From Micromonospora sp. KC213 (lineage in GTDB: Bacteria > Actinomycetota > Actinomycetes > Mycobacteriales > Micromonosporaceae): a DNA stretch of 64,000 nucleotides. Positions 1 through 64,000 of this stretch are shown piece by piece; positions within the stretch are counted from its first letter, which is position 1; the number at the start of each line of letters is the position of its first letter. Where the stretch lies: NCBI RefSeq assembly GCF_004348325.1, contig NZ_SMKF01000001.1:1-64000 (forward strand). Direction: 5' to 3'. The position numbers and the translations under genes are program-made. Under the pieces are notes generated by a model. The model did not search any database, was not told the DNA's origin, and saw only the letters and a program-made list of their open reading frames with translations.

Positions 1-34
1 GCCCCCACCTGCACCGCCTCGTAGCCCCGTTCCC

Positions 35-85
35 GATCGAAGCGTCCCCCCGCCAGTGAGAGCTATGTGGGGGGACGCTTCGATC
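35..85. terminator. 17-bp perfect inverted repeat (hairpin)
   Basis: GATCGAAGCGTCCCCCC (35-51) is followed, after 17 bases, by its exact reverse complement (69-85). A GC-rich 17-bp stem without a T-tract is typical of actinomycete transcription terminators. It could also act as an operator for the small gene starting at 220. It probably ends a gene lying left of the window. Confidence 0.6.
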
Positions 86-219
86 ACGCAGTTTCACCCC
101 ACCGCCTCGGCACGGGCCAGGACATTTTGATAACCGTTGGGCATGAACGCGGGTCTTGGCCGCCAGGCCGGTCCCACCGGCACGATGACCATATCGGTCA
201 CCGATCTGGAGGACTTCCT

Positions 220-606
220 GTGTCAGAGCGCTCTGTTTCCCGCGCCCACCTGCTCCGAGCCGCCGGCCTCGGCGTTGCCGGCGCCACCATCTCGGCGGCG
301 GCCACCGGCAGCCCCGCGACCGCGGCGCCCGACCGCCATGAACATCCGAACGTCCGGCTCATCCGCGCGTACTACGAGGCGTATGGTGCCGGCGACCTCA
401 CCGCGCTGCGCCGTTTCCTTGCGCCGAATGTCCGGTGGACGATTCCCGGCCCTCACCCACTGGCCGGCGTCAAGGTCCGCGTCGCGGAGGTCCTGGCACC
501 CTTCGCTCAGCTCGCCCGCGCCGGCTTCCGCTCAGGTGAACACGGCGTTGCGTGCCCGCACCGACTACGACAGGATCACCGCGTGACGATAGGAGATCAC
601 CTATGA
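220..606 (+). pseudogene. NTF2/SnoaL-like secreted protein, truncated remnant
   Basis: A GTG start at 220 has a good ribosome site (GGAGGA, 207-212). The product begins with a Tat- or Sec-like leader (SRAHLLRAAGLGVAGATISA) and then shows a SnoaL/NTF2-type start: NVRLIRAYYEAYGAGDLTALRRF, a WTIPGPHPLAG strand and FAQLARAGF. After about 105 residues the SnoaL pattern stops, and the remaining residues are a low-complexity frame that ends inside the next gene. The second half of the fold (the beta-sheet that closes the cavity) is missing. I read this as an internally deleted gene. A short functional protein is possible but less likely. Confidence 0.5.
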
Positions 607-3377
607 CAAGCTCTCCTCGACATCGACGGGTCCCCATCATCGCCGCCTCGACCGTTTCGGTGCTGGCCCTTGCGCTCGGGCTGCTGGCCCCGTCCGCCGC
701 GGCGGAGCCCACGCACAAAGCGAGGTCGGCGCCGGCGCCGGAAGCCGGGTTGCACGAACTGCGCATGGATGATCCGTCGATCGACTGGCGGGAGATCGTG
801 GTCGACGGCGACGATGTCGAGCGCCGACCGGCCGGCGCGGCGTACAACGTCTTTGGTGGGTTCGGTTCGGTCTCGTGCAACAACACGTCGAACCTGCTGC
901 TGGACTACAAGGAGGAGAACCCGCGCGCCTACTGGAAGATCATGCGGTTGCTCTTCGACCCGGTCGACGGCGCGGGGCTCACGCACATCAAGGTCGAGCT
1001 GGGCTCGGACAGCAACAGCTCGTCCGGAGCCGAGCCGGCGACGAAGCGCAGCGCCGACGAGCCCGCGAACGTGTTGCGCGGCGCCGGTTTCCACTTCATC
1101 GCTGACGCGCTGAGGATCAACCCCGACATCGAGGTCGAGGCGCTGCGCTGGGGCGAGCCTTCGTGGACCGGTAACGACTGGACCAAGCGGTACCAGTGGT
1201 ACAAGGAGACGATCGACGCCGCCCACGACGTGTTCGGCGTCGAGTTCGACTGGATCAGCCCGGCGCAGAACGAGGTCCGGCAGGCCACCTACCAGGCGTC
1301 CGAACTCAACTGGACGGTTCAGTTCGCCAAGTGGCTCCAGCGTGACGCCGCTGCGCCGGACGCACGCTACGACTACTCGCGGATCAAGATCGTCGCGCTC
1401 GACTCCTACCGGGACGGCAACAACGTCGCCGGGCGAATCCTCGCCAACCCGGAAGCACTGGCGCACATCGACGCCCTCGGCTTCCACTACGACATCGTGG
1501 GTGGCCCGAATGTCACCCGGCTGAACAAGGAGTACGGACTGCCGATCCTGTACTCCGAGGGTGTCGCCCCGATGATCGACCCGCAGTACCGCCTCGCCGC
1601 CGATCCGGCCAGGGGTGGCGTCGGGGGCACCGTGTCCGCCGCCGACATCGCCGACCGCTTCATCAACGCCTATCGGTGGAGCGGGGCGGGAAACGACCCG
1701 GCGCACATGACGACGTTCCTCTTCCAGCCCGCCGTCAGCGCCATGTACGAAGGCACCCAGTACTCCCCCAAGCACCTCATCCGCGCGTCCGACCCATGGT
1801 CCGGGTACTGGGAGGGCGACGTCGGACTCGTCACCGTGCGTCACTTCCACCAGTTCATCGGCCGTGGCTGGGAGTACATCGAAAGCGCCACCGGTGGCGA
1901 CGGCACCAAGGGCGACGGCGGCACCAACGTCGACACCTCCACCCGTACCGTCCTGACGGCGCGTACGCCTGCCGGCCGCAAGGGCGCTGCGCAGTGGACT
2001 CAGGTGCACGCCAACAACACCCGGACCGACCGGTACTTCGAGGTCAAGGTGGCGGACCTCGGCAGGCGAGGTCGTCCGCTGCACGTCTGGCAGACGCGCG
2101 GCCCGGACGCTGGCGAGTCGTACGACGCCAACTACTTCCAGAACATCGGCTACCACGCGCCGGTGCGCACGGAGGTGATCGGCGGCGTCGAACACGACGT
2201 GTACCGCGTGCGGGTGCCGGCGTACTCCATCATCACCCTGTCGACGCTGCCGCGGGGCGTTCACGGCACCACGGCGGCATACCGGCCGGGCGACTTCGCA
2301 CCGCGGGCGCGGGACGAGATCCTCACCTTGCCCTACCGCGACAACTTCGAGTACGACGACTACCCGACCACCGTGGTCGGCGGCCGTCGGATGAGCTACC
2401 TCGAGCGCCGCGCCGGCACCCCCCGCTACACGGCCGACCAGGACGGCGCGTTCGAGGTGGTCGCCTCCGGCGACCGCCGTCATCGCCACGTGTTGCAGCA
2501 GCAGAACCACGCCGACAACCGGGGCTACCTGTGGAACGTGTGGGGCGACGGCCGGCAGAACGTGCCGTCGACGGCCGCGCCGTCGACGGTGCTCGGCGAC
2601 CACCGGTGGGCCGACTACACCGCGACGATCGACTTCCGGCTCGACCTCGTCGACCGGGACACGACGCTGGCGAACTTCGCCGGCCTCGGCGTGCGGCAGG
2701 TCTACGCCCGCGGCGGCGACCAGGCCACCTACGCCGCCCGCGTCCATGAGGACGGCCGCTGGGAGTTGCGCAAACTCGACACCGTCGTCGCCTCGGGCAC
2801 CGTGGCCACGTTCGACGCCCGAGCGTGGCACACGCTCTCCGTCGAGGCTCGCGGGAACGTCATCACCGCGACGCTCGACGGTGACCGGCTCACCTCGTAC
2901 GTCGACACCTCGGTCAACCCGGTGCTGGCCGGGCGGGTGGCACTGGTGAGCGGGTACTACAACACCCGGTACGACAACCTCGCGGTCACGCCGATCAAGG
3001 GCCATGCCTGGAAGTCGGAAAAGCTCGATGACGCCGACGCCCGCATCGCCTACCCTGACGGGTTCTCCTTCCACCAGGTCGGGTTCGCGCACTTCAACCG
3101 CACCCAGCATGGGCTGGCGGCCGGGCAGTCGCTGGCGCTCGATTTCACCGGCACCGGGCTGAACCTGTTCGGGGCCACCGGCCCGGCCACCCTCGAGGTA
3201 CGCATCGACAACCAGGCGCCCCGAACTGAGCAGGTCGGGAGCGTCGGCACGAGGCAGACCTCGTACTGGCTGCGCGGCCTGCCGCAACGCCACCACAGAA
3301 TCACGGTACGCGTCCTCAGCGGGACCTTCACGCTTGACGGCATAGACGTCGTGGGTCGCGGAGCACGCGTGCGCTAG
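603..3377 (+). CDS. Secreted GH59-type (galactocerebrosidase-like) glycoside hydrolase
   Basis: The ATG at 603 is preceded by AGGAG (591-595) at ideal spacing. A Sec signal (VPIIAASTVSVLALALGLL, then APSAAA) predicts export. The catalytic region shows GGFGSVSCNNTSNLLLDY, THIKVELGSDSNS, EALRWGEPSWTG, a WISPAQNE segment likely to carry the acid/base Glu, and ILYSEG, likely the nucleophile region. This order matches the GH59 galactosylceramidase family. A LamG/concanavalin-like domain follows (about residues 590-800), and a C-terminal beta-domain is similar to carbohydrate-binding folds. At 924 residues it is longer than mammalian GALC. The natural substrate is unknown; a beta-galactoside of plant or animal origin is plausible. 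Confidence is high for glycosidase and moderate for the family. Confidence 0.8.
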   Translation: MTSSPRHRRVPIIAASTVSVLALALGLLAPSAAAEPTHKARSAPAPEAGLHELRMDDPSIDWREIVVDGDDVERRPAGAAYNVFGGFGSVSCNNTSNLLLDYKEENPRAYWKIMRLLFDPVDGAGLTHIKVELGSDSNSSSGAEPATKRSADEPANVLRGAGFHFIADALRINPDIEVEALRWGEPSWTGNDWTKRYQWYKETIDAAHDVFGVEFDWISPAQNEVRQATYQASELNWTVQFAKWLQRDAAAPDARYDYSRIKIVALDSYRDGNNVAGRILANPEALAHIDALGFHYDIVGGPNVTRLNKEYGLPILYSEGVAPMIDPQYRLAADPARGGVGGTVSAADIADRFINAYRWSGAGNDPAHMTTFLFQPAVSAMYEGTQYSPKHLIRASDPWSGYWEGDVGLVTVRHFHQFIGRGWEYIESATGGDGTKGDGGTNVDTSTRTVLTARTPAGRKGAAQWTQVHANNTRTDRYFEVKVADLGRRGRPLHVWQTRGPDAGESYDANYFQNIGYHAPVRTEVIGGVEHDVYRVRVPAYSIITLSTLPRGVHGTTAAYRPGDFAPRARDEILTLPYRDNFEYDDYPTTVVGGRRMSYLERRAGTPRYTADQDGAFEVVASGDRRHRHVLQQQNHADNRGYLWNVWGDGRQNVPSTAAPSTVLGDHRWADYTATIDFRLDLVDRDTTLANFAGLGVRQVYARGGDQATYAARVHEDGRWELRKLDTVVASGTVATFDARAWHTLSVEARGNVITATLDGDRLTSYVDTSVNPVLAGRVALVSGYYNTRYDNLAVTPIKGHAWKSEKLDDADARIAYPDGFSFHQVGFAHFNRTQHGLAAGQSLALDFTGTGLNLFGATGPATLEVRIDNQAPRTEQVGSVGTRQTSYWLRGLPQRHHRITVRVLSGTFTLDGIDVVGRGARVR

Positions 3378-3443
3378 GACCTACGTCGAGTCGGCGGCGG
3401 TGCTTGAGCCGGCGTGACCGCTCGACGTCGGAGGTCGAGATAT

Positions 3444-3502
3444 GGCGAGGTCTCCGGTGGATGGTTCAGCGAGCAGCAGAACCTGACACCGGAGACCTCG
3501 CC
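3444..3502. terminator. Bidirectional terminator between convergent genes
   Basis: GGCGAGGTCTCCGGTG (3444-3459) and its exact reverse complement CACCGGAGACCTCGCC (3487-3502) are separated by 27 bases. The repeat lies between the end of the plus-strand glycosidase (3377) and the end of the minus-strand lectin gene (3514). This is the expected place for a shared terminator. Confidence 0.65.
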
Positions 3503-3513
3503 GGCTGTGTTGA

Positions 3514-4026
3514 TCAGACAGCCCGGCGCGCGAAGCGTTGGTTGGAGCTGCCGGTGTAGGTCCACTGGGAGATCCGGGCTCCGTCGGCGCTGGATGCCTC
3601 CCACACGTCCATGGCCAGGCCGGACTGCCGGTTGGTGAGACTGACCGTGCCGTCTGCGTGGTCGACGATGCGCCACTGCTGACTGGCGGAGGTGCTGGTG
3701 GGCTGCTGGGTGATGGTGGCGCCGGTGCTGTCACTGGCTGCCTGGAGCAGCAGGCCGCTGTGCCGGGCCCTGATCCGGACGTGGCCGTCGCCGGCGTCGA
3801 CGAACTCGAACTGCTGGTTGGTCCCGCTGCCGACGGTCCACTGAATGAGACGCGCTCCGGGTGCGGTGGATCGCGCGTCGATGTCGAACGCCTTGCCGCT
3901 GTGCTGGGCCACCAGGTTGTAGTAGCTCGTACCCGGATTGCCGCCACCTGCGACGAATTCCCAGCGGGTGCCGGAGCCGCCCGCGTCGGCGGGCAGACGG
4001 TCACGGGCGGCGGTGTCGTCGTCCAT
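3514..4026 (-). CDS. Ricin-type beta-trefoil lectin (CBM13-like) module
   Basis: The 170-residue product is almost entirely a ricin-B beta-trefoil: repeated QHSGKAFDI, RHSGLLLQA and RQSGLAMDV units, each followed by a QQW/QQF/NQR(F) motif. Such modules bind galactose or xylan-type sugars, normally as the C-terminal tail of a secreted enzyme. It has no signal peptide. It lies in the same reading frame as the truncated hydrolase upstream, separated by one stop codon (4030-4032) and one further codon. It is therefore probably the detached C-terminal half of a former hydrolase-lectin protein. Translation from the ATG at 4026 is possible but there is no convincing ribosome site. Confidence 0.6.
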   Translation of the reverse strand: MDDDTAARDRLPADAGGSGTRWEFVAGGGNPGTSYYNLVAQHSGKAFDIDARSTAPGARLIQWTVGSGTNQQFEFVDAGDGHVRIRARHSGLLLQAASDSTGATITQQPTSTSASQQWRIVDHADGTVSLTNRQSGLAMDVWEASSADGARISQWTYTGSSNQRFARRAV

Positions 4027-4029
4027 GGT

Positions 4030-4587
4030 TCAGCGCGCCCAGTCGACAGCGGTGTTGGGGAATCGCCTGTCGCTCCAGAAGCTGGTGTGGCTGCCGCCGA
4101 CGAAGGTGAGGAATGCCTTGGGCGCGGGCATCTGCGAGTACGCCTGCCGGGCGGACGAGTACTGCGTGGTCGAGTCCCGGTCGCCGTGGACGAACAGGAC
4201 CTTTGCCCTGACCGAGCTGGCGGGGCTGCCCATGTCGACACAGGACTGCGGGTTGGCGGAGATGATCCGGCTGTCGGGCCAGGAGGTGAGCAGGCCGTGG
4301 GTGATCATGAAGTTGTAGACGGGGAAGACCCCATCGGCGACGGGGGCGTTGGTGACGGGGTTGCCGCCGGGGGTGCCGGTGGCCGGGTAGTAGACGTAGG
4401 TGGTCAGTGTGCGGCTGCCCCGCCGCCAGTCGTAGCGGCGCACGCCCACGGCGAACGGGGTGGTCGGCGCCGTTCCCAGAGGGTTGACGGGAGCGGTGTG
4501 TCCCTGCCCGGAACCGAGCAGGGACACGCCCGCGCCCGCCGCTGCGGCAGCGCTGAGCCGGAGAAGGGTTCGTCGTTGCATCGGCAC
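4030..4587 (-). pseudogene. Secreted alpha/beta hydrolase (lipase/PAF-acetylhydrolase type), internally deleted
   Basis: It starts with a twin-arginine leader (MQRRTLLRLSAAAAAGAG). The N-terminal strand region is recognisable (VGVRRYDWRRGSRTLTTYVYYPATG, VADGVFPVYNF), as is the C-terminal part with the acid and His region (VRAKVLFVHGDRDSTTQYSSA, FVGGSHTSFW). The central 100 or so residues, which carry the GxSxG nucleophile elbow in this family, are absent: the sequence jumps from ITHGLLTSWPDSR straight to the C-terminal strand. At 185 residues it is far shorter than the usual 280-320. A catalytic protein is unlikely. The stop at 4030 also separates it from an in-frame lectin module. Confidence 0.6.
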
Positions 4588-5066
4588 GTGCCTCCTTACG
4601 TGATGTGGTGATGGTTCATGCAGGTCGGCCGTTCCCCGACGGACGGTGGCGGGGAGTCAACACGCCGGAACCGTAGGTGGTGAAGATCCATTGGATGCGA
4701 CACCTCTGTAACGTTTCAAGTCAGCTGCGCCGAAACGCCATGGCGGATCTCGATGCAAAAAACCCCGTCACCGCCCCGGCTGGCGGATGCCGCTGCCCAC
4801 ACCTCTGGCCTTGCCGGGCACCCGTCGATCAGGCGTATCACACAGTTTGTCCTGCATGCGCCACCCCTTCAATCGACGACTGTCAACATTTGTGCGTTTG
4901 CCCGCTGCTTCTACCCACGACCAACGTCGCTGACCGGACCGCTGCCCTGGGCGCGGCGGTCCGGCGTACTCCGGGCGGGTGTCCCGGCTCCTGTTTCCGC
5001 CCTCACGCCCCTGGCGCCGGTCTAGCCTCTGGTCCAGGGGTATCGGACGTGAACGGAAGGGCCGGC
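4588..5066. other. Divergent intergenic region
   Basis: This 479-base stretch separates the minus-strand hydrolase from the plus-strand GH15 gene and must hold both promoters. A partly palindromic TAACGTTTCAAG at about 4709-4720 resembles half of a LacI-family operator but is not convincing. An open frame reaches back to 4677 upstream of the GH15 gene, but its residues are not conserved-looking. Confidence 0.4.
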
Positions 5067-6905
5067 ATGGAGGACTATCCGGCCATCGAGGACCACGGTC
5101 TCATCGGTGACCTGCAGACCGCGGCCCTGATCACCCGCAACGGCACCATCGACTGGTTCTGCGCTCCACGGTTCGACTCGCCGAGCATTTTCGGCGCCCT
5201 GTTGGACCGGACCCGCGGCGGTTACTTCTCCCTGGTGCCGGACGCCGTGCAGTACGTGAGCAAGCAGCTCTACCTGCCCGACACGCCGATTCTGATCACC
5301 CGCTTCATCAGCGCCGACGGAGTCGGTGAGATCGTCGACTTCATGCCGGTCACCGGCGAGCGGGCGACCGACCGGCACCGCCTGGTGCGAACCATCAACA
5401 TGGTCCGGGGCGACATGCGCTTCCGCACCGCCTGCCGCCCCCGGTTCAACTACGGCCGCGAGCAGCACGAACTCCACATCCAGCCCGAGGGGGCCGTCTT
5501 CCGCGCGCCGTCGGCCACTCTCACCCTGCATCTGTCGCACCCCGACGGGCGGCTGATCCCGGTCGAGAACCTGGAGAACCGCAACGGGGACCTGGTCGCC
5601 TCGACCACCATGCACGAGGGCGACACCGGCGCGATCATTATGGAGACGGCCGCGCCGGACGGCCCGCGGGGCGTCCCGTACGCCGAGGTACAGGCGCTGT
5701 TCGAACAGACGCGGGACTACTGGCGCCAGTGGCTCGACCGCTCCCGGTACACGGGGCGGTGGCGGGAGATGGTCGAGCGGTCCGCGATGACGTTGAAGCT
5801 CATGACGTACGCGCCGACCGGCGCGATGATCGCCGCACCCACCGCCTCACTCCCCGAGGAGTTGGGTGGCACCCGCAACTGGGACTACCGCTACACCTGG
5901 ATCCGCGACACGTCCTTCTCGGTGCGGGCCCTGCTCGGGCTGGGCTTCACCGAGGAGGCCGCCCGGTACACGAACTGGCTCGACGAGCGCATCCGGGAGG
6001 CCGGCAACAACGCCGTGCCCCTGAAGATCATGTATCGGGTGGACGGCTCGTCCGACCTGCACGAGGAGATCCTCCCCCATCTGGAGGGGTACCGCGGGTC
6101 GGGCCCGGTCCGGATCGGCAACGGCGCGGCCGACCAGCTCCAGCTCGACATCCACGGCGAGGCCCTGGACGCCATGCTCCTCGCCGACGAGCAGGGCATC
6201 CGCGCCTCCCACCAGGTGTGGCGGAGCACCGTCCGGTTGGTCGACTGGCTCTGCGACAACTGGGACCAGCCCGACGCGGGCATCTGGGAGAGCCGCAGCC
6301 ACCCCCGCGACTACACCTTCGGGCGGCTCATGTCGTGGGTGGCGTTCGACCGGGCGATCCGTCTCGCCGACCGCCACGGCCGCCCCGGCGACGTCAGCCG
6401 CTGGGTCCACCACCGCGACGCCACCTACAACCAAATCATGGCCAGGGGCTACGACTGGAACCGCCGATCCTTCGTCCAGGCATACGGCGAGAGCGTCCTC
6501 GACGCCTCGCTGCTCATCATGCCGTCAGTCGGGTTCGTCACGCCGAACGACCCGCTGTGGCAGTCGACCCTACGCGCCATCGACAAGGACCTCGTCTCCG
6601 ACAGCCTGGTCCACCGGTACAAGCCATCGGAGGCCCCGGACGGACTGCCCGGCGACGAGGGCACCTTCAACATGTGCACCTTCTGGTACGTGGCCGCCCT
6701 CGCCTGTTCCGGGCGGCTGGAGGACGCCCGTCTCACCTTCGAGAAGATGTTCACGTTCAGCAACCACCTGCGCCTGTACGCCGAGGAAATCGCCCTCACC
6801 GGTCAGCAGATCGGCAACTTCCCGCAGGCGTTCAGCCACCTCTCCCTCATCACCACGGCCGTCACGCTCGACGAACTGCTCGACGCCGAGGGCCGACGAC
6901 GGTAG
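5067..6905 (+). CDS. Glycoside hydrolase family 15 protein (trehalase/glucoamylase-like)
   Basis: Start ATG 5067 (MEDYPAIEDHGLIGDLQTAAL) is chosen for the GGAAGG ribosome site 6 bases upstream and because GH15 proteins of this type begin exactly here. The 612-residue length is typical. Motifs seen: RNGTIDWFCAPRFDSPSIFGALLD, then WDYRYTWIRDTSF in the (alpha/alpha)6 barrel, NGAADQLQLDIHGEALDA with a likely catalytic Glu, and DEGTFNMCTFWYVAALACSGR near the end, which holds the second acidic residue. No signal peptide, so cytosolic. Actinobacterial members are often trehalases or act on alpha-1,4-glucans; the sequence does not decide which. Confidence 0.85.
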   Translation: MEDYPAIEDHGLIGDLQTAALITRNGTIDWFCAPRFDSPSIFGALLDRTRGGYFSLVPDAVQYVSKQLYLPDTPILITRFISADGVGEIVDFMPVTGERATDRHRLVRTINMVRGDMRFRTACRPRFNYGREQHELHIQPEGAVFRAPSATLTLHLSHPDGRLIPVENLENRNGDLVASTTMHEGDTGAIIMETAAPDGPRGVPYAEVQALFEQTRDYWRQWLDRSRYTGRWREMVERSAMTLKLMTYAPTGAMIAAPTASLPEELGGTRNWDYRYTWIRDTSFSVRALLGLGFTEEAARYTNWLDERIREAGNNAVPLKIMYRVDGSSDLHEEILPHLEGYRGSGPVRIGNGAADQLQLDIHGEALDAMLLADEQGIRASHQVWRSTVRLVDWLCDNWDQPDAGIWESRSHPRDYTFGRLMSWVAFDRAIRLADRHGRPGDVSRWVHHRDATYNQIMARGYDWNRRSFVQAYGESVLDASLLIMPSVGFVTPNDPLWQSTLRAIDKDLVSDSLVHRYKPSEAPDGLPGDEGTFNMCTFWYVAALACSGRLEDARLTFEKMFTFSNHLRLYAEEIALTGQQIGNFPQAFSHLSLITTAVTLDELLDAEGRRR

Positions 6906-6936
6906 GCCGGGCTGCCGGGCCTGTCGGGGCGACGCC

Positions 6937-7851
6937 TCAGGTGACCACCGGCCCGCGGTGGACCCACCGGGCCAGGTCCGGTTCGAAGAGTTCGTGGACG
7001 CGCCTTTCGTAGCGCCGCAGGTCGTCGGAGTCGAGCAGATCACGCCACTGGCCGCTGGTGCCCCGATGGAAGAAGCGGTGCGGCTCCCGCCACAGCGTGA
7101 TCTCCGGCGCCAGCTCGTCCGCGCGGGTGCGCATCGCGTCGAAGCTCGCGGCGTTCAGCAGTTCCGGCCACCGCTGCTCAGGAACCTCGATGCCAAGGCG
7201 GGCCGCGAGCCCGCGCATCTGCCCTTGAAGATCGGCCTTCAAGTCGTCGTAGTGAAGCAACAGGACATTCGGCTCGTCCCTCGCCTGCCAGAACGTGGAC
7301 AGGTGATGGCACAGCGCCGGAAGGCCGATCAACGTGTCGTCGTTGTCGATCCACGCCCAGAACCGGTCACGCGCCGACGCCGACCGCTCCGGCACCCCGG
7401 TGGGCGCCGAGGGGTCAAGATCATCGAGGCCAACGGCGGCCGCACGCATCGCCATCGCCACATCGAGATCGGCGTTCTCGCTGTGGTTGTCCCAGGAGAT
7501 CGCGACGTCTCGCGGGTCCCGGGCCACGCAGATGTAGGTCACCCGGTCGTCGAAGGGCAGGCCGTCGAGGGGCGTGTGGGTCTTCATGAAGCGTCGGTGC
7601 GGCTGCGCTTCCAGATCGGCCAGCACGTCGTCGAGGCGGTGGGTCAGCGCATCGGGCCAGCGGGATATGGCATCCAGGGCACGAGGAAGTTCGGGTGTCT
7701 GGAAAATCAGCAGAGCGCAGATCATCTGCGTCCACGTCGTACCGCATTTCGGCGGTGAAGAGATCACGATGTCTCCGGCACGGAACGGAACATGGTCCCA
7801 TCGCTCGGTATCCATCAATATAGTTCGATACCTCGTCACGGGTGACCGCAC
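6937..7851 (-). CDS. PAPS-dependent sulfotransferase
   Basis: The 5'-phosphosulfate loop is clear (VISSPPKCGTTWTQM), as is the 3'-phosphate loop (ICVARDPRDVAISWDNHS). The C-terminal part carries RFFHRGTSGQWRDLL, matching the RKGxxGDWK-type PAPS-contact region of cytosolic sulfotransferases. It transfers sulfate from PAPS to a hydroxyl or amine of a small acceptor. GTG at 7851 is taken as start because a purine-rich GAGGCGAGG precedes it; GTG 7839 is the alternative. It is a single gene, convergent with the GH15 gene; nothing nearby identifies its acceptor. Confidence 0.85.
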   Translation of the reverse strand: MRSPVTRYRTILMDTERWDHVPFRAGDIVISSPPKCGTTWTQMICALLIFQTPELPRALDAISRWPDALTHRLDDVLADLEAQPHRRFMKTHTPLDGLPFDDRVTYICVARDPRDVAISWDNHSENADLDVAMAMRAAAVGLDDLDPSAPTGVPERSASARDRFWAWIDNDDTLIGLPALCHHLSTFWQARDEPNVLLLHYDDLKADLQGQMRGLAARLGIEVPEQRWPELLNAASFDAMRTRADELAPEITLWREPHRFFHRGTSGQWRDLLDSDDLRRYERRVHELFEPDLARWVHRGPVVT

Positions 7852-8017
7852 CGCGCACCTCGCCTCAGCACCGGAATTAATCAACAGCCAGGAATGTACC
7901 GGGGCGCTGGCTGTCAGACAACGAGCCCTCGGGACAGTACTCGAACGACGAGGTGGCCAGAGGGTATCCGTCGACCACCCGGCAGATCGTCGGGTCGGCA
8001 CCCTGCGGCTCGGACGG

Positions 8018-8509
8018 TCACAAAGGACCCAGCACTACGTCGGGGTCGGTGCCCAGTGCCAGTGTCTCCAGAACTGTCAGCAGCTGGCGTTCCTCGTACC
8101 TGAAGTGCGATTCCATGATCGCCGCCACGCCCTCCACGTGCTGGTGCAGTTCCGGCGGCGGGGCGGCCCGGGCTACCGCCTCCTGCAGTCCGAGCAACAG
8201 GTGAGCGATCATCGAGTGGTCCTGCCGTAGGTAGTACAGCGTGTCGCGCAGCCACGGGTACTGCTCGGCGATCGCCGGAAAGAGGTGACGGTCCTCGCCC
8301 TCGTGGTGAGCCGTGAGCGCGATGCAGAACCCGTGGCAGAACAACAGCAGATCCCTGGTCGCCGGCTCAACCGGCTCGCCGGCGGCGAGGGCCTGCCGGG
8401 TCACGGTCAGTGCTTCGCGCAGTCTGTCGTGGACGCCGCGCAGCTCTCGGCTCCAGGCAACCAGCCTGGTCTTCTCGCCCTCACCCACGGGTGGAGGGCG
8501 AAGGGACAA
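8018..8509 (-). CDS. Hemerythrin HHE-domain protein
   Basis: A 163-residue four-helix protein with the metal-ligand pattern of hemerythrin-like HHE domains: ELRGVHDRLRE, ALTAHHEGEDRHLFPAI, LRQDHSMIAHLLLGLQEAV and MESHFRYEERQLL. The His and Glu residues in these motifs are the expected di-iron ligands. Such proteins bind iron or oxygen and are linked to oxidative or nitrosative stress. No partner gene identifies the exact role. Confidence 0.85.
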   Translation of the reverse strand: MSLRPPPVGEGEKTRLVAWSRELRGVHDRLREALTVTRQALAAGEPVEPATRDLLLFCHGFCIALTAHHEGEDRHLFPAIAEQYPWLRDTLYYLRQDHSMIAHLLLGLQEAVARAAPPPELHQHVEGVAAIMESHFRYEERQLLTVLETLALGTDPDVVLGPL

Positions 8510-8638
8510 CGATCATCATCGTCGTGCATCCTTCGGTCCGGCGCCTCCATGCCTGGCACGGTCTGCCATCGGCACGCGACGCTGTGGCCCAGCCTAGCGC
8601 TGAGCCGCGATCATCGGAAGCGAGAAGGCGACGGCGGC

Positions 8639-10426
8639 TCAGGTTGGCGGGCAGGGTTCCGGGCGCAGGGCCCGGTCGGGTTGGTCTTCGGCGTGCCAGG
8701 CCGGGTTGAGTGCCAGCGGAAGCGGCGGCGCCTGCCACGCCCCCGCGGCTCGTTCGAGGATGGCGTAGTCCCAGCGGGTCTGCTCGGGAACCGGTTTGCC
8801 GGCGATGTGGTCGGCCACGGTGGCCAGCACACGCCGCTGTCGGAGTAGCTGGCCGTGCAGGCCGGCGACCTCGACCACGGGGATCTCGGCGTTGAGTTCC
8901 GCCGGGACCGCGATGGCGTCGTTCAACGGCAGGATCGCGATCAGCCGTACGCCTCGCACCGGGCAGAGCATCTCGTTGCGGTAGAACGGGGCCTCGTCCA
9001 ACAGCGAGCGGATGAACGGCTCCTCGGGATCGTCGCGTAGGGGGGCCCCGACGCCGATCACCGCGAACATGTTCCGCAGGAACCAACCCGTGGCGACGCC
9101 CCAACCACTGCTCGCCTGCGGTGGTGGATAGTAGATCCGACCGGCTCGCAGCACATGGCTGAGCATGACCGCCGAGTCGACCGCCGGGTGCCGCATGCGT
9201 TCCAGGTAGTAGCGGACGATCAGTGCTCCCTCACTGTCTCCCACCAACGCCACCGGTCGACCGGTACCGGCGTACAGCCGCTCCACCTGCTGGGCGAGCA
9301 GTCGGGCGCTGGTGGGCACGGACTGGTGCGTGTCGGCCGGCGTGTAGGGCCGCGGGCGACCCCGCTCATCGGTGCCCCGGTACGAGAAGCGCACCACGGG
9401 CGGCTCGGCCCATCCCGGCTCGTCGCCCCGGTACCCGGAGTCGTACCCACCGAGGAAGATCACCGTGTGTCGGAGGTCCCCGAACTCCGGTAGGCGCTCG
9501 ATCGGCGCGGTCGCCAACGTCGCACCACGTGCGCCGCCGGCCTCGATCTCGTCGACGAGGAACAGCGGGGCCAGGGTCAGGGCCAACACCAACGGGACCA
9601 CCGGCACCCGGCTCCATCGCACCCGCTCGGGCAGCACCGCCGCGCGCACCTTGCGCTGCCACAGCAGGCCGTTGACCACGCCGGTCGCCGCGGCCGCCAG
9701 CACCGTCCACCGGTGCGGAACGGACCAGACGAGCACGGCGCCCAGCGCGAGGGTCACGAAGTTGAGCAGTGACCAGCCGACCAGGCCGGCCGACGGCAGG
9801 CCATACCACCAGCGCGGCACGATACCGCCGCGTTGCAGCCACGGCGCCAGGATCAACAGCGGCACCAGCTCCATGAACTGGTACCAGGCCAGCGACACGT
9901 CCGCCGCCACGACGGCCATCGCCGCCCACGGCAGGAGAACCAGGTGGGCCACTGCCGAGTAGACCAGGTTACGGCCGGCCAGCCGGCGATACGACGGTCT
10001 CGGCCGCTGCGCCGGCCAGGCGAGAGCGACCAGCACGGACGCGTACAGTCCGCGCAGCACGATGACACCCGGCAACAGGACGGCGAACATCGCCCAGGAG
10101 TCGTGATACACCAGCACCCAGCGCAGATCGAAGAACGTGGCGTACGGCGAGATCGCGCTGACCTGGGGTGCCAGACCGAGCGCGGAGGTGAAGTCGACCG
10201 CCAGGAGCACACCCGCCACAGCCGCTGGCGGTATCGCCGCCAGCACCAGCAGCCACAGCAGACGTACCCGCTCGGGACGCACCTTGCCCCCTCTCCGCTG
10301 CCCGGGCGGACGCGGCGAGCACTCCCCCGGTGACTGGTCCGCCACCTGACGGGCGGCGTCCTTCACCTGACGGGCGGCGCGGACCGGCACCGGGAAGCGG
10401 CCCGACAGCTCAACCCACTCCGACAT
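8639..10426 (-). CDS. Membrane-anchored alpha/beta hydrolase
   Basis: The N-terminal half holds about seven hydrophobic helices (for example RLLWLLVLAAIPPAAVAGVLLAV and LLILAPWL). From about residue 325 a soluble alpha/beta hydrolase follows, with strand TVIFLGGYDSGY, then VALVGDSEGALIV. The latter is a nucleophile elbow of the form GxSxG (GDSEG). A candidate His is in VVEVAGLHGQLL near the end. The 595-residue layout suggests a membrane-tethered lipase or esterase with its catalytic domain beside the membrane. I do not recognise a named family. It is divergent from the flavin reductase gene. Confidence 0.65.
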   Translation of the reverse strand: MSEWVELSGRFPVPVRAARQVKDAARQVADQSPGECSPRPPGQRRGGKVRPERVRLLWLLVLAAIPPAAVAGVLLAVDFTSALGLAPQVSAISPYATFFDLRWVLVYHDSWAMFAVLLPGVIVLRGLYASVLVALAWPAQRPRPSYRRLAGRNLVYSAVAHLVLLPWAAMAVVAADVSLAWYQFMELVPLLILAPWLQRGGIVPRWWYGLPSAGLVGWSLLNFVTLALGAVLVWSVPHRWTVLAAAATGVVNGLLWQRKVRAAVLPERVRWSRVPVVPLVLALTLAPLFLVDEIEAGGARGATLATAPIERLPEFGDLRHTVIFLGGYDSGYRGDEPGWAEPPVVRFSYRGTDERGRPRPYTPADTHQSVPTSARLLAQQVERLYAGTGRPVALVGDSEGALIVRYYLERMRHPAVDSAVMLSHVLRAGRIYYPPPQASSGWGVATGWFLRNMFAVIGVGAPLRDDPEEPFIRSLLDEAPFYRNEMLCPVRGVRLIAILPLNDAIAVPAELNAEIPVVEVAGLHGQLLRQRRVLATVADHIAGKPVPEQTRWDYAILERAAGAWQAPPLPLALNPAWHAEDQPDRALRPEPCPPT

Positions 10427-10819
10427 GGCGCGGATGCACCCGCGCGGGTGCGCTCACGCTGCTGCCGTCCGGGCAGCCGTCAGGAAGCGCGGCATGCTGC
10501 TCGTTCGCCATCCTCGGCGGCGATTGGCGACTCGTGTCCGCCTCCTCGCTCCCACCATAGGCGACCTGAGGTCGGGTAGTCCTGGAAACCGCTCCGGCTT
10601 CGCCGCGGTGGCTGCGGGTGAAGGAGATTCCGGCCGGGGCGGTTCGGAGTCCGGGTTCGCAGCCGGGACGACTCACCTCCAGCGAGACAGACCCCTTTCG
10701 ATACCTTTCGATGGTGCTCGATTGTGGGTAGGTTCAGGCTGCCTCAGTGCGCGGCCACGGGGAGCCTCGTCAGATGGCCGGTCTTGGGTGGCGCTGAGCG
10801 GACAGGGGAGGCCCTTCGG
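10427..10819. other. Divergent intergenic region
   Basis: This stretch lies between the membrane hydrolase and the flavin reductase. A tandem CCTTTCGAT repeat lies near 10690-10707 (CCTTTCGATACCTTTCGAT). No gene, RNA or clear promoter hexamers are visible. Confidence 0.35.
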
Positions 10820-11476
10820 ATGAAGATCGTTGCGTTGTCCTGTACGCAGAAGCGTCTCCCGTCGCTGACCGACGCGCTGCTCGAGGCGGCGATCACCGGC
10901 GTCGTCCGGGAGGTCAGTGACGCGGAGATCCAGCGGATTCGGTTGATCGACCATCGCATCGCGATGTGTGAGGGCGAGGACACCTGCCTTGATCCCGAGG
11001 TGGGCCGGTGCACGCTCGACGACGACTTCGAGCATGTCGTCGATCTGGCCGAGGGTGCGCAGGCGATGCTGCTCGCCATGCCGGTGTACGCGGGGAACGT
11101 ACCCGCGGTGCTGAAGATCTTCCAGGAACGCTTGAAGAGCTTCATGAACGCCAGCCAACGCCCGTTCGGCAACCTGCTGGTGGGGACGATCGTGCATTCG
11201 CGCACGATGCTGACCGAGCCTGCACTGGGATCGTTGTTCCCGTGGTACCTGCGCCTACGGAACAAGAACGTGGCGTCGGCGTGCCTCACCCAGAACGGTC
11301 ATCAGGACCTGACCCGCACCGCGGCGCTCGACCTGTGTGTGGCCGTGGGCCGGCAACTCGGCATGACGCTCGACGGCAACCGGTCGCCGGCCAACGACCG
11401 CAGGGCACTGCCGTTGGTTCAGTCACCGGCTCGTCCGCGCTGCGGTGACCCGGCCGCGTCCTCTCCTGGAGCCTGA
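10820..11476 (+). CDS. NAD(P)H-dependent FMN reductase / flavodoxin-like protein
   Basis: The ATG at 10820 follows GGGGAGG with good spacing. The fold begins MKIVALSCTQKRLPSLTDALLEAA, the phosphate-binding loop region of the NADPH-dependent FMN reductase family. It has a CEGEDTCLDPEVGRCTLDDDF segment like that of iron-sulfur flavoprotein relatives, then ALLLAMPVYAGNVPAVLKIFQERL-type flavin-binding loops (here AMLLAMPVYAGNVPA). It probably reduces flavin or a quinone for a neighbouring oxygenase. The convergent gene on the other strand overlaps its last 58 bases. The last 30 or so residues look unconserved. Confidence 0.75.
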   Translation: MKIVALSCTQKRLPSLTDALLEAAITGVVREVSDAEIQRIRLIDHRIAMCEGEDTCLDPEVGRCTLDDDFEHVVDLAEGAQAMLLAMPVYAGNVPAVLKIFQERLKSFMNASQRPFGNLLVGTIVHSRTMLTEPALGSLFPWYLRLRNKNVASACLTQNGHQDLTRTAALDLCVAVGRQLGMTLDGNRSPANDRRALPLVQSPARPRCGDPAASSPGA

Positions 11477-11955
11477 GAAGACTCCGCGCGCCAGGTGCAC
11501 CCGTCGCCCACCTGTTCGCACGACACCGTGACGTCCGGTTCCACGTAGCGGGCGGCGATGGCGGTGTTGAGTTCCTGGCAGTACGGGCACGGTGACGAGA
11601 ACGTCAGGACGACGCCGGCGCGGGCGGCCCGTTTGCGGTACCGGAGGATCCCACAGTCGGCGTTGCGCAGGACGGTGCCCGAGGGCTGGGGCTCACTGGT
11701 CACTGCCGAGTCGTACAGCAACAGCTGACGCTGCAGCCGCGTCATGAAGTGATCGGTGGTGGATATCCCGGCGGGCCGTTGCGCCCGCAGTAGTTCCGCG
11801 GTGATGCGGGAGTTTGCCTGGATCCACGCAGCCAGGCCTTCCTCGCCGTGCTCTCCCAGGATGAACTCCTCTGCGGCCGCCTGGGCCTCGAAGAACCGCT
11901 GGCGCCACAGGTCGACCTTCTCGTCCGGGTCGAGGGGAGACGGTTCACTGGTCAT
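11419..11955 (-). CDS. Unidentified 178-residue cysteine-containing protein, dioxygenase operon
   Basis: It starts with ATG 11955, overlapping the end of the upstream gene by 11 bases, so it is translationally coupled. The N-terminal half is helical (VDLWRQRFFEAQAAAEEFILGEHGEEGLAAW). The C-terminal half has a CPYC pair, then VSCEQVGDGCTW, so four conserved-looking cysteines could bind a metal. The layout resembles the L-2-amino-thiazoline-4-carboxylate hydrolase-like family, but this is only an impression. It is the last gene of the minus-strand oxygenase operon. Confidence 0.55.
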   Translation of the reverse strand: MTSEPSPLDPDEKVDLWRQRFFEAQAAAEEFILGEHGEEGLAAWIQANSRITAELLRAQRPAGISTTDHFMTRLQRQLLLYDSAVTSEPQPSGTVLRNADCGILRYRKRAARAGVVLTFSSPCPYCQELNTAIAARYVEPDVTVSCEQVGDGCTWRAESSQAPGEDAAGSPQRGRAGD

Positions 11956-12337
11956 GGTCCGCGTCCCTCCCGGTGGCACCGTCCAGCTCGGCGAAGACCT
12001 CCTGGGCGACGCGCAGCCCGTTGTTGGCGACCGGCCAGCCACCGTAGTAGGCGAGCTGAATGATGACTTCGACGATCTTCTCTCGCGACATCCCGAGGTG
12101 CAGGGCGGCACCGATGTGGCCGCGCAACTCCCAATCGGTCCGCGCCAGGGTGACCGCGGTCAGCGCGACCAGTTCGCGCTCCTCGACGCTCAGGTGCGGG
12201 CGGGTCCAGATCTCACCGAACAGGTGGTCGACGGTGATCTGCAGGAACTCCGGGTAGGAACCCGGGCGCGGTACGCGGCCGAAGACCTGCTGGAACATGG
12301 CCTCACCCCGCTCATGACGGGCAGACGGCTGATTCAT
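11945..12337 (-). CDS. Carboxymuconolactone decarboxylase family protein
   Basis: A 130-residue all-helical protein with the family core: GEIWTRPHLSVEERELVALTAVTLARTDWELRGHIGAALHLGMSREKIVEVI in shortened outline, and LAYYGGWPVANNGL at the end. It is the gamma-carboxymuconolactone decarboxylase type without the CxxC pair of AhpD peroxidases. It starts 3 bases after the MFS gene, so it is co-transcribed. In an operon with a Rieske oxygenase it could process a ring-derived lactone. Confidence 0.8.
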   Translation of the reverse strand: MNQPSARHERGEAMFQQVFGRVPRPGSYPEFLQITVDHLFGEIWTRPHLSVEERELVALTAVTLARTDWELRGHIGAALHLGMSREKIVEVIIQLAYYGGWPVANNGLRVAQEVFAELDGATGRDADHDQ

Positions 12338-12340
12338 CGA

Positions 12341-13549
12341 TCAACTCCTTCGTGTTGGCCGAACAGTTGTCAACGTCCCCGACGCCACGAAGGCGACGAC
12401 CAGCAGCGCGGCGCCGCTGCCGAAGGCGGCCGGAACACTCACCCGCTCGGCGATGAGCCCAACGACGACCGGTCCGACGACGGCGCCGACATCGGTGCAC
12501 ATCGAGAAGACGGCGACGCCACTGCCGGCCCGGCCGGCGACGACGTCACCGATCAGCGCGGCCGGTGCGGCGTTGAGCAGCGCCGATCCCGCCGCGTACA
12601 CACTGAGCAGGACGACGAGCCAGGCGTACCTGTCCACGAACACCAGGCCTGTGATCGCCACCGCGGCCACACCGGTGCCGGCGATCATGGCGGACCGGCG
12701 GCCGGCCCGATCGACAACCCGGCCGGCCGGCATGATCAGCAGCGCCTGGACGACGGCGGATATCGTGAACGCCCACCCGACCCACGTCACGTCATGTCGC
12801 CACGCCACAACCACCGTGGGGACCAGCGCGCTGCGCAGCCCGAACAAGACCCATCCCTGCGCCAACGCTGCGAGGCAAGCCACCACGTAGCGTCGGTCCC
12901 GCAGTAGGACCGGTAGCCGGACCACGTCGCGGCCAGGCCCCGCGCCGGCAGTTCGGCCGGTGCGCAGCACCGCCAGTGTCAGCGCCGCGGCGGCTAGCAA
13001 CAGCACGGCGTAGGCCACGAACGGCGCGGACAGGGCGATCAGAGCGAGGAGTCCGCCCAGTGCTGGTCCGCAGATCCCGCCGAGCAGGAAGCCCGCTTCG
13101 AACACGGCGCTGGCCCGGCCCCGCTGGTCGGCCGGCGCGATCGCCAGGAGTGTCGCCAGTGCGGACACCGAGAACAGCACTGAGCCGACGCCGCCGAGGC
13201 TGCGGAACACGAGCAGCTGCCCGTAGGACCCGGCGAACGCCGTCAGGACCGAGGAGACCGCACACAGCAGCAGGCCGGCGACCAGGACTCGCCGCTCCCC
13301 GAAGCGAACTCCGAGCCGGCCGCAGAACGGACTGGTGGCCAGTCGCATCAACGCGAACAGGGCGACGAGCGCTCCGATCTGGGTGGGCCCGGCCCCGAAC
13401 GTCGCCGCGTACACCGGGAGCACCGGGAGCACCAGTCCCAGGCCCAGCATGACGCAGCCACCAACGACACTGAGGACGTAGACCTCGCGAGGGAGACTCT
13501 GCTGGGCGACGGCAACGGGTGGGCCGCTGCCAGGGTCGGTCGCCGTCAT
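12341..13549 (-). CDS. MFS transporter (12 TM, drug/metabolite efflux type)
   Basis: The 402-residue product has about 12 hydrophobic helices, with the first (VYVLSVVGGCVMLGLGLVLPVLPVYAATFG) and the RFGERRVLVAGLLL loop typical of MFS motif A in the DHA1 group. It is tightly coupled to the downstream decarboxylase-like gene. Its start lies close to the TnpB remnant, which separates it from the oxygenase genes upstream in the same direction. It probably moves the substrate or product of the Rieske oxygenase/glycosyltransferase pathway. Confidence 0.8.
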   Translation of the reverse strand: MTATDPGSGPPVAVAQQSLPREVYVLSVVGGCVMLGLGLVLPVLPVYAATFGAGPTQIGALVALFALMRLATSPFCGRLGVRFGERRVLVAGLLLCAVSSVLTAFAGSYGQLLVFRSLGGVGSVLFSVSALATLLAIAPADQRGRASAVFEAGFLLGGICGPALGGLLALIALSAPFVAYAVLLLAAAALTLAVLRTGRTAGAGPGRDVVRLPVLLRDRRYVVACLAALAQGWVLFGLRSALVPTVVVAWRHDVTWVGWAFTISAVVQALLIMPAGRVVDRAGRRSAMIAGTGVAAVAITGLVFVDRYAWLVVLLSVYAAGSALLNAAPAALIGDVVAGRAGSGVAVFSMCTDVGAVVGPVVVGLIAERVSVPAAFGSGAALLVVAFVASGTLTTVRPTRRS

Positions 13550-13587
13550 GTCCGATCACAGGTACCTGCGGAGGATGCCTTTCCGCC

Positions 13588-13980
13588 AAGAACATGATCC
13601 GTAACCGGCGGCTGGCCCGGGTCATCTCCGACTGCGGTTGGGGCGAGTTCCGTACCCAGCTCGAATACAAGGCCGCGGGTGCCGGCCGGGTCCTGGTCGG
13701 ACTCGACCGCTGGTACTCGTCGTCCAAGACCTGCTCGGCGCGGGGGCGTCTGCTCGCCGCAATCTCCTTCGGCACACGCCACTGGACGTGCCCGGTCTGC
13801 CGCACCCGACACGATCGGGACGTCAGCGCGGCGACGAACATCGTTGTGGCTGGTCGAGCCGGAGCCAGGGAGAACCCTGGCGATACCTGCGGAGCTGATG
13901 GGAGACAGCAAGGGTCCTCCCTTCTGCGGTCGGCTGGGAAACAGGACCCCCGGGGTGACCCAGGCGATCCCCGCCCTTGA
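13588..13980 (+). pseudogene. tnpB: Truncated IS605-type TnpB remnant
   Basis: Only the C-terminal third of TnpB is present: NRRLARVISDCGWGEF, KAAGAGRVLVGLDRWYSSSKTC, the zinc ribbon region and the last RuvC motif (RHDRDVSAATNI). The first ribbon pair reads CSARG where CxxC is expected, so one zinc-binding Cys is lost (CPVC is intact). No start codon region, RuvC-I or RuvC-II remains. A CCCTTGAGGGG sequence at about 13975-13985, just past the coding part, resembles the right end where the guide (omega) RNA of these elements is encoded. This is a dead insertion sitting inside a minus-strand operon. Confidence 0.75.
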
Positions 13981-13995
13981 GGGGTGGGAAGGAAG

Positions 13996-14508
13996 TCAAA
14001 GGATGATGCTGAGCTTTGCGTGCTCGTACAACGTCTCGTGGTCGAGCACCACGACCCGTCTGCGGACCCGGAACGACTCGCCCTCGACGACGAGTTCGAA
14101 CCGGCACTTGCCGACGTAAGCGTCAGAGCGTCCGTGCCCGAACCGGTACACGATGACATTCGCCGCCACGTCGAGGTGCGTGCCCCGGTCGGTCAGGATC
14201 TCCACGTTGCTGATCATCCGATTCGTCCGCGACCGAGGGTTCTCACACCACACCTCACCGTTGAGGAGTTGTTCGATCCGCTGGCGTAGCCGGGCAGCAT
14301 CGTCGTCGATGAGCCCGAGCGCATCGGCCGTCTCGCCGCGGACGTCGGTGGCCGGCACCGAGTAGCGGATGTCGTGGGTCAGCATCTCGTCGTACCACTC
14401 GCGCAGGCGCCACTCGTCGAGCAGCCGCGCCTCACGGAAGAGGAACTGGCTCACCCGGTGCCACAACCGCACCTGGGCCGCTTCGTCGACCGTCAGCTCG
14501 GTGGTCAT
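13996..14508 (-). CDS. Ring-hydroxylating dioxygenase beta subunit
   Basis: A 170-residue NTF2-fold protein typical of small subunits: AAQVRLWHRVSQFLFREARLLDEWRLREWYDEM, then SRTNRMISNVEILTDRG and FRVRRRVVVLDHETLYEHAK. It has a structural role in the alpha3beta3 hexamer. ATG 14508 overlaps the stop of the alpha-subunit gene (ATGA), as is normal for these pairs. Its own stop lies only 16 bases from the TnpB remnant, so the insertion came in directly behind this gene. Confidence 0.9.
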   Translation of the reverse strand: MTTELTVDEAAQVRLWHRVSQFLFREARLLDEWRLREWYDEMLTHDIRYSVPATDVRGETADALGLIDDDAARLRQRIEQLLNGEVWCENPRSRTNRMISNVEILTDRGTHLDVAANVIVYRFGHGRSDAYVGKCRFELVVEGESFRVRRRVVVLDHETLYEHAKLSIIL

Positions 14509-15824
14509 CGTGCTTCTGCCCCTTGCATCTCGCCCCGGTGAGCGACCTCGAGGTGACCGTCGTCGCCGTGCATCAGCCGGTCCCACTGCCGCCAGAACTC
14601 GCGGGCGGGAAGCTCGTCGGTCGTCTCCGGGACCTCCTTGTTCATACCCCGTGACAGATCCGAGTAGCGGACCGTGCGGTTGAGATAACCCCGCTGGCAC
14701 GACTCGACGATCTCGATGTCGTCCGGGGTGGCGAAGCCGGCGGGGCCGAGGAACGTCAGGTAGTGACTCTTGCGCAGTTCCCGGATGTCCGGATCCTCGT
14801 CCTTGGGGGCCAGGGCGACCGAGGTGATGGCCATCTGGCCGGCGCCGACCGGGTCGATCTTGCGGATCGTGATCGCGATCGCGTCGATGATCATCAAGTT
14901 GGGGAAGATCAGCACCGCACGATTGGTGCCGGTGATCCGTTCGGCGCGTTCGGCGCCGAACCGGTCGACGAACCGTGCGGCCGTCGCCTCGATCCGCGGC
15001 CGGACCTCGGCGCCGAACATCGGCGTCCAGTAGGCCAGCGGGCGGGCCGCCGCCGGTGGCAGCTCGTTGGCTCCGTGCCCCAGTCCGAGGGCGCGGCCGA
15101 AGCCGCCTCGTCGTCGTGGTGGCACCGACCCCAGCGACTCCATGTAGCCGACGTAACGCTTGTGCAGGGCCCGGAAGTGGTAGATGTCGACGCTGTTCTC
15201 CATCATGAGCTTCCAGTTGGCCCGAGCTCCGTGCAGTTGCGCACCCTGGATCACCTCCATCCCGACCTCGGACTGGTCGTCGATCAGATCGAGGTACTCC
15301 GTCGCACCCGCCAGGTACTCGGTCAAGGTGCGCGGCTGCTCCGGATCGAAGGTGACGAACACGAAACCGCGGTAACTGTCACTGCGGTGCCGCGCCAGGC
15401 CGAAGTCCGCCTTCCGGAAGCCCGGCCCGTACCCGTCCGGGATCGGGACCCCGACCAGGTCGCCCTGGATGGAGAACGTCCAGTCGTGATACGGGCACCG
15501 GAACGATCTGGCCCGCCCGGCCGGCTGCGAGCAGATCAGCGCCCCGCGGTGGGTGCAGCTGTTCGCAAACACCCGGATCACCCCGTCGGACCCGCGCGCC
15601 ATGACGACCGGGCGCCCGCCGACGTCGCGTGCCACGTAGGAGCCCGGCCCGGGCACCTCCGATTCGTGCCCGACGTACAACCAGCAGCGATCGAAGATCA
15701 TGGTCGTTTCCCGTGCGGCCAGGTCGTCGTCGGTGTAGGCGCGGCGATCCACCCGGAACGAGAGGCGCTCAAAATCATCGACCACGATCGGGTCGCCGAC
15801 CGGCCGCTGCGGTTCGATCGTCAC
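14505..15824 (-). CDS. Rieske non-heme iron ring-hydroxylating dioxygenase, alpha subunit
   Basis: The Rieske [2Fe-2S] motif is complete (CTHRGALICSQ, then FRCPYHDW). The mononuclear iron site is seen as SVDIYHFRALH, giving two His ligands. The 439 residues match the family. GTG 15824 is chosen because AAGGGGGAG precedes it and because it overlaps the upstream stop (GTGA). It adds O2 to an aromatic ring or a C-H bond. It needs an electron donor that is not in the operon; the FMN reductase at 10820 is not an obvious ferredoxin partner. Confidence 0.9.
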   Translation of the reverse strand: MTIEPQRPVGDPIVVDDFERLSFRVDRRAYTDDDLAARETTMIFDRCWLYVGHESEVPGPGSYVARDVGGRPVVMARGSDGVIRVFANSCTHRGALICSQPAGRARSFRCPYHDWTFSIQGDLVGVPIPDGYGPGFRKADFGLARHRSDSYRGFVFVTFDPEQPRTLTEYLAGATEYLDLIDDQSEVGMEVIQGAQLHGARANWKLMMENSVDIYHFRALHKRYVGYMESLGSVPPRRRGGFGRALGLGHGANELPPAAARPLAYWTPMFGAEVRPRIEATAARFVDRFGAERAERITGTNRAVLIFPNLMIIDAIAITIRKIDPVGAGQMAITSVALAPKDEDPDIRELRKSHYLTFLGPAGFATPDDIEIVESCQRGYLNRTVRYSDLSRGMNKEVPETTDELPAREFWRQWDRLMHGDDGHLEVAHRGEMQGAEAR

Positions 15825-16987
15825 TGCTCCCCCTTGCGCTGTAGCGTCTCGACCGTGCTGATGACCAGCTCGGCCGTGCGCACGGCAGAATCGCCGCACT
15901 CCGGCTGCGCAGCGCGCAGCCGGGCCCGGTAGTCCCGGGCGGGATCGAGCAGATCGGTGACAGCGTCGGCGACCGCCTGCTCGGTGACGCCGGCCGGCTC
16001 CAACGCCGTCCCGAAGCCCGCGCTACCCACGAAGTACGCCTGCACAGGCTGATCCACAGCCAGCGGGATCACCAGCATCGGGGTCGCCGCCCGGATCGAC
16101 TCCGCCACGGAGTTGTATCCGCCATGGGTGATGAACACGTCGGCGCGCTCGAGCACCTCACGTTGCGGCAGATACGGGGCGCTGAGCACGTCGTCGGGCA
16201 GCGCGAGCTCCTCGCCGAGATCTCCTACCGCAGCGATCACCTGTGCACCTGTCGCCGCCGCCCCGGTGATCACCGTGCGTAGCAGGTCCGGCCGCCGGTA
16301 GAAGATCGTGCCGAAGGAGACGTACACCACCGGGCGGTCGGGGTCGATCCGATCCAGGCCCGAGAAGGCGACCTCGTCGCCGCGGGTGCCCGCCGCACCC
16401 GGCAACCCGACCAGTTGCACACCGTCGTCGGTGACCGCGTCGTCTCCGACGAGAGCAGGAATCGTCGGCATCAGATTGAGAATCGGCGAACGCGCCGAAT
16501 GAGTCCGGGTCGACCACAACACCCCGTGCCTGGTCAGATAGTCGCCGACCTGCTCGTCGTACGGCCAGCGACCTCGTCGATGCTCGCTCGGGCATACTCC
16601 GCCCAGGTTGGCCCAGATCATCCCGTACGGCACGCCGGACGCCTGTGCGCCGACCATGGCCGACGCCGTGACCGGCAGCGAATCGACGAGCACGAAGTCC
16701 GGTGCCGTCGCACGGAGCGCGTCAGCTGTCTGGTCTGCCACCGGCGACGACCGGAGCATCGGGCCGATCTTCGCCGGATCGCCGCTCCACGGCGCCATCT
16801 CGACCTGCCCGATCGCGTGGACCTGCGCCTTTCCCAAGACCTGGCGACGCTGCTCGTCGAGCGCGCCACCGTCGGCGGACAACAACAGCAGTGCAACCTC
16901 ACTGCCGGCATTCTGGAGCGCATTGACCACCGGAACATACGGGTTCAGGTGACCATGCTGAGTCGTGGTGAGGAGGGCGACGCGCAT
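15821..16987 (-). CDS. GT1 glycosyltransferase (MGT/macrolide-type)
   Basis: It has a GT-B fold: N-terminal VALLTTTQHGHLNPYVPVVNAL with the catalytic His region, and a C-terminal donor site with FITHGGYNSVAESIRAATP and PLAVDQPVQ, the HGGxNS...DQ signature of antibiotic-inactivating and natural-product UDP-glycosyltransferases. It is 388 residues long and is the first gene of the minus-strand oxygenase operon. It may glycosylate the hydroxylated product of the Rieske oxygenase, or a toxic aromatic compound. Confidence 0.85.
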   Translation of the reverse strand: MRVALLTTTQHGHLNPYVPVVNALQNAGSEVALLLLSADGGALDEQRRQVLGKAQVHAIGQVEMAPWSGDPAKIGPMLRSSPVADQTADALRATAPDFVLVDSLPVTASAMVGAQASGVPYGMIWANLGGVCPSEHRRGRWPYDEQVGDYLTRHGVLWSTRTHSARSPILNLMPTIPALVGDDAVTDDGVQLVGLPGAAGTRGDEVAFSGLDRIDPDRPVVYVSFGTIFYRRPDLLRTVITGAAATGAQVIAAVGDLGEELALPDDVLSAPYLPQREVLERADVFITHGGYNSVAESIRAATPMLVIPLAVDQPVQAYFVGSAGFGTALEPAGVTEQAVADAVTDLLDPARDYRARLRAAQPECGDSAVRTAELVISTVETLQRKGEQ

Positions 16988-17830
16988 CAGATCTCCGATC
17001 CATCGGAAGAAGACGACCAGGCCGACCCAAGAGCTGGCCCTGGATGCACCACAGCAGCCACGACCGCGACATCCCCTGGCTGCAGAAACGAGTCGAGACG
17101 GCGACGCACGAACGGCAGAACCCCCCCGGACAGGCGAGAGCGCCCGGCAGGCGAAAGGGACCGTCGACGTCCAGGTGTGCTACGAGGCTCTACGCATTCG
17201 CCACCATCGGGGAGGGGACACATCGATCAACGTTACTCGGAACACAAAGCCTGCCGGGATGTGCAATCGATGTCAACGCCTTGCGGCTGTCAGCTACCAC
17301 CACTCCGCTGGACGCAACTCCGACCGAGGGCTCAGCGTGACCTACAGCAACTGCAGATCCCTCCGGCAACCCGCAACGGGATACACGAGACATTGACCTT
17401 GCCGAGTTTTCGTCGGGTGTGTGTCGATTTCCGTGGTTGGGCGGGTGTGATCAAGGTTGTTGGATGGTGATCCGGTCGCCGTAGGCGAGGATCAGGGTGC
17501 TGAGGGCCTTGGTCAACCGTAGACCCGGCCGGTGATGCTCCCACCGCCCTTGCGGGCAAGCGCCATGACCGTCACCATCCCCGCGGGCGTGCCAGGAGCC
17601 CTCCCCGCACTGGCGCTGGCCCCGGCGGCGGTGTGGTACCGGGCGTCCTCGTCACACCCCTTCGTCGGATGAGGTGCGCCGAACGGTTCACGCTGGCGAT
17701 CAAGGTGTTGTCCAGGTCCGCGGTCTACGGCGGTCACTGTCACGATGCGTGGTCCGAAGCCTGTCTTTGATCACGTTTCCATTTGTCTTGCCTGCCTACC
17801 GGGCCCGTCCAGGTTGCGGGTACGGCGGGC
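16988..17830. other. 843-base region with decayed coding remnants
   Basis: No intact gene. On the minus strand two short frames abut near 17505-17520: MALARKGGGSITGRVYG, then after a shift LTKALSTLILAYGDRITIQ. Together they look like a frameshifted C-terminus of a protein I cannot identify, possibly a transposase. The rest, including the promoter of the minus-strand glycosyltransferase operon near 16990-17100, shows nothing I can support. Confidence 0.3.
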
Positions 17831-18841
17831 CTACCGGCGCGGAGCAGGACCGGTGCTGCCGCGCAGCGAGATCGGCGGGGTGAACAACAGGTGCCGGGGC
17901 TGCTCGTCGGGGGTCGCGATGCGTTCGAGGAGCAGGTCGACGGCGCGCGTGCCCATCTCGGTCGGCACGTCCGCGGCGGTCAGCGGCGGGCGGAAGTCCT
18001 CGGCCCAGTGGCGGGCCAGAACGCCGGTGATGGAAAGGTCTGCGGGCACCGCGATGCGGGCCTGTTCCAGGGCGCGTTGGATGCCCGGGAGGGCCGCTTC
18101 GTTGATGGTGACGATCGCGGTTACGTCCGGGTGTTCGTCGCGGAGCCGTCGCAGGCACTCCTCGCCTGCCGTGGCGTCGTCAGCGCAGCAGAGGTCGACT
18201 CCGGTCAGGCCACGCTGGGCGATGGCTTCGGTGAAGCCGACCAGCGCACGCTGGGCGGGACCGTAACCGGAGGCGACCAGCTCGGCGGACCGGTTGACCA
18301 GTGCGATGTGGCGGTGACCGAGGTCAGTCAGGTGATGTACGCAGCGGGCAACCAGGGTGGCGTAGTCGACGTCCACCCAGCAGGTGCCTTCCGGGTTGGC
18401 GGTGTGGCCGATGGTGACGAACGGTAGGCCGGTCTGCCGCAGGCGGGTGACACGTTCGTCTTCGAGGCGGATCTCCATGAGAATGACGCCGTCGACCCGG
18501 CGACCGCTGACGATCCGTTCGAAGGACCGGTCGTGGTCGCCACCGGAGGGAGACAGCAGCACATCGAGGTCGGCGCGGGCGGCTGCCTCGACCACGCTGG
18601 CCACGAAGCCGAGCTGCATGTCCGTCAGCCGGAGGCTGGCTGGCGGTATCACCAGCCCGAGGGTGCGGGTACGGCCCTCCTTCAGCGCGCGGGCCGCGGC
18701 GTTGGGGCGGTAGTCCAGCTCGTCGATGACGGCCTGGATGCGCCGCCGGGTCTCGTCGGAGACCGCTCGCTTGCCGCTGAGCGCGTACGAGACGGTGCTG
18801 CGCGACACGCCGGCCCGACGGGCGATCTCCCCGATGTTCAT
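17831..18841 (-). CDS. LacI-family transcriptional repressor
   Basis: A 336-residue classical LacI protein. The N-terminal HTH and hinge are MNIGEIARRAGVSRSTVSYALSG and YRPNAAARALKEGRT, followed by a periplasmic-binding-protein-like effector domain (TLGLVIPPASLRL to LLLERI). It is divergent from a sugar ABC importer. Three copies of CGAACCGATTCG lie on the shared intergenic region, one directly behind its own promoter. It therefore probably represses both itself and the importer until an oligosaccharide or its product binds. Confidence 0.9.
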   Translation of the reverse strand: MNIGEIARRAGVSRSTVSYALSGKRAVSDETRRRIQAVIDELDYRPNAAARALKEGRTRTLGLVIPPASLRLTDMQLGFVASVVEAAARADLDVLLSPSGGDHDRSFERIVSGRRVDGVILMEIRLEDERVTRLRQTGLPFVTIGHTANPEGTCWVDVDYATLVARCVHHLTDLGHRHIALVNRSAELVASGYGPAQRALVGFTEAIAQRGLTGVDLCCADDATAGEECLRRLRDEHPDVTAIVTINEAALPGIQRALEQARIAVPADLSITGVLARHWAEDFRPPLTAADVPTEMGTRAVDLLLERIATPDEQPRHLLFTPPISLRGSTGPAPRR

Positions 18842-18934
18842 CTCACTCCTCGCCCGTCGCGTCGCTGCTGTGACGCGCGTGGTCAGTTTCGCGCACCGTC
18901 CGGCCCGGCCGTCGCTATCAGGTGTCGCGTGCAG

Positions 18935-18979
18935 CGAACCGATTCGACCAGCCTAGGTTTGATCGACAGCCGGTGTCAA
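18935..18979 (-). promoter_or_regulatory. Promoter and operator of the lacI-type gene
   Basis: On the minus strand TTGACA (18979-18974) and TAGGCT (18955-18950) are 18 bases apart. The operator CGAACCGATTCG (18935-18946) follows 3 bases after the -10 box, so repressor binding would block the transcription start. This indicates autoregulation. Confidence 0.6.
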
Positions 18980-19040
18980 CGGGACGAGCCGAGGGCTGCG
19001 AGCCGACCTCAGCCGAGGATACTGAACCTGCCGTCGCCTC

Positions 19041-19098
19041 TTGACCGGGGGTTCGGTCGGACCTATGTTCTGTCGAACCGATTCGGCGAACCGATTCG
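19041..19098 (+). promoter_or_regulatory. Promoter of the sugar ABC operon with two tandem LacI operators
   Basis: TTGACC (19041-19046) and TATGTT (19064-19069) are 17 bases apart, close to the vegetative consensus. Two copies of CGAACCGATTCG follow at 19074-19085 and 19087-19098, over the expected transcription start. The 13-base step places the two sites on nearly the same face of the helix. The same 12-mer lies at 18935 on the divergent side. Confidence 0.7.
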
Positions 19099-19177
19099 AT
19101 GATCAACCCAAAGCACGTAAGCCTGCTGCCTCCCCGGGGAGCAGCCTCCCGACCGAACACAGACAAGGGGACACGTC

Positions 19178-20431
19178 ATGACATCGTTTGGCAGGAGCCA
19201 GCGAGCCCTCGGGGTGGCGCTGGCGGCCCTGGTCGCGGCCGGCGGCACCGTCGCATGTTCGTCGCGGAGCGACAGCTCGGGCGACGCGGCCGGCCGGACG
19301 TACACCATCTGGGACCCGTACCCGCAGTTCGACGACAGCTCGGACTGGGTCACGCTGCTCACCAAGTGCGGCACCGACGCCGGGGTGACCGTGACCCGGA
19401 CCGGCTACGACACCACCGACCTGACGAACAAGGCGCTGCTCGCGGCGCAACAGGGCAACTCGCCCGACGTGCTCATCGTGGACAACCCGGTGGTGTCCAC
19501 GCTGGCCGAGGCCGGAACCCTGACCACGACCGAGGAGACCAAGCTCGACACCTCCGTGATGGAGGCGAACCTGCTCGGCGCCGGTCAGAGCGGCGGCAAG
19601 ACGTACGGCGTGCCGATCGGTGCCAACACACTCGCCCTCTACTACAACAAAAAGGTGCTGGACGCCGCCGGCGTGGACCCGACGACGGTCGAGGACTGGG
19701 CCGCGCTGAACGCCGCCCTGGCGAAGGTGACCGCCGCCGGCAAGAAGGGAATCACCTTCTCCGCCATCGGCACCGAAGAGGGCAGCTTCCAGTTCCTGCC
19801 GTGGTTCTGGGGCAGTGGCGCGCAACTGACCAAGCTGGACTCCCCCGAGGGCACCGCGGCGGTCTCCCTGTGGACCGACTGGCTCAAGAAGGGCCACGCC
19901 CCCAACTCGGTCATCAACAACACGCAGACGACGAGCTGGCAGGAGTTCGCCAGCGGCGACTTCGCCTTCGCCGAGAACGGCACCTGGCAGTTGGGCAACG
20001 CGAAGAAGCTCGGCTTCGAGTACGGCATCATCGCGATCCCGGCCAAGGCGGGTGGTCCCGCGCCCGCGCCGACCGGCGGGGAGTTCGTCACGATCCCGGT
20101 GCAGAAGAGGACCGACCGCTACACCACCTCACAGAAGCTGGTCGCCTGCCTGACCAGCAGCGACAACCTGCTGGCCACCGACACGACGCTGTCGTACATC
20201 GCACCCACCGTGACGGTGCAGGACAAGCAGGTCGCCCAGAACCCCGAACTGAAGGTGTGGGTCGAGGCGGTCAAGGCCGCCAAGGGGCGCACCGGCGACG
20301 ACCTCGGCACGAAGTACCCGAAGATCTCCGAGCAGTTGTGGAAGGCCGTGCAGGCGGCGCTGAGCGGGTCGAAGACTCCGCAGGCCGCGCTGACGGAAGC
20401 GCAGTCGGCAGCCGCCGCAGCGACGAAGTAG
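19178..20431 (+). CDS. ABC transporter sugar-binding lipoprotein (CUT1 family)
   Basis: A lipoprotein signal ends in VACSS with the lipidated Cys at residue 27. The mature part is a family 1 extracellular solute-binding protein: TYTIWDPYPQFDDSSDW, KALLAAQQGNSPDVLIVDNP, YGVPIGANTLALYYNKKVLDAAG and AENGTWQLGNAK. It is 417 residues long, with GGGGA 5 bases before the ATG. As first gene of a LacI-controlled operon with two permeases and a glycosidase, it captures an oligosaccharide outside the cell. The sugar is unknown; an alpha-glucoside or mannoside would suit the downstream enzyme. Confidence 0.9.
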   Translation: MTSFGRSQRALGVALAALVAAGGTVACSSRSDSSGDAAGRTYTIWDPYPQFDDSSDWVTLLTKCGTDAGVTVTRTGYDTTDLTNKALLAAQQGNSPDVLIVDNPVVSTLAEAGTLTTTEETKLDTSVMEANLLGAGQSGGKTYGVPIGANTLALYYNKKVLDAAGVDPTTVEDWAALNAALAKVTAAGKKGITFSAIGTEEGSFQFLPWFWGSGAQLTKLDSPEGTAAVSLWTDWLKKGHAPNSVINNTQTTSWQEFASGDFAFAENGTWQLGNAKKLGFEYGIIAIPAKAGGPAPAPTGGEFVTIPVQKRTDRYTTSQKLVACLTSSDNLLATDTTLSYIAPTVTVQDKQVAQNPELKVWVEAVKAAKGRTGDDLGTKYPKISEQLWKAVQAALSGSKTPQAALTEAQSAAAAATK

Positions 20432-20440
20432 CGCGGACGA

Positions 20441-21415
20441 ATGGCTTCCTCGACGCACACGGCGTCCCGTGGCCTGGCGGCGCAGGAGCCCGCCCGGCCA
20501 CGGGCACGCCCGTCCCGCCGGCCGGCGGGGGGCGGCACGGGACGGTGGGCAGCCTGGGCCTTCCTGCTTCCGCTGCTGGCCTACCTGCTCGCCTTCTACG
20601 CCTACCCGCTCTACCGCAACCTGGACCTCAGCCTGCGCGACTACACGGTGCGCTCGTTCGTGCAGGGCGACGCGCCCTTCATCGGCCTGGCGAACTACCG
20701 CGAGGTGGCCGACAACCCGACGTTCGTGCCGGCGCTGACGCACACGGTCGTGTTCACCACCGCCTCGCTGGTGCTCCAGTTCGGGATCGGCATGGCGCTG
20801 GCGGTCTTCTTCCACCAGCACTTCCGCCTGTCCGCCACCCTCCGGGCGCTCTTTCTCGTGCCGTGGTTGCTGCCGTTGATCGTGTCGGCGTCCACCTGGT
20901 CCTGGATGCTCAACAGCGAGGCCGGCGTGGTGAACACGTTCCTCGGGGTGCTCGGCATCGACCCGGTGAACTGGCTCACCTCGCCGGACTGGTCGCTCGC
21001 CTCCGTGATCATCGCCAACGTGTGGATCGGGATTCCGTTCAACCTGGTGCTGCTCTACAGCGGCCTGCAGGGCATACCGCAACAGATCTACGAGGCCGCC
21101 GCGCTGGACGGGACCACCGGCTGGCAACGGTTCTGGCGGCTGACGTTCCCCCTGCTGCGCCCGGTCTCCGCGATCACCCTGTTGCTCGGCCTGGTCTACA
21201 CGCTCAAGGTCTTCGACATCATCTGGATCATGACCAAGGGCGGCCCGGCCGACTCCTCCACCACCCTCGCCACCTGGTCGTACCAGCTCGGCTTCGGCAG
21301 TCTGCTGCCGCAGTTCGGGCCAGGCGCCGCGGTGGGCAACCTGCTCATCGTGGCGGCGCTGGCGTTCGGGCTGGTCTACATCCGCGTACAACGTCGGCAG
21401 GGAGGTACGGCATGA
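20441..21415 (+). CDS. ABC sugar permease, MalF-type
   Basis: A 324-residue membrane protein with six helices. The EAA loop that docks the ATPase reads YEAAALDGTTGWQRFWRLTFPLLRP. It starts 9 bases after the binding-protein gene. No ATPase gene is in the operon; this is usual in actinomycetes, where CUT1 importers share an MsiK-type ATPase coded elsewhere. Confidence 0.9.
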   Translation: MASSTHTASRGLAAQEPARPRARPSRRPAGGGTGRWAAWAFLLPLLAYLLAFYAYPLYRNLDLSLRDYTVRSFVQGDAPFIGLANYREVADNPTFVPALTHTVVFTTASLVLQFGIGMALAVFFHQHFRLSATLRALFLVPWLLPLIVSASTWSWMLNSEAGVVNTFLGVLGIDPVNWLTSPDWSLASVIIANVWIGIPFNLVLLYSGLQGIPQQIYEAAALDGTTGWQRFWRLTFPLLRPVSAITLLLGLVYTLKVFDIIWIMTKGGPADSSTTLATWSYQLGFGSLLPQFGPGAAVGNLLIVAALAFGLVYIRVQRRQGGTA

Positions 21416-22230
21416 AGCGGGCCACCACCTGGTGGAAGACCGGAATCGGCCTGGTGCTGACCGCCCTGATGCTGTTCCCGGTCTACTGGATGGTCAACGT
21501 CTCGTTCACCCGGGACGAGGACATGCGCAAGACCCCGCCGGACCTGTTCCCGTTCCACGGCACGGTCGAGGGGTACCGCGCGGTCGTCGACCAGCAACTG
21601 CCCCACCTCGGGACCAGCCTGCTCGTCGGGTTCGGGACGGTCGCTCTCACGCTGCTCATCGCGGCGCCGGCCGGCTACTCCCTGGCCAAGCTGCGACCCG
21701 CCGGCGGTCGCCTGCTGAGCTTCGTGCTCCTCGTCGCCCAGATGATCCCGGGCATCATCATGGCGATGGGCTTCTACGCCATCTACCTGAACCTGGGCGT
21801 GCTCAACACCCTGCCCGGGCTGATTGTCGCCGACGCGACGATCGCCGTCCCGTTCGGGGTGCTCATCTTCCAGGCGTTCATGTCCGGCATCCCCGAGGAG
21901 ATCACGCAGGCGGCCACGGTCGACGGCGCCGGGCCGCTGCGGACGTTCTGGTCGGTCATCCTGCCGGTCAGTCGAAACGCCGGCATCACCGTCGCGCTCT
22001 TCGCGTTCCTCTGGGCGTGGTCGGACTTCATCTTCGCCTCCACCCTCAACGGCGGCGGCACCCTTCGGCCAATCACCCTCGGCATCTACAACTACATCGG
22101 CAACAACAATCAGCAGTGGAATGCGATCATGGCAACGGCGGTCGTGGCGTCGATTCCCGCGGCCGTGCTGCTGGTCGTCGCCCAGCGTTACATCGCGGCC
22201 GGCGTCACCACCGGTGCCGTGAAGGACTGA
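21412..22230 (+). CDS. ABC sugar permease, MalG-type
   Basis: A 272-residue six-helix permease starting at ATG 21412, overlapping the previous stop (ATGA), with GGAGG 5-9 bases upstream. The EAA loop is ITQAATVDGAGPLRTFWSVILPVSR in outline. It forms the channel together with the MalF-type partner. Confidence 0.9.
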   Translation: MKRATTWWKTGIGLVLTALMLFPVYWMVNVSFTRDEDMRKTPPDLFPFHGTVEGYRAVVDQQLPHLGTSLLVGFGTVALTLLIAAPAGYSLAKLRPAGGRLLSFVLLVAQMIPGIIMAMGFYAIYLNLGVLNTLPGLIVADATIAVPFGVLIFQAFMSGIPEEITQAATVDGAGPLRTFWSVILPVSRNAGITVALFAFLWAWSDFIFASTLNGGGTLRPITLGIYNYIGNNNQQWNAIMATAVVASIPAAVLLVVAQRYIAAGVTTGAVKD

Positions 22231-22262
22231 CCCCACCGCAACCAGCGAAAGCGAGCATCAGC

Positions 22263-24023
22263 ATGCCCGTCGCCCCACCCGGTCCCCAGTTCTCGGTACG
22301 GGAGATCCCGTTCAGCCACTGCGGATCCTGGTTCGACTTCTCCCCGGTCATCGCGGAGAGGACCTACGCGGACGACGTACACCTCGTGTCCCACCAGAAC
22401 GGGCTGCACCCGGTGCTACGGCTCGTCCCGCACCTCGACGGCAGCCGGGTGGACACCAGTGTCACGGCAGTGCCGTCCCGGCTGACGTGGACCCACGACG
22501 CCGGTCGGATCGAGCTGGCCTACGAGTCCACCGACACCGTACGGGTGCGCGGCACCGGACTGGGCCTGCGCATCGTCGCCGCCGCGCCGGTGCTGACCCC
22601 GTTCTCCGGGGCGTACTTCCTGCGTGACCCGGTCGACGGCTCGTACCTGTTCACCCTCTACGAGACCGGCCGGCGCTACCGCCTCACAGTGCTCTCCGGT
22701 CCTGCCGTGGCCGTCGAGGGCGCGCAGCAGCTCGGTACCGCGCAGCGGGGTGTCGTCCTCGCCGACACGGACACCTGGGAGGTGGCGATCGAGGAGTACG
22801 ACAACGCCCGGCCCCCCTACCGCCCGACGCTGGCCTTCGACCAGGTCGCCGAGACGGCCACCACCGCGTTCGCCGAGTTCGTGGCGGCGGTGGCGCCCTG
22901 GCGCACCGACCGCACGCCCGCCGCCGAGCTGGCCGCCTACGTGTTGTGGTCGGCCACCGTACGCCCCGCCGGGTTCGTCACCCGGCCGGCTGTGCTGATG
23001 TCCAAACACTGGATGGACAAGGTGTGGAGCTGGGATCACTGCTTCAACGCGCTCGCCCTGGCGTCCGGCCTCGCGGACCTGGCATGGGACCAGTTCCAGC
23101 TGCCGTTCGAGCACCAGGACACCTCCGGCGCCCTGCCGGATTCCGTCACGCACTCCGAGGTGCTGTACAACTTCGTCAAACCACCCATCCACGGCTGGGC
23201 GCTGCGCCGGCTCCGCCAGCGCATCCCCAGCCTGGCTCGGGACGAGCTGGTCGAGGCGTACCGGCGGTTGGAGTGCTGGACCCGCTTCTGGCTGACCGCT
23301 CGCCGGGTGCCCGGGCAGGCGCTGGCGCACTACCAGCACGGCAACGACAGCGGCTGGGACAACGCCACGACGTTCGACCCGGAACGGGTGGTCGAGTCCG
23401 CCGACCTGGCCGCGTTCCTCGTACTGCAGATGCGTGAGCTGGCCGACCTGGCCGGCCAGCTGGGACTGGCCGAGCAGGCCACCTCCTGGACCGAGGAGGC
23501 CGACCAGATGCGGGCGGCGCTGCTGGAGCTGTGGACCGGGCAGGAGTTCGTCATCCGGTCCGCCGGCACCCGGCGCACCTGGACCAGCGCGAGCCTGCTG
23601 GACCTGATGCCCGTCGTGCTCGGCGACGAGCTGCCCGAAGCGGTCCGACAGGCCCTGGCCGACCGGATCAAGGCACACCTGACCCCGCACGGGCTGGCCA
23701 CCGAACTGCCGACCTCACCTGATTACCAGGCCGACGGATACTGGCGTGGCCCGATCTGGGCCCCCGCCACGGTCCTGATCGAGGACGGGCTGCGGCGCAG
23801 CGGCTTCACCGGACTGGCCGACGAGGTGAGCAGCCGGTTCCGGGCCCTGTGTGAACAATCCGGCTTCGCCGAGAACTTCGACGCCCTCACCGGCGCCGGG
23901 CTACGCGACCGCGCCTACACCTGGACGGCCAGCGCCTACCTCGTTCTCGCCGCCGCCTACGAACACCGGCGCCCACCGGGAGGCGGCAACACCCAACCTT
24001 TTTCAGCGGAGAAAACACCGTGA
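22263..24023 (+). CDS. Alpha-toroid glycoside hydrolase (GH63/amylo-alpha-1,6-glucosidase-like)
   Basis: A 586-residue cytosolic enzyme. The N-terminal beta-domain is followed by an (alpha/alpha)6 barrel with SKHWMDKVWSWDHCFNALALA, GALPDSVTHSEVLYNFVKPPIHGWAL, HGNDSGWDNATTFD (a likely acidic catalytic motif) and YWRGPIWAPAT. This set is shared by GH63-like glycosidases, including mannosylglycerate and glucosylglycerate hydrolases. It should cleave the sugar taken up by the importer encoded just upstream. A 12-14 bp hairpin follows the stop, so it ends the operon. Confidence 0.75.
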   Translation: MPVAPPGPQFSVREIPFSHCGSWFDFSPVIAERTYADDVHLVSHQNGLHPVLRLVPHLDGSRVDTSVTAVPSRLTWTHDAGRIELAYESTDTVRVRGTGLGLRIVAAAPVLTPFSGAYFLRDPVDGSYLFTLYETGRRYRLTVLSGPAVAVEGAQQLGTAQRGVVLADTDTWEVAIEEYDNARPPYRPTLAFDQVAETATTAFAEFVAAVAPWRTDRTPAAELAAYVLWSATVRPAGFVTRPAVLMSKHWMDKVWSWDHCFNALALASGLADLAWDQFQLPFEHQDTSGALPDSVTHSEVLYNFVKPPIHGWALRRLRQRIPSLARDELVEAYRRLECWTRFWLTARRVPGQALAHYQHGNDSGWDNATTFDPERVVESADLAAFLVLQMRELADLAGQLGLAEQATSWTEEADQMRAALLELWTGQEFVIRSAGTRRTWTSASLLDLMPVVLGDELPEAVRQALADRIKAHLTPHGLATELPTSPDYQADGYWRGPIWAPATVLIEDGLRRSGFTGLADEVSSRFRALCEQSGFAENFDALTGAGLRDRAYTWTASAYLVLAAAYEHRRPPGGGNTQPFSAEKTP

Positions 24024-24030
24024 ATCAGGC

Positions 24031-24059
24031 GTCACCAGGTGGTGCCACCACCTGGTGAC
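24031..24059 (+). terminator. Hairpin terminator of the sugar operon
   Basis: GTCACCAGGTGGTG (24031-24044) and CACCACCTGGTGAC (24046-24059) form a near-perfect palindrome. The flanks CAGGC and GCCTG extend the stem. It lies 8 bases after the glycosidase stop codon, as expected for an operon terminator. Confidence 0.65.
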
Positions 24060-24365
24060 CCGCCTGCGAAGTGGTCGGTAAGGGCAGTGGCACCTACCAA
24101 CCCTTGAGATGGAAGGCCTCGTCCGGGCCGCCCTCGGCGAACCGGAACTGGTCGACACCATCCCCGCCGAGACCGCGCTCGGAGCCGAACCACCATCAGG
24201 CGGCGGTGCGCGAGGCGCTCGCCGGGTTGCCGCACGTACCCGTCCGGTTGGGCGTACCGGGGTCCACCGTGCTCGTCGCCGACGCCGTAGCGTAGTCGAC
24301 TGCTGGCTAGAATGGTCGTCCCGCAGGTTCGGCTGGCCTGCGGGACGAGCCTTCGGGGGGGTGAC
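24060..24365 (+). other. Short stretch with a frameshifted coding remnant
   Basis: Two adjoining plus-strand frames look like one broken C-terminus: EGLVRAALGEPELVDTIPAETALGAE (about 24112-24190), then after a shift AAVREALAGLPHVPVRLGVPGSTVLVADAVA, stop near 24295. I do not recognise the family. It is probably a degraded gene between the sugar operon and the HAD gene. Confidence 0.3.
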
Positions 24366-25100
24366 GTGCGACACGGAGCATACGACCCGACCGTCCGAGG
24401 GGTCATCTTCGACCTCGACGGCGTTCTCGTCGACAGTGAGCCCAACTACTTCGCCGCCGAGCGGCGGCTGCTCGCGGACCACGGCGTCGACTTCACGGTC
24501 GAGATGAAGCGCCCGTACATCGGAATGAGCACCCGCGAGGTGATCGTCGATCTGGTACGCCGGTTCGGGCTGCCAGAGCCGGTCGACGTCCTGATCGAGC
24601 GGAAGAACGCCCACTACCTGGAGCTGGCCTCCCGAGCCACCACCGTGTACCCGCAGACCAGCCGCCTGCTGACGCTCCTGCACGAGCGGGGGTACCCGGT
24701 GGCCCTGGCATCCGGCTCGTCACCGGAGGTCATCGAGGTCGTTCTCAACGCCGCCGGGCTGCGCAAGCTGTTCAACGTGGTGGTCTCGGCAGACGCCGTA
24801 CCGCGTGGCAAGCCGGCGCCGGACCTCTTCCTCGCCGCCGCGAACCAGTTGGGGGTGCCCCCCGAAGGGTGCGTGGTACTGGAGGATTCCGCGCCGGGGG
24901 TGCGAGCCGCGCTCGCCGCCGGGATGCGGTGTGTCGCCGTCCCGTACCTTCCCGACGACCCGCTGGATCCGGTGTACCGATCCGCTGATCTGCTGATCCC
25001 GTACGGGATGTCGGGATTCCGGGCCGAGGAGGTGTTCGACTGGCTCACCACGCGGGGCGGGCAGGGCGACCGGCCGCACGACGACCGACCGCAGGCTTGA
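24366..25100 (+). CDS. HAD-superfamily phosphatase (beta-phosphoglucomutase/sugar-phosphatase type)
   Basis: All HAD motifs are present: I, VIFDLDGVLVDSEPN; II, ALASGSSPEV; III, GKPAPDLF; IV, VVLEDSAPGVRAA. A helical cap follows motif I, as in beta-phosphoglucomutase and 2-deoxyglucose-6-phosphatase relatives. It is 244 residues from GTG 24366, chosen for the G-rich ribosome site before it. It acts on a small phosphorylated sugar. It lies between the LacI-controlled sugar operon and the biosynthetic cluster; its membership of either is open. Confidence 0.8.
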   Translation: MRHGAYDPTVRGVIFDLDGVLVDSEPNYFAAERRLLADHGVDFTVEMKRPYIGMSTREVIVDLVRRFGLPEPVDVLIERKNAHYLELASRATTVYPQTSRLLTLLHERGYPVALASGSSPEVIEVVLNAAGLRKLFNVVVSADAVPRGKPAPDLFLAAANQLGVPPEGCVVLEDSAPGVRAALAAGMRCVAVPYLPDDPLDPVYRSADLLIPYGMSGFRAEEVFDWLTTRGGQGDRPHDDRPQA

Positions 25101-25612
25101 CGGACGTCATGTCGTCGATCTCTGGGTAAAAGGAGAACCAGACCCGCTCGACGGCTGAAATGCGCCGACCCCGGTCAGGGCTAAATCCACCGAGCCACCC
25201 GCGTGCTCCCCCGTCGCCTGTCGGCGCCATCGCGATGTCGGACAGCCGCCAGCCTGGCGACCGTCCGGAGCACTGGATGACGAGTGCAACTGTTTCCGAC
25301 TCGCACTTGAACACCGACCGCACGCTTGCGGGCAGCGCCGGTCAGTCCAGCGACGACAGTACGGTACGGCGACGTCGCTGCGGCACGCCCGGTGGCCGAC
25401 ACTTGGGCCAACTCGCGGCGTGCCACGCCCGATGAGTACGCCCGCCGACGGCCCGTCCCGGCCCCCGGCGACCAGCGCCCCGTCGGGTCCCGGCGGGCGC
25501 GCCTTGAGCGTCCCGCACCCGCTGCGCGGTCTGTGCGTCAGGCGGATGCGGGAAAGCGCATGGGCCATTCGGATGCGACGCGCGACTCTCGACTGATACC
25601 GAGGCGGAACAT
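25101..25612. other. 512-base control region left of the aminocyclitol operon
   Basis: No gene. It holds the StrR-type palindrome at 25284-25312 and leads into the GT2/aminotransferase/cyclase operon. No clear -10/-35 pair is visible. Confidence 0.5.
25284..25312 (+). promoter_or_regulatory. StrR-type operator 1
   Basis: GTGCAACTG (25284-25292), an 11-base spacer, then CACTTGAAC (25304-25312). The StrR consensus is GTTCGACTG-N11-CAGTCGAAC. The two half sites match it at most positions and the spacer length is exact. It lies about 300 bases before the first gene of the cyclase operon, in the only intergenic region there. Confidence 0.65.
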
Positions 25613-27028
25613 ATGCTCACCGCAATAGCCCATGTCGATCGCGACACCGGGATGCGGATGGTGCTGGAGGCGTTGCGGCACGCCGAGTTCGACACGGCTG
25701 CCACCCAAGCATCGGCATCCCAGCTGTGGCCTCACGATCCCCTGGGCGCGCCCACCTCCGGCCCCGATCGGCTACCTGGAAGGGTCACCACCTCCACCAT
25801 GTCATCGAAGGTTGCAAAAGTTTCCGTCGTCATCCCCACGTACAACCGGTGCGCCCTGCTCGCCGAGACCCTTCGCGGACTGGCCCGCCAGAACCTGCCC
25901 ACCGACGAGTTCGAGGTCATCGTCGCCGACGACGGCTCCTCGGACGCCACGCCCGACGTGGTGAAGTCCTTCGCCGACCGGTTACGCCTGAAGTACCACT
26001 TCCAGGAGGACCTGGGATTCCGCGTCTCCGCCGCCCGCAACGCCGGGGTACGGCTGGCCGACGCACCGCTGCTGGTTTTCCTCGACACCGGCGCCCTGGT
26101 TGGCCCCGACTACCTGCGACACCACCTGGCCGCACACGCCGATCCGGCCACCCCGAGGGCGGTCATCGGCTACGCGTACGCCTACCGGCCGGAGGACCCG
26201 ACCCCGGGTCTCGCCGCGATGGTCGATCGGGCGCTGCCAGAGCGGGTGGTCGACATCTACAGCGGCGATCCGTCCTTTTGGGACAACCGGCACGGCGAGT
26301 TTCTCGCGTGCGACTTCGATCCGGGCCGCCGGGTGGTGCCGTGGATGCTGTTCTGGGCCACCAACTGTTCCGTCCGCACCGAGGACTACTGGGCTGTCGG
26401 AGGCTTCGACGAGGATTTCCAGCGATGGGGCGTCGAGGACATGGAACTGGGTTTTCGGCTCTTCCAGCGCAACATTCCGTTCACACTGAGCCGCTCCGCC
26501 TGGGTCATCGAAGGGCCACACGAGCGTGAGTGGGAAAGCAACATGGACAGCAACCACCACAACATCGAGATGTTGCTGAACAAACACCCGGAGCCGGTCA
26601 ACGAAATCGGATTCGCCCTGCTCACAAAGGACCAATACTGGTCCTGGGAGAACGACTACCGCGCCCTGCTCGACTGGGCTGCCGAGGCGCGCGACCTCGA
26701 CGTCGCCAAGGAACTGCAGGAGGCGGTCGAGGGGCTGCAACCGGGTGACCGGGTCGCCGTGCTCGGCTGCGGCCCGCAGGTGCCTGCCGGCCTGTCGTCG
26801 GCGGTCCTGTTCGACTTCGACCGCGACCTGTTGGAGCGCGCTCTCGCCAACACCGCGTACACCGGTCACCACGCGCTCGGGCTACGCACGCCACTTCCCG
26901 ACCACTCGGTGGACGTCGTGCTGATCACGTCGCGGCTGCGCGGAATGTTCGACCGCTGGGGGCTGGACCTCGTCCGTGAGGCCCGCCGAATCGGCCGTGA
27001 GGTCCGCGCGCCAGGGCTGGAGTCCTGA
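25613..27028 (+). CDS. GT2 glycosyltransferase with C-terminal methyltransferase-like tail
   Basis: The GT-A domain begins at about residue 68 (VSVVIPTYNRCALL), with VIVADDGSSDATPDVV, a donor-site LVFLDTGALVG in place of DxD, and the GGFDEDFQRWGVEDMELGFRL motif of the galactosyltransferase C-terminal type. The last 90 residues (GDRVAVLGCGPQVPAGL to VREARRIG) look like a shrunken class I SAM-methyltransferase fold. The start at 25613 has GAGGCGG before it, but the first 62 residues look unconserved; ATG 25799 is an alternative. It contains a rare TTA codon (25982-25984). It is the first gene of the aminocyclitol operon and may attach a sugar to the cyclitol. Confidence 0.75.
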   Translation: MLTAIAHVDRDTGMRMVLEALRHAEFDTAATQASASQLWPHDPLGAPTSGPDRLPGRVTTSTMSSKVAKVSVVIPTYNRCALLAETLRGLARQNLPTDEFEVIVADDGSSDATPDVVKSFADRLRLKYHFQEDLGFRVSAARNAGVRLADAPLLVFLDTGALVGPDYLRHHLAAHADPATPRAVIGYAYAYRPEDPTPGLAAMVDRALPERVVDIYSGDPSFWDNRHGEFLACDFDPGRRVVPWMLFWATNCSVRTEDYWAVGGFDEDFQRWGVEDMELGFRLFQRNIPFTLSRSAWVIEGPHEREWESNMDSNHHNIEMLLNKHPEPVNEIGFALLTKDQYWSWENDYRALLDWAAEARDLDVAKELQEAVEGLQPGDRVAVLGCGPQVPAGLSSAVLFDFDRDLLERALANTAYTGHHALGLRTPLPDHSVDVVLITSRLRGMFDRWGLDLVREARRIGREVRAPGLES

Positions 27029-28293
27029 TGGGCACGGCGGTGGATACCGGGCGGCTGGCCGTCAACGGTGGACCGGCCGTCCGTCCGGCGGACCGCCCCT
27101 GGCCGGTATGGCCGGTACCCGCGCCTGAGGCCGGCCGGTACCTCCAGGAGGTGCTGCACAGCCGACGGTGGGCGATCAGCAGCCCGCACCACGGCGACCT
27201 GTTCGAACGCCGCTTCGCTCGCGAGTTCGCCGACTACCTGGGTGCCCGGCACTGTGTGCCCACCGACCACGGGTCCAGCGCCCTCGTGGTGGCGCTGGAG
27301 TCGCTTGGCCTGGAGCACGGCGACCCGGTGTTGGTGCCGGCGTTGACCTGGGCCGCGTCGGCGACCGCCGTGCTGCGGGCCGGGCTGCTGCCGGTGCTGG
27401 CCGACGTCGATCCGGAGACCGGGTGCCTCGACGCCGCCGCCGTTCGCGACGAACCGGACGTGCGGGCGGTCGTGGTGGTGCACTGGGCCGCCACGATGGC
27501 TGACGTGCCGGCGATCTCCGCAGTCGCCGACGGCCGGGGTTGCGCGGTCATCGAGGACGCCGCGCAGGCGCACGGCGCACGCTGGCTCGGTCGCGCCGCG
27601 GGCACCCTCGGCCGGCTCGGCTGTTTCAGCATGCAGCATTCGAAGGTGCTCACCAGCGGTGAGGGTGGCGCCGTGGTGACCGACGACGACGCCCTGGCCG
27701 GTCGCCTGGAGGAGCTACGCGCCGACTCCCGCCGGTACCGCGACGACCCCCGCGAGGGCGAACTCGACCTGCGGGAGACGGCCACGGTGATGGGTGCGAA
27801 CTTCTGCCTGAGCGAGTTCGCCGCCGCGCTGCTCTGCGCCCAGCTGCCGCTGCTGGACGAGCAGCACGCGGTACGCAACCGCAACTACGACCGGCTCGCC
27901 GAGTTTCTCGCCGACGTGCCCTCGGTACGGCTGCTGCGGCGGCGCCCCGAGCAGGACCAGCTGTCGCTGTACGAGGTGCCGATCGTCTTCGACCGGCTGC
28001 CCGCGGGCATGGACAACGCCTGGGCCGCCGCCGCGCTCACCGCCGAGCTGGGCATGCGTGCCTATCCACCCCGGCCGCCGTTGCCGCGCAGCCCGCTGTT
28101 GCGGCCGTGGACGAAACCGGCGCTCGCGCCGCTCACCGAGCGGTTCGTCGCCCGCCACCGCGGCCGAACGTTTCCCGGCGCGGACCACCTCGCCAGCCAC
28201 AGTGTGCTGCTGCACCACAGCGCGTTCCTCGGCGACGAGCAGGACATGGCGGACGTGGCGGCGGCTGTCGCCAAGGTGGCGGGTGCGGCATGA
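27028..28293 (+). CDS. DegT/StrS aminotransferase, scyllo-inosose / 2-deoxy-scyllo-inosose type
   Basis: A 421-residue PLP fold-type I enzyme. The internal aldimine Lys is K206 in SMQHSKVLTSGEGGAVVTDD, close to the QQTKVLTSGEGGA signature of the glutamine:scyllo-inosose / 2-deoxy-scyllo-inosose aminotransferases (StsC, BtrS, NeoB, KanB group). Other family motifs: DHGSSALVVALESLGL, PALTWAASATAVLRAG and IEDAAQAHGARW. Its ATG overlaps the upstream stop by one base. Two genes away lies the cyclase that would make its keto-cyclitol substrate, so it probably installs the first amine of an aminocyclitol. Confidence 0.85.
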   Translation: MGTAVDTGRLAVNGGPAVRPADRPWPVWPVPAPEAGRYLQEVLHSRRWAISSPHHGDLFERRFAREFADYLGARHCVPTDHGSSALVVALESLGLEHGDPVLVPALTWAASATAVLRAGLLPVLADVDPETGCLDAAAVRDEPDVRAVVVVHWAATMADVPAISAVADGRGCAVIEDAAQAHGARWLGRAAGTLGRLGCFSMQHSKVLTSGEGGAVVTDDDALAGRLEELRADSRRYRDDPREGELDLRETATVMGANFCLSEFAAALLCAQLPLLDEQHAVRNRNYDRLAEFLADVPSVRLLRRRPEQDQLSLYEVPIVFDRLPAGMDNAWAAAALTAELGMRAYPPRPPLPRSPLLRPWTKPALAPLTERFVARHRGRTFPGADHLASHSVLLHHSAFLGDEQDMADVAAAVAKVAGAA

Positions 28294-29336
28294 CGGCCGG
28301 GACCGACCGACCGGGTGTCTCGGTGATCGTCCCGGTGAAGGGGCGGGTCGCCGAGACCCGGCGCATGCTCCAGAGCATCATGGTGGCGGCGGCACAGTGC
28401 CCGGAAACGGTCGAGACGATCCTGGTCGACGACTCGACGCCCCAGGACGCCCGCCAGCACCAGATCAACTGCGACCGGTACGGCGCCCGCTACGTGCGCG
28501 GCCCGCGCCATGTGGGCGCAAAACGCAATCGCGGCGCCGAGCTGGCCGTGCACGACCTGCTGTTGTTCATCGACTCGGACTGCCGCGCCTCGCCCGACCT
28601 GCTGCGCCGGTACGTTGCCGGGATGCGCGCCGCCCCGCCGGAGGTGGTGGGCATCGCTGGCCCGACGGTGGTTGAGCACAGCAAGACCCGGGTGTTCGAG
28701 ATCATGCGACGCTCGCACCTGCTCAACGGCGACCTGGAGATGCCGGGCGCCGGCCGGCCGCTGGCCTGGGCCACCACCAGCAACCTCTTCCTGCGCCGGT
28801 CAGCCCTGCGGGCCGTGGGCGGTTTCGCGGAGCGGACCGTCGGGGCCACCGGCGGCGAGGATGTCGACCTGGGACTCCGGCTCACCGGCCGGGGCTGGAT
28901 CATCCGGTCCGACCCGGACGCGCTGGTGACCCACGACCGGATGAGCACCGACACGGTCCGCTCGGTGTGCCGGCGGCTGTACGGGTACGGCCGATCCGAG
29001 CAGTGGCTGTCCACGGTCTACCCGCACCTGCGCCGGCCCCGGTTGATGCCGATCGTCGCCCTCGGCCTGACCGCCGGGATCGCCGTGGTCACGGCACACC
29101 GTTCCCGGGGACGGAGCCTGCTGCTGCTGCCCGTCGCAGGCGCCACCGCGGTCGGCCTGGGCGCCGTCCTCCGGTACGCCGATGATGAGCCGCCGCGCCG
29201 GCTCAGCCATGCGGCGGCGCGCACGATGCTGGAGTGGGTCTTCGACCTCGGGGCGGTCGCGGAGGCGGTCCGCCTGCGCCGACCGGTCCTGTTGTTCACC
29301 GGCTTCCGGTCGCCCGACCGCGACCCGGCCGCATAG
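28290..29336 (+). CDS. GT2 glycosyltransferase with C-terminal membrane helices
   Basis: A 348-residue GT-A enzyme: VSVIVPVKGRVAETRRML, ETILVDDSTP, LLLFIDSDCRASPDLL (the DxD), GGFAERTVGATGGEDVDLGLRL. After the catalytic domain come two hydrophobic helices (LMPIVALGLTAGIAVV and LLLLPVAGATAVGLGAVL), so it is membrane-associated. ATG 28290 overlaps the aminotransferase stop (ATGA). Its neighbours suggest it glycosylates the aminocyclitol or a lipid-linked intermediate. Confidence 0.8.
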   Translation: MTAGTDRPGVSVIVPVKGRVAETRRMLQSIMVAAAQCPETVETILVDDSTPQDARQHQINCDRYGARYVRGPRHVGAKRNRGAELAVHDLLLFIDSDCRASPDLLRRYVAGMRAAPPEVVGIAGPTVVEHSKTRVFEIMRRSHLLNGDLEMPGAGRPLAWATTSNLFLRRSALRAVGGFAERTVGATGGEDVDLGLRLTGRGWIIRSDPDALVTHDRMSTDTVRSVCRRLYGYGRSEQWLSTVYPHLRRPRLMPIVALGLTAGIAVVTAHRSRGRSLLLLPVAGATAVGLGAVLRYADDEPPRRLSHAAARTMLEWVFDLGAVAEAVRLRRPVLLFTGFRSPDRDPAA

Positions 29337-29356
29337 GTCCTGGGGAGGACGTCCTG

Positions 29357-30496
29357 TTGCACACGGAGAACCTGGTGTTCGGCACACGAGGGGTGCCGTA
29401 CCACTACGGGTTTGACTGCGGCACCGCGCTGCTCGACACGGTGCTGGACGAGGTGGCCGGAGGGCCGGTGCTCTTCGTTGTCGACCGTGCGGTGCTGCGC
29501 CGGCACGCACAGCCGGTCATCGACCGGCTGCGCCGGAAGGTGCCGGTGCACCCGTTCGTGGTGGAGGCCGTCGAGCAGCAGAAGAGGCTTTCGCTGGTGG
29601 AGACCCTGTCGGAGTACGCCGTGGAGCGCGGCTTCGACCGCGGCGGCACGGTAGTCGCCATGGGCGGCGGTCTGGTGGCCAACATCGCCGGGCTGGCGGC
29701 GGCCCTGCTGTACCGCGGGGTGCGGCTGATCCACCTGCCCACCACCCCTATCGCGGCATTCGACGCCGTGCTGTCACTGAAGCAGGCGGTCAATCTCGCG
29801 GCGGGGAAGAACCTGGCTGGTGCCTACTTCCAGCCGGCGCTCATCGCCTGCGATCTGACCTGGCTCACCACCATTCCCCCACGGGAGATGCTCACCGGGG
29901 TCGCCGAGATGGCCAAGAACGTGTTGGCCGTGGTGCCCGATGAGCGCGGCAGGTTCGTGACCGCGGTGGCGCAGCTGGACACCAGGCCCGCGGCGGCCCT
30001 GCAGGCGCTGTGGCGGATCGGCTTCACCGCCAAGAAACCACTGCTCGCCCGCGATCCACACGAGCGACGCGAGGCCCTTGTCTTCGAGTATGGCCACACC
30101 GTGGGTCACGCGCTGGAGTTCATGTCCGGGGGCGTGATGGGCCACGGCGAGGCGGTGGCGTGGGGGATGCTGGTAGCCGCCGAGGTCAGCACCATGCTCG
30201 GCTATCTCGACGAGGCGGGCACGGAGGCGCACTACGAGGTCGTCGGCCCGCTCCGCCTACCCGCGCCGACGACCGCGCTCGACTGGGTCGACCCGGCCGC
30301 ACTGCGGGCGCGGCTTGCCACGGACAACAAGCGAGGCTACCTGGCGGGCGGCGCCGGTGACGTTCCGATGGTGCTGTTGCAGGCGCCGGGGACGACTGTG
30401 ACGGGCCCGGGTGGGCTGCCGCTGACGCTGGTGCCGGACAAGATGATCCTGGCCGCGCTGGACCGGGTCCGGGCACGAGACGGGTGGGCGGCATGA
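29357..30496 (+). CDS. 2-deoxy-scyllo-inosose synthase-like sugar phosphate cyclase
   Basis: A 379-residue dehydroquinate-synthase-superfamily enzyme. The NAD loop is AMGGGLVANIAGLAAALLYRG. The decisive stretch, VLSLKQAVNLAAGKNLAGAYFQP, matches 2-deoxy-scyllo-inosose synthases (BtrC-type SIKQAVNL, SGKNL) and not dehydroquinate or epi-valiolone synthases. Zinc ligands are expected at E184 (GVAEMAKN), H247 (EYGHTVGH) and H263 (MGHGEA). DNKRGYL near the end is also shared. TTG 29357 is chosen for GGGGAGG 8 bases upstream. It converts glucose 6-phosphate to a deoxy-inosose, the first committed step of 2-deoxystreptamine pathways. Residue choice at the active site cannot exclude a related new cyclase. 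Confidence 0.85.
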   Translation: MHTENLVFGTRGVPYHYGFDCGTALLDTVLDEVAGGPVLFVVDRAVLRRHAQPVIDRLRRKVPVHPFVVEAVEQQKRLSLVETLSEYAVERGFDRGGTVVAMGGGLVANIAGLAAALLYRGVRLIHLPTTPIAAFDAVLSLKQAVNLAAGKNLAGAYFQPALIACDLTWLTTIPPREMLTGVAEMAKNVLAVVPDERGRFVTAVAQLDTRPAAALQALWRIGFTAKKPLLARDPHERREALVFEYGHTVGHALEFMSGGVMGHGEAVAWGMLVAAEVSTMLGYLDEAGTEAHYEVVGPLRLPAPTTALDWVDPAALRARLATDNKRGYLAGGAGDVPMVLLQAPGTTVTGPGGLPLTLVPDKMILAALDRVRARDGWAA

Positions 30497-31707
30497 CCGC
30501 TCCGGTAGTCACCGAAACGTCGTCGATGCGGCTACGCCGAGCCGGCGCGCTGGTCTCCCTGGCCGTCACCGCGTTCTGCTACGTCGCGATGGAGACCCTG
30601 CCCATCGGGATCCTGCCGCTCGTTTCGGCCGATCTCAATGTCTCCATGTCCATGGCCGGCACGCTGGTTACCGGGTACGCCGTCGTGGTCGCGGTGGTGT
30701 CGCTGCCGTTGACCTACGCCACCCGGCGCATCCCGCGTCGCCGGCTGATGAGCACCCTGCTGGCATTGCTGGTGGTCGCGACGGTGGTCTCGGCGACCGC
30801 ACCCACCTACGGGGTGCTGCTCGGGGCCAGGGTCGTGATCGCGATCACCCAGGCGTTGTTCTGGGCGGTCGCGGCCCCCGCCGCAGCCGGGATGTTCCCC
30901 GTCCACGTGCGGGGACGGGTGATGTCGGTGGTGTTCTCCGGGGCCGCGCTCGGCCCCATGCTCGGGGTGCCGGCCGGCACCTGGCTGGGACAGCAGGCGG
31001 GTTGGCGGGTCGCCTTCCTCGCGCTGGCCAGCCTGGCGTTGGTCGCCTTCCTGGCCATCGTCATGCTGATGCCGTCGGTGCCACCCGAGCAGGAGCACGC
31101 AGCCACCGGCACCAATCCCGAGGCGCACCGCTACGCCATCGTGATCATCACGACGGCACTGTCGGTCGCCGGACTCTTCACCGCCTTCACATACACGTCG
31201 GTCTTCCTCACCACCGTCAGCGGTCTGCCGGCGGCGGCGCTCAGCGCGGTGCTGCTGGCCCGCGGCGTCGCCGACTTCATCGGCATCAGCGCGGGCGGGT
31301 GGGCCACCGACCGTCACCAACGGCTGGCGGTCATCGTCCCGCTGGCGCTGCTGGCCGCCGCCCACCTGGGCATGTTCTGGCTCGCCGAGGCGACGCTGCC
31401 AGTCGCGGTGCTGCTCTCGCTGACAGGATTTGCGATGGGGGCGCTCACACCGGCCCTGTCCAACCGAGTCATGGAGGTGGCGCCCGGACGCACCGACGTC
31501 GCCTCGGCCGGCAACTCGGCGGCCTACAACGTCGGCATCGCCGCCGGCTCGCTCCTTGGCGGCATCGTCCTCCCCGCGCTCGGGGTGCGCGCCACCGCGC
31601 TGGTCGGCGGGATCGTGCTGCTGCTGGCCCTCGCCGTGGCACTGGCCGAGACCGGGGTCGCGACAACCGCCGCGCGGCGGACCAGCCCTGTTGGCGGGAA
31701 CCGGTGA
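30493..31707 (+). CDS. MFS efflux transporter (DHA1/sugar-efflux type)
   Basis: A 404-residue 12-helix MFS protein. The first helix AFCYVAMETLPIGILPLVSADLNV and the LVTGYAVVVAVVSLPLTYATRRIPRR motif A segment are typical of the AraJ/YdeA/drug-efflux DHA1 branch. It overlaps the cyclase stop (ATGA), so it belongs to the operon and is the best candidate for export of the product and self-resistance. Confidence 0.85.
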   Translation: MTAPVVTETSSMRLRRAGALVSLAVTAFCYVAMETLPIGILPLVSADLNVSMSMAGTLVTGYAVVVAVVSLPLTYATRRIPRRRLMSTLLALLVVATVVSATAPTYGVLLGARVVIAITQALFWAVAAPAAAGMFPVHVRGRVMSVVFSGAALGPMLGVPAGTWLGQQAGWRVAFLALASLALVAFLAIVMLMPSVPPEQEHAATGTNPEAHRYAIVIITTALSVAGLFTAFTYTSVFLTTVSGLPAAALSAVLLARGVADFIGISAGGWATDRHQRLAVIVPLALLAAAHLGMFWLAEATLPVAVLLSLTGFAMGALTPALSNRVMEVAPGRTDVASAGNSAAYNVGIAAGSLLGGIVLPALGVRATALVGGIVLLLALAVALAETGVATTAARRTSPVGGNR

Positions 31708-31980
31708 ACCCGGCGTGATCTGGGGAAAGGACGCCTTCACCCCGCGTCGACGCCACCAGCGCGTGGTCCACCAGCCCTGGCTCCGGATCCCGTCCCGACA
31801 ACACGGTGGCCTACCGCCGTTCCGCCAGCGCGCCTGCTGACCGAAGAGACGACCGGCGTAGTCGGACCTCGGCGACGGGCACTGGTGGATTGACCGACAG
31901 CTGATCTCCCGGCATCGTGGACCGATGACCCGTCTCGGTGCGGGCACCCGCTATTGCCGTTGCAGATGCAGCCTCACAGC

Positions 31981-34272
31981 TCACGTTCTCACGAATCTGA
32001 TCTCTGACGGGGTACCATCCACATCCACTGCTTCGACACCAATGATGTCAGCGGGCCCCGCAGCGACCAGCGTCACAGGCGAGTCGCCGGAAACATCCAC
32101 AACTGTGTCGCCGTCGACGTCGGAGATCGTGATCCCGCGATCGGGCCGACCCCAGACCTGAAGGGTGATCGCGGTGAACCGGCCGTCGCCGATGCGCTCG
32201 CCCGGTTCCACCGTGGGAATGATCGCGCCATGGCGGACGAACAGTGGAAAGGTCTCCAGTCCGTGCTTTGTCTTGATGTAACGGCCGCCCTCGACAACGG
32301 CCTTGGTCCAGTAGTCAACCCACTTTCCGACCGGCAGATAGACCATACGTTCGCCCGACGGATCGTTGACGGGAGCGACCAGAAGGTCTCGCCCGAACCG
32401 ATACTCCTGGTCAGCGCTCCACGCGACCGGGTCCTCGGGGTTGTCGACGTTGAGCGCACGGAGCATCGGCTCGCCGGAACGCGACGAGCGCACCGCCGCC
32501 GAGTAGAGGTAGGGAGCAAAGTGGTAGCGAAGCCTCAATGCCTCAGTGATCAGTCGTTCGACCTCGTCACTGAACTCCCACAGGTTCCGGGTCTTCGTGC
32601 CGTGGAACCTCAGCAGGGGTGAGAACGCGCCGAACTGGGCCCAGCGGACGTACAAGTCGTCGCTCGGCCTGCCATTGAAGCCACCGGCGTCGTGCGACCA
32701 GAACGGCACACCCGAGAGGCCATGGCTGGCCCCAGCCCGAATGGTCGATCCGAGCCCAGCCCAGGAAGTCTGGACATCGCCCGACCACTGGGCCGAGTGC
32801 CGCTGTCCGCCGACGAACGACGAACGCGTCCACACAAAGTCATAGCCGCGCACCTCGCGGGTAACCTCGCACACCGCGTCATTGAACAGCAGCGCGTAGA
32901 CGTTGTGCAGTTCGGTACCGGTCATCCCGTTGTGAGCGACCGCGTCGGCCGGCACTCCTTCGCCGAAATCGGTCTTGTACAGCGCGGCGCCAGCACGCAG
33001 CGGAGGACGCAACAGCTCCTTCCACCACTCCCTGGCCTCGGGATTGGTGAAGTCCACGATGCCGCTATCCGGCTGATACCCATGCCAAACATCAGCGACA
33101 TACGTCTCCCCCACACCATTTCTGAGGAAGTAGCCACGCTCGTCACCCTCGGCGAACACCGGCGACTCATGTGAGATGTAGGGGTTCATCCACAGGCAAA
33201 CCTTGAAACCTTGCTGCTGGAGATCGTCGAACATCTTGTCGGGCTCGGGGAAGCTGGCGTCATCCCACCGCATGTCCGACCAACTTCCGCCCACCTGCCA
33301 ATAGGTGTCGAGGTGGAGGACGTCGCAGGGAATCCCCCGCTCGCGGATCGTGGCACCGCGCGCCGTGAACCGTTGCTGGTTGTCGCGAGCGAAGCCCGAG
33401 GAGATCCAGGTGCCGAAGGCCCACTTGGGGGGCAGGACGGGAGGTGAGGTCAGACGGTTGTAGCGGTCCAGGATCTCGACCGGCTCTCCCGCGAGGATGA
33501 AGTACTCCAGCACGTCGTCGGGAACGACGATCTCGACCACGCCATGCGTGGACTGAGCCATGTCGAACTCGACAGGCGCACCGGAGTTGACCAGGACTCC
33601 GTAACCGCGGCTGGACAGGTAAAGCGGAACGTTCTTGTAGGCACGGATCGAGTCCGCGCCGAACGCGTCAAAGTTCCACATCAGCGGGCGCTGACCGCGC
33701 GCGTTCAATTGAGCAAAGCGTTCCCCGAATCCCGCGAATGCCTCGTCCGGGGTACAGGTGAAGGACTCGTGGTAGGCCACCGGCTCGCCGTTGACCAGAG
33801 AGCGACCGAACGGCAAGGTCCGCAGCCTGGTGGAGATATCTCTCTCGCCTCGATTCTGGCTCACCAGGGTCTTGGCGGTCGCGTCCGTGTAGCGCAGCGA
33901 CCAAGGGCTGAGCGTGGCCACCGCACGGACCGGACCGGCGTCTACCACCACTGTCCCGCATTCGACCGACACTTTCGCGTGCTCATAGCTGTCGGCATGG
34001 ACCAACTCGAGAATACGGGTCACCGTGGGCCGCGCCGCCGGCTCCGCCGACAGACGCATCCTGACGACACCTTCCGCCGCGGCGGTCAGGTCGACATAGA
34101 GCTCCTCGCCAGCAGATGTCGTCGCCACCAGGGTGACCGAAGCAGCTCCCTGCGCGACGACCTGAGCCTCCTGCACAGCCGACAACCCCTCCTCTCCATA
34201 ATCGCGCACCGGAAGCTCAGGCGGAGGCGCGACGAAGTACTCGCGTTTTACCAGCGGAGGGTGATACGGCAT
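31981..34272 (-). CDS. GH31 alpha-xylosidase (YicI-like)
   Basis: A 763-residue enzyme with the GH31 order: N-terminal beta-sandwich, FGERFAQLNARGQ, barrel with PKWAFGTWISSG, WMNPYISHESP, nucleophile D435 in LYKTDFGEGVP, and acid/base Asp in GGQRHSAQWSGD. KTDFGE is the alpha-xylosidase form rather than the WxDMNE of alpha-glucosidases. No signal peptide, so it acts inside the cell. ATG 34272 is chosen for GGGAG upstream. It is divergent from the GT/FkbM/GH3 operon across a region with a StrR-type box, so it is probably controlled with the cluster. Confidence 0.85.
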   Translation of the reverse strand: MPYHPPLVKREYFVAPPPELPVRDYGEEGLSAVQEAQVVAQGAASVTLVATTSAGEELYVDLTAAAEGVVRMRLSAEPAARPTVTRILELVHADSYEHAKVSVECGTVVVDAGPVRAVATLSPWSLRYTDATAKTLVSQNRGERDISTRLRTLPFGRSLVNGEPVAYHESFTCTPDEAFAGFGERFAQLNARGQRPLMWNFDAFGADSIRAYKNVPLYLSSRGYGVLVNSGAPVEFDMAQSTHGVVEIVVPDDVLEYFILAGEPVEILDRYNRLTSPPVLPPKWAFGTWISSGFARDNQQRFTARGATIRERGIPCDVLHLDTYWQVGGSWSDMRWDDASFPEPDKMFDDLQQQGFKVCLWMNPYISHESPVFAEGDERGYFLRNGVGETYVADVWHGYQPDSGIVDFTNPEAREWWKELLRPPLRAGAALYKTDFGEGVPADAVAHNGMTGTELHNVYALLFNDAVCEVTREVRGYDFVWTRSSFVGGQRHSAQWSGDVQTSWAGLGSTIRAGASHGLSGVPFWSHDAGGFNGRPSDDLYVRWAQFGAFSPLLRFHGTKTRNLWEFSDEVERLITEALRLRYHFAPYLYSAAVRSSRSGEPMLRALNVDNPEDPVAWSADQEYRFGRDLLVAPVNDPSGERMVYLPVGKWVDYWTKAVVEGGRYIKTKHGLETFPLFVRHGAIIPTVEPGERIGDGRFTAITLQVWGRPDRGITISDVDGDTVVDVSGDSPVTLVAAGPADIIGVEAVDVDGTPSEIRFVRT

Positions 34273-35198
34273 ATGCTGCTCCCAAGTCACCATCGTGACA
34301 GACCCCAAGGCCACCACACAGACAACATGTACTACCGGCAGGCGTACTGAACCATAGCCCGCACCCGATCCGTACGGACCGATCCACGGAGCCGTCCATC
34401 GTCAAATAGAGACTGGTGAGTGCCGTATGACATCATCGTTAAGCGGAATGGAGGGCTGCGCGACCACGCAGCGCTGCCCGGAAGGGTACAGCGATTCGGC
34501 TCGGCCGTACCGGACGGCGACGGAACCGAGACCCCGCACCTGCTACGGCTGCCGGTGGTTGCCTGGCCTCGCACCCGCTGCCTGGTGACACCCGCAGGTC
34601 AGAAACTCACTCGGACGTCAGCAGGGCCAGGCGTTGAAGGTCGCGGGGCGTCCCTGCCGGTTCGTGCTCAACTGCGCAGGACGGACAGTTGAACATGTCT
34701 CGTGCTGAATCAGACCGGACTATCCACCGGAGCCCCTACCGTCCCGACGTGCCACCTACGCCAGGGCCCGGCGGCGATCCAGGCCGTGAACGGCAGCGCA
34801 CCCACCCTGGCCGATGTCAGTGCGGCAGGACCAACGGATCCGACCCCTGCCACAACTCGTCAGGCACCCTCTGCAGATCAAACGCTCGGCCCCCAGGCTC
34901 AGCCGACTACCACCACCGAAGGGTTCCGGCCACCACCATCGCGACTCAGTCCGTCATCGCGTTTGCCCGTACCCGAGCACCGCGTATGATCGCTGACAAT
35001 GAGCGCGAACATTGTCCGCAAATCGACGCTCACGCCGTCAACAGCAAACTGGGTGGGCCAGGAACGCTGTTTCAGGTGAGGTGAAGCGAATTCCCGTCCG
35101 TCACCGCCCTGCATCTCGACGGCCAGCAGCCGACGATTCCGACGCAGCCAGATGAGTTCGGGGCCGACCCCCTGTGGTCCACTTCTCCCGGAGGCAAC
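34273..35198. other. 926-base divergent control region
   Basis: No gene of either strand is convincing here. The base composition is lower in GC than that of its neighbours. It contains the StrR-type palindrome at 34666-34694, roughly midway between the GH31 start and the GT start at 35199, so long 5' leaders are expected on both sides. Confidence 0.5.
34666..34694 (+). promoter_or_regulatory. StrR-type operator 2
   Basis: GCTCAACTG (34666-34674), an 11-base spacer (34675-34685), then CAGTTGAAC (34686-34694). The inner eight or so bases of the two half sites are exact inverted repeats (TCAACTG/CAGTTGA). Against the StrR consensus the right half matches 8 of 9. Confidence 0.75.
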
Positions 35199-36050
35199 AT
35201 GCAGCGCGGCGCCTATTTCCTCGCCAACGACGACATCCTGGAACAGGTCATCGGATTCCTCAACAGTTTCCGGATCCACAATCCGACGATCCCGCTTTGC
35301 CTGGTGCCGTTCGCGGATAATTTCGCGCGCATCGGCGGACTGGCCGACCGGTACAACTTCACGATCTGGCGCGACAACGACACGCTACAACGCTGCGACG
35401 CCATCAGCGAGCAGTTCCACGACGGCAGCACGATGGGCCAGTACCGAAAGCTGGCGATGTGGAAGGGACCGTTCGAGGAGTTCGTCTACATCGACTCCGA
35501 CACAATCGTGCTCGAATCGATAGACTTTGCCTTCGATCACCTGTCGCGATACGACTTCGTGACCTCCCACTCCGACATTCCCCGCATACGACACTGGGTT
35601 TGGCGTGATTCGATTTTCCAGACCAACGCCCTGCGGCGCGAACAGATAGAGTACGCCGCCAACACCGGGTTCGTGGTGTCGCGTGCCGGGTTGCTCGATC
35701 CCGAGGCGGTCTGGCGGGATCTCTCCGCACCGCTGTCCCTGGCGCCGCACATGGAACTACTCTGCCGCGAGCAACCCCTGTTGAACTTTCTCATTGTGAC
35801 GTCGGGACGGCCGTACTCGAGTCTGTGGACCATCGCCGCAGAGAAGAACGACCCAGATATCCCGCAGGAACAGTGGGCCGGCCACGATATCGGTCGGGTC
35901 GACGCGGGCCGGCTCATCCCATCCCAGGTGAACCGGGTCCTACTGGTCCATTGGGCCGGGGAGTGGCAACGAATTCGCACCGAGGGTGGAACACTTCCTT
36001 ACTATGAACTGTGGCAGCACTACCGCATGATAAGCGGCGACGAGAGGTAA
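35199..36050 (+). CDS. GT-A glycosyltransferase-like protein (GT8-like, Npun_R2821/2822 type)
   Basis: A 283-residue GT-A fold protein beginning RGAYFLANDDILEQVIGFLNSFRIHNP. It contains YIDSDTIVLESIDF, a DxD metal/nucleotide-sugar motif, and later HWAGEW near the C-terminus, as in GT8-like enzymes. It resembles proteins of cyanobacterial surface-sugar loci. GGAGG lies 4 bases before the ATG. It is followed after 4 bases by an FkbM methyltransferase and a GH3 gene, forming a three-gene operon. The acceptor is unknown. Confidence 0.7.
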   Translation: MQRGAYFLANDDILEQVIGFLNSFRIHNPTIPLCLVPFADNFARIGGLADRYNFTIWRDNDTLQRCDAISEQFHDGSTMGQYRKLAMWKGPFEEFVYIDSDTIVLESIDFAFDHLSRYDFVTSHSDIPRIRHWVWRDSIFQTNALRREQIEYAANTGFVVSRAGLLDPEAVWRDLSAPLSLAPHMELLCREQPLLNFLIVTSGRPYSSLWTIAAEKNDPDIPQEQWAGHDIGRVDAGRLIPSQVNRVLLVHWAGEWQRIRTEGGTLPYYELWQHYRMISGDER

Positions 36051-36054
36051 GAAG

Positions 36055-36804
36055 GTGCCGGACATGAAGGTGGCACAGCTCAAGGACAACCTGACCTGGG
36101 TGGGACCGAGCGTAAAGGAGATCATGTGGCAGTACAACGAGATCTTCGAACATGGCTGCTATGACGGGATTCAGCTTCCAGACCAGCCGTTCGTCGTCGA
36201 CGTGGGCGCAAATATCGGCCTCTTCATGCTCTTCATCCGACAACGTCAGGAATCGGCCGAGATCCTCGCCTTCGAGCCAATGCCCGAACCAGCGAAGGCA
36301 CTGCTCCACAACGTGGAAAACTACGGGTGGACGAAGGTCGCGCTGCACCAGTGCGCGCTCGGCCGGGAAGATGAGGAGGACGTTCCGTTCACCTACTATC
36401 CACTGCTACCCGGGAACTCGACCAGATATCCCAAACAGAAGGAACTACAGAAACGCGTGCTGTACGACTTTGAGCCGGCCGCCTACATCGACCGCCTGCA
36501 CAGCGGATACGAGGTACGCACCGATGTTCGCCGACTCTCCTCGTTCCTGCCGCACGACCGCCGCGTCGACCTGTTGAAGATTGACGTCGAGGGAGCCGAG
36601 CTCGACATCCTGCTCGGTATCGACCCGCCCCACTGGGACCTCATCGACCAGGTCATCATCGAGGTGCAGGATCTCGCGGGGCGTCTCGAGGACATGTGTG
36701 ACCTGCTCATCCAGCATGGCCTGCGACCAACCGTGATGCAGGCTCCGATGATTCCCACTGCGATCGTGACCTATGTCGTCTACGCGAATCGGCCATCAAT
36801 GTGA
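36055..36804 (+). CDS. FkbM-family SAM-dependent methyltransferase
   Basis: A 249-residue class I methyltransferase: SAM loop FVVDVGANIGLFMLFI, ILAFEPMPEPAKALLHNV, and the late FkbM motif LLKIDVEGAELDILLGI. FkbM enzymes O-methylate sugar or polyketide hydroxyls. GTG 36055 or ATG 36064 may be the start. Its end overlaps the GH3 start (GTGA). It is a likely tailoring step on a glycosylated intermediate. Confidence 0.85.
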   Translation: MPDMKVAQLKDNLTWVGPSVKEIMWQYNEIFEHGCYDGIQLPDQPFVVDVGANIGLFMLFIRQRQESAEILAFEPMPEPAKALLHNVENYGWTKVALHQCALGREDEEDVPFTYYPLLPGNSTRYPKQKELQKRVLYDFEPAAYIDRLHSGYEVRTDVRRLSSFLPHDRRVDLLKIDVEGAELDILLGIDPPHWDLIDQVIIEVQDLAGRLEDMCDLLIQHGLRPTVMQAPMIPTAIVTYVVYANRPSM

Positions 36805-39650
36805 AATTCGAAGCACAGCCGGTGAGCGCGGAAGCGGAATTCACCAATCCCGCGTTACCGGTCGCCGAGCGTGTCCGCAGCCTTCTTAACCAGCTGACGC
36901 TGGACGAGAAGCTGGCGATGATGCACCAGTACTCCCCCGGCATACCGCGACTCGGCATTCCGCCGCTCGTCTGGGGAATCGCCGTTCGCAGGGGGGCCGA
37001 CCCAGTGCCAGGCGCGACCGTCTTCCCGCAGGCGGTCGGCCTCGGAGCCACCTGGAATCCAAACCTGATCACCCGCATTGGCGCCGCTATCGCGGCCGAG
37101 ATCCGCGCTTACCACCACCAGCGGCCAGAGGTCGGGTTGGCGATCTGGGGTCCGGTCACCAACCTGCTGCGTGATCCTCGCTGGGGCCGTAACGAAGAGG
37201 GCTACTCGGAGTGCCCCGTGCTAACGTCCGCGCTGGCCACGGCGATGTGCCGCGGACTGTCCGGGCATGCGGACTCGTCCGGGGGGCAACACCGGGCGAC
37301 CACACCGGTTCTCCAGCACTTCCTTGCCTACAATCACGAGAACGGCCGCGGCAGCCGGTCGGCATATCTTCGCCCACGCGTGCTGCACGAGTACGACCTG
37401 CGAGCGTTCAGAACACCGATTGTCGACGGTGTCGCGGACGGCGTCATGCTCGCCTACAGCCGCGTCAACGGTGTACCCAACCATCTGAGCCCACACATCC
37501 GCGGTCAGATCCGCGCCTGGAATCCGGACAGCGTCGTGATGTCCGACGCGTGGGCACCGAGCTTCCTCGCGATGGACGAGAGTCCGTCGTACCAGAGCCG
37601 ACTCCAGGCGTACGCCGCCGCTGTACGGGCTGGTCTGGATTTGTTCGTCGACCAAGGCGACCGTAGCGACATCATCACCGACAACCTCCGCCAGGCGTTG
37701 GCGGACGGCCTGATCTCCGAGGGGATGCTCGACGCCGCAGTGGGCCGGTTACTGCGGATGCGCATGCGGTGGGGCCAGTTCGACGCGCGGGAGAACGACG
37801 ACGCGGACTGCGAGTCGCAGGTCGTGGACGCCCAAGCACACCGTCAGCTCGCCGCACGTGCCGCGGCGGAGGCGATCGTCCTGCTCACGAACCGGGACGA
37901 CCTGCTCCCCCTGGACCCCGCCGCAGTCCGTCGGGTGGTGGTTGTCGGTCAGCTCGCCGCCATGGTGTGTCGCGACTGGTACAGCCCGCAGTTCGACGGC
38001 GCCCGGACACCGGTGGCGGCGGTCACCTCACTGCTGGGCCAGGACCGCGTCAGTCTGGTTGAGGGTGTCGACGTGATCGCGCTGCGGTGCCAGGACCGCT
38101 ACATCGCGGCCCCCGCAACGCCCAAGGGGGGTGAGCTGACATGGCAGTCCGCGACGGCCGTCGAGGCCCCCCATGCCTTCGCCGTGTTCGACTGGGGCTC
38201 CGATGTGCTGTGCCTGCGCGCGGAGAGCAACGGACGATTCCTGAGAAGCCGATCAAATCGGACAGTGGTCAACGACCGGCTCGCGCCAGAAGGGTGGCAG
38301 GTCCGCGAACGGTTCCGGCTCGAGCCACACGGCACCGGTTCCGTGCTGCTCGACGTGTCCACCGGCCACTACGTGGCACCGCCGGCCGCTGACGGCGTGC
38401 TGCGCGTGGCGGCCGCCACTGCCGACACCGCCGCCGTTCTCCACGTAGAGCTGATCACCGACGGGGCGACCGCAGTCGGTGAGGCGGCTGCCGACGCGGA
38501 TGCCGTCGTCGCGTTCGTGGGAAATCATCCGTTGATCAACGGTCGTGAGGCGGAGGACCGCACCGAGATCGGGCTGGCGCCGGCCCAGGAGAGGGTCGTC
38601 CACGCGGCCGCAGCCGCGAATCCCGCCACCGTCGTGGCGCTGGTCAGCAGCTATCCGCTGGCGGTGGAGGACATCGCCGCCGCGGCGCCGGCCATGCTCT
38701 GGAGCAGCCACGCCGGGCCCGAGTTGGGCACCTCACTGACCGATGCCATCTTCGGGGTTCGAGCGCCGGCCGGACGTCTCCCGCAGACGTGGCCGCGCCG
38801 CGTGACCGACCTCGGCGACATGTACGAGTACGACATCATCAAGGGCCGCAAAACATACCTGTACTCGGACACCGAGCCGCTCTTTTCCTTCGGACACGGG
38901 CTGACATACACCCGGTTCTGGTACGACATGAGCCTGCTGCGTCCGATCCTGTGTGTCGAAAACCCGATTGAGGTGTCGGTCGAGGTGGGTAACCCGGGGC
39001 CGGTGGACAGCAACGAGGTGCTCCAGCTGTACGCAAGGGCACGGCAATCCCGCCATCCGCGTGCACTGCGCCAGTTACTCGCGTTCCGCCGCGTCCACGT
39101 GCCGGCGGGCACCGCGCTCTCTGCACAGTTCACCATCCCGCTGCAGGAGCTAGCCATGTGGGACGTCGAACGGCACGAGTTCGTCGTGGAGCCTGGAGAC
39201 TACGACATCATGCTCGGACGATCGTCGACCGACATCGTGGCGACGCGGCTCCTGACGGTGCGTGCCGACCCCGTCGGGCCGCGTCGTCTGGACCTCGAAC
39301 CAGTCCGGCTGTCCGACTTCGACGACTACCACGCTTTCTGGCCGGAGGATGACGCCGAAACCGGCCTGACCACCATGATCTGCGCTGACGCCGGCGCCTG
39401 GCTGGTGTTCCGCGATGTCGTCGTCCGCGGGCAACGCCTTCGCATGCGTGCCGTCCGTCCGACGACTGGTTGGGCCGCGGTTGAGATCCGGATGAACGGG
39501 CCGGAGGGTGACCTCCTGGCCGTCGTTGCGGTCGTTGCGGATGCCGACGACGACGTCATCGATGTTCCGCTGGCCGCAAACGTCGAGCGCGGAGACATCT
39601 TCATCGTCTCGACCGGCGCCGTCCGGCTGACGACGGTGCAGATCCGCTGA
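36801..39650 (+). CDS. GH3 glycosidase paralog 1 with altered active-site motifs
   Basis: A 949-residue protein with the full GH3 layout: TIM-barrel domain, alpha/beta sandwich, fibronectin-III-like domain (SNEVLQLYARARQ) and a C-terminal CBM6-like sandwich (DAGAWLVFRDV). A beta-trefoil, fascin-like insertion (VLCLRAESNGRFLR) sits at about residues 420-560. The likely nucleophile is D249 (VVMSDAWAPSF). However, the substrate-binding GEAVHG of its paralog at 45351 is replaced (WGIAVRRG) and the KHF Lys is Gln (VLQHFLAYNHE, Q172). It may have changed substrate or be inactive. Three TTA codons (36855, 37749, 39075) are unusual here. No signal peptide. Confidence 0.8.
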   Translation: MKFEAQPVSAEAEFTNPALPVAERVRSLLNQLTLDEKLAMMHQYSPGIPRLGIPPLVWGIAVRRGADPVPGATVFPQAVGLGATWNPNLITRIGAAIAAEIRAYHHQRPEVGLAIWGPVTNLLRDPRWGRNEEGYSECPVLTSALATAMCRGLSGHADSSGGQHRATTPVLQHFLAYNHENGRGSRSAYLRPRVLHEYDLRAFRTPIVDGVADGVMLAYSRVNGVPNHLSPHIRGQIRAWNPDSVVMSDAWAPSFLAMDESPSYQSRLQAYAAAVRAGLDLFVDQGDRSDIITDNLRQALADGLISEGMLDAAVGRLLRMRMRWGQFDARENDDADCESQVVDAQAHRQLAARAAAEAIVLLTNRDDLLPLDPAAVRRVVVVGQLAAMVCRDWYSPQFDGARTPVAAVTSLLGQDRVSLVEGVDVIALRCQDRYIAAPATPKGGELTWQSATAVEAPHAFAVFDWGSDVLCLRAESNGRFLRSRSNRTVVNDRLAPEGWQVRERFRLEPHGTGSVLLDVSTGHYVAPPAADGVLRVAAATADTAAVLHVELITDGATAVGEAAADADAVVAFVGNHPLINGREAEDRTEIGLAPAQERVVHAAAAANPATVVALVSSYPLAVEDIAAAAPAMLWSSHAGPELGTSLTDAIFGVRAPAGRLPQTWPRRVTDLGDMYEYDIIKGRKTYLYSDTEPLFSFGHGLTYTRFWYDMSLLRPILCVENPIEVSVEVGNPGPVDSNEVLQLYARARQSRHPRALRQLLAFRRVHVPAGTALSAQFTIPLQELAMWDVERHEFVVEPGDYDIMLGRSSTDIVATRLLTVRADPVGPRRLDLEPVRLSDFDDYHAFWPEDDAETGLTTMICADAGAWLVFRDVVVRGQRLRMRAVRPTTGWAAVEIRMNGPEGDLLAVVAVVADADDDVIDVPLAANVERGDIFIVSTGAVRLTTVQIR

Positions 39651-39866
39651 GGCGTTTGCTCGCCACCGCGCGGCCCTCGACACCCCGCCAACTCCCGCGG
39701 TTGAGTCGGTAGCGGACGGCCTTGCCGGAGGAGACGGCGGTCGGGTGCGGTGACGGAGACATGGCGAACGCGACGTCGTCACCGCAGCGTCCGGGTTGAA
39801 TCAGGCGGCGAGGACGGCGCGGTGACGAGCAGTCCGAATCCGGTGAGGGTGAGAATCGAGCGCCAG

Positions 39867-41105
39867 TTACGCGGCGGACGTCAGCGCAGTCGGATGCTCG
39901 CCGACGACGAGGCCGTCCGCCGTCCAGCGCGCAATATCCGCCTCGGCTATGCCGTGGGCCCTGATGAGCTCGCCGACGCTGACGCCGCCCGCGATGTCGT
40001 CAAGGCACGACAGAAGCGCGGCGTCGGTGCAGTAGCCGGTGTAGTCGTTGTAGTAGCCGCTACGCAGCCAGGCAGCCCAGGGCGGGATGCGCAGCACGGC
40101 GTCGGCGCTCAGCACACCCTGCGTCGCGAAAGTCGGGCCCGAATCGCGCCCGCATCCCAAAATCGCGTCCGCGTTTCTTGCAGCGCAGTGCTGAGCGGAT
40201 AACGGCCGCGTAGCTGGTCGAGCAGATCCTCACCCATCGTTCGCGCCGGCCAATAACCTCGGCCAGATGGTCCGCGGCGGCGTCGACGTCGCCCGGATCG
40301 ACCTTGCGGACAAGCTCCTCCGGGCCTGTCGGGCCACACTGGCACGAGCAGTCGGACGCGCGCGAACATTTCCGCCGACAAACGCTCTCGCAGGGCGGCG
40401 ATGACCCGGATCGCGTCGTGCAGGCCCTTGCTCTCCTCAGGGCAATGTGGGAACAGAACCGCGATGGCCTCCGGGGCGAGAGCGAGCCGTTCACGCATTG
40501 AGCGCAGGCCTGGCCGGTACCGTGTCGTGTCGAACCCAGTATTGACCACGCGGATCGCGTGGTCGGGTAGCGAACAACGCCGACGAAGAGTCTCGCGGAT
40601 CCAGGCGCCCATGTAGTCGGAGTTCGTCCCGAGACGGTCTCCACCGAACGCGATGGTGCCAGCCAGGGTGTGCGGATAGACAAAGTCGTAGACGCCACCG
40701 ACAAGCGGCCTGTCGGCGCGCACGAAGTCGAAGCGCAGGTTCAGATCGTGCACATACAACCCGTCGTGGCGCCTCACCTCCTCAGTCAGCAGGTCGACCA
40801 TGGCGGTCAGCCGAAACGGGGGGCGTCCAGTACGGACCACCCGTACCGCTATTGAAACCGAGGACCGGTCGCACCGCGACGCCGGAAAAGATGTTGAACA
40901 CTTCCGGCAGTCCCGGTTGCGTGCCGCAATACACCGTCACTCGAACACCGGTTTCGCTGAAATGGCGCAGGACGTCGATCAGCACGGCCTGCGAGCCGTC
41001 ATGCGCAACATCGGGCAGCAGCGGTCGAACCTGAAGATCAGTAGCCGAAACCCTCGATACGAGCCTGACGCCACGCGAAACCCCCGCACTGTCCATCGGC
41101 GCCAC
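39867..41105 (-). pseudogene. GT4/GT-B glycosyltransferase, multiply frameshifted
   Basis: Consecutive minus-strand frames read as one broken GT-B protein. 41105-40850: HDGSQAVLIDVLRHFSETGVRVTVYCG. 40840-40380: YVHDLNLRFDFVRADRPLVGG, GTNSDYMGAWIRETL, VVNTGFDTTRYRPGL, AVLFPHCPEESKGLHDAI. 40380-40180, other frame: EELVRKVDPGDVDAAADHLAEVIGRR. Then a tail in a third frame (ADAVLRIPPWAAWLRSGYYNDYTGYC to HGIAEADIARW). At least two or three frame changes are needed. It is either a pseudogene or a place with sequencing errors; the order of pieces is normal for a GT4 enzyme. Confidence 0.6.
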
Positions 41106-41275
41106 TGTATCAGCGCTAAAACACCGCGGGACAGCACAATCGCTTCCCCTCCGCGCTCTGGCAGGTCCGCGGATCGCCTATCGTCAGGCAACGGCAACAC
41201 GGTGTTCCTGTACCGCCCGGTTCGCTCCTACACGCGGACCGGGGCAAGCCATTTGGTTCCCCAGTGAGGTGAACG

Positions 41276-42535
41276 ATGAAGATTGCGGTGGTCGGGGGCG
41301 GGTCGACCTACACACCCGAGTTGGTGGACGGGCTCGCCCGGCTCCGAAGCGTCCTCCCGGTGACCGAGCTGGCCCTCGTCGACCCGGCGGCAGACCGGCT
41401 CGGCGTCGTCGGCCGGTTCGCGGCAAGGATCTTCGCGCAGCATGATCATCCGGGCAAGGTCACCTGGACAACGGTGGCGGATGAGGGCTTGGACGCCGCC
41501 GACGTGGTCCTGATCCAGCTCCGTGTTGGAGGACAGCGGGCGCGGATGTCCGACGAGACCTTTCCGATGGAGTGCGGCTGCGTCGGCCAGGAGACGACCG
41601 GTGCGGGCGGTTTGGCCATGGCGCTGCGGACCGTGCCCGCGGTGTTGCGGGTCGCGGAGCGCGCCGCGAGGCGGGCTGCGGCCGATGCATGGATCATCGA
41701 CTTCACCAACCCGGTCGGCATCGTCACCCGGGCACTGCTCGACGCCGGCCACCGGGCTGTCGGACTGTGCAACGTCGCCATCCAGCTACAGCGCCGCTGC
41801 GCGAACCTGCTCGGCGTCGCACCGGAGAAGGTGGTCCTCGACCACATCGGGCTGAACCACCTCACCTGGACCCGTGCGGCGTTTGTCAGCGACGAGGACC
41901 GGTTGCCCGAGCTGCTCTCGGCACACCCGCACGCGCTGGCCGCCGAGGTGGGGCTGCCGGCGGAACTCCTGACGTTCTTCGGCTCGGTTCCCTCGTCCTA
42001 TCTGCGCTACTTCTACTTTCACGACGCCGTGGTCGAGGCGGAGCGCGGTGCTCCCACCCGCGGCGCCCAAGTAGCCGCCATCGAACAGTCCCTGCTCGAG
42101 ATCTACGCCGACCCGAGCGTCAGCACCAAGCCGGATCTGCTGGCCCAGCGCGGTGGCGCGTATTACTCCGAGGCGGCTGTGGGTCTGATCGCCGCGCTCA
42201 ACGGCAACTCGCCGGGGCCACACGTGGCCAACGTCCGCAATAACGGCACGGTCCCGCACCTGCCGGACGAGGCCGTCGTCGAGGGCACCTGCGACGTCGA
42301 CAGCGGCGGACCCCGACTGCGGCGCATCCGGCCACTGCCGCCCGAGATGTCAGGGCTCATCAGCCACGTCGCTGGCTACGAGGAACTGGCGCTGTCCGCG
42401 GCGGTCCATGGCGGACGCGACCGCGTCTACCGGGCGCTGCTCGCACACCCGCTCGTGGGCCAGCACGACATCGCCGACGCCCTCACCGACCGCCTGGTAG
42501 CCGCCAACGCCGACTACCTCGCGTGGGCGCGGTGA
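41276..42535 (+). CDS. GH4 family NAD/Mn-dependent glycosidase (6-phospho-beta-glucosidase-like)
   Basis: A 419-residue enzyme of the GH4/LDH-like fold: NAD loop KIAVVGGGSTYTPELVDGL, QLRVGGQRARMSDE, ETTGAGGLAMALRTVP, DFTNPVGIVTRAL, a Cys metal ligand in VGLCNVAIQL, and GLNHLTW carrying a His. GH4 enzymes cleave (often 6-phospho) glycosides by an NAD redox mechanism. A GTGA overlap links it to the sugar kinase that follows, which fits a kinase plus 6-phospho-glycosidase pair. AGTGAGG lies upstream of the ATG. Confidence 0.85.
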   Translation: MKIAVVGGGSTYTPELVDGLARLRSVLPVTELALVDPAADRLGVVGRFAARIFAQHDHPGKVTWTTVADEGLDAADVVLIQLRVGGQRARMSDETFPMECGCVGQETTGAGGLAMALRTVPAVLRVAERAARRAAADAWIIDFTNPVGIVTRALLDAGHRAVGLCNVAIQLQRRCANLLGVAPEKVVLDHIGLNHLTWTRAAFVSDEDRLPELLSAHPHALAAEVGLPAELLTFFGSVPSSYLRYFYFHDAVVEAERGAPTRGAQVAAIEQSLLEIYADPSVSTKPDLLAQRGGAYYSEAAVGLIAALNGNSPGPHVANVRNNGTVPHLPDEAVVEGTCDVDSGGPRLRRIRPLPPEMSGLISHVAGYEELALSAAVHGGRDRVYRALLAHPLVGQHDIADALTDRLVAANADYLAWAR

Positions 42536-43494
42536 GGCTCTACCTCGCGGTCGACGGCGGCGGGTCGAAGACCGACGTGGTCATCGGCGACGAAGCCGGG
42601 CGTTTGTTGGCCGTCACGCAGGGCCCGTCCACCTGCCATCAGATGATCGGCCTGCCGGAGGCGCTGCGGCGCCTGCGGAAGCTCGTCTTCTCGGCGCTCG
42701 CTCGCTCCGGGCTACCGGATACCACGGTGTTCGACCGGGCCGAGTGCTACCTGTCGGGCGCCGATTTCCCGCCCGAGGTCACGATGTTGACCTCGGCGGT
42801 CACCAGCCTCGGTTGGGCGCGCTCGATCCGCGTCGCCAACGACACCTACGCCGTGCTCCGTGCCGGGACGGCGGCACCGAACGCGATCGGCATCGTCTGT
42901 GGCACCGGCATCAACTGCGTGGCGCGAGCTGCGGACGGGCGTACCACCGGATTCTGGTCGGTCGGAGAAATCTCCGGTGACTGGGGCAGCGGGTGGAGCC
43001 TGGGCAGTCTGGCGTTGTGGCATGCCATGCGCGAGCACGACGGCCGCGGGCCGTCGACGGTGCTGGGTACCGCGGTTCCGGCTCACTTCGGTCTGCCGGA
43101 CATGGACGCGGTGGTCGCCGCGTTTCACTTCGGCCAGATCGCCAGCGAACGGCGTCAGGAGCTGACCCCGCTGATCTTCACACACGCGGCGGACGGGGAT
43201 GCCGTCTGCGCCTCGCTCGTGTCTCGGCTCGCCGAGGAGATCGTCACGCTGGTGACGGTGGCTGGCCGGCGGCTGAGCATCTTGGACTCGCCGCACACCG
43301 TCGCGCTCGGCGGCGGCGTCATACGACCACGTCATCCAATGTTGCTCGAACTCATCCGGGATGGGCTTCCGGCGACAACGACAATGACCGTTGTGCACAG
43401 CCCGCCGGTGCTCGGCGCCGCTCTGTACGCCCTCGACTGGTTCGGCGCCCTGCCCGCCGCGCACGAACGTCTACACGCCGCCCTGGCCGACTGA
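42532..43494 (+). CDS. BadF/BadG-type sugar kinase (N-acetylglucosamine kinase-like)
   Basis: A 320-residue ASKHA-fold ATPase: phosphate-1 loop LYLAVDGGGSKTDVVIGDE, SIRVANDTYAVLRAG, AIGIVCGTGINCVARAADGRT and ALGGGVIRPRHP. This set is the BadF/GlcNAc-kinase group. GTG 42532 overlaps the GH4 stop (GTGA); GTG 42523 is the alternative. It probably phosphorylates an amino sugar or glycoside that the GH4 enzyme then handles. Confidence 0.85.
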   Translation: MRLYLAVDGGGSKTDVVIGDEAGRLLAVTQGPSTCHQMIGLPEALRRLRKLVFSALARSGLPDTTVFDRAECYLSGADFPPEVTMLTSAVTSLGWARSIRVANDTYAVLRAGTAAPNAIGIVCGTGINCVARAADGRTTGFWSVGEISGDWGSGWSLGSLALWHAMREHDGRGPSTVLGTAVPAHFGLPDMDAVVAAFHFGQIASERRQELTPLIFTHAADGDAVCASLVSRLAEEIVTLVTVAGRRLSILDSPHTVALGGGVIRPRHPMLLELIRDGLPATTTMTVVHSPPVLGAALYALDWFGALPAAHERLHAALAD

Positions 43495-44241
43495 AGAGAT
43501 CACTGAAGGACGTCTCGAAGCTCGGTGAAGGTCCTACCTGGTAACAGTGCTGCCGGTCACCCTGCCGGGCAGTGTGGTGCAGGTCGGCGATACCAGAAGG
43601 GCTCTCGGAACCGGGCGGGCATCAGCCCCGGTGCACGAAAAGATCCACTCCGGGCGGGCTGCGGAAATCACCCGCACCCAGGCGTCTTCGACGATCGCCC
43701 GACCGAACAGGCGCCGGGGCAACGGGACAACCCTTAGCAGTCGGTCTCCACCGCCGTATCACCCCGCGCACGCGACCAGCCGCGCCAACGGCTCTTGGCC
43801 GAGGTGAAACCGCGGCCCGACACGACCATACACCGACCAGTTCCAGGTGGCCGTTGCTCCGGGCGCATGTTCGGTGTCGTCATTACTCTCGGCAGTTTTC
43901 CTGTCGTCCCCACCATCTGACATCAGCCTGGTGACCGCCATACGTTCCGCGCTGGTCACCCCACCAGCCGGGACCTGTTGAGGGTTCGCCCCACACGGCC
44001 ATGCGGGCGGTCTCGTTGACGAGCGGCGAGCCCTCAGAAATCACTGTGCGTGAACGTTGCGGGCCGCAACCTTCGATGATCGAGAGGTTGGACAACGACA
44101 GATGGACGTATATCATCCAAATACGAACGAGTCGCGGCTCGCGATGCGTTCCGCATGTTCAGATCAGCACACACATGGGGGTGCGGATTGACGGCACATG
44201 GCCCGCGGCATTTAGTCAGCCTCACTCAATCGGATCGCCGA
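43495..44241. other. 747-base region upstream of the StrR-like gene
   Basis: No gene supported on either strand. It should hold the promoter of the regulator gene. I looked for an N11-spaced StrR palindrome and did not find one, so no sign of autoregulation of that kind. Confidence 0.45.
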
Positions 44242-45273
44242 ATGAGCTCGGAGGAATCAAACTATTCGCAGCAGGACGTTTTTTTGGTGCCTGTCGAAGC
44301 GCTTCGACGCGGCGAATCTCCTCGCTTAGCGGGAGAGAACGAAGACCACATCGAGTTCTTTACGCAGACGGAGATGCCGCTCCCGCCGATCCTCGTACAT
44401 CGCCGCACTATGCGCGTCATCGACGGAAATCACCGACTAAGGGCCGCCGAGCGCCGGGGACAGGTCACCATCGCGGTTCGCTTCTTCGAAGGCGACGACG
44501 AGCGTGCTTTCATCGAGGCCGTCCGCGCCAACCAGGCACACGGCCTGCCGATGTCGCTGGCAGACCGTGAGGCCGCCGCGACGCGCATCCTGCAGTCCAG
44601 CCCTCAGCGATCAGACCGGGCCGTGGCCGCCATCACCGGGCTGGCGCCCGGCACGGTGGCGGCGATCCGTCGCCGCACCGCCGTCGGGGACGTGGACGGG
44701 GTTGCCCGGGTCGGCCGGGACGGCAGGGTGCGACCGTTGAACAGCGCAGAGGGCCGGCGGATGGCGAGCGAACAGATCGCCAGGCGGCCCGAGGCGACTC
44801 TTCGAGAGATCGCGCGGAGCGCCGGAATCTCACTTGCCACCGCCCGAGACGTACGTGAACGCGTGCGTCGCGGCGACGACCCGGTCCCCGCGAAGATGCG
44901 TCGCGGCGGCGAGCCTGTCGGGGACGACCGCGCACCCGCCCCGGTCCGCCGCATGCCTAGGGAACCCCAGTCGAGCCAGAGCCCCGCAGCGGCGGGATGC
45001 ACATGCGCCGACGGCTGCGCCGAACCGGTCCAGGACCAGACCGGCCTGCTGCGGAGCCTTTCCAGGGACCCGTCGCTGAGGTTCAGCGAATCAGGCCGCA
45101 TGATGCTGCGCTGGCTCTACGCGCGAGCCGCCGGACCCGCGGGATGGGAAGAGGCGATGAGCGGGTTGCCGCCACACTGCGGGTACCTCGTCGCCAAGGC
45201 CGCCCGTAACTGTGGCGCCCAGTGGCTGGAATTCGCCTCGATAGTCGAACGCAAGCTCGGATCGACCGCCTAG
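44242..45273 (+). CDS. StrR/ParB-type pathway-specific transcriptional activator
   Basis: A 343-residue protein of the StrR/NovG/KasT group. The ParB-like N-domain reads FLVPVEALRRGESPRLAGE, HIEFF, LPPILVHRRTMRVIDGNHRLRAAE and ANQAHGLPMSLADREAAATRI. A helix-turn-helix follows at about residues 183-207 (EATLREIARSAGISLATARDV). The C-terminal part has a small Cys cluster (CTCADGC). Leu29 is a TTA codon (44326-44328), which in streptomycetes makes translation depend on the bldA tRNA. A run of seven T (44279-44285) lies near the start. No strong ribosome site precedes the ATG. It is the likely activator of the cluster through the three N11 palindromes. Confidence 0.88.
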   Translation: MSSEESNYSQQDVFLVPVEALRRGESPRLAGENEDHIEFFTQTEMPLPPILVHRRTMRVIDGNHRLRAAERRGQVTIAVRFFEGDDERAFIEAVRANQAHGLPMSLADREAAATRILQSSPQRSDRAVAAITGLAPGTVAAIRRRTAVGDVDGVARVGRDGRVRPLNSAEGRRMASEQIARRPEATLREIARSAGISLATARDVRERVRRGDDPVPAKMRRGGEPVGDDRAPAPVRRMPREPQSSQSPAAAGCTCADGCAEPVQDQTGLLRSLSRDPSLRFSESGRMMLRWLYARAAGPAGWEEAMSGLPPHCGYLVAKAARNCGAQWLEFASIVERKLGSTA

Positions 45274-45350
45274 TCGGGCGGTGACGCGCGCCCGTTGCGC
45301 GAAGGCCAGGCAGTCGACCAGTCCGCACGAGTCGAGAAGACAGGTGAGGT

Positions 45351-48173
45351 ATGACCAGCGTTGAAAGCCGGGCCCAGGAAATCCTGGCGCAGCTCACTCT
45401 GGACGAGAAGATCGCCATGTTGTATGGCCAGATGCCCGCGGTGGACCGGCTCGGACTGACCGAGTTCCACACCGGCGGCGAGGCGGTGCACGGCCTGGTG
45501 GCGTCCTCACCCACCACCGTGTTTCCGCAGGCGGTGGGCCTCGCCGCAACCTGGAACCCAGACCTGATGGGCGCCATCGGCTCGGTCATCCTGGCGGAAC
45601 TGGAAGCCCTGCTGCCCGCCGACCCGCCGGATCCGCGGTTGGGCCGCAACCTTTGGGCACCCGTGGTCAATCTGCTCCGCGATCCCCGCTGGGGCCGCAA
45701 CGAGGAAGGGTACAGCGAAGATCCGCACCTGACGGTCGCGCTGGCCGTCGCGTACTGCCGCAGCCTGCGCGGTGACGCGTCACAGTGGCGGGTCGCACCG
45801 ACCCTCAAGCATTTCACCGCGAGCAACCACGAGAACGACAAGTTCGGCGAGTCCGTCAGTGTACGGCCGCGGGTGCTGCACGAATACGACCTGCCGCCGT
45901 TCCTGGAGCCGATCCGCGCCGGCGTCGTGGCCTCCGTCATGCCCTCATACAACGTGGTAAATGGTCGACCCAACCACGTCAGCCCGCACCTACGGCTTCT
46001 CCGTGAAGAAGATCCGGATGTGGTGATTGTCGCGGACGGCCACGCGTCGGCGGACATAGTCAAGAAAAGTCACTTCTACGAGAACTTCACGCTGGGGTTC
46101 GCGGCAGCCCTTCGGGCAGGTCTCGACAGCTTCACCGACGACCTGAAAATCACCATGACCGCTCTCTACGACGCCTTCCGGCTCGGCCTGCTGAGCGAAG
46201 AGGACATCGACCCCGCCGTCGGGCGGATACTGCGGATGCGGTTGCGGCTTACCGACGCTTTTCAGACGCCCGCCCCGACCGGGACGAACAGGCTGAACAC
46301 CCCGGATCACGAGCGCCTGGCGCGGGAGGCGGTGCGCCAGTCCATCGTGCTGCTCCAGAACGACGGGCTGCTGCCGCTACACCCCGAGGACGGCCGCAAG
46401 GTGGCCGTCGTCGGGCCGCTGGCCGACCGGGTCTGTCGTGACTGGTACGGAGGCATCCCCCCCTACCGGGTCACGCCGCTTGATGGCCTCCGGTCTCAGG
46501 TGGGTGACTCCCGGGTGGTGTTCGACTCGGGCCTGGACCGCATCGCCCTGCGGCTGGCGGCAGGCGGCGACTACCTCGCCGTGGCATCCGGCGATGACGC
46601 GCTGCGGGTGGCCGCTGGGAAGCTCACTGACGCCGCCTGCTTCGACGTGTTCGACTGGGGCGAGGGCGGCCTCTGTCTACGCTCCGTGGGCAACGGCCAG
46701 TTTCTGTCTCTGGCCAGCACAGAGCAACTGCGCTGCGACAAGCTGGAGCCGTACGACTGGAACATCATGGAGACCTTCCGGCTCGTCCGGGACGGGTCCT
46801 CCTGGCTGCTGCAGAATCATTTCACCGGGCGCTACGCGGCGATCGGCGATGACGGCGTAGCGGTCGTGGTCCCGGACGCGGATGCGGCGAGCAGGCTGGA
46901 CCTGGAAGTCGTGCACCGGGGCACGGAAACGGCTGCCGAGGCTGCCCGGGCAGCAGACGTCGTGATCGTCCTGGTCGGAACCTATCCGCACATCAACGGC
47001 AGAGAGATGAAGGACCGCGACGACCTCAACCTCCCGGCGGCGCAGGAGGAGCTGACACATGCCGTCATCGATGCGAACCCGCACACTGCGGTCGTCCTCG
47101 TAGCCGGGCATCCGGTCGCCGTGCCGCGGATCGCCGAGCGTGCCCGTGCCCTGCTTTGGTCGTCGCACGGCGGTCAGGAGTTCGGCAACGGCCTGGCGGA
47201 TGTGCTTTTGGGGGTGTGTAGTCCCGCGGGACGGCTGCCCCAGACCTGGCCGCGCGACGTCGAGGACCTTCCCGACATTCGTGACTACGACATCATCAAG
47301 AGCCGGCTGACATACCTCTACTCGGACCGCGACCCGCTGTTCGCCTTCGGCCACGGCCTCACCTATGCCGAGTTCCGCTACCGCGACCTGGCCGTCGAGC
47401 CGTCGGTCGCCGCCCCCGGTGGCCGGGTGACCATCACCGGGGTCATCGACAACGTCGGCCCCGCCGACTCCGACGATGTCGTCCAACTCTACGTTCGCGC
47501 GCTCGACTCGCCGGTGCCGCGCCCCCGGCGCGAACTGGTTGCCTTCGATCGGATCATGGTGCCCGTCAACGCCAAGCGGCAGGTCGAGTTTTCGCTGGCC
47601 GTAGACCGCCTCAGCTTCTGGGACGTCGGTCGCGGCCGGTTCGCGATCGCCCCCGGCCGCTACGAGTTCATGCTCGGCCGAAGCGCGACAGCGATCGAGT
47701 GCACTGCGATCCTCACAGTCCAGGCACCCGAGCTGCCACCGCGCGACCTCAGCACGGCGCTCGTGCGCGCGGTCGACTTCGACGACTACGAGGCAGTGCG
47801 GATCATCGATGAGACGCCGCGACAAGGCGAGGCGGTGCTCGCCAGCCAGCCGGGCGCCTGGCTACTGTTCCGCGACGCGGACCTCGGCGCAGGCGCAGAC
47901 CGCGTGGTCGCCAGGCTGGGCGGCGGTGAACCCGGCGCGCGGATCGAGGTTCGGCTCGACCATCCGGTGAACGGTCGGCTGCTCGGCGGCGTCGGCGTGG
48001 TCGAGCCGGACCTGCGCGGATGGGCCACGGTCGAAGCTCCGCTCGCCCCAGCCGAGGGCCGGCACGACCTCTATCTGGTGTTCTCGGCACCTGCGCGGCT
48101 GGCATCGTTCGTGCTGCATCGGTCGGCACACGAGTTCCCACCGCAACAGGCCCTTCCCGTCGACCGCTCCTGA
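45351..48173 (+). CDS. GH3 beta-glycosidase paralog 2
   Basis: A 940-residue GH3 enzyme with the same five-part layout as the gene at 36801, including the beta-trefoil insertion (LCLRSVGNGQFLS) and the C-terminal CBM6-like domain (GAWLLFRDADLG). Unlike its paralog it keeps the active-site set: GGEAVHG (42-48), K153-H154 in LKHFTASNHE, and nucleophile D229 in VVIVADGHAS. No signal peptide, so it acts inside the cell on a beta-glucoside or beta-xyloside. It starts 77 bases after the StrR-like gene and is followed by a HAD gene. It may trim a sugar from a cluster intermediate. Confidence 0.85.
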   Translation: MTSVESRAQEILAQLTLDEKIAMLYGQMPAVDRLGLTEFHTGGEAVHGLVASSPTTVFPQAVGLAATWNPDLMGAIGSVILAELEALLPADPPDPRLGRNLWAPVVNLLRDPRWGRNEEGYSEDPHLTVALAVAYCRSLRGDASQWRVAPTLKHFTASNHENDKFGESVSVRPRVLHEYDLPPFLEPIRAGVVASVMPSYNVVNGRPNHVSPHLRLLREEDPDVVIVADGHASADIVKKSHFYENFTLGFAAALRAGLDSFTDDLKITMTALYDAFRLGLLSEEDIDPAVGRILRMRLRLTDAFQTPAPTGTNRLNTPDHERLAREAVRQSIVLLQNDGLLPLHPEDGRKVAVVGPLADRVCRDWYGGIPPYRVTPLDGLRSQVGDSRVVFDSGLDRIALRLAAGGDYLAVASGDDALRVAAGKLTDAACFDVFDWGEGGLCLRSVGNGQFLSLASTEQLRCDKLEPYDWNIMETFRLVRDGSSWLLQNHFTGRYAAIGDDGVAVVVPDADAASRLDLEVVHRGTETAAEAARAADVVIVLVGTYPHINGREMKDRDDLNLPAAQEELTHAVIDANPHTAVVLVAGHPVAVPRIAERARALLWSSHGGQEFGNGLADVLLGVCSPAGRLPQTWPRDVEDLPDIRDYDIIKSRLTYLYSDRDPLFAFGHGLTYAEFRYRDLAVEPSVAAPGGRVTITGVIDNVGPADSDDVVQLYVRALDSPVPRPRRELVAFDRIMVPVNAKRQVEFSLAVDRLSFWDVGRGRFAIAPGRYEFMLGRSATAIECTAILTVQAPELPPRDLSTALVRAVDFDDYEAVRIIDETPRQGEAVLASQPGAWLLFRDADLGAGADRVVARLGGGEPGARIEVRLDHPVNGRLLGGVGVVEPDLRGWATVEAPLAPAEGRHDLYLVFSAPARLASFVLHRSAHEFPPQQALPVDRS

Positions 48174-48229
48174 CCGACCATGCCAGACATGGCAGTCAGC
48201 CGGTCCCGGCGTGGAAGGTAGCCATCAGG

Positions 48230-49021
48230 ATGATCACGATCCCACTTCCCCATGAGCCCACGACGTCGGCTGCCGCACGACGCCGGCCACCCCTGGTGCG
48301 CCCACGTGCGCTTCTGGTCGACCTCGATGACACCCTCCTCGACGGCGCCCACACCGCTCTGGCGATCGACGGCACCTGCGCCGCGCTCGCGTCGTCTTTC
48401 GCCCTCGAGAAGGCGCAACTGCGCGAGGCGTACTCGGCCGTGTGGACCGCACTACGACCGGAGGTGGAGCTGCCCTGCTGGCTCGGCCAGATGAATGGCG
48501 AGGCAGCGCTCCGGGAGACCTGGCGCCGGGCGCTGCGCCGGGCCGGTCTCGCCGATGAACGGGCAGCCGAGTTCGCGGTGGAGCGATACCAGGCCATCGC
48601 GCGCTCGGCGTACCGTCTGTTTCCGGACGTTCCTGGCTTGTTCGCGACGACGGCTCGGATGCAGATCCCGGTGGTTCTGGTGACGAACGGGCCCTCGGAT
48701 GTGCAGCGGGACAAGCTCCGCGCCCTGGGTCTCGGGTCGACGTTCGACGCCGTCGCGATCTCTGGCGAGATCGGCTCCGCCAAGCCCGACCCGGCCCTGT
48801 TCGTCGCGGCCCTGCATCGGATCGGCGCCGATCACCGCGAGGTCTGGCACGTGGGTGACGGACTCACCAACGACGTCGGCGGGGCCCGTGCGGCCGGGCT
48901 CGTAGCCGTCTGGCTGAACCGCACGGGGCGGCCGACTCCGGTCGACCGTTGTCCCGACGTCGAGGTGACGTCGCTGGCTCAGCTCAGCGCACTGCTGCTC
49001 GGCAGTGCTGCGGCGTCGTAA
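48230..49021 (+). CDS. HAD-superfamily hydrolase (phosphatase)
   Basis: A 263-residue HAD enzyme: motif I ALLVDLDDTLLDGAH, motif II VVLVTNGPSDVQRDKL, motif III AKPDPALF, motif IV WHVGDGLTNDVGGARAAG. The helical cap between I and II (about residues 40-130) is that of the N-acylneuraminate-9-phosphatase/haloacid-dehalogenase subclass. It follows GH3 paralog 2 and converges on a phosphoribosyltransferase-like gene. In neomycin-type pathways a phosphatase follows phosphoribosylation, so a similar role here is possible but not proven. Confidence 0.8.
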   Translation: MITIPLPHEPTTSAAARRRPPLVRPRALLVDLDDTLLDGAHTALAIDGTCAALASSFALEKAQLREAYSAVWTALRPEVELPCWLGQMNGEAALRETWRRALRRAGLADERAAEFAVERYQAIARSAYRLFPDVPGLFATTARMQIPVVLVTNGPSDVQRDKLRALGLGSTFDAVAISGEIGSAKPDPALFVAALHRIGADHREVWHVGDGLTNDVGGARAAGLVAVWLNRTGRPTPVDRCPDVEVTSLAQLSALLLGSAAAS

Positions 49022-49040
49022 GCAGGCCGGGATCGGCCGA

Positions 49041-50948
49041 TCAGGCTGCGTCTAGCAGATGCCGGGCGAGACTTGCCACACCTCCGAGTTCGCGCTCCCG
49101 GTGGGTGAAGCCGTCATCACCGTTTCGGACCTGGCGGCCCATCCATCGGGCCACGTGGTCGCGGTAGTATCCGAACTCGCGCAACGCCCGGCTGACGTGC
49201 TGCAGCATCCCGAAGGCCAGCCGCCCGCGGGACGGGCGGTCACCGCAGTACACGGCATACCGGTCCGCGATGTGGTCGACCTCGGCCGGAGTGAGGTCCA
49301 GTTCCACGGCTGCCGCGCCGATGTCCTCGGCGGGATCGCTGCGCCGCAGGACGTTGCCAACCTCCCGATGCAGCTTCAGGAGCCCGCCGTCTGGCCGCCG
49401 CAGATAATGCCAATGCCCGTTGTTCGGCGCTGCCGCGACCACGGGCACCCACGCCTCGTTGACGGCGGCGATGATTTCGGCCGCGGTCGGGAGGCCGCGA
49501 ACACCTCGCCCGCGCAGCTCCTCGACGACGGCGCGGATCCGCAGCGCCGCACCTTCCCGCGGCAGATAGGTCCCACCGGGAGCGTGCTGGCCAGCGAACG
49601 CCGCCACCGCCGCAACCGCGTCGAGGTCTGCCGTATGGATGCGGCCCGGCCCGGAGCGGTCGCGGAACGGCAGCGGGGAGCCGGGCTCCCAGGCGTACAG
49701 GAGATATCCGCCGACGATGCCGTAGGGGCGCGGATAGTGTGGCAGTACCGAGAGCCGACGCAGCTCCTCGTCAGCGAAGTAGCCGAATCCGAGCGGCTTG
49801 GCCACCAGAGCTGACTCCCCCTCCTCCGACCGTATCCGCAGCAGGTAACGGCGGTGCCGGACCACTCCGTGCACGTAAGGCGCCACGTCTGCCGGCGCCG
49901 CGCCAGTTATGGTCGCCGCGTACCGCAGCGCGTAGCCGTAATCCAGCGGCCGGACATCCAGCACGTCGGCCGGCTGCGACCGTCGGGACAGGTGCCGTTC
50001 GAAGTAGCCATGCACCGTTTTCGTCGGAGGCGCCTTGTGAGTGGCCTGAGGCCAACGCATGTGGCCTCCACGAACGACGAGGACATTCGGTGCGGCGATG
50101 TCGAGTTTCCCGGTTAGTTCAGCCATAGATGAGCAGCGGTAGAGCGACACAAGAATCTCGTGCCGCGGAGTGCCCTCGGACGCGAGAAAGTCCAGTACGG
50201 ATCTGACCGTTCTGCCGGTACCCGCGAGATCGTCGACGACAACGACGCGTCGGCCCCGCAGCCGGTTGGTATCCAGCTTGTGGTCCAGCATGGCCGGCAG
50301 CGCGGGTATGCGGGCGCGAAGCGAGGCGTGGACGGGTCGGACGGTGAGGAACTCCGCCGTCGTGTGCTCGGCACGGATGGCGGCCGCCCAGATGGGTCCG
50401 AGGTAGCTTCCGCTGGTGCGCAAACCTATGACGGCTCGGGGCTCCGGCGCAGCCGTGCGGACCAGGGCCGCGACCTGACGCGCGTACGAGCGCCAGTCGA
50501 TCGGCTCGGTGCTCAGGCACTCGGGCCAGATGGGCCACGTGTCCAGGTACTCGAAAATGGGCAGCCGCCCGCTGTTCGCCACGTGCCGCCGCCACTGTGT
50601 ATTCAGATCGTCCACCGTTGGGAGGTCGGTGATCAGACGTCGAACGCCATCCGCCCACGAGGCGTCGACCGCCCGGTCGAACCACAGCGCGCCGGCGGCG
50701 TCGACCGACGCAGCGCGCAGGGGCTCACCCCGTCGCCGCCACCACTCTCCGGCACCTGCCTCACCAAGCACCGCGGCGACGTCTGAGACGGTCTGCTCCA
50801 GGCTGCACAGCCGCTCGTACAGCTCGGTCGTGATTTCGGACGTGGTCAGCGCCGCGGCCGCTGCGGCACGCAGGTGCGCGTACCGCGACCAAGACGGGCC
50901 ACTACCCGCACGGCTGTCCAGACTGGCGTCTGCGGTGAATTGAGGCAT
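49041..50948 (-). CDS. Type I phosphoribosyltransferase domain fused to a kinase-like C-domain
   Basis: A 635-residue protein. Residues 1-150 are an unrecognised helical region. Residues 150-260 form a type I PRTase: a GLRTSGSYLGP phosphate loop and the PRPP-binding RRVVVVDDLAGTGRTVRSVLDF motif. After about residue 330 a segment resembles a small-molecule kinase: YLLRIRSEEGESALVAKPLGFGYF as ATP lobe, YLLYAWEPGSPL hinge, PNNGHWHYLRRPDGGLLKLH in the catalytic-loop place. However, the HxD...N pattern is not canonical. It lies 62 bases behind the ribosomal-protection gene on the same strand. It may be a transferase acting on the product or on nucleotides; I know no described protein with this fusion. 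Confidence 0.65.
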   Translation of the reverse strand: MPQFTADASLDSRAGSGPSWSRYAHLRAAAAAALTTSEITTELYERLCSLEQTVSDVAAVLGEAGAGEWWRRRGEPLRAASVDAAGALWFDRAVDASWADGVRRLITDLPTVDDLNTQWRRHVANSGRLPIFEYLDTWPIWPECLSTEPIDWRSYARQVAALVRTAAPEPRAVIGLRTSGSYLGPIWAAAIRAEHTTAEFLTVRPVHASLRARIPALPAMLDHKLDTNRLRGRRVVVVDDLAGTGRTVRSVLDFLASEGTPRHEILVSLYRCSSMAELTGKLDIAAPNVLVVRGGHMRWPQATHKAPPTKTVHGYFERHLSRRSQPADVLDVRPLDYGYALRYAATITGAAPADVAPYVHGVVRHRRYLLRIRSEEGESALVAKPLGFGYFADEELRRLSVLPHYPRPYGIVGGYLLYAWEPGSPLPFRDRSGPGRIHTADLDAVAAVAAFAGQHAPGGTYLPREGAALRIRAVVEELRGRGVRGLPTAAEIIAAVNEAWVPVVAAAPNNGHWHYLRRPDGGLLKLHREVGNVLRRSDPAEDIGAAAVELDLTPAEVDHIADRYAVYCGDRPSRGRLAFGMLQHVSRALREFGYYRDHVARWMGRQVRNGDDGFTHRERELGGVASLARHLLDAA

Positions 50949-51010
50949 CCGGCCAGTTAAGACGGTGCAGCGACAGGCGTCAATTCAACCGCGGCAATCC
51001 GCCAATGAAC

Positions 51011-53008
51011 CTAGATTCGCCCGCTGACACGCAACAGGTACTCCTTGCGGTTGAGCGGATTCTTGTCTGAGCGGCGGCGCGTCGGTGCCGGGCCCGTGAC
51101 GGGGTCGTATCGGTCAAACTGGAGCTCGATTACTCCCTCACCGTGGGTCCGACCGGGAAGCTGGATCTGCACGCCGGTCACCTCCGCGGCAGGGATACTG
51201 CCGCGCACGGAGACCCACGTGTCGGACATCAGCGGCGCTTCGGGAATCGCGCGATGCTGAGCGAGCAGGCGCAGCACAGCCGAGAATGTGTCCGCGGGCG
51301 CTTCGACGTGGAACCGGTGGATGGGCTCACACACCACCGTGCCGGCCCGTCGCAGCGCGTCCATCAATACGAGCGGTGTGAGTTTGCGGAAATCTGAGGC
51401 AGACGTGCCCGGAGCCGTGTAGGCACAGTCATCCATGGTCACGATGCAGTCGGTGACCTGCCAGCCGGCGAGTCCCTGTTGCAGGGTTTCCGCGACATAC
51501 CGGGCCATCGCCTCCCGGAACGCGTCAACCGTCTTGTAGACGAAGAGTGGGATCGCCGAGACATCGACCGCGAGGCGGAAATCTGTCCCGCTGCCCACCG
51601 CTCCCGGCGCGACCGTGATGCCGACGGTGGCAGGGAACGGGTTGTCGGCACCACCGAGCCGCTCCACCGCACTGCCGCTGCCCGTTGGCCGCTCGACGCA
51701 GATGGTCGTCGTCTCACGAAACTCGATGCGCAGCCCGAAGTCGGCGGCGAGCGTCTGCTCGATGACCTCCTTCTGCACCTCGCCGTAGAGCGAGAGGAAC
51801 AGCTCCTGCCGTGAGTCGTCCTGACGGAGGTTGATAAACGGATCCTGCTCGGCGAGCTGGGTGAGCGCGGCGTGCAGCGCGGCTTTCTGGGCCGGATCGC
51901 ACGGTGCCACGGCGGTGTCCAGAGTTGGTGGGGCGAACAGATCAACGGTCGGTCGGCTCAGGGTGGTGCCGACGGGGTCGCCGACCCTGGCGCCCGTCAG
52001 TCCGGAGAGTTTCGCGATCTGACCCGCCACGACGGAGCTACTGTCTACGGCGCCGCCGGGCTGGAAGGTCTTGACAGAGGTCACACTCGCCTCGTTGCCG
52101 GCCCCGAAGGGCAGCCGTTGGCGGCGGTGCACGGCCCCGGAGAACATCCGCACGTACGCGACCTTGTCGCCCTGTCGCTCCCGCTCGACCTTGAAGACAA
52201 GCCCCGAGGCCGGCTCACCGCTGTCGGCCGGTACGGCGGGAAGGAGTTCCGGCAGTGCCGCCATCAGCGGACCGACGCCGGTGCCGGTGATGGCAGAGCC
52301 AAAAAACACCGGAAAGACCTGACCGCGCCTGGTCTGTGCGGCGAGGTTGGCGTACAGGGCGCCCGGCGTCATGGGACCAGGACGTTCGTCCACGACCGCT
52401 TCGAGAAGAGACTCGTCGTGGTCGGACAGTGTGTCGACAAGGACATCGACGAAGCGCTCGTCGGCACGGTCGAACGGAACGAATGACGCGTCCCTTGTCC
52501 CGGCGGCGTGGGTCACGCCCATGGGCACCACGGCCGGCGTAAGCCGTTCGCGGATCCTGTTCAGGACCAGATCAGGATCGGCGCCCGCGCGGTCGATCTT
52601 GTTGACGAAGATGAGGGTGGGGATCGCGAGCCGGCGCAGCGCGCGCATGAGAACGATTGTCTGGCTCTGAACGCCCTCGACGGCGGAAACGACGAGTACC
52701 GCTCCGTCGAGGACGGCAAGCGATCGGTTCACCTCGGCGATGAAGTCGGGGTGGCCCGGGGTGTCGATCAAGTTGACGGTCACGTCCTTGACGGAGAACG
52801 CCACGACGGCCGCCCGGATGGTGATGCCACGCTGGCGCTCCAGCGCCAACGAGTCCGTTTGCGTGGTGCCCTCGTCCACGCTGCCGACCTTCTCGAGCAC
52901 GCCGGCCTCATGAAGGAGCGCCTCGCTGAGGCTGGTCTTTCCGGCGTCGACGTGCGCCAGAATTCCGAGGCTCTGGCTCTTCACGAGCTGCGCGTGGTCA
53001 CGCGGCAC
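51011..53008 (-). CDS. Ribosomal-protection GTPase, Tet(M)/OtrA-like
   Basis: A 665-residue EF-G-like translational GTPase: G1 AHVDAGKT (18-25), switch I GTTQTDSLALERQRGITI, G3 DTPGHPDF (82-89), G4 NKID (136-139). The short G domain without the EF-G insert, the domain order and the length (639-663 in the family) match tetracycline-type ribosomal-protection proteins such as Tet(M) and OtrA, not housekeeping EF-G (about 700 residues). Such proteins remove an antibiotic from the ribosome. Its place in the cluster and the StrR-type box before it point to self-resistance. Its real ligand is probably the cluster product. Confidence 0.85.
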   Translation of the reverse strand: MPRDHAQLVKSQSLGILAHVDAGKTSLSEALLHEAGVLEKVGSVDEGTTQTDSLALERQRGITIRAAVVAFSVKDVTVNLIDTPGHPDFIAEVNRSLAVLDGAVLVVSAVEGVQSQTIVLMRALRRLAIPTLIFVNKIDRAGADPDLVLNRIRERLTPAVVPMGVTHAAGTRDASFVPFDRADERFVDVLVDTLSDHDESLLEAVVDERPGPMTPGALYANLAAQTRRGQVFPVFFGSAITGTGVGPLMAALPELLPAVPADSGEPASGLVFKVERERQGDKVAYVRMFSGAVHRRQRLPFGAGNEASVTSVKTFQPGGAVDSSSVVAGQIAKLSGLTGARVGDPVGTTLSRPTVDLFAPPTLDTAVAPCDPAQKAALHAALTQLAEQDPFINLRQDDSRQELFLSLYGEVQKEVIEQTLAADFGLRIEFRETTTICVERPTGSGSAVERLGGADNPFPATVGITVAPGAVGSGTDFRLAVDVSAIPLFVYKTVDAFREAMARYVAETLQQGLAGWQVTDCIVTMDDCAYTAPGTSASDFRKLTPLVLMDALRRAGTVVCEPIHRFHVEAPADTFSAVLRLLAQHRAIPEAPLMSDTWVSVRGSIPAAEVTGVQIQLPGRTHGEGVIELQFDRYDPVTGPAPTRRRSDKNPLNRKEYLLRVSGRI

Positions 53009-53482
53009 CCCGCCACCAAAGACTCACCACGGCAAGGCCCAGCTTCTCGTCCCGGTCGCATCCCTACCATCTTTGACGATCCCATACCGTCAGGCAAGCG
53101 ATCTCGGCTTGCTCGCCATATCAGCAGATCGACGGGGCTGCAACTTCTGCCGCACATCACCAAGGCGTTCACGTCACGCCTCGGGCCAAGGACGGTCCAC
53201 ACCTCGCGCAACTGCGCACCTTGCACAGTCGAACAACCACCCATCGCCTCCAGCGGCCCGGCAGCATGCGGGAGCACGACGGAAGTCCATCGGCGTCCAT
53301 CTACGAAGAACGGTGGTAGCCTCTGGCGACAGGCGAGGTGGTTGGCACCTGACGGTTTGCACCTCCGGATATGTCGCGCACCCACATCTATTACCGCTCG
53401 GCGGTCGTCAGCCTGGCGTCATAGGCGACGGGGATGTCGAAGCATTCTTGCGGTGAACGTCGCGGTCCATGGGGAGGATCAA
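53009..53482. other. 474-base divergent control region
   Basis: It lies between the ribosomal-protection gene (minus) and the oxidoreductase-NRPS operon (plus). No gene inside is convincing. It contains the best StrR-type palindrome of the window (53206-53234), which could activate both directions. Confidence 0.55.
53206..53234 (+). promoter_or_regulatory. StrR-type operator 3
   Basis: GCGCAACTG (53206-53214), an 11-base spacer (53215-53225), then CAGTCGAAC (53226-53234). The right half equals the StrR consensus half site exactly (9 of 9). Confidence 0.75.
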
Positions 53483-54604
53483 TTGAGTAGTTCACCGAAG
53501 GTCCGGTGCATCCTCGTAGGCATCGGCCGGCGGGCGTTGGAGGATTACGTCCCAGCGCTGGTCGACCTCTCGGAGAACATCGAGTTCGTAGCCGCCTGCG
53601 ACGTCGATCCTATGGCGCAGGGACGGCTCGCCGAGGAGTTGGGCAAGCATGGCCGCGCGTGCCCGCCCTTCTTCACCGACCGGACAGCGGCGCTGGACGC
53701 GTCACACCCCGACCTGGCGGTGGTCGCCACACCGCACCACACCCATTTCGAGGTCACCAAGGATCTGGTCCTACGCGGAATCCCGGTGTTGAAAGAAAAA
53801 CCCTTCGCCATCTCGTTGGCTGAGGCGCACGAACTCGCCCATCTGATCTGGCAGCGCGACGGCCACGTGCGCATCTGCGTGCAGAGACGCTATCATCCGC
53901 TCTATCTCCACGCCAAGCAGGCGTTGGCAGCGCTCGGCCAGATAAGGCACTTCGATGCGTCATACCAACTGAACGCCGACGCCTACCAAGATGGCTGGCG
54001 AGCGAGCCCGGAAACGGCGGGCGGCGGTGCCATCATCGACATGGGTTATCACATCGTCGATCTCCTGCACTGGTTCTTCGGAGTTCCTTCCGTCGTATAC
54101 GCGACCACCGCACCCAAGCTCATTCCGACGGCAGGTTACACAATCGAAGAAACCGTCCTTGCGAACCTGACGTACGACACCGGAACGACAGGGACCTTCC
54201 GCCTCTCGCTGTGCGAGGCCGCCAAGGAGGAGGCCATCCGGGTCTACGGCACCAAGGGCCACATCACGCTGAGGCGAGACCTCTTCGAACGCTTCGACAG
54301 GTCGAACAACCGGGTTGAGCACCTCACCGGTGACCGCGGCTGGGCATCCGCGGCGGATGTCCTAGTCGACACGGTCGCGCGTCTGCAAGACCGAGCCGTG
54401 GTGGCGCAGGAGCTCGCCGCCGCCGTGGACATCACCGCCACCATCGAGTCGCTCTACCACTCGATCGCCCAGCAAGCCCCCGTCAAACCGATGTGCCAGG
54501 AGATGTGCAGTGTCTGCTACAACGCTCGCCTTGGATGGCGGGATTCCGGTTCTCGGCCAGCCGACGGCGTATCCCTGGCCCAAGCTTCGACCGGACTGGT
54601 GTGA
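53483..54604 (+). CDS. Gfo/Idh/MocA-family oxidoreductase
   Basis: A 373-residue NAD(P)-dependent enzyme: Rossmann start VRCILVGIGRRALEDYVPAL, VVATPHHTHFEVTKDLVLRGIPVLKEKPFA (the EKP motif), and GGGAIIDMGYHIVDLLHWFFG with the catalytic Asp/His region. TTG 53483 is chosen for GGGGAGG 5 bases upstream; GTG 53453 is the alternative. It oxidises a ring or sugar hydroxyl, which could prepare a ketone for the aminotransferase that follows. Its last 95 bases overlap the next gene in another frame. This is unusually long, so its C-terminal 30 residues may come from a late frame change. Confidence 0.8.
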   Translation: MSSSPKVRCILVGIGRRALEDYVPALVDLSENIEFVAACDVDPMAQGRLAEELGKHGRACPPFFTDRTAALDASHPDLAVVATPHHTHFEVTKDLVLRGIPVLKEKPFAISLAEAHELAHLIWQRDGHVRICVQRRYHPLYLHAKQALAALGQIRHFDASYQLNADAYQDGWRASPETAGGGAIIDMGYHIVDLLHWFFGVPSVVYATTAPKLIPTAGYTIEETVLANLTYDTGTTGTFRLSLCEAAKEEAIRVYGTKGHITLRRDLFERFDRSNNRVEHLTGDRGWASAADVLVDTVARLQDRAVVAQELAAAVDITATIESLYHSIAQQAPVKPMCQEMCSVCYNARLGWRDSGSRPADGVSLAQASTGLV

Positions 54605-55820
54605 GGCTGTCAGCCAGCAGTTGGCCAGCGGTCGACTGTCGATCTACGACCGATCCGGCGTGGTCGCCGAGTTCGAGGATGCCTGGTCGGAGGGGCACTC
54701 GCTGCCGTACTCCCTGGTGACGAACTCCGGCACCGCCGCGCTGCACTCCGCGTTCTACGGCATCGGGCTGGGCCCGGGCGACGAGGTGCTGTGTCCGACG
54801 TATACGTTCTTCGCCACCGCCGCCTCCCTGTTCCAGCTCGGCGCCCTCCCCGTGCTCGTGGACTGCCGGCCCGACGGAGCCTTCGACACCAACCACGCGG
54901 CCGCGCTGGTCACCGAGCGGACCAAGGCGGTCGTCGTCACCCACATGTGGGGTCTGCCGTGCGAGATGGACGACGTCGTGTCGTTCGCGTCCCGGCACGG
55001 CCTCGACCTGATCGAGGACTGCTCGCACGCGCACGGTGCCACCTACGCCGGTCGTCGGGTCGGCACCTTCGGCGCGGCGGGGGCGTGGAGCCTGCAAACC
55101 CAGAAGCTCATCGCGGCAGGTGAGGGCGGCGTGCTCGCCACCGACCGGCGGGATGTGTACGACCGGGCGCAACTACTCGGCCACTTCAACAAGCGTGCCA
55201 TGAAGGAGATGGACCCCGAGGGGCCGCTGTACCCGTACGCGGTCACCGGCCACGGCCTGAAGTACCGCGCGCACCCACTCGGCATCGCTTTCGCCCTGCC
55301 GCAGGTAGCGGAGCTGACGGACTGGATCGACGCCAAGCAACGCTACGCGCGGCGGCTGGCCGAACTGTTCCACCGCATCGACGGTGTCACCGCGGTCACT
55401 CTGTCTCGCGACGGCCGGGTGTCGGCGCACTACGCGCTGCTGTTCGAGGTGGATCCGAAGGTCCTGCCGGGCGGGCGGGACTGGCTGGTGGCCGCCTGTA
55501 ACGCCGAGGGCCTCGAGGACATGGACGTGCCGAAGGCCACCTCGCCGCTGCACACCCTGCACCTGTTCCAGGCACCGACCTCGCCCGTGACGTCCTACGA
55601 CCGGCCGTGTGTGCGGGCCGCGTACCCGGTCGCGGAGCACCTGGCCGCCCACACGTTCAAGATCTCGGTGCCCTGCGCGCCGCGGACCTTCGAGGACGAG
55701 GACGACCGATACGTGGAGGCGGTCGGTAAGGTCACCGACAAGATCGCCGGATACCTCGCGGAACGCCGAGCCCAGCAGGCCAGCGCAAGGCTGGCGCCGG
55801 TCGGACGGGGTGTCGAGTGA
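54510..55820 (+). CDS. DegT/DnrJ/EryC1/StrS aminotransferase, second copy
   Basis: A 436-residue sugar/cyclitol aminotransferase: LALDGGIPVLGQPTAYPWPKL, TNSGTAALHSAFYGIGLGPGDEV, IEDCSHAHGATYAG, and the PLP Lys K199 in WSLQTQKLIAAGEGG. It differs clearly from the copy at 27028 (ATGEGG-type versus LTSGEGG loop), so it likely acts on another ketone, presumably the product of the oxidoreductase before it. GTG 54510 has GGAG 8 bases upstream. It is translationally coupled to the NRPS gene (GTGA overlap). Confidence 0.85.
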   Translation: MSATTLALDGGIPVLGQPTAYPWPKLRPDWCEAVSQQLASGRLSIYDRSGVVAEFEDAWSEGHSLPYSLVTNSGTAALHSAFYGIGLGPGDEVLCPTYTFFATAASLFQLGALPVLVDCRPDGAFDTNHAAALVTERTKAVVVTHMWGLPCEMDDVVSFASRHGLDLIEDCSHAHGATYAGRRVGTFGAAGAWSLQTQKLIAAGEGGVLATDRRDVYDRAQLLGHFNKRAMKEMDPEGPLYPYAVTGHGLKYRAHPLGIAFALPQVAELTDWIDAKQRYARRLAELFHRIDGVTAVTLSRDGRVSAHYALLFEVDPKVLPGGRDWLVAACNAEGLEDMDVPKATSPLHTLHLFQAPTSPVTSYDRPCVRAAYPVAEHLAAHTFKISVPCAPRTFEDEDDRYVEAVGKVTDKIAGYLAERRAQQASARLAPVGRGVE

Positions 55821-57745
55821 TCGGCACGTCGACGCACGTCGGTTCCGGACAAAACACGGAGGCCCGCGGCATTGGTCCCGCGTTGCCGGACGCCGCCGCA
55901 CCCGTCCACCGGCAGGTGTGGGCCGTTGCGGATCGAGAACCGGCCTCGGTTGCCGTGCAGGACGGCGACGGAGAACTCACCTACGGTGATCTTCGGCCCG
56001 GTGCCCACCGGCTGGCCGCCCAGCTGACCACCCTCGGATGCCATCCCGGCGGACGGGTGGCGGTCGTCTGCGAACCCTCCATCGCCATGGTCGTGGCGTT
56101 GCTCGGGGTCCTGGAGGCCGACGCCGCATACGTTCCGGTCGACCTGTCGCTTCCCCACACGCGTATCCAGGCGATCCTGTCAGACGCAAGCGTGTCCGCC
56201 GTGGTCGCCGACGGCCGCGGGCGGGAGGTGCTTGGCAGCGCGTTGCCGTGGCATGCCGCGACCGAGGACCTCGCCGTCGCCACACTGCACGCCGAAGACG
56301 CACCGGCGACAGCCGCGACGGGCGACGCAGCGTATGTCATCTACACCTCGGGAACCACCGGTGAGCCCAAGGGGGTCGTGGTCGGCCACGCCCAACTAAC
56401 CGCGTCCACCACAGCTCGCGAGCTGATCTATCCCGGCACGTCGACGTTCCTGCTGGTCTCCCCGCTGGCTTTCGACTCGTCGGTCGCCGGTATCTGGGGG
56501 ACGCTGACGACGGGTGGCCGCCTCATCGTCGCGTCGGCCGAGCAGACGCGCGACGTCGAGCAACTGGTGGGCCTGATCGCCCAGCACGGCGTCACCCGAA
56601 CGCTGTGCATCCCTTCGCTCTACGGACAGATCCTGGACCTTGTCGAGAGTGACCCGGCCGGCCCGCTGTCGACCCTGGACACCGTCATCGTGGCCGGTGA
56701 GCCACTACCAGAGCGGGTTCTGCGGCGCCATTTCGCCATCCACCGCGCCGGTGTGGCGCTCGTCAACGAGTACGGCCCCACCGAGGCAACCGTCTTCGCG
56801 ACCTACCGGCGGTACCTCTCGCCGGGCCCGGTCACGATCGGCCACCCCATTCCGGGCGCCCGCCTCTATGTACTCGACGAACAGGGACGACCCGCCGAAC
56901 CCGGTGTAGAGGGCGAGTTGTACATCGGCGGGGCGGGCGTCGCGGACGGTTACCTGGGCCGGCCGGACGCCACGGCACGGGCCTTCCTGCCCGACCCGTT
57001 CGCACCACAGGCCGGCGCCCGAATGTTTCGCACCGGCGACATGGTCCGCTGGACCGCGGACGGCGAGCTGTGCTTCCTCGGCCGCCGCGACCACCAGGTG
57101 AAGATCCGCGGCCACCGGGTAGAACTGGGTGCTGTCGAGGCCGAGCTGCGCCGTGTGCCGCGCGTCAAGGACGCTGTCGTGCTGCCCAATCCCGCGGCCA
57201 CACAGTTGACGGCATTCGTGACCACCGCGGAGCCGACCTCGAAGACCGCGCTACGGCAGCATCTCGCCGAGCGTCTCCCGCCCGTCATGGTGCCGGCCAC
57301 CTTCCACACGGTGCCCCAGTTCCCGCTCACCCCCAACGGCAAGGTGGACCGCGACCGGCTCGCGGAGACGCTCCGGTCCGCCGGTGCGGGGCCAGCCGAC
57401 GACCACCTGGCCCAGGTCGGCCCCACGGCGATGGACGGAACGGTCGCGCGGGTGAGCGCGGCCTGGGCGCAGGTGTTGAGAATCGACAACGTTCCCGCGG
57501 ATGTGAATTTCTTCGACCTTGGCGGACACTCGCTGGCGATGTTCCAGCTACAAGATGCGCTGGAACACCACACGGGCACACGCCCATCCATCGTGGCCTT
57601 GTTTCGCCACACCACCGTCGCCGAGCAGGCCTCCTACATCGACGGGGGCCCTCCGGGCCCGGCCGGCACCGCGACCACGCAGGAGCGCGCCCGGGCCGCA
57701 CGAACCGCGCGGATACAGCGGGCCAAAGGAGGCCGCAGCGGATGA
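55817..57745 (+). CDS. Stand-alone NRPS adenylation-carrier protein (A-PCP)
   Basis: A 642-residue protein. The A domain has YTSGTTGEPKGV (176-187), FDSSVAGIW (219-227), NEYGPTEATV (317-326), GELYIGGAGVADGYLG, FRTGDMVRW, and catalytic K509 in PNGKVDRDRL. A peptidyl carrier follows with the phosphopantetheine Ser in FFDLGGHSLAMFQ (S572). There is no condensation or thioesterase domain. By eye the pocket residues read D-S-A-C-I-A-E-V-F; I know no match, so the amino acid is open. It loads one amino acid for hand-over to a tailoring enzyme or transferase. It is followed by a type II thioesterase (ATGA overlap). Confidence 0.88.
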   Translation: MIGTSTHVGSGQNTEARGIGPALPDAAAPVHRQVWAVADREPASVAVQDGDGELTYGDLRPGAHRLAAQLTTLGCHPGGRVAVVCEPSIAMVVALLGVLEADAAYVPVDLSLPHTRIQAILSDASVSAVVADGRGREVLGSALPWHAATEDLAVATLHAEDAPATAATGDAAYVIYTSGTTGEPKGVVVGHAQLTASTTARELIYPGTSTFLLVSPLAFDSSVAGIWGTLTTGGRLIVASAEQTRDVEQLVGLIAQHGVTRTLCIPSLYGQILDLVESDPAGPLSTLDTVIVAGEPLPERVLRRHFAIHRAGVALVNEYGPTEATVFATYRRYLSPGPVTIGHPIPGARLYVLDEQGRPAEPGVEGELYIGGAGVADGYLGRPDATARAFLPDPFAPQAGARMFRTGDMVRWTADGELCFLGRRDHQVKIRGHRVELGAVEAELRRVPRVKDAVVLPNPAATQLTAFVTTAEPTSKTALRQHLAERLPPVMVPATFHTVPQFPLTPNGKVDRDRLAETLRSAGAGPADDHLAQVGPTAMDGTVARVSAAWAQVLRIDNVPADVNFFDLGGHSLAMFQLQDALEHHTGTRPSIVALFRHTTVAEQASYIDGGPPGPAGTATTQERARAARTARIQRAKGGRSG

Positions 57746-58524
57746 ATGATCCGGAGATCTGGTTCCAACGATGGGCGTCGGGCCTGACGCCGACCTACCG
57801 CCTCGTGTGCTTCCCACATGCGGGTGGGTCGGCGACTTTCTATCGCGGCTGGGCCGCGCATCTGCCAGGCGCCGAGGTGCTCGCGGTCCGCTATCCGGGA
57901 CGGGCCGAACGAATCGAGGAGCCGCCGCCGGCTGACCTGAAGCGGCTGGCACGCGACATCGCGGAGGCGCTCGCACCGTGGACGGACCTGCCCATCGCGC
58001 TGTTCGGCCACAGCATGGGTGCCGCGGTGGCCCTGGAGACGGCACGCGCCCTCGAAGCCGCGGGAACCAGGATCCGGCACTTGTTCGCATCCGGTTCGCG
58101 CGACGCACCGCTGCCGGATCCAGCCGATCCGGCGGACAGCGCAGACACCGACGAGCGCGCGACCATCGAGCAACTCGCCAGCATCGGTGGCACCAGCCGC
58201 GAGATGCTGGAGGATCCCATGTTTCGCGAACTGGTGCTGCCCTACGTCATCGCCGACAGCCGGATGTTCCACGCCTACCGGATGTCCACCGACCCGATCC
58301 TGCACTCTCCGGTGACGGTGCTGACCGGTGACCGGGACGACCATGCGGACCTGCGACCGTGGGGCACCCTGACGGTGGCGCCGGTGGCGCGTCACATGGT
58401 CCCCGGCGACCACTTCTACCTCGTCGACGAGCCGCCGTACGACGTGCTGAACGCGGTACGGCCGGCGCTCGTCGACAGGCAACCCTTCGGATCCGACTCC
58501 CCTGAAAGCCGGTACGCATCGTGA
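57742..58524 (+). CDS. Type II thioesterase
   Basis: A 260-residue alpha/beta hydrolase of the GrsT/TEII type: RLVCFPHAGGSATFYRGWA, YPGRAERIEEPP, nucleophile Ser in ALFGHSMGAAVALETA, and final His in HMVPGDHFYLVDEP. Type II thioesterases clear wrongly loaded carrier proteins, or release the bound aminoacyl group. The latter is possible here because the carrier protein has no releasing domain of its own. Confidence 0.88.
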   Translation: MNDPEIWFQRWASGLTPTYRLVCFPHAGGSATFYRGWAAHLPGAEVLAVRYPGRAERIEEPPPADLKRLARDIAEALAPWTDLPIALFGHSMGAAVALETARALEAAGTRIRHLFASGSRDAPLPDPADPADSADTDERATIEQLASIGGTSREMLEDPMFRELVLPYVIADSRMFHAYRMSTDPILHSPVTVLTGDRDDHADLRPWGTLTVAPVARHMVPGDHFYLVDEPPYDVLNAVRPALVDRQPFGSDSPESRYAS

Positions 58525-59801
58525 GCGCTACGACGAAGCGGCAGCGCGACCGTCGCCACCTGTGGCACATCTGGTCGCCGCTAGCCGCCGATCTCACCCG
58601 CACCATGCTGGTCAAGGGCACCGGCGCATATGTCACGGATGTCGACGGCCACGAGTTCCTCGACGCATCCTCACTGAATCTCACCTGCGGATACGCGGCG
58701 CCCGACATCACGCGCGCGATCAGCGCGCAGGCATCCCGCCTGCACGGCTACGACCTGTCCGTGGCGACGCACGATCTCGCCGGCGCCGTGGCCGAGGGCG
58801 TGGCGAAGCTGATGCCCACCGCGCTGTCGCGGACCCTGCTGACCAACAGCGGCACGGAGGCGTGCGAGGCGGCGCTGCTCATCGCCGCCATGTACGCGCA
58901 GAACGTGGGCCAGCCACGGACGCGGGTGATCACGTTCTCGGCTGGCTACCACGGCTCCACCGTTATCTCCAGGAGTCTGTCGGGCCTACCGCACCTCGCG
59001 CACCCGTTCAACAGCCCTCTGCCGGTCAGCCGGGTCGACCTACCGCTCGCGCCCCGGCACATGCGAGTTCCGGAGGCGTTGGAGCCGCTGCTGTCCGCTT
59101 TCCGGGCCGCGCTGGCGGACGACCCGGATCTGCCACCACTCGCGGTGCTAGTCGAGCCGCTGCTCAACGTCGGCGGCGGAGTGGTACTGCCCGCCACGTT
59201 CCTCACCGAGTTGCGGCGTCTGTGCGACGACCACGGCGCCTTGCTCATCCTCGACGAGGTATCCACCGGGTACGGCCGTACCGGGCGCATGTTCGGCTTC
59301 GAGCACGACAGCGTGCTACCTGACATCGTCGTGTCCAGCAAAGGGCTCGCCGCCGGTTACGCGCCCATCGCCGCGGTCAGCGTGCGGGAATCGATCTACG
59401 CGACCTTCGATCGTGATCCGTTCATGGGTGGGCTGCGCTTCGGACAGACCACGTCGGGCCACGCGATCGCCTGTGCCGCGGCACTCGCCACCCTCGAGCT
59501 CATCGAGCGGGAAAAACTCGTCGAGCGCGCCGCGCATCTCGGTGAGAGCCTCCTGGCGTCAGTCCGTGGGCTGGTCGGCACCGGACGCGTCACCGACGTA
59601 CGGGGACTGGGACTTTTCGTGTCGCTGGAGTTCGAGGACCAGAACGCGGCGACGAACGCCGTCACCGCCGCCGCGGAGCACGGTTTGCTGCTGCGTCGCC
59701 AGGGTGCGGTGGTCATGGCCGTCCCGCCGCTCACACTGCAGGACGCGGACGCAACGGCGCTTCTCGAACGCCTGCGGCGTGCGGTGGAGCAGGCCGCATG
59801 A
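58521..59801 (+). CDS. Class III PLP aminotransferase
   Basis: A 426-residue omega-aminotransferase family enzyme: HLWHIWSPLAADLTRTMLVKGTGAYVTDVDG, NSGTEACEAALLIA, LLILDEVSTGYGRTGRMFGFEH, and the PLP Lys in VVSSKGLAAGYAPIAAVSV. Members act on omega-amino acids, diamines or 2,4-diaminobutyrate. It could make a non-proteinogenic amino acid for the A-PCP protein or aminate an aldehyde on the sugar. Starts GTG, overlapping the previous stop. Confidence 0.88.
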   Translation: MSATTKRQRDRRHLWHIWSPLAADLTRTMLVKGTGAYVTDVDGHEFLDASSLNLTCGYAAPDITRAISAQASRLHGYDLSVATHDLAGAVAEGVAKLMPTALSRTLLTNSGTEACEAALLIAAMYAQNVGQPRTRVITFSAGYHGSTVISRSLSGLPHLAHPFNSPLPVSRVDLPLAPRHMRVPEALEPLLSAFRAALADDPDLPPLAVLVEPLLNVGGGVVLPATFLTELRRLCDDHGALLILDEVSTGYGRTGRMFGFEHDSVLPDIVVSSKGLAAGYAPIAAVSVRESIYATFDRDPFMGGLRFGQTTSGHAIACAAALATLELIEREKLVERAAHLGESLLASVRGLVGTGRVTDVRGLGLFVSLEFEDQNAATNAVTAAAEHGLLLRRQGAVVMAVPPLTLQDADATALLERLRRAVEQAA

Positions 59802-61153
59802 GCCCGACACCGGCCACCGATCGGGCGGCGGATCCGACGGCGGCCCGGTCGTCTGCGCGGGTCCTGGAGGCGATCAACCGCAAGCGCAGGGGCGCCTCCC
59901 TGACCGACGAGGAAATCGAGGGCGTCGTCACCGACTACGTCGCCGGACGCATCCCCAGCTACCAGATGTCCGCCTGGCTGGCCACCGTCGCCTGCCGCAG
60001 CATGGCCACATCCGAGCTGACCGCCCTGACCCGCGCCTACATCCGCGACGGCCGGCGGCTGGATCTCACCGGTATCGGCGCACCCGTCGTGGACAAGCAC
60101 AGCACCGGCGGCGTCGGCGACACCACCACCCTCATCGTGGTTCCGGTCGTGGCCGCCTGCGGCGTGCCGGTGGCGAAGATGACCGGACGGGCGCTCGGCT
60201 TCGCCGGCGGCACGCTGGACAAGCTCAGTTCGATACCGGGCCTACGCCTGCATCTCGATACCGACGAACTGGTGCCGATGATTCGCAAGGTGGGCATGGT
60301 CATCACCGGGCAGAGCGCCGACCTCACCCCGGGAGACGGTGCGACGTACGCCCTGCGGGATGTCACCGGCACTGTCGAGAGCATTCCGTTGATCGCCGCC
60401 AGCATCATCAGCAAGAAGATCGCCGTCCGCGCGGACGGCCTCGTGCTGGACATCAAGACCGGTGCCGGCGCGCTGATTCCCGACCGGCCCGACGCAGTGC
60501 TGCTCACCCAGACGATGATGGCTCTCGCCGCATCCTTCGGGTTGCCCAGCCGTGCGGTGCTCAGCGACATGAGCCAGCCCCTGGGTCCCGCCGTCGGCAA
60601 CGCGCTGGAGATCAGGCAGGCGCTCGATGTCCTCGGTGGCCGGCGCAGCCCCGGCCTCTGGGATTTGTGCGCGGCAATCAGCCGGCTCATGCTCCAGAGC
60701 GTCGACCCCGGGCTGTCCGACGCGGCCGCTGACGCGATGGTCGAACGCGTGGTGGACGACGGCTCTGCCCGGGAGATGTTCGTACGGTGGGCCGTGGCGC
60801 AGGGTGCCGACGCCACGGTACTCGCCGACCCGGCCCGGCTCCCGACAGCTCGCCGTCGACATCTGGTCACCGCGACCGAGTCCGGTGTCGTCCTCGGAAT
60901 CGAACCGCGGGCGGTCGGGCGCGCCACGTTGCTCGTCGGGGCCGGACGGCTCACGCACGACGCTTCGCTGGACTACGGCGCGGGCGTGGTACTGCACCAC
61001 CGGGTCGGTGACCGCGTCGGCCGTGGCGACGTGCTCGCGGAACTGCACTACGACAGCGGTGACGCCGACGGCGCGCGGGCCCTTCTGGCGGAGGCGTTCG
61101 TCGTCGGGGACGGTGACTGCGCCGTACCGCCCGCGGTGCATCAGATCTTCTGA
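59798..61153 (+). CDS. Thymidine/pyrimidine-nucleoside phosphorylase-like enzyme
   Basis: A 451-residue protein with the fold and motifs of DeoA/Pdp: INRKRRGASLTDEEIEGVVTDYVAG, DKHSTGGVGDTTTLIVVPVVAACG, MTGRALGFAGGTLDKLSSI, DIKTGAGALI. The nucleoside-phosphorylase signature begins with SGR in canonical enzymes but reads TGR here. It would normally release pentose 1-phosphate from a nucleoside. Inside this operon (overlaps the aminotransferase stop by 4 bases) it may supply ribose 1-phosphate or process a nucleoside-like intermediate. A purely housekeeping copy is unlikely from its position. Confidence 0.8.
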   Translation: MSPTPATDRAADPTAARSSARVLEAINRKRRGASLTDEEIEGVVTDYVAGRIPSYQMSAWLATVACRSMATSELTALTRAYIRDGRRLDLTGIGAPVVDKHSTGGVGDTTTLIVVPVVAACGVPVAKMTGRALGFAGGTLDKLSSIPGLRLHLDTDELVPMIRKVGMVITGQSADLTPGDGATYALRDVTGTVESIPLIAASIISKKIAVRADGLVLDIKTGAGALIPDRPDAVLLTQTMMALAASFGLPSRAVLSDMSQPLGPAVGNALEIRQALDVLGGRRSPGLWDLCAAISRLMLQSVDPGLSDAAADAMVERVVDDGSAREMFVRWAVAQGADATVLADPARLPTARRRHLVTATESGVVLGIEPRAVGRATLLVGAGRLTHDASLDYGAGVVLHHRVGDRVGRGDVLAELHYDSGDADGARALLAEAFVVGDGDCAVPPAVHQIF

Positions 61154-61169
61154 GCGGAAGGGACTTGGT

Positions 61170-62075
61170 ATGCCGACACTGACCCCGCTGGAGAGGCTAC
61201 GCACCGGAACGGCCGCGCGGCCGATCACGTTCGACTCCATCCCGCCGGCCCCGGTACCGGCCAACCCGGACCGGATCTCGCCAGACACGGTCGCGGAGAT
61301 CGTCCGGCGATACCGTCGCCACGGCTTCGCGGTCGCCCAGTTCGCACCGGGGCCGTGGACGGAGCAAACCGTTGAGCGACTGGCGGTGGCGCTCGATCTG
61401 GGTGAGCCGTTCGTCCCACCGCTGTACAGCAGGGGCGGGTACTCCTCACCCCCGGTGTCCCGGATAGGTGCGCCCGCAGTCGACGACACCTCAGGCACGC
61501 TTCATCCGCACTTCGAAACGACCGTCGGGCAGGAGCTGCACTGCGATGGAACCCTCCAGGACATCGGCGAGGTGAAGTCGGTGATCCTGCTGTGCCAGTC
61601 GCAGGGGCTTGACGGCGGCACAACGACCCTCTTCAATGCCCATGGCGCGTTCACCAAGCTCCTCGACGTCGATCCCGAGGCGGCTCGGGCGCTGACAGCG
61701 CATGGAGTCCTCGTCCGCCAGGCCACGTTCAACGGATCCTCGGAAATCAAGGAGACTCCGGTGTTCGCGGTGGACGGCGAACAGTTGATCTGCCGGTACT
61801 GCGTCGATGCAACCGACCGCTGGGCGGTGCCGAAGGGTAGCGACGCCGCCGCCATCGCGCGCGGTGCCGAGTTCCTGCACCAGGCGCGACAGGTCGGCAG
61901 CACGTTCATCCGGCGCTTCGACCTCGCGGCCGGCCAGGCCCTCGTCATGGACAACACCCGGATCTCGCACGGACGCGACGCCTATCGCGACGGGCCCGGT
62001 CGACGCCGATGTCTCCTGCGCAGCCTTCACCTGCGTCATCCCCGCGTGGACCGTTCCGGCGATGACGGTCGGTAG
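61170..62075 (+). CDS. TauD-like Fe(II)/2-oxoglutarate-dependent oxygenase
   Basis: A 301-residue oxygenase of the TauD/clavaminate-synthase-like fold: iron ligands in ELHCDGTLQDIGEV (HxD) and MDNTRISHGRDAY (distal His), then RRRCLLRSLHLRH with the Arg for 2-oxoglutarate. It hydroxylates or desaturates an unactivated carbon, often of an amino acid bound to or released from a carrier. GGAAGGGA precedes the ATG at 61170. Fits modification of the amino acid loaded by the A-PCP protein. Confidence 0.85.
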   Translation: MPTLTPLERLRTGTAARPITFDSIPPAPVPANPDRISPDTVAEIVRRYRRHGFAVAQFAPGPWTEQTVERLAVALDLGEPFVPPLYSRGGYSSPPVSRIGAPAVDDTSGTLHPHFETTVGQELHCDGTLQDIGEVKSVILLCQSQGLDGGTTTLFNAHGAFTKLLDVDPEAARALTAHGVLVRQATFNGSSEIKETPVFAVDGEQLICRYCVDATDRWAVPKGSDAAAIARGAEFLHQARQVGSTFIRRFDLAAGQALVMDNTRISHGRDAYRDGPGRRRCLLRSLHLRHPRVDRSGDDGR

Positions 62076-63039
62076 CCCTCCTCCGTTGGACGCGGAACTG
62101 GCCAATCCGCTGCGGGCCATCTTGGCCGACCTACCGCCCCTGACGCTCGAGAGCATCCCCGACCGGCGGGCCCGAACCGCAGCGACCGGGATGACCGACG
62201 ACGAGATCCGTCGTGGCGGCGCCTTCGAAGTGCGATGGCTCGACCTGCCGGCGGCCGGCGGCGACGGCACGATGAGGCTGCTGGTCTGCCGGAACACGGC
62301 CGCGCGCGAGCCACATCCCGCGATCTTCAACATTCACGGCGGCGGCATGGTGGCCGGCGATGCGCGGTGCGCCGACCTCGGTGGCGAGTTGCGGCGGGCC
62401 GAGGCACTGCGGCTGTCGGTCCTCGCCATCGAGTACCGTCTGGCCCCGGAGCATCCCGATCCGGCCCCGGTGGAGGACTGCCACGCCGCGCTGCGGTGGA
62501 TCGTGGAGCACGCCGACGAGCTGGGCATCGACCCCCGCCGCATCGTCGTCAGCGGTAACAGCGCCGGTGGGGGTCTCGCTGCCGGGGTGTCGCTGCTCGC
62601 CCGAGACCGGCGCACCGCACGGCCGCTGGGGCAGATGCTCCAATGCCCGATGCTCGACGACCGGTGCGACACCGAGTCGGCGCGCCAGATGGAGTCCGTG
62701 GGCCTCTGGCACACCGGATCCAACCGGACCGGCTGGCGGGCGCTGCTCGGGGACCGGCAGGGCGGCGCCAACGTGTCCTGCTATGCGGCGCCTGCCCGCG
62801 CATCCGATCTGCGCGGTCTTCCACCGACGTTCGTCGACGTCGGCGCAGTGGAGTCGTTGCGGGACGAGGCGATGCTGTTCGCCATGCGTCTGTGCCAGGC
62901 GGGGGTCGCCACCGAGCTGCACGTGTGGTCTGGCGCGTTCCACAGCTTCGACCAGTGGGTGCCCGAGGCGGAGGTGTCCCGGGCGGCAGAGGCGGCCCGG
63001 CTCTCCTGGCTCCGCCGGCTCCTCAACCAGACAGGATGA
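62062..63039 (+). CDS. HSL-family alpha/beta hydrolase (esterase)
   Basis: A 325-residue hormone-sensitive-lipase-type enzyme: oxyanion motif FNIHGGGMVAGD, LAIEYRLAPEHPDPAP, nucleophile Ser in VVSGNSAGGGLAAG, FVDVGAVESLRDEA with the Asp and GAFHSFDQW with the His. No signal peptide. It overlaps the oxygenase gene by 14 bases. A deacylase or acyl-transfer role in the pathway is possible. Confidence 0.85.
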   Translation: MTVGSPPPLDAELANPLRAILADLPPLTLESIPDRRARTAATGMTDDEIRRGGAFEVRWLDLPAAGGDGTMRLLVCRNTAAREPHPAIFNIHGGGMVAGDARCADLGGELRRAEALRLSVLAIEYRLAPEHPDPAPVEDCHAALRWIVEHADELGIDPRRIVVSGNSAGGGLAAGVSLLARDRRTARPLGQMLQCPMLDDRCDTESARQMESVGLWHTGSNRTGWRALLGDRQGGANVSCYAAPARASDLRGLPPTFVDVGAVESLRDEAMLFAMRLCQAGVATELHVWSGAFHSFDQWVPEAEVSRAAEAARLSWLRRLLNQTG

Positions 63040-63062
63040 GAACGGCTCCACGAGGAGGCCCG

Positions 63063-64000
63063 ATGCGTCAACCCAAGCTAAGTCTGATCATCCCGTACGA
63101 GAGACGGCTGGACAATCTGCGGCTCGCCCTGCAGGGCCTCGCCCGGCAGACGATGTCACCGGCGGACTTCGAAGTCGTCGTCGGCACCACGAAGTACGAC
63201 GACGACTACGTCGCCACCTGCCGGGAGGTGGTCGACCGGATCAACCTGGTGACCGTCATGTCCGACGAGCGGTTCGAGATCCCGCGAGCCCGGAACCTGG
63301 CCATGCGACAGGCCACCGGAGACGTTATCGTCAACATCGACGCCGACACCCTGCTGCCGCCCCACGGCCTGCAGCACCTTTACGAGCGGCACTACGCCTT
63401 CGGACAGAACGCGTGCGTCGTGGGGCAGGTCGTGGGGTACGGCAACAACTACGACGGCGATGTCTCGCACGTCGTACCGGAGCCGTTCGAGATCTGGCAG
63501 AAGCGCCTGGAGGACCTGCACGGCATCGTGGAGCGACCACGTGATCCGCGGTTCCAAGTCGAGCACGTCATACCGTGGAGCTTCGCCTGGACGGGCCTCG
63601 TGGCGCTGCCGGCCGGGTTGGTCAGGAAGCACGACCTCTACTTCGACGAGTCGTTCATCGGATGGGGCGTCGACGACATCGAGTGGGGCTATCGCATCGC
63701 GGCCACCGGTACACCGATCCTGTTGCGTCCGGACGCGTACGCCATACATCTCCCCCACGTCCGGGACAGTGCCGCCAACTTCGTCACCGAGGCGATCACG
63801 TACCGCCAGTTCCTCCGCAAGTGGCCAGGCCCGGACGTGGAGCTCGCGGCGGCGTTCAGCGACTACGAAGCGAACGGCCTCTACCTGGACTACCTCGCCG
63901 CAGTGCGAGCCGTCCTCCGGGACGGCGCAGACCTGCTGGGCACGGTGCGCGTCGTGACGGATGGCACCGCGTCGCTGTTTCTCGGCGTGCCCCTCGATCG
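63063..64000 (+). CDS. GT2/GT7C-type glycosyltransferase, cut by the window edge
   Basis: It starts at ATG 63063 behind GAGGAGG. At least 312 residues are seen, and no stop occurs before base 64000. Motifs: LSLIIPYERRLDNLRLALQGLARQ, IPRARNLAMRQATGDVIVNIDADTLLP (DxD), and FIGWGVDDIEWGYRIAATG, the galactosyltransferase C-terminal motif also found in the GT2 at 25613. It continues the plus-strand operon, so the cluster extends past the right edge. Confidence 0.8.
   Translation, partial: MRQPKLSLIIPYERRLDNLRLALQGLARQTMSPADFEVVVGTTKYDDDYVATCREVVDRINLVTVMSDERFEIPRARNLAMRQATGDVIVNIDADTLLPPHGLQHLYERHYAFGQNACVVGQVVGYGNNYDGDVSHVVPEPFEIWQKRLEDLHGIVERPRDPRFQVEHVIPWSFAWTGLVALPAGLVRKHDLYFDESFIGWGVDDIEWGYRIAATGTPILLRPDAYAIHLPHVRDSAANFVTEAITYRQFLRKWPGPDVELAAAFSDYEANGLYLDYLAAVRAVLRDGADLLGTVRVVTDGTASLFLGVPLD

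Follow-up and report, generated by a model that had tools for sequence, protein, structure and literature searches.

Why does a Tet-type ribosomal protection protein (RPP) lie beside biosynthetic genes in which no tetracycline pathway can be recognised? The RPP gene of Micromonospora sp. KC213 runs from 51011 to 53008 on the minus strand of the 64,000-nucleotide stretch of DNA analysed here (the window), starts with GTG and encodes 665 amino acids. All five EF-G-type Pfam domains (G, II, III, IV and C-terminal) exceed their gathering cut-offs, and the GTPase motifs AHVDAGKTS, DTPGHPDF, NKID and GSA are intact, including the switch II histidine. The solved structures matching it best are TetO and TetM. 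Its top NCBIfam model is Otr(A) (NF000120, 669.9 bits against a curated cut-off of 900), followed by tet_protect, the equivalog for tetracycline RPPs (NF012153, 657.9 bits, cut-off 775). Falling below both cut-offs might favour a paralogue of EF-G with no resistance function, but EF-G models reached at most 270.8 bits and the trees place the RPP with Tet and Otr(A). Support for this side against EF-G was 97/93 in a 47-row tree, for which the program warned of long branches, and 100/100 in a 32-row tree with loop III left out. The EF-G reading is rejected on these scores and trees, and we give it almost no weight. In the 32-row tree the nearest row was the sequence L100 (91/94), and a sister relationship to Otr(A), with a p-AU of 0.135, was neither supported nor rejected; in the 47-row tree, where L100 was absent, the RPP branch stood alone. 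Judged from its sequence, this is a full-length, genuine Tet-type ribosomal protection protein and a separate lineage within the Tet/Otr side of the family. The phylogeny against OtrA, the Tet families and EF-G paralogues that the earlier note had called for thus agrees with its description of the protein as Tet(M)/OtrA-like. A structure prediction of the RPP alone had a mean pLDDT of 35.9 and was set aside, and a search for a relative in viral contigs found none. The genome carries a second RPP-type gene away from the cluster (contig C144, 44% identity), so the cluster RPP is not the only copy and a single-copy reading is ruled out.

Comparison with Micromonospora sp. KC606 shows how the gene sits in the locus. 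The ortholog there is 83% identical, in the same gene order, and the block common to the two genomes extends from about 31981 to 78066 of the contig (~32-78 kb). Between the orthologs dN is 0.099 and dS 0.558 (NG86), a dN/dS of about 0.18, indicating that the RPP is under purifying selection in both genomes. Residues 523-552, at the tip of domain IV, form an identical run second to residues 42-73 around switch I. As the RPP, its downstream neighbour and a StrR-type box are all kept in KC606, the RPP belongs to the StrR-linked cluster, as the earlier note had assumed; like a self-resistance gene it is conserved with the cluster and stands beside a putative StrR site, as seen from the KC606 synteny and a conserved 34-nt block. 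The cluster was found in just two genomes, KC213 and KC606, which belong to the same genus and were both isolated from desert in a single study; the species scan used two short peptide patterns, which distant relatives of the RPP’s neighbour gene could escape. Searching 36 flanks of other RPPs (L047-L066, L129-L142, L083 and L084; 6.6 to 32 kb each) by tblastn with this contig’s own proteins revealed no similar cluster, just scattered single matches; such a search detects relatives of this contig’s genes alone, so other types of cluster could be missed. Matches to the ORF 52508-54604 overlying RPPs were RPP antisense and were set aside. Among the single matches were an AMP-binding protein beside BioY (L063) and an APH-type protein (46%, 207 aa; L136).

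The StrR-type palindrome between the RPP and the Gfo/Idh gene occupies 53206..53234, on neither strand in particular. The 34 nt covering it (53205-53238) are identical in KC606, where the rest of the intergenic region has mostly diverged. The palindrome ends exactly at the upper limit that the earlier note had set for its feature, 53234. A second palindrome, also without strand, lies at 34666..34694 and agrees with the consensus at 17 of 18 positions (18 of 18 at the equivalent place in KC606), and a third site, at 25284, falls in a DHQ-synthase-like block. Sites agreeing at 16 or more of the 18 positions thus number three in the contig’s 119.7 kb, against a mean of 0.017 and a largest value of 1 in 60 first-order Markov simulations, the sites being scored against the StrR box consensus. 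The sites at 25284 and 34666 fall between called ORFs. The box at 53206 falls within ORF 52508-54604 as extended mechanically, but upstream of the assigned Gfo/Idh start (TTG, 53483), the domain itself starting near 53501. The candidate regulator is a StrR-like activator with a ParB-type N-terminal part (44155..45273, plus strand, 80% identical in KC606). No NCBIfam or Pfam family matched it above cut-off; one of its homologs is annotated ‘streptomycin biosynthesis protein’ and several ‘ParB N-terminal domain’.

Across the box, a plus-strand operon opens with a Gfo/Idh/MocA oxidoreductase (53483..54604), a DegT/StrS aminotransferase (54510..55820, 87% in KC606), whose better PDB matches include 2-deoxy-scyllo-inosose aminotransferases, and an NRPS adenylation and carrier protein, A-PCP (55817..57745, 73%). 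The RPP does therefore face an NRPS operon across a StrR-type box, as the earlier note had it. On the other side, 62 nt downstream of the RPP, lies a minus-strand gene for a 635-residue phosphoribosyltransferase-domain protein (49041..50948), whose 73% ortholog adjoins the RPP in KC606; the two genes are likely to be co-transcribed. The operon continues with a thioesterase (57742..58524, 77%; scanned within ORF 57070-58524), probably a stand-alone type II enzyme, a class III aminotransferase (58521..59801, 86%), a member of the pyrimidine-nucleoside phosphorylase family that exceeds the TIGR02644 cut-off (59798..61153, 85%) and a TauD-family dioxygenase (61164..62075, 77%; scanned within ORF 60627-62075), for which we propose a LipL-like role. 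In the PDB the class III aminotransferase comes closest to 7QZJ, the nucleoside 5'-aldehyde aminotransferase SapH (422 bits, the next match 191), and three of the block’s genes resemble the LipL-LipO-LipP route to 5-amino-5-deoxyribose. An alpha/beta hydrolase (62062..63039, start proposed from the translation) and a family 2 glycosyltransferase (63040..64000 and on to contig position 64220, approximate start, NCBIfam matches below cut-offs) follow, also on the plus strand.

The conserved block begins at its left edge with a minus-strand GH31 glycosidase (31981..34317). The plus strand then carries an Npun_R2821-like protein, perhaps a glycosyltransferase (35199..36050; 128 bits, cut-off 250; 82% in KC606), an FkbM-family methyltransferase (36055..36804, 89%), a GH3 glycosidase (36801..39650), a GH4 glycosidase and a BadF-family ATPase (41276-42535 and 42523-43494, together 41276..43494), a GH3 glycosidase with CBM6 (45351..48173) and a HAD-family hydrolase (48020..49021, the true start probably downstream of 48020). 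Overall the block combines PKS/NRPS genes with amino-sugar or aminocyclitol genes.

The choice between these last two bears on the earlier note’s aminocyclitol cluster, which we could not uphold in that form. The cyclase-type gene on which it would depend, a DHQ-synthase-like gene at 29234-30496, is absent from the KC606 cluster contig, and across the whole KC606 genome its top matches, on other contigs, reach no more than 33-35% identity. It lies in a plus-strand block of HAD, two GT2, DegT aminotransferase, DHQ-synthase-like and MFS genes (24312..31707) that includes the site at 25284. As this block (24-31 kb) is not common to KC606, the term aminocyclitol stands on weaker grounds, and the core product need not be an aminoglycoside of the 2-deoxystreptamine type. 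From the comparison, it is doubtful that the block belongs to the cluster at all, and it is not supported as the cluster’s core. No DOI-synthase-type cyclase, as a 2-deoxystreptamine-type product would call for, was found within the conserved block. An inositol phosphatase, a Gfo/Idh dehydrogenase and a DegT aminotransferase are all present, a trio that fits an inositol-derived aminocyclitol but amino-sugar routes too. Tetracycline PKS genes, which the earlier note had reported missing, were likewise recognised neither among the window proteins scanned nor in the conserved block. The earlier note’s contrast with aminoglycoside producers, which normally rely on 16S rRNA methylation or modifying enzymes, is less clean than it appeared, as the block holds an APH-family kinase beyond the window (contig 74297-75169, 85% in KC606). 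This kinase is a possible second resistance gene.

What the RPP recognises may be reflected in loop III of domain IV. The loop has 10 residues, the tetracycline-type length seen in TetM/O/W, and keeps Pro509 in Tet(M) numbering. Its motif is APGTS in both the RPP and the KC606 ortholog, and SPVST in TetM/O/W and Otr(A). Among 65 distinct RPP-type sequences (68 rows less 3 duplicates), nine have the tetracycline-type length together with Pro509, and 52 carry a 12-residue insert with an RQS motif, none of these 52 with a proline at the Pro509 column. We also considered altered loops as a general mark of cluster-borne RPPs. This was unsupported: tblastn with this contig’s own proteins found no PKS/NRPS cluster beside four RPPs of other loop lengths, L078, L080, L100 and L102 (stretches L129-L132, of which L130 is just 6.6 kb). 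Five genes near L100 were scanned as well: four belong to ordinary families and one to none.

Taken together, these results make it probable, though well short of certain, that the RPP is the self-resistance gene built into a StrR-linked PKS/NRPS/amino-sugar cluster whose product acts at the 30S A site. The genes otrA and ctcC, RPP genes reported inside the clusters of tetracycline producers (PMC6804068), are a precedent for an RPP within a producer cluster as self-resistance. We suggest that a StrR-like protein binds the box and activates the cluster, the shared box driving divergent transcription of the RPP and phosphoribosyltransferase genes on one side and of the biosynthetic operon on the other; protection would then rise with the product. 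The RPP with GTP would occupy the factor site as EF-G does, its loop III reaching the part of the decoding region close to 16S helix 34/C1054, where it would displace the product or block its rebinding, leaving upon GTP hydrolysis. The product would target the 30S A site and be dislodged by the RPP, which would be the main protection rather than the kinase or export. The earlier note’s suggestion of a product that binds in a tetracycline-like way is not supported as worded: the domain IV tip keeps the length and the proline, but its sequence differs (APGTS), and Tet(M) is reported to give no protection against streptothricin, another helix-34 binder (PMC10187937), so cross-protection among such binders is not automatic.

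The same loop also speaks for another reading, in which a gene for tetracycline resistance has come to reside in the cluster and guards against tetracyclines made by neighbours or encoded elsewhere in the genome, not against the cluster product. Its length and Pro509 set it apart from 52 of the 65 sampled sequences, and the reported activity of Tet(M) with alanine at positions 508-510 (PMC4750697) makes tetracycline activity plausible for this protein. Elsewhere in the genome, contig C66 has what is probably a type II PKS locus, and C297 has several more ketosynthase matches. Tetracycline clusters use an asparagine-synthase-like amidotransferase, and the genome’s three asparagine-synthase matches are all on contigs other than C66 and C297, where the ketosynthase pairs are; this argues against the reading. 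As a control, the 20 kb of DNA (L159) surrounding an Otr(A) gene that does exceed the cut-off contained no type II ketosynthase match, so this Otr(A) is not demonstrably in a tetracycline cluster. A settled resistance gene also fits poorly with the StrR-type box and gene order kept in KC606, and with a genome already carrying a second RPP-type gene; we regard this reading as unlikely.

A little less likely still is that the APH-type kinase, with export, is the main self-resistance, the RPP being an accessory translation factor that helps ribosomes to keep moving while the product is made and dislodges no drug. The kinase’s place in the conserved block and its 85% conservation speak for this, but its PDB matches are weak (best MphH, E 2.4e-9, then APH(2'')-Id), its score against the APH(3') model is 42 bits (cut-off 205), and the domain IV tip of the RPP is Tet-like, not EF-G-like. 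The product might also not be a ribosome inhibitor at all, with the RPP a passenger or regulator. The nucleoside-type genes could fit other targets, as aminoribose-bearing muraymycins are reported to hit MraY (PMC4902027), but purifying selection on the RPP beside its box in both genomes makes this distinctly improbable. Against the favoured reading of self-resistance stand the scores under both curated cut-offs, the changed loop motif, the APH-type kinase as a candidate main resistance, a cluster found in just two genomes, and the reported activity of the strains: among seven panel strains P. aeruginosa alone was inhibited by both KC213 and KC606 (zones of 12 and 7 mm for the two strains, the smaller below the study’s 10 mm threshold), Micromonospora 15K316 also gave 6 mm on P. 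aeruginosa, and a ribosome-inhibitor phenotype is thus not established.

If self-resistance is the function, a more specific proposal follows, one that we hold tentatively and would not yet bet on: the drug to which this RPP is dedicated may be a polyketide-peptide, aminoribosylated and based on an inositol or amino sugar, that represents a new class of inhibitors of the 30S A site, and the APGTS loop III would be the specificity element. In a partial literature search the producer-borne RPPs were those of tetracycline clusters, and none was reported from a cluster of another kind. If the proposal is right, ribosomal protection is not confined to tetracyclines, and EF-G-like protectors can specialise for other drugs; loop III would vary among actinobacterial RPPs as a tip specific to the drug, the clade with the 12-residue insert acting on yet other drugs, and the target of a product would have been predicted from its resistance gene ahead of the product itself. 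This RPP makes the question of drug specificity in loop III directly testable in laboratory strains.

Among the closest known systems, Otr(A) and CtcC are on the same side of the family with a comparable seat in a producer cluster (PMC6804068), and an above-cut-off Otr(A), L069, shares the loop III length and Pro509. The RPP differs in being 45% identical to L069 and below the Otr(A) cut-off, in having APGTS rather than SPVST, and in a cluster without recognised tetracycline PKS genes. Tet(M), Tet(O) and Tet(W) share its EF-G-like domains, GTPase motifs, C-terminal extension and loop III length, but at 31-35% identity, and the RPP is chromosomal, of an actinobacterial lineage and beside a StrR-type box. 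The chromosomal RPP-type proteins of Micromonospora and other actinobacteria are nearer (about 53-60% identity over the full length for the nearest), but their sampled flanks lack a similar cluster and most carry the RQS insert without the proline. Clusters regulated by StrR or Dbv4 likewise have a StrR-like activator, and the 29-nt palindrome here has the same span as the reported Dbv4 site GTCCAR(N)17TTGGAC (PMC6022936), but here the box precedes a ribosomal protection gene. Finally, as in the aminoribosyl (LipL-LipO-LipP) pathway of nucleosides of the A-90289/muraymycin type, a TauD-type dioxygenase, a SapH/LipO-type aminotransferase and a pyrimidine-nucleoside phosphorylase adjoin one another, but in this cluster they are combined with PKS/NRPS, inositol-type and glycosidase genes.

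The gene at 51011-53008 on the minus strand is an open reading frame of 665 residues with a GTG start. The five EF-G-type domains of its product exceed the Pfam gathering cut-offs. Its top NCBIfam models are Otr(A) (669.9 bits) and then tet_protect (657.9 bits), both below the curated cut-offs of 900 and 775 respectively, while EF-G models give at most 270.8 bits. TetO and TetM are its top solved-structure matches, and the P-loop, switch I, switch II with its histidine, and the NKID and GSA motifs are all intact. Together these results place it among the ribosomal protection proteins (RPPs) on the Tet/Otr side, although it does not qualify as Otr(A). This confirms the Tet(M)/OtrA-like protein that the earlier note had placed at this locus.

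Phylogeny against OtrA, Tet and EF-G proteins gave the same placement. In both the first tree (47 rows) and the second (32 rows, loop III left out), the RPP and its counterpart in the related genome Micromonospora sp. KC606 grouped on the Tet/Otr side as a separate branch (100/100). The first tree carried a long-branch warning, and the longest of the rows concerned were omitted from the second. With other rows added, the second tree put L100, a sampled RPP-type gene, nearest (91/94), and a clade joining the RPP with the Otr(A) group was neither supported nor rejected (p-AU 0.135). Among 36 other genomes of the genus, full-length relatives at 56-60% identity were found in 10, relatives at 43-49% in six more (one in two pieces) and a partial 54% match in one; the rest of the same-genus matches listed were EF-G-like, near 31-32%. 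Across the class, 53 of 394 genomes matched with E-values of 1e-120 or lower; apart from its own genome none exceeded 59% identity, and KC606 was absent from the list for that sample. A search of 36 flanks found no similar cluster beside other RPPs, by a test that detects relatives of this contig's genes only.

Pro509 of Tet(M), in loop III at the tip of domain IV, sits in the tetracycline site at C1054 according to PMC8161019, and mutations in this loop are reported to change drug range (PMC4750697). We compared the loop in 65 distinct RPP-type sequences, after setting aside 3 duplicate rows and 8 proteins that were EF-G-type or other factors. A tetracycline-type loop of 10 residues was present in nine (the RPPs of KC213 and KC606, TetM, TetO, TetW and four Otr(A)-like proteins), every one with proline at the Pro509 column. 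A 12-residue insert was found in 52, none with that proline. The insert-bearing proteins, which include L047-L060, L070-L077, L101 and others and make up most of the actinobacterial RPPs sampled, share a conserved RQS motif. The remaining four, L078, L080, L100 and L102, have loops of 15, 15, 19 and 18 residues, and no similar cluster lay beside them when their flanks were searched with this contig's genes. The loop of our RPP, AYTAPGTSASDFR, equals that of Tet(M), YYSPVSTPADFR, in length and retains Pro509, but the adjoining residues differ. The KC213 and KC606 proteins (83% identity) agree at 552 of the 665 aligned columns, with dN 0.099 and dS 0.558, while residues 523-552, loop III included, do not differ at all, which indicates that the loop has been held fixed in this lineage. 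Streptothricin binds helix 34, yet Tet(M) is described as giving no protection against it (PMC10187937), so protection against a new drug would require an RPP fitted to it.

The KC213 assembly comprises 6,426,733 bases in 363 contigs, from a strain whose source is given as the Karakum desert (PMC12187853), and the KC606 cluster lies on a contig of 88,503 bases. Gene order is common to the two, inverted in KC606, from a GH31 gene at 31981 to about 78066, beyond the window end. Within the window this block holds a StrR-like activator, Gfo/Idh, DegT aminotransferase, A-PCP, thioesterase, class III aminotransferase, pyrimidine-nucleoside phosphorylase, TauD-type dioxygenase, alpha/beta hydrolase, GT2, FkbM methyltransferase and several glycosidases. 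Beyond it follow inositol monophosphatase, a PIG-L-type deacetylase, two cupins, a KS-AT-ACP polyketide synthase, an A-PCP-C NRPS, P450, an APH-family kinase and a PhyH-type dioxygenase. The RPP's neighbour at 49041-50948, a phosphoribosyltransferase-domain protein of 635 aa, matched in 2 of 160 genus genomes at E 1e-20, KC213 and KC606; a pattern-based scan of 84,980 species, from which its own record may be excluded, returned one relative, in KC606. Its long C-terminal part has no family match. The block (C111:31981-78066) has a G+C of 68.0% and its RPP 66.8%; values are higher in the sequence on its right (71.1%) and in the KC606 counterpart (70.5%). As the left flank (1-24000) is at 68.5%, horizontal gain is not demonstrated.

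A 29-nt StrR-type palindrome at 53206-53234 separates the RPP from the Gfo/Idh gene; the earlier note had described such a box between the RPP and the NRPS operon. Scanning with what we take to be the StrR box consensus found 14 sites with at most 3 mismatches in the window (5.2 expected). Strict sites (at least 16/18) numbered 3 in 119.7 kb of the KC213 contig, against 0.017 expected from 60 simulations; KC606 has 2 such sites in 88.0 kb. Over the 53206-53234 box 34 nt are identical in KC606, and the remaining intergenic region aligns poorly save for its two gene-proximal ends. A second box is also conserved (34666; KC606 47702), and the third, at 25284, precedes a block absent from KC606. 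A related Dbv4 site, GTCCAR(N)17TTGGAC, is given with the same span (PMC6022936).

What emerges is a Tet-type RPP, with a loop III of its own, that is a fixed member of a cluster in which no tetracycline genes were recognised. Most likely, StrR would switch on the operon and, across the shared box, the RPP; the RPP with GTP would enter the A site, where near helix 34 its loop III would displace the product or exclude it, and the RPP would depart once GTP is hydrolysed. This reading builds on the observed family, motifs, position, box and conservation; StrR binding, the target, displacement and the weight of the RPP relative to the APH-type kinase are inferred.

Self-resistance has a ready alternative, or a candidate second determinant, in the APH-family kinase (C111:74297-75169, L067:14297-15169 in the stretch beyond the window). 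It belongs to the same conserved block and is 85% identical in KC606; its PDB matches, to MphH and APH(2'')-Id, are weak. The earlier note's observation stands, and its interpretation is partly supported. In the published panel as reported, only P. aeruginosa was inhibited, by KC213 (12 mm) and KC606 (7 mm), positive being at least 10 mm; 15K316 also gave 6 mm (PMC12187853). This activity does not establish a ribosome-inhibitor phenotype. The RPP might instead protect against a tetracycline made elsewhere in the genome. Contig C66 carries a likely type II PKS locus with paired ketosynthases as well as cyclase, ACC and SARP-type genes. Several ketosynthase matches lie on C297, where two proteins of the stretch were scanned. 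None of the three asparagine-synthase matches in the genome lies on C66 or C297, which makes an endogenous tetracycline unlikely. Protection against the cluster's own product is the preferred reading.

The name aminocyclitol, first given to the cluster, stands on weaker ground. No orthologues of the DHQ-synthase-like gene (29234-30496) or of the genes around it (24312-31707) occur on the KC606 contig, where GT2 and DegT match at 27-29% only. The gene has matches in 4 of 160 genus genomes at E 1e-60, a set that does not include KC606, and its two matches in the KC606 genome (33-35%) are on other contigs. The 24312-31707 stretch (DHQ-synthase-like, GT2, DegT, MFS and the 25284 site) appears to be a separate or added module. 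The assignment consequently rests on the inositol phosphatase, Gfo/Idh enzyme and DegT aminotransferase, whose better PDB matches include 2-deoxy-scyllo-inosose aminotransferases; these are suggestive of an aminocyclitol without proving one.

A further clue lies at 58521-62075, where a SapH-like aminotransferase, the pyrimidine-nucleoside phosphorylase and the TauD-type dioxygenase adjoin, each kept in KC606 at 77-86%. The class III aminotransferase scores 422 bits with PDB 7QZJ, against 191 for the next match. The code 7QZJ appears in a study of the nucleoside 5'-aldehyde aminotransferase SapH, which is described as also performing the natural LipO reaction (PMC10127198). The dioxygenase has one weak PDB match, and its family and position suggest a LipL-type role. 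LipL, LipO and LipP are reported to convert UMP to 5-amino-5-deoxyribose-1-phosphate (PMC4902027), and the side-by-side enzyme trio resembles this route, by analogy with which the product may carry an aminoribosyl unit.
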